A stretch of DNA of 22,033 bases. It comes from a virus. Numbering within the stretch: position 1 is the first letter of the stretch; the number at the start of each line of letters is the position of its first letter. The position numbers and the translations under genes are program-made. The notes beneath the pieces are model-generated. The model was not told the DNA's origin. It saw nothing but the letters and a program-made list of their open reading frames with translations, and ran no database searches. Below are positions 1-22,033 of this stretch, one piece after another. The DNA lies in IMG/VR virus record IMGVR_UViG_3300028581_001470, positions 1 to 22,033 of that record. One strand, written 5' to 3'.

Positions 1-2
1 TT

Positions 3-113
3 TTATTATCTGCAAGTATTTTAGCAGTCAACAATAAGATGTACAAAGGTAGTTTGTATGTTGCTGTTGCTGGTATGGTACTGTTGAGTCAAGGTATTTG
101 GCTTTGGTTTTAA
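3..113 (+). CDS. C-terminal end of a small membrane protein (partial)
   Basis: An open frame enters from the left edge and stops with TAA at 111-113, giving 36 visible residues. The tail is strongly hydrophobic (GSLYVAVAGMVLLSQGIWLW), consistent with a final transmembrane helix ending almost at the C-terminus. It is the first of two plus-strand genes, and the next one starts 15 bases later. The N-terminus lies outside the window, so the family cannot be named. A chance open frame is possible, but the coherent hydrophobic segment and the tight spacing to the next gene support a real gene end. Confidence 0.5.
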   Translation, partial: LLSASILAVNNKMYKGSLYVAVAGMVLLSQGIWLWF

Positions 114-127
114 CCTAATGGACAGCA

Positions 128-430
128 ATGCTTAGTAAAAAAACCGTATTGAGCATTGCTGCCTTTTCTGCGGCAGTTGCACCGCTAATAACAAATGTAG
201 ATTTTGACTTTAAACTACAAGTATCTTCTAAAGATAAAGTAGAAAAACCCTACACAGTTGTAGAAACTTCATGCAACCTAATCAGTAAAAAAACCTCAGA
301 CAATCTTTTGGTATGCGAATATCAATGTAATTCTGGCGATAAAGGTCCTATACAAAAGACCTATTATAACACATCAAGAGCTTGTCCTTCAAACATAACT
401 GAGCGGGTAAGACTAACTAAAAGAAATTAG
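128..430 (+). CDS. Small exported or membrane-anchored four-cysteine protein, unknown function
   Basis: This 100-residue protein begins with a basic start (MLSKK) and a hydrophobic, alanine-rich stretch (residues 6-22) that looks like a signal peptide or N-terminal anchor. The rest is polar, with four cysteines at 49, 63, 67 and 86 that could form two disulfides after export. The ATG at 118 is followed quickly by a stop, so 128 is the usable start; the Shine-Dalgarno is weak. Its stop codon overlaps the stop of the convergent minus-strand gene by three bases. I do not recognise the family. Periplasmic or virion location is inference from the leader and cysteines only. Confidence 0.55.
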   Translation: MLSKKTVLSIAAFSAAVAPLITNVDFDFKLQVSSKDKVEKPYTVVETSCNLISKKTSDNLLVCEYQCNSGDKGPIQKTYYNTSRACPSNITERVRLTKRN

Positions 431-432
431 TT
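415..432. repeat. Inverted repeat across the convergent stop codons
   Basis: AACTAA, six bases, then TTAGTT spans both stop codons of the converging genes. It is AT-rich and followed on the plus strand only by a few T residues, so at best it is a weak bidirectional terminator. Confidence 0.25.
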
Positions 433-759
433 TTGTACGATATTTAATGATGCGTGATTTGGAGCCATAGAAGATTGCTCCGAGAATATTTGAATACCCG
501 ATCCGAAAATAGATTGGTATTGATTGTAAACAGAATCTTCTAACTCTGCTTCCCAAATTACTGCTCTTTCATCTACTGTAATAGTATGATCTTTAGCGTA
601 ACCTGCGTATGGGATTAATGCCATAGAATGTTGATCAGGTGTTGACTTAGATGAAATCAACATAACAGCGCAAGGGCGTGTTACTTCAATCTTTGTTTCT
701 GTATAGTTTAATTCACCGATGATTTCTTCACCAGTAACAAGTTTAAGAATTTTAATCAT
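427..759 (-). CDS. Sm-like-fold phage protein, conserved hypothetical
   Basis: The 110-residue protein opens with MIKILKLVTGEEIIGEL, a strand-turn-strand pattern with a TGEE turn. This resembles the Sm/LSm-like small beta-barrel proteins found in T4-like marine phages. A second block, ALIPYAGYAKD (about residues 48-58), and VYNQYQSIFGSGI (about 77-89) also fit that phage family as I remember it. If the assignment holds, it could bind RNA or form a ring oligomer, but no function is established. The start has AGGAAA just upstream. It sits directly behind a strong terminator, so it is probably expressed from its own promoter or by read-through. The family call is from memory of its general pattern. 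Confidence 0.6.
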   Translation of the reverse strand: MIKILKLVTGEEIIGELNYTETKIEVTRPCAVMLISSKSTPDQHSMALIPYAGYAKDHTITVDERAVIWEAELEDSVYNQYQSIFGSGIQIFSEQSSMAPNHASLNIVQN

Positions 760-772
760 TTCATTTCCTAAT

Positions 773-793
773 AAAAAGGGGACCGAAGTCCCC
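773..793 (-). terminator. Intrinsic terminator with UUCG tetraloop
   Basis: Read on the minus strand it is GGGGAC-TTCG-GTCCCC followed at once by TTTTT. The six-base-pair GC-rich stem, the exceptionally stable UUCG loop and the T-run form a textbook intrinsic terminator. It lies just after the 27-codon gene, so it would end the hsp20-side transcript and insulate the gene at 427-759. Confidence 0.9.
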
Positions 794-797
794 GTGT

Positions 798-881
798 TTA
801 CCGACCCTTAATCCCGGGATCAGTTCTGTGCTTTTTAATTGCTTGGATTGCTTCAAGAATACTTAAAAAGAATTTCTTCAT
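798..881 (-). CDS. 27-residue basic amphipathic peptide, unknown function
   Basis: ATG at 881-879 overlaps the TGA of the upstream gene in an ATGA junction. It is preceded by AAGAGG at good spacing, a strong ribosome-binding site. The 27 codons give MKKFFLSILEAIQAIKKHR followed by eight more residues. The first part would form an amphipathic helix with a basic tail. The stop lies a few bases before the UUCG terminator, so the gene is neatly framed by translation and transcription signals. Function is unknown. The SD, stop-start coupling and position argue for real translation, but the length makes a chance frame possible. Confidence 0.6.
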   Translation of the reverse strand: MKKFFLSILEAIQAIKKHRTDPGIKGR

Positions 882-1063
882 ATCATACCTCTTCGTTGTA
901 ATATACGCATTCTGTTATCAAAGTCTACAGAGTCTACAGAGTCTGAGAGATAAGAATGAATCTCATCCTGATATGTTATGGTAAAAGTTCTTTTTACCCA
1001 ATTCCAAAAATTGCTCAAAGAAGGCGAGTCAACTCCGCCTAGAGCTTCTAGTTCTTTTGCCAT
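878..1063 (-). CDS. Small conserved-looking phage protein, 61 residues, unknown function
   Basis: The protein starts MAKELEALGGVDSPSLSNFW, contains WVKRTFTITYQDEIHSYL, and ends in a basic RMRILQRRGMI tail. AAAAGGT upstream of the ATG provides a Shine-Dalgarno. It follows hsp20 after 27 bases and is coupled to the 27-codon gene by ATGA. It has no membrane segment or known catalytic motif. The SVDSVD part is encoded by a short tandem repeat. I cannot assign a function. Confidence 0.65.
   Translation of the reverse strand: MAKELEALGGVDSPSLSNFWNWVKRTFTITYQDEIHSYLSDSVDSVDFDNRMRILQRRGMI
922..944. repeat. Short tandem repeat inside a small gene
   Basis: AGTCTACAG occurs twice in tandem, followed by a partial AGTCT. 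On the coding (minus) strand it encodes the repeated SVD tripeptide of the 61-residue protein. Being a multiple of three, it can expand or contract without breaking the frame. Confidence 0.6.
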
Positions 1064-1090
1064 TTATTTACCTTTTGAGTAGTTTAAAAA

Positions 1091-1597
1091 TTACAGATCA
1101 CGACCTTGTGGGTCTTCTGTAAGTAATTGCTTTTTGCTCTTTGTTGTTTTTACTTCTGCCTCGGAATCTTTAACTTCAATTTTCTTTGGCTTCTTGTGCT
1201 CAGGAATAATACGCTCCAGGAAAACCTTTAGCATACCATTCATCATAGCAGCATCTTTTACTTCGACAGTATCTTCTAACGCAAAAGATCTTGTGAATGC
1301 GCGATTCGCAATTCCTTTAAATAGGAACGCATCTTCGGCTTCGTCATTCTGTACATTGCCTTTGATAATCATCTTACTATCGGCTAATTCAATTTCGATA
1401 TCCTGTTTAGCAAAACCAGCAACAGCCATTTCGATAACGTAAGTGTTATCGCCTGTTTTCTTGATATTGTATGGAGGATAGTTTGGGATTGCTTTCGTCA
1501 GATCATCATGGATCTTTGAAAGGCGATTGAATTGATCATCGAATCCTACAAAAAATTTGTCGAAATCTTTAGGTAGGTTATTTAAAAAATATGTCAT
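1091..1597 (-). CDS. hsp20: Hsp20-family small heat-shock chaperone
   Basis: This 168-residue protein is an IbpA-like small heat-shock protein, an ATP-independent holdase that binds unfolding proteins in the cytoplasm. The alpha-crystallin domain runs from about 40 to 133. It starts at YPPYNI (40-45), includes EMAVAGFAKQDIEIEL and GIANRAFTRSFAL, and has the NGML turn at 120-123. A KKIEV tail (138-142) matches the C-terminal IxI/V oligomer-contact motif. After it comes a charged lysine-rich extension. The start has AAGGAG seven bases upstream. Such genes are common in marine T4-like phages, where a role in scaffold or capsid assembly has been suggested. It has its own leader of 117 bases, separate from regA. 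Confidence 0.95.
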   Translation of the reverse strand: MTYFLNNLPKDFDKFFVGFDDQFNRLSKIHDDLTKAIPNYPPYNIKKTGDNTYVIEMAVAGFAKQDIEIELADSKMIIKGNVQNDEAEDAFLFKGIANRAFTRSFALEDTVEVKDAAMMNGMLKVFLERIIPEHKKPKKIEVKDSEAEVKTTKSKKQLLTEDPQGRDL

Positions 1598-1714
1598 AGT
1601 GTGCTCCTTAAATAAGCGAGTTAATAATACTACCCCGAAGGCGTAGCGGTTGGCGAAGGTTTTTTACAAGGTTACCTTCTCCTTGTTCCCATCCCGGGAA
1701 TGCATTATTATATA
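1598..1714 (-). promoter_or_regulatory. Leader between regA and hsp20 with hairpins
   Basis: This is the longest gene-free stretch in the window. Read on the minus strand it contains AT-rich sequence just past the regA stop, then an ACAAGG/CCTTGT inverted repeat (1666-1686). Next is a small hairpin with a C(UUCG)G loop (1630-1646, CTAC...GTAG stem with one bulge), then AAGGAG before hsp20. There is no T-run after either hairpin, so these are more likely RNA structure or processing signals than terminators. I see no clear late-promoter match here. Confidence 0.4.
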
Positions 1715-2149
1715 TTATTTAGTGCTAGTTGTCAATTTTTTCTTGCCAATATTATACTTTGTTTCAAGCATCCACTCATTTTTCTCTTTGTGGGATATAA
1801 CTTTGATTTGGGAAAGCGGAGCATAATCTGTAAAGTAATCTGGATTACTAATTTTAACTAATCCCCAATCCACTAGCAACTTAGCAATGGTGTTTCTTCT
1901 TTGTAAATCGTTATCTGATAGATCAGCGGTCTTTCCATCTAAGGCAAAGAGCTCTTTAAAATGAACTATAAAATAATGACCTTGTTTATGCAGTATATGG
2001 CAAGATTGAAATAGTGTTTTATCTTTTCTAGAAGCCACACCTATCCGTGTTAGAGTTTCTCTTACCTTTAAAAAATCGTCGGGTTCTGTGAGTATTACTT
2101 CTAAGGGTTTATATCCCGGGAAGTCAATACTTATCATGTCAGTACTCAT
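1715..2149 (-). CDS. regA: RegA translational repressor
   Basis: RegA binds AU-rich ribosome-binding sites of early phage mRNAs, including its own and clamp-loader messages in T4, and blocks translation initiation. The core matches T4 RegA closely: EPDDFLKVRETLTRIGV, KDKTLFQSCHIL, YFIVHFKELF and LVDWGLV. About 144 residues against 122 in T4; the extra length is an N-terminal segment of roughly a dozen residues and a basic C-terminal tail. The longest frame begins at a GTG at 2158, but AGGTGG sits five bases before the ATG at 2149, so I chose that one. An ATG at 2137 is closest in position to the T4 start but lies too far from an SD. The chosen start overlaps gp62, as expected for coupled expression. 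Confidence 0.93.
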   Translation of the reverse strand: MSTDMISIDFPGYKPLEVILTEPDDFLKVRETLTRIGVASRKDKTLFQSCHILHKQGHYFIVHFKELFALDGKTADLSDNDLQRRNTIAKLLVDWGLVKISNPDYFTDYAPLSQIKVISHKEKNEWMLETKYNIGKKKLTTSTK

Positions 2150-2582
2150 TCCTACCACCTTTTGTTATTTTTCTTTTCATATCGTCAATAATCTTGTCAT
2201 CTAGAAGCGGGAGTACTTGCTTAGCTTTTTCTGTGCTGTAGCCATAGTATTCTTTTATAACTTCCAAATCATTGATTTTCTCAGCCTTGATCCATTTATT
2301 GAATCTCTTCTTAGGCCTAATAATATTTATAAGAAAGTGAAATTGAAGGATCTTATCCAAATGAGGACGAGAGTTCATTTCATTGGCGGGGATTACTGTA
2401 TCTGGTCCATAGGATAACCCTTTATTAATGATCCAGGGGTTATACTGTTTCTCGGACCAATCGTCGACTATTAAATTTTCCTTACTATGATGTATTGCAT
2501 TGATAAAATCAAAAGGTGAAATCGCAGGAGCCTTATAAGGAACTTCCTCTATTTTTGCTACAGGTTCTCCAAACAAACTCAT
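2139..2582 (-). CDS. 62: Clamp-loader small subunit gp62
   Basis: gp62 joins four gp44 ATPase subunits to form the T4-type clamp loader that opens the gp45 ring and places it on primed DNA. The 147-residue protein (T4 gp62 has 187) has family-like blocks: SPFDFINAIHHSKENLIVDD, LSYGPDTVIPANEMN (56-70), a HLDKILQFHFL helix, IRPKKRFNKWIK, and EYYGYSTEKAKQVL. The position between gp44 and regA is as in T4. It starts in an ATGA overlap with the membrane-protein gene upstream, so it depends on translational coupling. It is shorter than T4 gp62 but full-looking for marine T4-like phages. Confidence 0.9.
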   Translation of the reverse strand: MSLFGEPVAKIEEVPYKAPAISPFDFINAIHHSKENLIVDDWSEKQYNPWIINKGLSYGPDTVIPANEMNSRPHLDKILQFHFLINIIRPKKRFNKWIKAEKINDLEVIKEYYGYSTEKAKQVLPLLDDKIIDDMKRKITKGGRNEY

Positions 2583-2866
2583 AGCACCATCCTAATTAAT
2601 CCAACGGTATCTATTGCAACTAACAATAAGTAGTTAGCCAACATACCAAATGATTTCCTACTATAAGCGCACCAAGCATAGATAGCACAACCACTAATCC
2701 AGATAGGATATAGTATAAGTAAAGGAGGATTGGGAACCGTAAGTGCCATTGTGATAGAACACCCAATAGATATACCCCAAGCAAGACACTCCAACATAAA
2801 CCTATTAGCGTGAGTGCGCCAGTCATCTTTTATCCATTCAAAGGTTGGTTTAATATAATCCATCAT
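2579..2866 (-). CDS. Three-helix membrane protein within the clamp-loader operon
   Basis: The 95-residue protein has a short polar N-terminus (MMDYIKPTFEWIKDDW) and three predicted transmembrane helices at about 24-43, 48-68 and 74-92, with a PNPP turn at 45-48 and a basic YSRKS loop near 68-72. It lies between gp44 and gp62, joined to both by ATGA overlaps, where T4 has no gene. I recall similar small membrane proteins in marine T4-like phages at this place, with no known function. The location suggests production together with the clamp loader, and perhaps tethering of replication to the membrane; that is inference. Confidence 0.75.
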   Translation of the reverse strand: MMDYIKPTFEWIKDDWRTHANRFMLECLAWGISIGCSITMALTVPNPPLLILYPIWISGCAIYAWCAYSRKSFGMLANYLLLVAIDTVGLIRMVL

Positions 2867-3804
2867 TTAAATTCTACTGCTGCCATAATCTCAGTTAGAC
2901 ATGCTACAAGATTAATTTCTTGATCTGCGCAAAATGCTGCCTTATACTGATAATCAGCAAGTAGTAAAATTAACTGCGGTACTTGTTTAACTTGATCTGT
3001 TAACGTATCGTATAACTTTCTAAAGATAGTCCCAGGATCATTGTCAATATTATTTACAACCCACGTACGCATCTTTTTCCAATCCCCATCTTTTAAAGAT
3101 GAGACTAGTTCTTGCATATTGGATTCGCCTAGATTAACAAAGATGCCTTCGTCAATTTTACCTGAGGCTGAGTATCTCTGCAATTCATTTAGAACACGTC
3201 TATAATCGGGGAAGTGTTTTTCGATTACCTTTGCGATTACTTTACCGTCTGCCTCAATCTTTTCGATAGACATAATCTCGGTAACACGCTTGAAGAATGC
3301 TGCCGCAATCTTAGGCTTATCCGCTTTAGGTAATTTAAATTCAATTACTGCAGTACGAGAATGAAGCGGAGGAATGATTCTATTCTTAAAGTTACAAGTA
3401 AGAATAAACCTACAATTAGATGAGAACTCTTCTATAAATGCTCTCAATGCAGGTTGTGTAGAATTAGGATTTAGATAATCTGCCTCGTCTAAAATTACAA
3501 CCTTTGGCTTGCCACTAAATGATACAGTAGATGCAAACTGTTTAATCTTTGTACGAAGAACATCAATACCAGATTCTTCTGATCCGTTAATGATGATATA
3601 ATCTGTTTCCAGTTCTTCACACAATGCTCGGGCAACTGTGGTCTTGCCCATACCAGCACCACCGCATAATAGCATGTTCTGAATCTCACCCTTAGACAAC
3701 ATCTCATGAAAGATGCGCTTTTGATCCGCGGGTAAGATACAGTCTGCGATTGTTCTAGGTCTATAAGCCTCTACCCAAAGAAATTCTCCCTCTTTTCTTT
3801 CCAT
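2863..3804 (-). CDS. 44: Clamp-loader ATPase subunit gp44
   Basis: gp44 is the AAA+ ATPase of the T4-type clamp loader (four copies with one gp62). At 313 residues it is close to T4 gp44 (319). The Walker A motif is CGGAGMGKT (47-55), Walker B is VVILDEAD (102-109), the sensor 1 region is FILTCN (133-138), and an SR (149-150) corresponds to the SRC arginine finger, with threonine in place of the cysteine. The N-terminal LWVEAYRPRTIADCI segment is typical of clamp-loader large subunits. AGAAGGTGAG lies upstream of the ATG. The stop forms an ATGA with the next gene. T4 gp44 mRNA is a RegA target, so repression at this start is plausible. Confidence 0.96.
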   Translation of the reverse strand: MERKEGEFLWVEAYRPRTIADCILPADQKRIFHEMLSKGEIQNMLLCGGAGMGKTTVARALCEELETDYIIINGSEESGIDVLRTKIKQFASTVSFSGKPKVVILDEADYLNPNSTQPALRAFIEEFSSNCRFILTCNFKNRIIPPLHSRTAVIEFKLPKADKPKIAAAFFKRVTEIMSIEKIEADGKVIAKVIEKHFPDYRRVLNELQRYSASGKIDEGIFVNLGESNMQELVSSLKDGDWKKMRTWVVNNIDNDPGTIFRKLYDTLTDQVKQVPQLILLLADYQYKAAFCADQEINLVACLTEIMAAVEFK

Positions 3805-3832
3805 AATACATTCTCACCTTCTAATACTAAAA

Positions 3833-3973
3833 TCACATTATAATTCGATTACCCGTATATAGAGATTCTTTTCTCTTACGTTCCTCGTAATCTAAACAGA
3901 GTTTAAAATCTAACTCTAACGGAATTTGCTCCGTCAGAGGATAGAAGAATTCAATTTCAAGCTGTTGTTGCAT
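3833..3973 (-). CDS. 46-residue acidic-start protein between gp45 and gp44, unknown function
   Basis: ATG at 3973 opens a 46-codon frame starting MQQQLEIEFFYPLTEQIPLE and ending at a TGA 28 bases before gp44. It overlaps the end of the upstream 61-codon gene by 17 bases, the same kind of overlap seen elsewhere in this operon. The N-terminal half is acidic and hydrophobic, the second half basic (YEERKRKE). From memory, similar short proteins with an EIEFF...PLTEQIPL pattern occur beside the clamp genes of marine T4-like phages, which supports a real gene. No function is known. Confidence 0.7.
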   Translation of the reverse strand: MQQQLEIEFFYPLTEQIPLELDFKLCLDYEERKRKESLYTGNRIIM

Positions 3974-4142
3974 CTCGGACAGTATTAAGTTCGTTAATAC
4001 GTTGCTCTAATACACTTATTGTTGTATTAAAATGTCCTGTGCCTTCTTCCATCGGTTTGTAGTAATAACGCTTTAAAGTTTCTACTTCATTCTGAAGTAC
4101 AGCAATATACTCACGTCTTGGTACATAAAAATTTTCTTGCAT
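3957..4142 (-). CDS. 61-residue coiled-coil-like protein behind gp45, unknown function
   Basis: The frame can be extended to 4256, but the upstream part only shadows the end of gp45. The ATG at 4142 is one base after the gp45 stop, and I chose it. The product starts MQENFYVPRREYIAVLQNEV, and the YIAVLQNEVETLKRYY and VLEQRINELNTV stretches show heptad-like spacing of leucine, valine and isoleucine, suggesting a short coiled coil. GGTGGTG upstream could act as a Shine-Dalgarno. It sits between the sliding clamp and the loader, so a role with the replisome is possible but unproven. Confidence 0.65.
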   Translation of the reverse strand: MQENFYVPRREYIAVLQNEVETLKRYYYKPMEEGTGHFNTTISVLEQRINELNTVRDATTA

Positions 4143-4143
4143 A

Positions 4144-4800
4144 TTACACCACCGAATCAGGTTCCATTGCGATAAAATATCCCAATGGCTTTGTTGCGTG
4201 TTTAAATTGGAATGCTTTCTTTTTCGAAATTGTAACATTGTACGCATCCGGGACAATCTTAAAATTCTCTACTGCCATATGGCAATCGAAAGAATGCTCG
4301 CTCTTACCAATAATTTTCTTATAGGTATTTGCAGTGTCATTTTTCTTATCACCGATAGTTAATGTAACATTCTCACCTTTACTCGAGATTGTGATTGTAG
4401 GGGCTCCTGTAATAGCCGCCGCTTTCATAATCATATTAACATCTTCTGCTGTCAATTTAAATTCATAGTGTGAATCTATTTCGATTTCCTTAGCAGGTGC
4501 TGCTACAATTACGTTCGGTGCAGAATAAAAGTATTCAAACTTGCCATTGTCTTTCGACATGGTCAAGCTCTTTTCACCAAAATCTACAGTTTGACTTTCC
4601 ATCAGTGTTAGCAAAGCTAACAACGAATTCAAATCATATACTGCAACTTCCTCTGGAAAGTCCTCAGCAACTTCTGCTCTCGCATAAATGTTTTTAGCTG
4701 TGCTAATTGTGGATAATACCTTACCCTTGCGGATTAGAATATTGCTATTAATACTAGCAAAATTCTTCAGGATATCAATTGTCTCTTTACTGATCTGCAT
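4144..4800 (-). CDS. 45: Sliding clamp gp45
   Basis: gp45 forms a trimeric ring that tethers the T4-type polymerase to DNA and also activates late transcription by contacting the gp33/gp55-bearing RNA polymerase. The protein has 218 residues (T4: 228). Its N-terminus, ETIDILKNFASINSNILI (6-23), matches T4 KDTTALLKNFATINSGIML, and VAVYDLNSLLALL matches T4 VAIYDLNGFLGIL. It ends LGYFIAMEPDSVV, like T4 YVVALEADS. AAGGAG lies seven bases before the ATG, the strongest ribosome-binding site in the block, as expected for a protein needed in many copies. The start overlaps the end of the DUF3310-like gene by 14 bases. Confidence 0.96.
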   Translation of the reverse strand: MQISKETIDILKNFASINSNILIRKGKVLSTISTAKNIYARAEVAEDFPEEVAVYDLNSLLALLTLMESQTVDFGEKSLTMSKDNGKFEYFYSAPNVIVAAPAKEIEIDSHYEFKLTAEDVNMIMKAAAITGAPTITISSKGENVTLTIGDKKNDTANTYKKIIGKSEHSFDCHMAVENFKIVPDAYNVTISKKKAFQFKHATKPLGYFIAMEPDSVV

Positions 4801-5086
4801 TATTTAACTCCTTGGTTTCAATGTCATGTACATATAATAACATCATGCTATAGTGTAACACCTTTAGTATGTCTTGTCTATTCCTTCCGGCTTTCTTTCC
4901 GTATCTTTGAACATATTTCATTACGTTTCCTGCGGTAAATCCGACACCGTGACCATTATCAATAATAAATTCAGTTGCCTGAAATTTATTCATCGAATAA
5001 TGTTCGCCGTAAGTGGCATCGATGTATCCTTTAAACTCTTTTATGAGTTCACCTTCATTGTATTTGTAGTTTATTTCTTTCTCCAT
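4787..5086 (-). CDS. DUF3310-like phage protein
   Basis: The 99-residue protein carries the pattern of the short phage DUF3310 family (sometimes labelled nucleotide-kinase-like): HYSMNKFQATEFI (29-41), a glycine-rich NGHGVGFTAGNVMKYVQRYGKK core and a DILKVLHYSMMLL helix. These resemble the family signature HY..QAIEFI and NAIKYI.R..KK. The biochemical activity is not established. AAGGA lies five bases before the ATG. It overlaps gp45 downstream and the GT2 gene upstream (16 bases), so the glycan cluster and the replisome block are translationally continuous at this point. Confidence 0.7.
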   Translation of the reverse strand: MEKEINYKYNEGELIKEFKGYIDATYGEHYSMNKFQATEFIIDNGHGVGFTAGNVMKYVQRYGKKAGRNRQDILKVLHYSMMLLYVHDIETKELNNADQ

Positions 5087-5805
5087 GGGTATCCATCCTT
5101 AAATTTCTTTTCCATCACGCTATTGCCCCATATAAAAAAGTCAGCTTGAACTGAATCTTTTCTATTACCAACTCTATAATTCAACGAATATATTCCGTTG
5201 GTATCATACGTAAATTCATGTTCACGTAATACTTGCATTATCACACGATCTACTTCTGGTTGATCGTCGGGGTGCCTTGCTCTTCGATACCATAAAGGAG
5301 ATATTTGTATTGCGATAGATGTAGGTAAAAAGTATGCGCCTACATCAACAAAGTATTCTTGCGCACCTAAGCATGTAGGCCATTTACCTAAATTCTCACA
5401 ATCATCGAGACAAACATACTTACTATCTTTATCCACAATTTTTCTTAATGAGAATGCCCAATCATTAGTTTCACAAACTTTAACTAGTGTTTCTATATGT
5501 GCAAGATCAATATAATTATCCTCATCTAAAAACATTACATAATCAGAATCAATTAGATATGGAAATGCCCCATATATTCTATGACCATTATATTGACTAT
5601 GTCCGGTATTGTGTGGTAATGTAACTACTGTTGCAGATACTTCTTGTATATCTAACTGTTTAAATGCCTTAGCTTGAAACTCAGGACCATCAATAACAAT
5701 AAGATGCTCTACATTTTCGTATGTCTGTTTTAATACAGAATCCACATTTTGTTTTAGATAATCTGATCCTGTTGTAGGAGTGATTACTGTCACCTTCTTA
5801 CTCAT
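5071..5805 (-). CDS. GT2-family glycosyltransferase
   Basis: The 244-residue protein is a compact GT-A fold transferase. KVTVITPTTGSDYLKQNVDSV at the start is the nucleotide-binding strand-loop-helix of family 2. HLIVIDGP (34-41) follows, and FLDEDN (92-97) holds the metal-binding acidic triad DED at 94-96. The second half (RARHPDDQPEVDRVIM) probably forms the acceptor-binding part. TAAGGA precedes the ATG. It is the last gene of the glycan cluster in transcription order. Donor and acceptor are not predictable from sequence. It has no membrane segment, so it works in the cytoplasm. Confidence 0.85.
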   Translation of the reverse strand: MSKKVTVITPTTGSDYLKQNVDSVLKQTYENVEHLIVIDGPEFQAKAFKQLDIQEVSATVVTLPHNTGHSQYNGHRIYGAFPYLIDSDYVMFLDEDNYIDLAHIETLVKVCETNDWAFSLRKIVDKDSKYVCLDDCENLGKWPTCLGAQEYFVDVGAYFLPTSIAIQISPLWYRRARHPDDQPEVDRVIMQVLREHEFTYDTNGIYSLNYRVGNRKDSVQADFFIWGNSVMEKKFKDGYPWRKK

Positions 5806-5818
5806 TATAAATCCTTAC

Positions 5819-6700
5819 TTATCTATACATCTCACACATTTTTCTATAAGTTTCTCTTAAGCCAGTATCAAGATTATATTTGGGTTCCCAATCTATTAGA
5901 CTTTTCAACAAACTATTATCAGCAACAAATTTCATATGTCCTGTTGCTGCACCATTTAAGACTTCAATTTTTATTTTAGATTCATCTTCTAATATTTTTA
6001 CAATATCACCTACGGAATGGATTTGACCTGCTGCAACATTAACGGGTCCTGTATAGTCAGTATCTAATAATTTAACAATTGCTTCAGATGCATCTTTGGT
6101 GTAGATAAAATCTCTTTGAGGTAATAAATTTAATACCTGGGCTTTCTTCTTAAATACCAATCCTTCAACTAATTGATTAACCAAATCTGGTCTATCCAAA
6201 GCAGTAGATGGTCCATAGATATTAGTTAATCTAACAGTAATATTAGGAACAGAGGAATAAAATTTTGCGACTTCCTCTCCTAAATATTTACTGAAAACAT
6301 AGTTATTTTGATATGGGTTTATTGGTTGATGTTCATGTACAGGCAACACCATTTGACTACGATCATACAATAAAATAGAACTAAAACTAATAAGCTTTTT
6401 AATCGGTCGTTGTTTAAAGTATGTAAATATCTTTGTTAACGGAATCACATTCTTTTCCATGGCTTCAATATGATACGGTTTTTCTGTATTAAGAATAGTA
6501 TGATTAGAATTACCAATCATCATTATAACTTTATCAAAGTCTAATTTATCTAATACTTCAGGTAAGTGATCTACACTTGGACAATCTACATGATGCACTG
6601 CAGTATCGGGGTTTGTTCTACCAACAGAAATAATGTCAGGATATTTTTTTAAAATTTGCGGACCCAAGAACCCGCTTCCACCTAAAATAATTGTGCTCAT
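5819..6700 (-). CDS. NAD-dependent sugar epimerase/dehydratase (extended SDR)
   Basis: The frame extends upstream to 6772, but those codons overlap the previous gene. The ATG at 6700, one base after that gene's stop, puts the Rossmann motif where it belongs, so I use it: 293 residues, MSTIILGGSGFLGP with GGSGFLG at 7-13. The catalytic pair is YVFSK (Y134, K138). SFSSILLYD (105-113) is the serine-bearing strand, and RLTNIYGPSTALDRPDLV resembles UDP-glucose 4-epimerase-like SDRs. LPQRDFIYTKDASEAIV is typical of the substrate-binding part. It lacks the TDE triad of 4,6-dehydratases, so an epimerase or 4-ketoreductase is likelier. It may finish the deoxysugar made by the distal half of the cluster. 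Confidence 0.8.
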   Translation of the reverse strand: MSTIILGGSGFLGPQILKKYPDIISVGRTNPDTAVHHVDCPSVDHLPEVLDKLDFDKVIMMIGNSNHTILNTEKPYHIEAMEKNVIPLTKIFTYFKQRPIKKLISFSSILLYDRSQMVLPVHEHQPINPYQNNYVFSKYLGEEVAKFYSSVPNITVRLTNIYGPSTALDRPDLVNQLVEGLVFKKKAQVLNLLPQRDFIYTKDASEAIVKLLDTDYTGPVNVAAGQIHSVGDIVKILEDESKIKIEVLNGAATGHMKFVADNSLLKSLIDWEPKYNLDTGLRETYRKMCEMYR

Positions 6701-6701
6701 A

Positions 6702-8216
6702 TTATTTACTTTCAAAATATTGTTTGTATGTTCTAGCAATATAAGCCTTGTTGCGTTCGTAAATTTCTCCAATTCTCGAATTAACTGTAGTTTCAGATTT
6801 TGTTCTTGTAGAACCCCAATCTACATCGCTCTTATACTTTAACGCATACACACCATTTTTGTATCCCTGCATATTCATTCTAATACTCATATCATGGCAA
6901 TCGAAACCACACGGAGCAAGATCCATATTATAAAAGCCTACCTCAACATATCTCTTCCATTGTATGCAAGTTGGGCTACGAATAACTATTTCTGTTATTA
7001 CGAACTCGTTATACTTAACTTCTGTATACGGAGGTGCACTTGCCCCCATGCTTTTCCAATGACCAAACTCAGATTCAAAGAAATTATACTCGCTAATGCT
7101 TGACCCCGAAGAATGTAAATTACAACCTAGTCTACAACTAATATAACCTAGATCAGTATATGCTTCAAAAAGATTTTTAAAGATTAAATCTATATTATCC
7201 TCTTTAAGTATAACGTCATCTTGTACTGTAAAAATTAAATCCTCAGGATTAGGATGACACTTATCTCTAATATATTCAAGACCAGTATTTAAAGATGTAA
7301 TCTCATGTACATCATTTTGATATAATAATGTTACATTATTTTCTAAAGAGTTTTCTGCAATATATTTTTTTAGAATTGCTTCTGTTCCATCTGTGCAACC
7401 ATCTATAATAAAAATTATTTCATATGGCATCTGCTCACTTACAGATTTGTGTATTCCACCAATAACTTCTCCTATTAAATTTTCTTTATTATATACGGGT
7501 ATTATAAAATATGCTTTCATATTGCTCATTATTCCTTTATCAAACTTTACAGATTCTGATAAGTTCTTTTGATCGAACCTATTTAATTCTTCCATGGATG
7601 CAGGATATAGAGGCATATCAAATTCATCATATCCATTACCACAAAAAGAATATTTATTCTTTAATTTTAATCTTGTTTCTCCAAACCATCCTTCTTTCAT
7701 GCTATGGATCATAGTATCGGATTTCACATAGGGAAAAATATAATCTCTTAGATACACTTGATCGTTAGTATAATAATTAGTATTATACATAAACTTACTC
7801 ATTATATCCTTAAGGTCTTCGGGTAATTTTCCCTTCAATCCAAATGCACACGCAATAATAGGAAACTCGTAATGTGCTTCATGATCTCTAAATATATGAA
7901 ATGAATTATTAGACTCTAACCATTCCTGAACTGCCATCTGTTCTCGTAATGTTATTCTTCCATCGGCATCTCGAACAATTACAATATTGTCCTCAGATTC
8001 AAATAGAGGTAAAAATCTCCAGAATACTCCATGACTATTATCTTTAATCTCTATAATTTCCGCATCGGGCATTGCCTTATTATATTTGCTTTTGTCGTCG
8101 GTGTAAATACGAAAAGTCCAATTAGGATAAAATTCCTTAGTTAATTCGTATTGTCTTATTGCACCATTTATATACCGCGGGTTGCTTCCCCATTCAGATG
8201 TCGAAACTATTTTCAT
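6702..8216 (-). CDS. Fused two-domain glycosyltransferase
   Basis: This 504-residue protein joins two different transferase-like domains. Residues 1 to about 225 look like a GT-A-type domain: MKIVSTSEWGSNPRY start, FRIYTDDKSKY, and a metal-binding VRDADGR at 81-87, followed by a FHIFRDHEAHYEFPI region. Residues 233-504 form a classical GT2 domain: AYFIIPVYNKENL, IIDGCTDGT (270-278) and VQDDV (331-335), then a conserved C-terminal acceptor region with CGFDCHDMS. An AAAGGA and an in-frame ATG lie at the junction, which suggests that two once-separate genes were joined, or that the second domain can also be made alone. The start has no clear Shine-Dalgarno and follows the previous stop by three bases. 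Sugar specificity is unknown. Confidence 0.8.
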   Translation of the reverse strand: MKIVSTSEWGSNPRYINGAIRQYELTKEFYPNWTFRIYTDDKSKYNKAMPDAEIIEIKDNSHGVFWRFLPLFESEDNIVIVRDADGRITLREQMAVQEWLESNNSFHIFRDHEAHYEFPIIACAFGLKGKLPEDLKDIMSKFMYNTNYYTNDQVYLRDYIFPYVKSDTMIHSMKEGWFGETRLKLKNKYSFCGNGYDEFDMPLYPASMEELNRFDQKNLSESVKFDKGIMSNMKAYFIIPVYNKENLIGEVIGGIHKSVSEQMPYEIIFIIDGCTDGTEAILKKYIAENSLENNVTLLYQNDVHEITSLNTGLEYIRDKCHPNPEDLIFTVQDDVILKEDNIDLIFKNLFEAYTDLGYISCRLGCNLHSSGSSISEYNFFESEFGHWKSMGASAPPYTEVKYNEFVITEIVIRSPTCIQWKRYVEVGFYNMDLAPCGFDCHDMSIRMNMQGYKNGVYALKYKSDVDWGSTRTKSETTVNSRIGEIYERNKAYIARTYKQYFESK

Positions 8217-8219
8217 ATT

Positions 8220-9164
8220 TTACCAAACAAAATTTTCTTTATGCCATTCTACAATTTCTTTTAGCCCTGTATCAAAATCTGCTCTGCAAGACCAACCTAA
8301 ATTTCGTAACTTACTATCACCTATAGCATATCGTACATCTTGACCTTGGCGCTTTTCTGAAAAATCCATATACTTATCATAATCTACAGTATGATCAAAG
8401 TAATTATCTATAATTTTTCTTGCAATAACTATATTCTTTTCCTCATAATTTCCTGAGATATTAAAGATCTCATTCTTAATATTCATTAACACAAGTACAA
8501 AGACTGCGTTTGCTGTATCCGAAACATGGAGCCATGTTCTAACAGGATTGCCGTTATCGTGCATTACAATTGGTTTACCTAAAGATAAATTCTTGCAGGC
8601 TTTTGGAATAAATTTCTCTACATATTGCCCTATGCCATAATTGTTTGTTGGTCTAACAATTATGTAAGGAATATCATATGTTCTTGCCCAAGCAATAACT
8701 AACATATCTGCGGCAGCTTTAGTTGCAGAATATGGATTGCTTGGTTTTAATAAATCTATTTCAGTGTGAAAACCAGAAACCAAGTCACCGTATACTTCAT
8801 CTGTACTAAAGTGTAGGAATGTTGGTCTTATTGATTTTGGTTTTTGTTTGATGAGTTCTAATATCTTATGAACTCCGTTGATGTTGCTACGCAGAAAAAC
8901 ATCTGAGCTGACAATACTATTGTCTACATGAGTTTCCGCGGCAGTATTAATAAAATAGTCACAATCGACCAAGCGGTCGATATCGTTTATATCGCATCCG
9001 TCAAATGTAAAATTTTTATATTCTAGTAATTCATAAAGAAAATCTTTATTACTAGCATACGTTTTACTATCTATACCATAAACATAGTGACCTTCATCTA
9101 GGAACTTTTTAGTTACATGGTAACCTATAAACCCTAAACATCCTGTAACATAAAGTATCTTCAT
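8220..9164 (-). CDS. RmlB-like nucleotide-sugar 4,6-dehydratase (probably dTDP-glucose)
   Basis: The 314-residue extended SDR has TGCLGFIG (7-14) for NAD binding and the full 4,6-dehydratase signature: STDEVYGD (120-127, with the catalytic T-D-E) and YSATK (Y145, K149). NTAAETHVDNS and RPTNNYGIGQYVEKFIPKA match dTDP-glucose 4,6-dehydratase (RmlB). It converts NDP-glucose to NDP-4-keto-6-deoxyglucose, the usual entry to many deoxysugars. RmlB proteins are usually near 350 residues, so this is slightly short but has all key residues. The nucleotide carrier (dTDP, UDP or other) is inferred. It starts in an ATGA overlap with the previous gene. Confidence 0.87.
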   Translation of the reverse strand: MKILYVTGCLGFIGYHVTKKFLDEGHYVYGIDSKTYASNKDFLYELLEYKNFTFDGCDINDIDRLVDCDYFINTAAETHVDNSIVSSDVFLRSNINGVHKILELIKQKPKSIRPTFLHFSTDEVYGDLVSGFHTEIDLLKPSNPYSATKAAADMLVIAWARTYDIPYIIVRPTNNYGIGQYVEKFIPKACKNLSLGKPIVMHDNGNPVRTWLHVSDTANAVFVLVLMNIKNEIFNISGNYEEKNIVIARKIIDNYFDHTVDYDKYMDFSEKRQGQDVRYAIGDSKLRNLGWSCRADFDTGLKEIVEWHKENFVW

Positions 9165-9928
9165 TGCATATATTCTTTCAGTCCGTGCATAATACCATAT
9201 AGTTCTAAACCTTGACTTTGCATTATATCAAGAGTAGATGATTCTCCAGTATAAGAATTATTACTTGTAGATTCAACTATAACTTCTTTATCTATATTAT
9301 TTATGTCGCAGAATAATCTCAAAAATTCACTTAGTGTTCTTTTCTTATAGTATACACAATTCATACTTCTATATGTATTGTTAGTTAATACATATCTTAT
9401 AATTCTATAAAAATCACTTATAGAAATGTAATCAAATTCTCTATCATCCTTTAAAATAAAAGGCCCATCTGTTGCTAAGAATCTTTTCAACAATCTACTA
9501 TCTCTTTCATGCGAACCAAAGCATCCATATAATCTAAGATTAGTAAATTTATTATAATCCAAATCTTTAGTAATCATTCTTTTAGATACAGCATATGCAC
9601 TATTGTTATTATTATCTGCTTCTACTCCAGACCCGATATTAATATATTTTCCGAATAGATCAGAATTACATTTAAAGTTATAATACATTGCTAAATTTTT
9701 AGCAACTATGCCGGGATCTCTACTAGTAATATCTTGATTACCTCCGTATGATATGCAATTTATAACAAAATCTGGTTGGGATTGTTCCAACATATTTCTT
9801 ACGGCATCCGCATCAGTTACATCTATGCCGGGTTTAATTATAGACATTACTATATTATCAGCTGTTAATTTTTCTGCTAGGTATGAACCTATAAATCCAC
9901 CTGCACCTAAAATAAGTATTTTCTTCAT
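9161..9928 (-). CDS. NAD-dependent epimerase/reductase (short extended SDR)
   Basis: The 255-residue protein has LGAGGFIGS at 7-15 (Rossmann loop), INCISYGGNQD in the position of the family's N-A-A motif, and YAVSK (Y112, K116) as catalytic pair. The C-terminal half is shorter than in RmlB or Fcl, and the TDE triad is absent, so a reductase or epimerase on a 4-keto sugar is the likely activity. RLYGCFG follows the catalytic helix as in GDP-fucose-synthase-like proteins. Base use is strikingly AT-rich (14 G/C in the 60 bases from 9541). It is linked by ATGA overlaps to the methyltransferase before it and the RmlB-like gene after it. Confidence 0.78.
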   Translation of the reverse strand: MKKILILGAGGFIGSYLAEKLTADNIVMSIIKPGIDVTDADAVRNMLEQSQPDFVINCISYGGNQDITSRDPGIVAKNLAMYYNFKCNSDLFGKYINIGSGVEADNNNNSAYAVSKRMITKDLDYNKFTNLRLYGCFGSHERDSRLLKRFLATDGPFILKDDREFDYISISDFYRIIRYVLTNNTYRSMNCVYYKKRTLSEFLRLFCDINNIDKEVIVESTSNNSYTGESSTLDIMQSQGLELYGIMHGLKEYMQ

Positions 9929-10722
9929 ATATCTTTTTCTAGTTTAGTTAATACGCATAGATTATTTTTATGAGCAGGGATGCCTAAGTCAAATCCATAT
10001 TCAAAAACATCTATAATTTTAAATCCATTTCTTTTCAACAATGCCGATATAGATTCAATATTGAAAAAATTAATATGTTCATGAAAAGTTCCAATATAAG
10101 CATTCGGGTTATTTGGGACTTCGATATAAATCCATGAATCTTTATCAATATATTGTTTTATATCATTTAATATATCATCGGGATTCGGCTTGTGTTCTAA
10201 CACATGACAACACATTAAAAAATCAAAAGTTTTAATTGTACCATCATATTTTAACACGCCATCCACCGCGGGAACATTGCTAATATCATATACATATTTT
10301 TGTGCATGGGCAAAATATTCGGGTATCATTGAGCCGGTGTCACCGCCATAATCTAATACAGTACCAATATTGCCTATATCAATTTGACGTTCAATTAATG
10401 TAGTGATACCAATTTTTCTATTGTCATAATAAGATTGATCTTCAATAAATTCTGCATTCATTTGGTATGAAGGCTCACATATATTTCGTACTCTGTTATA
10501 CTCATCGCCTCGATAATTTGCATATAGGTTTGTTTCTTCGATAGCAGTGAATCTATCCACGGATCCTACAAACGAACAAGCGGGACATTGTAATCCTTGA
10601 ACAGTAATATCTGCGTCCACGGGTGTGTCTAATGCTCGCCAGGCTACAAATCTTGCTAATCTAGCCGGTTGTATGATTATATCAGAATTATGGCAAGCGG
10701 GACAATGGTTAATTTGATACAT
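9925..10722 (-). CDS. Class I SAM-dependent methyltransferase with N-terminal zinc ribbon
   Basis: The 265-residue protein begins with two CPAC knuckles (C7, C10, C46, C49), a likely structural zinc site. A class I methyltransferase domain follows: VLDYGGDTGS (122-131) is motif I for SAM, and CHVLEHKPNP (172-181) is the catalytic-face HVLEH loop. A four-cysteine domain before the SAM fold is seen in sugar C-methyltransferases such as NovU and TylC3, so C-methylation of a keto-sugar is one reading. O- or N-methylation of a finished glycan is another. Start and stop are three bases from and four bases into its neighbours. No Shine-Dalgarno is obvious. Confidence 0.8.
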   Translation of the reverse strand: MYQINHCPACHNSDIIIQPARLARFVAWRALDTPVDADITVQGLQCPACSFVGSVDRFTAIEETNLYANYRGDEYNRVRNICEPSYQMNAEFIEDQSYYDNRKIGITTLIERQIDIGNIGTVLDYGGDTGSMIPEYFAHAQKYVYDISNVPAVDGVLKYDGTIKTFDFLMCCHVLEHKPNPDDILNDIKQYIDKDSWIYIEVPNNPNAYIGTFHEHINFFNIESISALLKRNGFKIIDVFEYGFDLGIPAHKNNLCVLTKLEKDI

Positions 10723-10725
10723 GTA

Positions 10726-12525
10726 TTATAGGTCTTTGATTAAGGGTATTAGCATTTCTGCTTCAAGTTCTTCTTCGCTCAAAAACGGATAAAGATCTTC
10801 TAACGGTCCACTATATGCGGTACCGTCTGGTCGAACTTTTACTGCACTCTTTGGAATTAATTCTTGAAATTCCTTCATAGCAAATTCAGCAACTAGTGGT
10901 CCCGTATGTGACAACACATCTTGTATCCATTGATCCAGATTTCTAGCAGTTTTTATTCTTGTAAATTCAAACCCAAATGCTTGACTCACCAATTCAAAGT
11001 CTGGGAAGGTAACACCCGAATTGCGACCACATGCGCTGGCCTCGCCATTGCTTTTGTATAGTGCATTATGTGTATGCTTAATTGTTAAGTATCCGTTATT
11101 ATTGATTATGAATATCTTAATATCCAATCCTAGGTTTTTCATTGTTTGTAATTCTTGCAAATTCATCATCAAACTGCCTTCACCTACAATCAATACTACT
11201 GGCCGGTTGGGATAACCTAATTTTGCTCCAATAGCACCAGGCAATCCAAAACCCATCTCGCCTAGGCCCGTGCTGGTCATTATTCGCTGACCTTCTTTGA
11301 GTTTAATTCCAGCATGGGTGCAAGTTAAACTCGTGCCCATGTCAGTTACAATCACATGATCTTTTTCTAAGTATTTGCTTAGTTGTTCAATAAACCAATA
11401 ACTATTAATTCCTTCTTCATCCAAATCAAACGGCGGAGTAGCCATTGGATATTTTGTTTGCCAGCGTTTATATATTTGTTTCCATTCATCAAATTGCGTA
11501 TGGTCAACTGTTGTTTTATTTAACTCGGTAGACATGGCATCTATAAAGTCTGATACATTACCTAGCACAGGAATATCAATATCAAATTTAAATTTTGCTA
11601 ATTCAACTGGATCTATTTCTACAATAACTTTTTTAGCTGCTCTTGCAAAATATTGATCATTAAACCCACGTTGCGGTAATGCAACTCTGGTGCCAAGTGT
11701 AATTAGTAAATCGCAATTTTGCAAAGCTAGATTACCAAAACGCTGGCCATATGTGCCTGCACGACCAACAAACAAAGGATGATCATCGGGAACTAGATCT
11801 GCTGCTTGCCAAGTTACTAATGCAGGAACTCCTAATGTTTCTAATAGTTTGCGAAACGTTTGTTCTGCACCGCTTAATCGAATACCGTGCCCGACCCATA
11901 GTAAAGGTCGTTTAGCATTTTTAATTAACTCAATGGTTGCGGCTGCCTGCTCAGTCATATCAATATTTGCTGGATGCGGCGGAACAAACCCATTTAATTT
12001 TTCAGGATCTACTTGCGCCCATTGAATATCCTGAGGTATATCTATCCAAACTGGCCCAGGGCGACCACTATATGCTTCATAAAATGCCTTTTCCAAAACA
12101 TAGCGTATGTCGTTTGGATTGGTTAACATTGTACTATATTTTGTGAGAGTTTTAGTTACATTAACCATGTCTAACCCCTGCACACCTTTGCCTCGCATTT
12201 GATTAGGTGGGTTTACGTATTCTGAATTTTCTTGCCCAGCAAACACAAATAATGGTAAACTATCTAGATGGGCATCTGCCAATGCTATAATTGTGTTAGT
12301 TGCCCCCGGACCACCTGTTACCATCATCACCGCGGGTTTATTACTACTACGCATATATGTCAACGATGCCATGATACCCGCTTGTTCTATATGTGGGCAT
12401 ACATAATTAATACCAGCATCACTGATACTTTGAATTAACCTAATACTACCCGAACCTGTAATTGCAAATACAAGGTCAACCCCTTTATCTTTAAGAAATT
12501 TCGATATATAATCACTAACTTTCAT
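10726..12525 (-). CDS. Acetolactate-synthase-like ThDP-dependent enzyme, candidate sugar acetyl-transferring enzyme (YerE-like)
   Basis: The 599-residue protein has the three-part AHAS fold. The N-terminal PYR domain carries the cofactor-activating glutamate E47 in PHIEQAG, then GGPGATNTI (71-79). A central domain (about 190-335) and a C-terminal PP domain with GFGLPGAIGA (425-434) follow. The diphosphate/metal motif reads GEG (448-450)...NNN (475-477) instead of the usual GDG...NN. AAAGGA precedes the ATG. No small regulatory subunit and no other branched-chain amino-acid gene is nearby, so isoleucine/valine synthesis is unlikely. It follows an E1/RfbH-like dehydratase whose product is the known acceptor for YerE, the ThDP enzyme that adds a two-carbon unit from pyruvate to a keto-sugar. 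Its G+C is visibly higher than its neighbours (27 of 60 bases from 11941). Confidence 0.82.
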   Translation of the reverse strand: MKVSDYISKFLKDKGVDLVFAITGSGSIRLIQSISDAGINYVCPHIEQAGIMASLTYMRSSNKPAVMMVTGGPGATNTIIALADAHLDSLPLFVFAGQENSEYVNPPNQMRGKGVQGLDMVNVTKTLTKYSTMLTNPNDIRYVLEKAFYEAYSGRPGPVWIDIPQDIQWAQVDPEKLNGFVPPHPANIDMTEQAAATIELIKNAKRPLLWVGHGIRLSGAEQTFRKLLETLGVPALVTWQAADLVPDDHPLFVGRAGTYGQRFGNLALQNCDLLITLGTRVALPQRGFNDQYFARAAKKVIVEIDPVELAKFKFDIDIPVLGNVSDFIDAMSTELNKTTVDHTQFDEWKQIYKRWQTKYPMATPPFDLDEEGINSYWFIEQLSKYLEKDHVIVTDMGTSLTCTHAGIKLKEGQRIMTSTGLGEMGFGLPGAIGAKLGYPNRPVVLIVGEGSLMMNLQELQTMKNLGLDIKIFIINNNGYLTIKHTHNALYKSNGEASACGRNSGVTFPDFELVSQAFGFEFTRIKTARNLDQWIQDVLSHTGPLVAEFAMKEFQELIPKSAVKVRPDGTAYSGPLEDLYPFLSEEELEAEMLIPLIKDL

Positions 12526-12535
12526 TGTCGTTCCT

Positions 12536-13858
12536 TTATAAATATAGACTCATAAAACCATCAACCTTCGATCCGATATACTCAATTTGTTCTGGAGTTA
12601 TAACAGGGCTTGTTCCATGAAAATAAGTATTTGTCATAACCATTGTTGCCACAGGGAAATTTGCTTTAGCATCTGCAGGATCCATAATATGAGAATATGC
12701 CGGTTGCAACATAATGTTTCCAGCAAAGTATGGTCTTGTTTGAATTAAGTTTTCTTCCAAATAGTCTACAATATCGCTTCTTGTAAAAGGAGAACCTTTA
12801 CGAATAGTTAAAGGAAATGCAAACCAACTAGGATCAGAATATTCTTGTGGTCTAGGTAAGTGGAAATATTCTTCATACTTACTATAGATATCAAACAATA
12901 ATTTATAGTTGCGTCTTCGCAGAAAATGTATCTGATCTAATTTTTCTAATTGAACCAATCCCATTGCGCCTTGCATTTCAATTGGTTTTAAATTATAACC
13001 AATCTCATCATACACATATTTGTGGTCAAATATTTCACCAGGCATTGTTGGGATCCATTCTTGGAATCGTTTACCACAGGTACCACACTTTAGTTTGTTT
13101 GCCTCGGGGCCTACACAATAACAACCTCTACCCCATTCTCTAAATGATCTAGCAATAACCTCTGTCTCATAAGTTTTACATGCTACGAAACCACCCTCAC
13201 CCATTGTCATATGGTGCGCAGGATAAAAAGAACAGGATGACATTTCGCCATATGAGCCTAATGGTTTTCCCTCGTATGTACTACCTAAAGCATCGCAACA
13301 ATCTTCCAATAATATCAGATCATACTTTTTAACTAATTCCATAACCCATTTCATATTAGGAGGATTACCTAATACATGCGCGAATGTAATTACTTTAATA
13401 TTATGTTGCTTAATTAGTTCTTCTGCTTTAGTTAAATCTAAATTAAGTGTATCTAATTCAATATCTAAAAAGATAGGCTCAAAGCCTAGTTGTAATGTAG
13501 GGTTTAGTGTTGTAGGAAAACCTGCGATAGGCATTAGTACTTTAGTACCCTTAGGTAAGTTATAACCTCTTTTAGAAGTTAATGTAGCCATCATAAGTAA
13601 ATTAGAACTTGATCCTGAGTTTGTTAAGATACCATGTTCTTTACCAAACTGCTTAGGAAATTCTTTCTCAAACTTTAATGACTTGTCTCCCATAACTAAC
13701 CAACCATCAAGTAAAGTATCTATAACAGACAAATACTCATGCTCGTCAAAATATGGACCAGCATAATTTACAAAATCCTTGCCGGCAGTCCATGTCTTAT
13801 TTGCTGCCTTGTTCTGGAAATATGCAGCTACTCCGTTAATGATGTCTTGTTTATTCAT
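12536..13858 (-). CDS. RfbH/E1-like 4-keto-6-deoxysugar 3-dehydratase (PMP and iron-sulfur)
   Basis: This 440-residue DegT/AHBA-fold protein has histidine (H215 in FYPAHH) where the aminotransferases have the PLP-binding lysine. That is the hallmark of 3-dehydratases that remove the C3 hydroxyl of 4-keto-6-deoxyhexoses. It also has the cysteines of the E1 enzyme [2Fe-2S] site: C188 (EDCCDALG), C246 and C248 (GRGCYC), then C258 or C261, giving C-X57-C-X1-C and a third spacing longer than in Yersinia E1. Length matches E1 (437). The frame can be read from a TTG at 13867, but the ATG at 13858 forms an ATGA with the previous stop and is preferred. E1 normally needs a reductase partner (E3), which is not in the window. 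Confidence 0.88.
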   Translation of the reverse strand: MNKQDIINGVAAYFQNKAANKTWTAGKDFVNYAGPYFDEHEYLSVIDTLLDGWLVMGDKSLKFEKEFPKQFGKEHGILTNSGSSSNLLMMATLTSKRGYNLPKGTKVLMPIAGFPTTLNPTLQLGFEPIFLDIELDTLNLDLTKAEELIKQHNIKVITFAHVLGNPPNMKWVMELVKKYDLILLEDCCDALGSTYEGKPLGSYGEMSSCSFYPAHHMTMGEGGFVACKTYETEVIARSFREWGRGCYCVGPEANKLKCGTCGKRFQEWIPTMPGEIFDHKYVYDEIGYNLKPIEMQGAMGLVQLEKLDQIHFLRRRNYKLLFDIYSKYEEYFHLPRPQEYSDPSWFAFPLTIRKGSPFTRSDIVDYLEENLIQTRPYFAGNIMLQPAYSHIMDPADAKANFPVATMVMTNTYFHGTSPVITPEQIEYIGSKVDGFMSLYL

Positions 13859-14787
13859 GGTTTCCAATAGGCATAATTGCCTTCCAAATGTTTTACTTGA
13901 TTTCTATTCCTTGCCTCATCTTCTTTAAGAGGATATTTCCAATGTTCGTTGTAGTATTCTGCCCATACTCTATAACCATTATTTGCCTCGGGCGACCAAC
14001 GATATCCTAATATGCCGAAGAATAACTGATGCACACCCCCAGTTTGTATACCTACCTTGCCTCGTTTTTTAGCATGTTCCGCATATAAAGGAGAGGATGT
14101 TGTTACACCCGAAATTAAAACATCATAGTCATACTTATCAATTTCATTTTTTATATATTCTACATTTTGGTCCCACGTCTCGCAACCAGGATATTGTCTG
14201 TCATCGATTAAAGGATGGTATGGTGAACGAATACAACCTACTAAATCAAACGGTGCAACTAAATCTAAATTGTCTCCCCATATTTTATCAATCTGTTGCC
14301 ATTGAGATTTAATAGTTTCACAATGCGTAGATATAACTAATACTTTTTTATTCTTTAAATACTTTGTCCAGGGTGTTTCAACCTTAAATGTTCCACATAA
14401 CCCGCCTCTTAGAACACCGATAGGATCCAAAACCATGAGACTATCATGTCCAAAGAACATAGGCTTTTCGCCGAATGTTTTAGTAAAGTTAGTATCATTT
14501 TGTATGGCTAATGACATATCAACAAATCCTAGTATATCACATTCCTTCATGGATTGTGTTAACATAGGAACAATGGTATCTATATAATAGTCAGTTGTAC
14601 CTGGAGTTATCCCACCCTCAAAAGAAAGAGCAGTATTATTAAAGAATTGTGAGGATATACTAGTGTTGTTAAACAGATTTTGTAGAACATATCCCGCACT
14701 ATTATCTAGACGTAATAATGAGAAAGGTTCATTTGATTGCAATTTTTCTGAAATTAAATCATTAACCTCAAAGAAGTTTTTAAGCAT
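13855..14787 (-). CDS. Putative GT-D-like glycosyltransferase
   Basis: The 310-residue protein has no standard GT-A DXD motif. Its N-terminal FSLLRLDNSAGYVL (22-35) resembles the FSLIRxGDGE strand of DUF1792/GT-D proteins. KKVLVIS (147-153), DVLISGV (222-228) and GGVHQLFFGILGYRW (250-264) match the G.xLP.A...GK.xIHxGGxxQxLFGIKGxRW pattern seen in such proteins of capsule and LPS clusters. The usual DGE triad is not intact (DNS here), so catalytic competence is uncertain. It starts inside the end of the previous gene (8-base overlap) and couples to the E1-like gene by ATGA. Location among sugar genes supports a transferase or surface-glycan role. Confidence 0.55.
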   Translation of the reverse strand: MLKNFFEVNDLISEKLQSNEPFSLLRLDNSAGYVLQNLFNNTSISSQFFNNTALSFEGGITPGTTDYYIDTIVPMLTQSMKECDILGFVDMSLAIQNDTNFTKTFGEKPMFFGHDSLMVLDPIGVLRGGLCGTFKVETPWTKYLKNKKVLVISTHCETIKSQWQQIDKIWGDNLDLVAPFDLVGCIRSPYHPLIDDRQYPGCETWDQNVEYIKNEIDKYDYDVLISGVTTSSPLYAEHAKKRGKVGIQTGGVHQLFFGILGYRWSPEANNGYRVWAEYYNEHWKYPLKEDEARNRNQVKHLEGNYAYWKP

Positions 14788-15490
14788 AATAGTTTAGTAA
14801 TTGATCTTTATCTTGTTTAATATAAGCAAACGCTTCTTTTATGTCATCAGATAATGTTTCATAGAAAGTATACATTTCTTTTTCAGCTTGGTCTTTATTA
14901 TAATTTGTTACTTTAGGATGGTCAATAGTATGAGCATAATCACGAATAACTGGTCTTTGATTCATAAAACTAATCGCAGTATAAATTATATCGAAACTCC
15001 ATCCCATTTTATATGGAGTAAAATCCACATTCTTTTCTTCAGCAATTTCTAAAATATCTTTATGTATAAACCAACAAGTACAATCCGGATTAGATACAAT
15101 CTTCAGATTAGGTTCTTCTAAGTCAAACTGTAAATCTACCTTAGAAGAATCATACCAAGTATAATCCACATTAGGTGCATAAATGCCCCATCCATAGATA
15201 TTAAAATATTTTTCAGCATCTGTATATAACTGTTCCCAATTAGTGTAGGATGCATCGCCCTGAATATGAAATAATACATCACCCTTCAATTCTTTAAACA
15301 ATTCTATTGCCTTCATGAATTGCGCAGTGAAATAACTATCCTCGCCTATGTTATGCCAATCTGAATCATTGTGTTCGTCGTCACTATTAATTACGATAGG
15401 TTCAATCCCTATGCCTTTAAGTTGTTTTACTTTTTCAACTGTCTTTTCATATTGTCCACGCCAATTAAATATAAATGTGATTATTTTCAT
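14780..15490 (-). CDS. Putative GT-A-type glycosyltransferase
   Basis: The 236-residue protein starts MKIITFIFNWRGQYEKTVEKV. FHIQGDASYTNW (74-85) places an acidic residue (D79) where GT-A enzymes bind the metal-nucleotide sugar. GWGIYAPNVDYTWYDSS and NPDCTCWFIHKDIL resemble the acceptor side of capsule-type transferases, and KMGWSFDI supplies a late acidic residue. No membrane helix. The start shares one base with the stop of the GT10 gene (TAATG). Assignment rests on fold-like pattern and context, not on a family signature; sugar unknown. Confidence 0.6.
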   Translation of the reverse strand: MKIITFIFNWRGQYEKTVEKVKQLKGIGIEPIVINSDDEHNDSDWHNIGEDSYFTAQFMKAIELFKELKGDVLFHIQGDASYTNWEQLYTDAEKYFNIYGWGIYAPNVDYTWYDSSKVDLQFDLEEPNLKIVSNPDCTCWFIHKDILEIAEEKNVDFTPYKMGWSFDIIYTAISFMNQRPVIRDYAHTIDHPKVTNYNKDQAEKEMYTFYETLSDDIKEAFAYIKQDKDQLLNYYA

Positions 15491-16365
15491 TATTCTCTCA
15501 TATCTTGTTTGTTATAAACTACAGACTCAAACCAATTTAATAAATTGTTCAAGATCATATAATCCCTAGGAATGCCTGCTGCTAAAGGAGGCGCGGATAT
15601 TACTCTATTATATAGATCCTCATCCGAATCTAATCTCATTACAAAATCAATTACTTCTTCATGGTTATTGAAATCATGAACATTGATGAAGGACTGGATG
15701 TTAAAGTCTGATGCTATTGTAGGACTGCCCCAATAGATAGGAATTGTTCTTGCATAATAAGCGTGGAGAATTTTCTCTGTGGCATAGCCGGGATAAGAAC
15801 CAGACTCAAAGCATATATTAAATTTCCGCTTAGCCAAGAAATTAATCTTAGCAAGTTCTCCATCTAACTTACCACCAATATTATTGTATAAGGATCCCCC
15901 GCTATCTACCTTCTTTACCTTATTCAATTCTGTGAAGAATTCATTACGCTCTTCGCATCCGGGATTGCTAACAACAAAAGAACAGAAATCTGTTTTTAGA
16001 ATGGGATTATGCTCGCCGAGAATATGATAATATCCATGCCCCGTGTTATGAATAGCATCCAATGCCCACATATAAACTACAAACAACGGTAGGCGGAAAT
16101 GCCAATTACTATAGTTATGATCAAACGTAATTGCATAGTGGCAATCATAATTATCTGGTCTTTGATTCTCACCTGTATAGAAAATCTTAACGCAATCCGA
16201 TTTACTAAATTTTTTATTATTTACCCCAAAATTACTATCACCAAAGATCAAATAATCAGGATTTTCGTTATCTATTTCTACATCAAATCTATTTGCTAAT
16301 AGACTATGAAAGAATTGCGATATATGTTCGTGAGTATCAGCAAAACCTAGTTTAATTTTTTTCAT
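15490..16365 (-). CDS. GT10-family fucosyltransferase-like enzyme
   Basis: The 291-residue protein has the GT10 alpha-1,3/4-fucosyltransferase signature: IFYTGENQRPD (61-71), CSFVVSNPGCEERNEF with DSGGSLYN downstream, and the donor-binding block KFNICFESGSYPGYATEKI (181-199) followed by PIYWGSP (209-215) and FINVHDF. GT10 enzymes take GDP-fucose, with inversion, to galactose or GlcNAc of surface glycans. It is a soluble GT-B protein with no signal peptide. Gmd and Fcl homologues, which make GDP-fucose, lie upstream in the same transcript, so donor and transferase fit. If the ColD-like enzyme diverts the pool, a GDP-colitose-type donor is an alternative. Confidence 0.9.
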   Translation of the reverse strand: MKKIKLGFADTHEHISQFFHSLLANRFDVEIDNENPDYLIFGDSNFGVNNKKFSKSDCVKIFYTGENQRPDNYDCHYAITFDHNYSNWHFRLPLFVVYMWALDAIHNTGHGYYHILGEHNPILKTDFCSFVVSNPGCEERNEFFTELNKVKKVDSGGSLYNNIGGKLDGELAKINFLAKRKFNICFESGSYPGYATEKILHAYYARTIPIYWGSPTIASDFNIQSFINVHDFNNHEEVIDFVMRLDSDEDLYNRVISAPPLAAGIPRDYMILNNLLNWFESVVYNKQDMRE

Positions 16366-17273
16366 GATAATATAGTATTAAATGCGTTGGTTATATTTTT
16401 GATATCGTCAAAGGTTGGAGATTTCACATCTATAATTGGAACTGTTAAGTATTTACATTTAATGTCAAGTCCATTAGACATAGTCTCTTTAATATCAGTA
16501 TACTCGTGATGTTTAGTATTGAATGATAGGAATCGTTTATTATCATTCATATAATTATCGTATGTTTCGCAAAACACATATGGCCCAGAATTTTTTCCAA
16601 TGATCACATCGCAGAAAGTACTTAGATATGATATTTCTTGTAGGTCACATCCTTTAACAGAAACAATATCATTAGTAAATAATATATTGTCCAGCGTATC
16701 AATATCAAACTCATTAGTACAGATAAATTGCGTATCGGGATATTTTTTTGCGGCATCCTTAATAAATTCTGAAAGATTGGATGTTAATGATTGACCAGAC
16801 TGGGGCACATTATTACATACTAATACTTTACGATCAGTGGGATTTGATTCTATATAGGTATCAATATTTTTAATATCAAATAAACTATAATCAATACGGG
16901 GCAAATATTCTTCTTTTGTTTTTAATTTAATACTAGTATCGAAAAACTCATTTATAGTTTCAAAAATAATGCCCCATTGTTCGTGCATGGTGTGCATATT
17001 AATTCCACCGTGCTTACAAAATATATCCCAATTAGCAGCAACCCAGGTATTAATATACAGAATATCCTCATCCTGATAGCACACAGTATTTTTATCTAAA
17101 TGATCAGGTGTACCTATTGTCGGGATATCCAAATCCAATAGTAATTTTTCGGGATTCGAATGCAGATACTCGTACTCTAAATCAGGCAACTCTTGCATAA
17201 TTTGACGAACGTATTCCTTATTCGTGTGCAGATCTTCTCGATGGAAATGATTAAAGAAAACAATTTTAGACAT
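16362..17273 (-). CDS. Putative GT-B-like glycosyltransferase, weakly assigned
   Basis: The 303-residue protein begins MSKIVFFNHFHREDLHTNKE. The C-terminal half has KVLVCNNVPQSGQ (a GT-B second-domain start), an FICTNEFDI strand, and CDVIIGKNSGPYVF, close to the DLFIGxxSGPxHxA donor-site loop of heptosyltransferase-like proteins. A central region is rich in tryptophan and histidine. No membrane segment. It overlaps its neighbours by 8 bases upstream and by ATGA downstream. The function is inferred from these two loops and from being next to the GT10 gene. Confidence 0.5.
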   Translation of the reverse strand: MSKIVFFNHFHREDLHTNKEYVRQIMQELPDLEYEYLHSNPEKLLLDLDIPTIGTPDHLDKNTVCYQDEDILYINTWVAANWDIFCKHGGINMHTMHEQWGIIFETINEFFDTSIKLKTKEEYLPRIDYSLFDIKNIDTYIESNPTDRKVLVCNNVPQSGQSLTSNLSEFIKDAAKKYPDTQFICTNEFDIDTLDNILFTNDIVSVKGCDLQEISYLSTFCDVIIGKNSGPYVFCETYDNYMNDNKRFLSFNTKHHEYTDIKETMSNGLDIKCKYLTVPIIDVKSPTFDDIKNITNAFNTILS

Positions 17274-17616
17274 TATCTACGCCCTTATATAATTTGACAG
17301 AATCCTCAATTAAGGATCTATTTTGCTTGATTGCGGTATCAACCATTAGATTGATTGCTTGTACATATCGAGGGCGTTTTACTTTAAAGCAAATATCACA
17401 TTTGCGTTTTAAGTCTGCAATCTCGGCATCTGTTTTTGCTGCTTGAATAGCATCTTCTAACATCCACATACGAATATGAATAATTGCAAGTTTTTCAATT
17501 ACTTCACCTAGGTTATCTGTTTCAACATAGGTAGAATCAGGCAATCCTCCCGTTGTCAATACTCGCTTAACAGTCCTTTCAATAACTGCCTCAATACTAC
17601 TACCTAAATTTGGCAT
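17266..17616 (-). CDS. DUF4254-like protein of surface-polysaccharide clusters
   Basis: The 116-residue, all-helical protein contains NLGEVIEKLAIIHIRMWMLED and IADLKRKCDICFKVKRPRYV followed by INLMVDTAI. That layout (a helix with a W..ED centre, then R/K-rich helix and NLM helix) resembles DUF4254 proteins, which appear in LPS and capsule clusters with unknown activity. GGAG precedes the ATG. It overlaps the ColD-like gene by 17 bases and the next gene by 8. No catalytic residues are evident. Confidence 0.5.
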   Translation of the reverse strand: MPNLGSSIEAVIERTVKRVLTTGGLPDSTYVETDNLGEVIEKLAIIHIRMWMLEDAIQAAKTDAEIADLKRKCDICFKVKRPRYVQAINLMVDTAIKQNRSLIEDSVKLYKGVDNV

Positions 17617-18778
17617 CTATTTTCTCCACTACTTGTTTTAAGAATTCCATATCTTTAATAGTCACAAAATGACTATTACCAATGTACACGCCCTGCGAAT
17701 GTACTAGATCTGCATTTGTTCTTTCTTTATCTGTTTCGATTTTATAATCTTTCAGAAAAGGTTGAGCCAATAAATTACCTGCAACTACCGGCCTATATTC
17801 AATACCATTTTCAGCAAATGTTTCTTTCATTGCCAACATAATACCTTTAGACTTACAAATGAAGGGTAAACAGAAACTACTATTGGTCGTCGAATTTTTA
17901 ATATTATAAAATAGATTAGGATATTTGTCAATGATACTAGTAAAAATATCATGATTTCTATTTCTAATTTCAATCATTTTATCCAAACGCTTTAACTGCG
18001 AGGAACCTAATACTGCGCAAATCTCATGGTTTCTAAAATTATAACCATCTGTTATAAATAGGAATTGCTTATCAATCTCAGGATATAGATCTGCGTAGTC
18101 TTTAAATTTTGTAGACTCTCTTGCCATGCCATGGCTACGCTTGACCTTCATTAAATCATATAAGTCTTTATTCTTTGTGGTAATCATGCCACCTTCGATT
18201 GTAGACATATGATGCCCAAAATAAAAACTAAATGTGGCACCTATACTATTAGAACCTCTCTTGTTACCAATCATATCTGTACAGCCATGAGACTCACATA
18301 CGTCATCTATGATGATAGCTCTCTTGAATATCTTTTGAAGTGCTTCATTATCTGCAGAGAATCCTAAGAGATGAGTAATAAAGATCATTTTAATATCATG
18401 ATTCTTTGCTATCTTTCTTGCTTCATCTAAATCGAAACTAAAGTTATCTAAATTAATATCGCAAAATACTGGAGTAAGCCCTAACTGAATAATAGGAGCA
18501 ACATTTGTCATCCATGTGCAAGCAGGCAATAATACCTTATCCCCTTTCTTGATACCATATAATTCCATCACTCCAGCAACAAGCAAAAAGTTTGCAGTAC
18601 TACCTGAAGAAACGTATAGAGAATACGTTTCATTTTTGTGATGAATCCATTCACTCCATTCTTTTTCGAATTTCTTTACCTTTTCACCAAAAGTAAATTT
18701 CTTTGCTGTTAGCGTAAACCATGCCATTTTCAATCTATCAGCAACGGTGATGGTTTCCCCCATCAAGGGCCATCTCAT
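17600..18778 (-). CDS. ColD-like GDP-4-keto-6-deoxymannose 3-dehydratase
   Basis: The 392-residue DegT/AHBA-fold protein has SSGSTANFLL (57-66) for the cofactor phosphate, the cofactor-binding DDVCESHGC (158-166), and FSFYFGHH (183-190) where ordinary aminotransferases have lysine. H189 in place of lysine makes it a 3-dehydratase of the ColD type, which uses PMP/PLP and glutamate to convert GDP-4-keto-6-deoxymannose to GDP-4-keto-3,6-dideoxymannose. E. coli ColD is 388 residues. It lacks the cysteine cluster of E1. It follows gmd and fcl, and Gmd makes its substrate. Whether it competes with or complements Fcl is not known. ATGA couples it to fcl. Confidence 0.85.
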   Translation of the reverse strand: MRWPLMGETITVADRLKMAWFTLTAKKFTFGEKVKKFEKEWSEWIHHKNETYSLYVSSGSTANFLLVAGVMELYGIKKGDKVLLPACTWMTNVAPIIQLGLTPVFCDINLDNFSFDLDEARKIAKNHDIKMIFITHLLGFSADNEALQKIFKRAIIIDDVCESHGCTDMIGNKRGSNSIGATFSFYFGHHMSTIEGGMITTKNKDLYDLMKVKRSHGMARESTKFKDYADLYPEIDKQFLFITDGYNFRNHEICAVLGSSQLKRLDKMIEIRNRNHDIFTSIIDKYPNLFYNIKNSTTNSSFCLPFICKSKGIMLAMKETFAENGIEYRPVVAGNLLAQPFLKDYKIETDKERTNADLVHSQGVYIGNSHFVTIKDMEFLKQVVEKIDAKFR

Positions 18779-19710
18779 AATAATCCCTTTTCTTTTTTAT
18801 ACCATGCAATAGTTCGCTTTATCCCTTCGTCAAAATTAACTTTCGAGTTCCAACCAAGACTTTTTAATTTACTATTATCCATTTTTCGTCTTGGAGTACC
18901 ATTTGGTTTATCTTTATTCCAGATAATTTTACCTTTGAATCCGGACTCTTTCTTAAGTTTGTTTACTAATTCTTCAATAGTAAGTTCCTCATCGCTTCCT
19001 ACATTTACGAATTCTTTCCCATCGTAGTTTTGCATTAACCAGAAACAGGCATCCGCTAGATCATCTACATATAAAAATTCCCTCGTAGGTGTTCCGTCTC
19101 CCCAGCATTCAATACTATCCTCACCATTCTTCATAGCATTATACATCTTAGTAATAATACCAGGAATAACGTGACCTTGTTCTGTGATAAAATTATCATT
19201 TGGTCCATAAAGATTTGCTGGCATTAAACTAATAGCATTGAAACCATGTTGACGTCTATAATACTCACACATACGTAAGCCTGCAATCTTTGCCAATGCA
19301 TATCCCTCATTAGATGGTTCTAATAATCCAGTCAACATGTATTCTTCGCGAATTGGTTGAGGGGTAATCTTTGGATATATACAAGCAGAACCTAAAAATT
19401 GGAATTTCTTAGTACCATTACGGTATGCGGCTTCTATGACGTTTGTCTGAATCATTAGATTATCATACATAAAATCTGCAGGATTAGTCCAGTTCCAATT
19501 AATCCCCCCAACTGTAGCTGCAGCTAAGAATACATACTCAGGTTTTTCTGTAGCAAAGAAGTCTTTTACTGCAGTTTGTTCTCTAAGATCTAATTCCAAC
19601 TTTGTTCTTAGAACAAGATTTGTATAACCTTCTTCTTGTAATTTTCTAACAATAGCAGATCCAACCAATCCTCGATGTCCCGCTACAAATACTTTACTAT
19701 TCTTTTCCAT
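18775..19710 (-). CDS. fcl: GDP-L-fucose synthase
   Basis: The longest frame starts with a TTG at 19746, inside gmd; the ATG at 19710 has GAGG five bases upstream and begins MEKNSKVFVAGHRGLVG, so it is used (311 residues; E. coli Fcl has 321). GHRGLVG (11-17) binds NADPH. AAATVGGI, SACIYPK (108-114, with the catalytic S and C), YALAK (Y137, K141) and GHVIP (the His-containing segment) match the E. coli active-site set. GTPTREFLYVDDLADA completes the substrate site. It does the 3,5-epimerisation and 4-reduction of GDP-4-keto-6-deoxymannose. The related ColC acts on the 3-deoxy analogue, so activity in colitose synthesis is an alternative. Confidence 0.93.
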   Translation of the reverse strand: MEKNSKVFVAGHRGLVGSAIVRKLQEEGYTNLVLRTKLELDLREQTAVKDFFATEKPEYVFLAAATVGGINWNWTNPADFMYDNLMIQTNVIEAAYRNGTKKFQFLGSACIYPKITPQPIREEYMLTGLLEPSNEGYALAKIAGLRMCEYYRRQHGFNAISLMPANLYGPNDNFITEQGHVIPGIITKMYNAMKNGEDSIECWGDGTPTREFLYVDDLADACFWLMQNYDGKEFVNVGSDEELTIEELVNKLKKESGFKGKIIWNKDKPNGTPRRKMDNSKLKSLGWNSKVNFDEGIKRTIAWYKKEKGLL

Positions 19711-19717
19711 ATAAACC

Positions 19718-20731
19718 TCAATTAAAATTAATACACATATCTTCAACTAAATTGTCGAATGTATGTTTAGGAGCCCAACCTAGTACACGTCTAGCTTTTG
19801 AAGAATCACCTAATAACGTTTGAACTTCTGCAGGTCTGAAATATTTAGGATCAACTCTAATAACAATTCTATTTGTAATAGTATCAATACCTACTTCATT
19901 TAAACCTTCACCCTCCCAACGAATTTTCATTGCAAAATAGGGTGCACATTTTTCCACAAAATGTTTTACCGAATACTGTTCGCCGGTTGAAATAACATAA
20001 TCATCGGGAGTATCCTGTTGTAACATTAACCACATTGCTTCGACATAATCCTTAGCATGTCCCCAATCACGTAGTGCAGTTAAATTACCTAAAGTTAAAC
20101 ACTCTTGGCGGCCTGCGCCTACTGCCTCTAAACCATTTACAATCTTTTTCGTAACAAAATTAAATCCACGACGGGGAGATTCGTGATTGAAAAGAATGCC
20201 TGAGCAACAAAACATATTATAGGATTCACGATAGTTCTTGACAATCCAATATGCGTATAACTTAGCAACACCGTATGGTGATCTAGGATAGAATGGAGTT
20301 GTTTCTTTCTGCGGTGTTTCCTGAACTAATCCATATAGTTCAGATGTAGATGCCTGATAAATTTTGGTTGTCTTTTCCATACCCAATACTCTAACAGATT
20401 CTAAAATCTTTAGTGTACCTAATCCATCAACCATGGCAGTATATTCTGGTTGCTCAAAGGATACTGCAACATGGCTTTGTGCAGCCAAATTATAGATTTC
20501 GCATGGATTATATTTCTTTAAAATATTCATTAAAGAAAGTGAATCTGTTACATCGCCATAATGTAAATGCAAATTTGGATTGGTGTAGATGTGGTCTATG
20601 CGACCTGTGTTCATAGAAGAACTACGACGCACAATACCATGTACTTCGTAGCCTTTGGATAATAATAATTCTGCAAGATAAGAACCGTCTTGCCCAGTTA
20701 TGCCCGTAATCAACGCAACTTTATTTGTCAT
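19718..20731 (-). CDS. gmd: GDP-mannose 4,6-dehydratase
   Basis: The 337-residue extended SDR has GITGQDGS (10-17), [14 protein letters not shown] (the NADP-selective, tetramer-forming loop of Gmd), [16 protein letters not shown] (127-134, T129 and E131 catalytic) and SPYGVAK (Y153, K157). [17 protein letters not shown] is a Gmd signature. It makes GDP-4-keto-6-deoxy-D-mannose, the branch point for GDP-fucose, GDP-colitose and GDP-perosamine. Bacterial Gmd proteins are often 340-373 residues. TAAGG lies seven bases before the ATG. It is the first gene of the cluster, downstream of a perfect late promoter, so the whole cluster is probably expressed late. Confidence 0.96.
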
Positions 20732-20759
20732 AGTATAGCCTTAAAATAATTTATAAAAA

Positions 20760-20767
20760 TATTTATA
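20760..20767 (-). promoter_or_regulatory. T4-type late promoter upstream of gmd
   Basis: On the minus strand the sequence is TATAAATA, a perfect match to the T4 late promoter, read by the gp55 sigma with gp33 and sliding clamp gp45. It lies in the intergenic space 29 bases before the gmd ATG, with the gmd Shine-Dalgarno between. This is the clearest promoter in the window and makes the glycan cluster a likely late transcription unit. Confidence 0.75.
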
Positions 20768-20785
20768 TAGTTAAAGATAGGTGTA

Positions 20786-20806
20786 GGGCACCTTGGTGCC
20801 CTTTTT
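20786..20806 (+). terminator. Intrinsic terminator reading on the plus strand
   Basis: GGGCAC-CTTG-GTGCCC (a C(UUG)G-type loop) is followed by TTTTT on the plus strand. Both flanking genes are on the minus strand, so it faces against their transcription. On the minus strand the hairpin has no T-run and would be a weaker stop for cobS read-through. Confidence 0.7.
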
Positions 20807-20824
20807 ATTAGAAATTATGAAATC

Positions 20825-21988
20825 TTAAAATGGGACTTCGTCATCTAATGTCGGTGCAGGAGTTGGAACTTCTGATACTGGCGCATTCATTTTAGTCCAA
20901 AGATCCATAAATGCTGTCTTTGTGTCATCATCAAAACGATTAATACAATAATTAATTGCATCAACTCGATCTTCAAAGATTGAATATGCTTGCACAATAT
21001 TTACCAAACGACGTGTACTGATAATCTCATCTACACCACCTTCTTTGAAGGTCTTGCGAATAATGTCTGCCCAATTAATTAACTTATCAGCAAACTCCGC
21101 ATCTACTTTACCATAGAATTCCATTTTATTGTTGATAATCTTTTTCTCAACAGTTGTGCTAGGATATTCTTGTTCAACAGTAATAGGAAAACGCTCAAGA
21201 AATGCCTCATCTAAAATCTGAGCTGCAATAAAGCGACCATCTTCTGTGCCCCGACCTTTAGTATTTGCTGTAGCAATCACATTAAAACCTTCGGTTGGTC
21301 GAATAACCTCACCGGTCTTTTTATTGAAGTATGCTTTACCTTCTAACACACTTTGTAGACACATCAATTTATTAGATCCACGATCAATTTCGTCAATCAA
21401 AAGAATAGCACCTCGACGCATTGCTGTTAGAACAGGACCTTCACGATAAATTACATTACCATCTTGCAATGTATTACCACCAATCAAATCTTCTTCATCT
21501 GTTTCTACAGAAATGTTAACACGAATACAATCTCGTTTTAACTTAGCAGCAACTTGTTCTACCATAGTAGTCTTGCCATTACCTGAAAGACCAGTAATAA
21601 AAACAGGGTAGAATGTTTTAGATTTCAAAATCATTTCCAATTGCTTGAAGAATCCAAATGGAACATAAGTATCATCTTTATCAGGAACTACACTATCAAT
21701 TTCTGTAGTCATTCGCTTTTGTCTAAAAGGAAGTACTTGTGCTTGTAGTGCAGGAGCCATTTCTTCTTCGTCCACAGTAACTACCTCACTTGTTGTGTCA
21801 TATAAATTTAGCATATACATTTTTCCGTTTTTAATGTCTCGGCGTGAGACAAGAAAGTGAGGATTAGGTAAGCCGTGTTCAATGCAATAAGAAACGATTT
21901 GTTCTTTAGTTACACTTGAGCCATATTTAGCAATTAGTTTGACAACTAACTCTTGACGGGCTTCGTTCGAGAAATGAGATTTAGACAT
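20825..21988 (-). CDS. cobS: CobS/MoxR-like AAA ATPase of marine T4-like phages
   Basis: The 387-residue protein is an AAA ATPase of the CobS/MoxR type that is a near-universal marker of marine T4-like phages. GLSGNGKT (133-140) is Walker A, ILLIDEID (195-202) Walker B, ATANTKGRGTEDGRF (239-253) the sensor 1 loop and LERF (264-267) carries the arginine finger. The N-terminal domain (about 1-100) is not ATPase and may bind a partner. An upstream ATG at 22006 has no Shine-Dalgarno, while the ATG at 21988 has AGGA eight bases before it, so the latter is used. In bacteria CobS works with CobT in cobalt insertion, but no CobT is here; the phage role may be remodelling of another partner. Confidence 0.92.
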   Translation of the reverse strand: MSKSHFSNEARQELVVKLIAKYGSSVTKEQIVSYCIEHGLPNPHFLVSRRDIKNGKMYMLNLYDTTSEVVTVDEEEMAPALQAQVLPFRQKRMTTEIDSVVPDKDDTYVPFGFFKQLEMILKSKTFYPVFITGLSGNGKTTMVEQVAAKLKRDCIRVNISVETDEEDLIGGNTLQDGNVIYREGPVLTAMRRGAILLIDEIDRGSNKLMCLQSVLEGKAYFNKKTGEVIRPTEGFNVIATANTKGRGTEDGRFIAAQILDEAFLERFPITVEQEYPSTTVEKKIINNKMEFYGKVDAEFADKLINWADIIRKTFKEGGVDEIISTRRLVNIVQAYSIFEDRVDAINYCINRFDDDTKTAFMDLWTKMNAPVSEVPTPAPTLDDEVPF

Positions 21989-22011
21989 AATATAATTCCT
22001 GTTCATTGTTC

Positions 22012-22023
22012 ATAATTAATTAT
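22012..22023. repeat. AT-rich palindrome upstream of cobS
   Basis: ATAATTAATTAT is a 12-base perfect palindrome located just upstream of the cobS start. It could be part of a promoter or operator, as TATAAT is also present on the minus strand, but AT-rich palindromes arise easily by chance. Confidence 0.25.
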
Positions 22024-22033
22024 AACACCTTTT

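Follow-up and report, generated by a model that had tools for sequence, protein, structure and literature searches.

If a gene for a small membrane protein is translated between the genes for the two clamp-loader subunits of a T4-like phage, then its product may either have a membrane-linked role in replication, or the replication operon may serve this gene only as a site for its expression. This question is raised by the window, viz. the whole stretch of 22,033 nucleotides analysed here (positions 1 to 22,033 of the IMG/VR virus record IMGVR_UViG_3300028581_001470). An earlier note, made from the letters of this DNA, had claimed that a three-helix protein is coupled by ATGA to gp44 before it and to gp62 after it, at a place where T4 has none. 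Both parts of this claim are borne out: the gene, referred to here as mem, shares ATGA overlaps with both loader genes (Table 1), its product has three hydrophobic segments by hydropathy and three membrane helices in a structure model, and in the T4 annotation genes 44 and 62 are separated by one base with nothing encoded between them. With regard to the question itself, we consider it fairly likely that large phages carry mem as a mobile accessory cassette, whose product is a self-contained inner-membrane protein that does not act via the clamp loader.

The mem gene in the window and the family to which it belongs

Table 1. Position of mem, its two joints and the neighbouring genes in the window.
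Feature	Position	Strand	Basis
mem, predicted 95-aa three-TM membrane protein, ATG start	2579..2866	minus	ORF, hydrophobic segments, model, homologues
ATGA overlap, gp44 stop / mem start	2863..2866	minus	sequence
ATGA overlap, mem stop / gp62 start	2579..2582	minus	sequence
gp44, clamp-loader large subunit (AAA+)	2863..3804	minus	phrog_168, E 9e-118; Gp44_lid
gp62, clamp-loader small subunit	2139..2582	minus	Pfam Phage_clamp_A, E 2e-10; phrog_225, E 2e-40
RegA translational repressor, next operon gene	1715..2158	minus	Pfam Translat_reg, E 3e-45
gp45 sliding clamp, upstream of gp44	4144..4800	minus	phrog_223, E 2e-65
Hsp20-type small heat-shock protein, downstream	1091..1597	minus	phrog_432, E 1.5e-42

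The joints seen in the window recur in other loci. The ATGA shared by the gp44 stop and the mem start is present in 15 of the 16 loci where gp44 lies directly upstream of mem, and the mem stop falls within an ATGA in 20 of the 28 loci where gp62 follows directly. The Hsp20-type gene is also a common neighbour in the loci related to the window. Based on gp44, the nearest isolates are Methylophilales phages (61% identity), one of which was recorded from the Western English Channel. It is clear that mem is a genuine gene rather than a chance ORF, as relatives of it are present in at least 598 IMG/VR stretches (598 of 600 candidates among the matches listed) and the median dN/dS is 0.21 over 525 moderately diverged, non-independent pairs; when a bacterial member was used as the query, 590 of 600 IMG/VR candidate stretches were found to be relatives.

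Despite this abundance, the libraries searched offer neither a name nor a function for the family. No mem homologue was detected by tblastn at E<=1 in a phage collection of 50,697 records, from which close neighbours of the window's record may be missing. The window protein shows no match in PHROG, none in NCBIfam and none above the cut-off in Pfam, where only a sub-threshold YwiC hit was obtained; at the level of the family, phrog_25166 (no function) is matched weakly by 26 of 119 members, with a best E of 0.0068, and NCBIfam gave one marginal hit (E 0.15) among 53 members. The similarity to the YwiC-like profile PF14256 extends to 23 of these 53 members (best E 1.5e-4), but the scores of 18.5 bits for the window protein and 21.2 bits for another member (L118) lie below the curated cut-off of 25, the bacterial members L096 and L088 are without a match, and this assignment was rejected. 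Sequence searches of the PDB yielded nothing at E<=10, PADLOC gave no match in 119 members, and in the portions available of the literature, including PMC2993671, PMC6832632 and PMC13212656, nothing on this protein was recognised. An abundant and strongly conserved viral family of this kind merits a name.

Genomic contexts of mem and the cargo of the gp44-gp62 slot

For the analysis of genomic contexts, the loci used were the best 80 of each scan, so that the counts given below are not population frequencies; ORFs were called by a simple custom script, and the removal of 39 near-identical loci from 153 viral mem loci left 114 non-redundant ones. Each locus was classed by what is encoded no more than four genes away from mem, viz. 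gp44 or gp62, a B-family DNA polymerase, or neither of these. Of these loci from the best 80 per scan, 31/114 showed the gp44/gp62 context, 50/114 the polymerase context and 33/114 neither, some of the latter being cut by a contig edge so that their context is only partly seen. The earlier note had held that homologues in unrelated positions, with no link to replication genes, would refute its claim. This is in part the case, given the 33 loci outside these contexts, whereas in 71 of the 114 loci (again from the best 80 per scan) mem is immediately beside gp44, gp62 or the DNA polymerase. Due to the latter, the link of mem to the expression of replication genes is real, and this degree of adjacency exceeds what an arbitrary expression site would need, which counts against the cassette reading.

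In the polymerase context, the example examined carries a polymerase of phrog_262 (E 1.6e-198) that is closest to the polymerase of Sinorhizobium phage Phosso (51%), and these phages appear to be a different lineage. In eight records of this context with a strong gp44 match (G386, G388, G389, G390, G392, G394, G395 and G397), gp44 is 16-19 kb from mem. The gene upstream of the polymerase matches phrog_12534 (unknown) and the transcriptional regulator phrog_639 (E 3e-13), and we take it to be a putative DsbA-like gene; in Phosso, a hypothetical gene that separates the DsbA-like gene from the polymerase was considered as a mem homologue, but by eye it is unrelated. The contexts elsewhere include a deoxyribonucleotidase (phrog_2643), a DNA-binding protein (phrog_624) and a phrog_385 regulator, as well as genes that on reading of the ORFs are MazG-, PhoH- and metallophosphatase-like. 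In all 20 records searched, which were hand-picked mostly for length, mem is present in a single copy.

The reverse question, viz. what lies between gp44 and gp62 in different phages, was addressed using the best 80 loci from each of three gp44 scans, together with the records of nine isolates. After dropping loci in which no gp62 could be located (6/80 window-like and 25/80 cyanophage-like), 218 loci remained in which both genes were resolved, and hydrophobic segments in the slot proteins were identified by a simple hydropathy rule. Constant retention with the loader genes would be expected of a clamp-loader component, but in 203 of these 218 loci (best 80 per scan) the slot is without mem. 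With the same limit to the best 80 per scan, mem occupies the slot in 15/74 window-like loci, 0/80 of the second set, 0/55 cyanophage-like loci and 0/9 isolates. By the rule of the script, the slot is empty in 14/74 window-like loci, 45/80 of the second set, 3/55 cyanophage-like loci and 0/9 isolates (best 80 per scan). However, the window-like class labelled as soluble only includes 19 loci with gaps of 60-107 bases that hold either no ORF or just one of 30 codons, and these are counted here as empty in addition to the 14 so labelled.

Among 18 gp44-bearing records, hand-picked mostly for length, mem is present in seven. Four T4-type records, two of them (G936 and G937) among these seven, carry it 70-85 kb away from gp44: in G385, G936 and G937 the slot is empty and the distance is 70-80 kb, and in G396 a gap of 510 bases separates gp44 from gp62 and mem is about 83 kb away.

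The presence of accessory cargo in the T4-like replication cluster is an arrangement already known in kind. A 2OG-Fe(II) oxygenase, an HNH endonuclease and a DNA methyltransferase are annotated in the slot of T4-like isolates; they resemble mem in being accessory genes between the loader genes, but unlike it they are soluble, and they are not homologous to it. In 9/9 isolates the first cargo gene overlaps the end of gp44 by 1-4 bases. As mem shows, the gap between gp44 and gp62 is a cargo site, where close phages exchange genes while the loader is kept intact. Small membrane-type proteins other than mem are also found there. One example is the cyanophage protein annotated as 'T4-LIKE GC: 158', which is present in the slot of 4/9 isolates (L194:4077-4349, L195:3723-3902, L196:3436-3624 and L193:3451-3765), and a small one-segment protein occupies the slot in 39 of the 55 resolved cyanophage-like IMG/VR loci (best 80 in the scan). 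The likeness of this protein to mem is one of place and type; it has one hydrophobic segment by eye, not three, and no relationship was found by profile. It is matched by 143 phage records, including cyanophages with records of 47 kb. Other slot genes with a hydrophobic segment were found in 7/74 window-like loci and 1/80 of the second set (best 80 per scan).

Divergence of mem relative to the flanking genes

If mem were a partner of the clamp loader, then its divergence should follow that of gp44 and gp62. This was examined by means of protein distances in 37 thinned loci (of 40) that carry gp44, gp62, regA and mem. The distances of the three core genes are closely correlated (Pearson 0.91-0.94; 0.94 for gp44 and gp62), whereas for mem, whose distances saturate near 75% identity so that any correlation involving them is lowered, the values are 0.05 with gp44 (Spearman 0.03; 326/1000 shuffles as high), 0.08 with gp62 (Spearman -0.02; 517/1000) and 0.18 with regA (Spearman 0.08; 134/1000). 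For the 43 unthinned loci, r is 0.95 for gp44 and gp62, 0.09 for gp44 and mem (131/2000 shuffles as high) and 0.12 for gp62 and mem (96/2000). A partnership with the clamp loader was rejected on this basis. However, mem does follow the polymerase in part, with r of 0.55 and 0/1000 shuffles as high over 49 polymerase-context loci, although in the 34 of these loci with a neighbouring clamp the value for polymerase and mem is 0.58 vs 0.93 for polymerase and clamp. This partial following, together with the unthinned value for gp62 and mem, counts against the cassette reading.

The same pattern is seen in close pairs of loci. Between the window and L197, the identities are 94% for gp44, 86% for gp62 and 69% for mem, and between the window and L199 they are 89%, 82% and 47%, respectively. 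The divergent mem allele of L199, which lies in the slot as in the window, retains much of the conserved core, and the family thus reaches beyond the loci sampled in our scans. In a tree of mem (129 rows with few columns, in which many forks are poorly resolved and the bootstrap has not settled), the well-supported branches require at least five changes of the context label for gp44/gp62 and at least six for the polymerase. The patchy distribution of mem and its mobility relative to the flanking core genes are those of phage accessory (moron-type) genes.

Of the two possibilities raised by the earlier note, use of the operon for expression is the one better supported, and a loader-linked role in replication is made less likely by the lack of co-divergence, the absence of mem from most slots, its location 70-85 kb from gp44 in four records and its occurrence elsewhere in 33 loci. 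On account of the varied contexts and these same observations, mem is interpreted as a mobile cassette and not as a component of the loader. According to this interpretation, one copy of mem per genome would have been inserted into a replication transcript or into another that is presumably early, be it between gp44 and gp62, immediately 5' of the B-family DNA polymerase, or among genes of nucleotide metabolism and others, and the ATGA joints would permit its translation while leaving the flanking genes undisturbed.

Predicted structure and possible activities of the mem protein

The AlphaFold model of the mem protein, based on an alignment of 119 sequences, has a mean pLDDT of 93.9 (a first model from 53 sequences reached 80) and shows helices at residues 2-18, 20-42, 49-69 and 73-94, from which the protein is predicted to consist of an N-terminal amphipathic helix followed by three membrane helices. 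In 129 phage and bacterial rows, identity amounts to 98.5% or more at 38 of the 95 positions, and the conservation is biased to one face of each helix, as equally extreme values were obtained in 20, 194 and 34 of 5000 shuffles for the three membrane helices and in 68 of 5000 for the N-terminal helix. The conserved faces carry R22, E26, W30, M40, Y53, W56, C60, Y63, N78 and D86, and judging from this pattern we read them as a probable functional pocket or pore of a self-contained protein rather than a loose anchor. However, some near-invariant residues, e.g. W65, F73 and A77, are on the opposite faces, and these count against the cassette and transport explanation.

Relatives of mem are not limited to viruses, as they were found in 16 of 30 candidate stretches of a bacterial collection. 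One of the contigs (L087) is viral-looking on reading of its ORFs, with Hsp20-like and polymerase-like genes. The other carriers are MAGs labelled Methylococcaceae or uncultured proteobacterium, and marine gammaproteobacteria whose genomes measure about 1 Mb. Within the marine small-genome family, mem is present in 10 of 12 sampled genomes, compared with 3/369 genomes sampled from the class and 1/398 from the phylum, and in the family to which the Methylococcaceae MAG L088 belongs it was found in 2/151; the known-positive centre genome is included in each of these counts. In four marine gammaproteobacterial loci (L092, L096, L098 and L101; about 6001-6291), mem stands alone at a common chromosomal place, with an ArsC-like gene (by ORF reading) on the opposite strand just 3' of it. 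No phage replication genes adjoin mem in these four loci, and the neighbourhoods of the six bacterial loci read give no hint of its function. As mem is carried by a bacterial family whose genomes measure about 1 Mb, its function can be tested outside infection.

The tendency of near-invariant residues to share a single face in every helix and the chromosomal retention of mem in a small-genome bacterial family suggest that the protein most likely works on its own in the membrane. In the host membrane it would probably form a small oligomer that functions as a transporter or channel to the benefit of the infected cell. If mem is a cassette of the kind proposed, a transporter or channel is the likeliest activity, although we suggest this tentatively from the sequence pattern, and an exclusion function like that of T4 Imm comes next. 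Neither profiles nor PDB sequences nor folds gave a match that points to a transporter or suggests a substrate. The NMN transporter PnuC (PF04973) was rejected, with 0/53 members matching at E<=1 and an hhalign probability of 0.2% against KVP40 PnuC. Fold searches of the PDB with either model gave no significant hit (best Foldseek E 1.9, with the second model). When the first model was compared with predicted structures of viral proteins, E 0.001 was passed by three, all of them uncharacterised and from uncultured phages. SemiSWEET and the small subunits of complex I resemble mem as three-helix bundles of similar size, with no sequence match. The hit to SemiSWEET 4x5n_A (E 2.9, TM 0.47, rmsd 6.2) is within chance for three-helix bundles. 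Complex I chains recur, e.g. 7vz8_m with Z 8.4 (rmsd 2.7 over 69 residues) and 6x89_4L with Z 8.2 (rmsd 3.0 over 76 residues), and 7d3u_F reaches Z 7.2; these values are within chance for helical bundles, for which the top Z of 8.9, to an unrelated yeast chain, is also usual. We take the matched chains to be small membrane subunits of the NuoK/ND4L type, from complex I and Mrp.

By analogy with T4 Imm, mem could instead be a superinfection-exclusion protein, which would bring about an early change in the inner membrane that bars the DNA of a second phage. According to the T4 annotation, Imm is likewise a small membrane-acting protein encoded in the replication cluster, where its gene lies between genes 42 and 43; the occurrence of mem in bacterial chromosomes would suit a use in defence, and its gain, loss and allele swapping among close relatives fit a conflict between phages. 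However, Imm has 83 aa, compared with the 95 aa, the highly conserved core and the gp44-gp62 place of mem, and no sequence relation between them was found, as the Imm family PF14373 is matched by 0/53 mem members at E<=1 whereas T4 Imm itself, used as a control, matches at 7.4e-16. The absence of PADLOC matches and a conservation so strict as to be unlike that of a protein in an arms race also speak against exclusion, which we regard as unlikely, though worth keeping in view.

If, on the other hand, mem tethered the replisome to the membrane, or were an accessory factor of the clamp loader, and so anchored gp44/gp62 or the polymerase at the inner membrane, then its adjacency to these genes in two gene orders, its partial co-inheritance with the polymerase, and the placing of a different one-segment protein in the cyanophage slot and of hydrophobic-segment genes in eight further slots would be accounted for. 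Such a role is improbable in view of the lack of clear co-divergence with gp44/gp62, the frequent joining of the loader genes without mem, the four T4-type records in which it is remote from gp44, and its retention in a bacterial family where phage replication genes do not adjoin it in the loci read. It is slightly more doubtful still that mem provides the replication factories of phages with a portable membrane module, which would bring the replication machinery or nucleotide supply to the inner membrane and would owe its repeated settling beside replisome genes to this recruitment, with unrelated proteins such as that of the cyanophage slot sharing the role.

Two other observations concern neighbouring DNA. 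In a viral record of 149 kb, mem is followed by a gene for a protein of 683 aa (L024:6332-8383) that matches phrog_35576, of unknown function, and on reading of the ORF resembles CHASE2/adenylate-cyclase proteins. In the window, the replication operon is adjoined by about 15 kb of minus-strand ORFs (positions 5071-20731) that, as read, resemble genes for nucleotide-sugar or glycan synthesis, among them putative epimerases, aminotransferases and glycosyltransferases.
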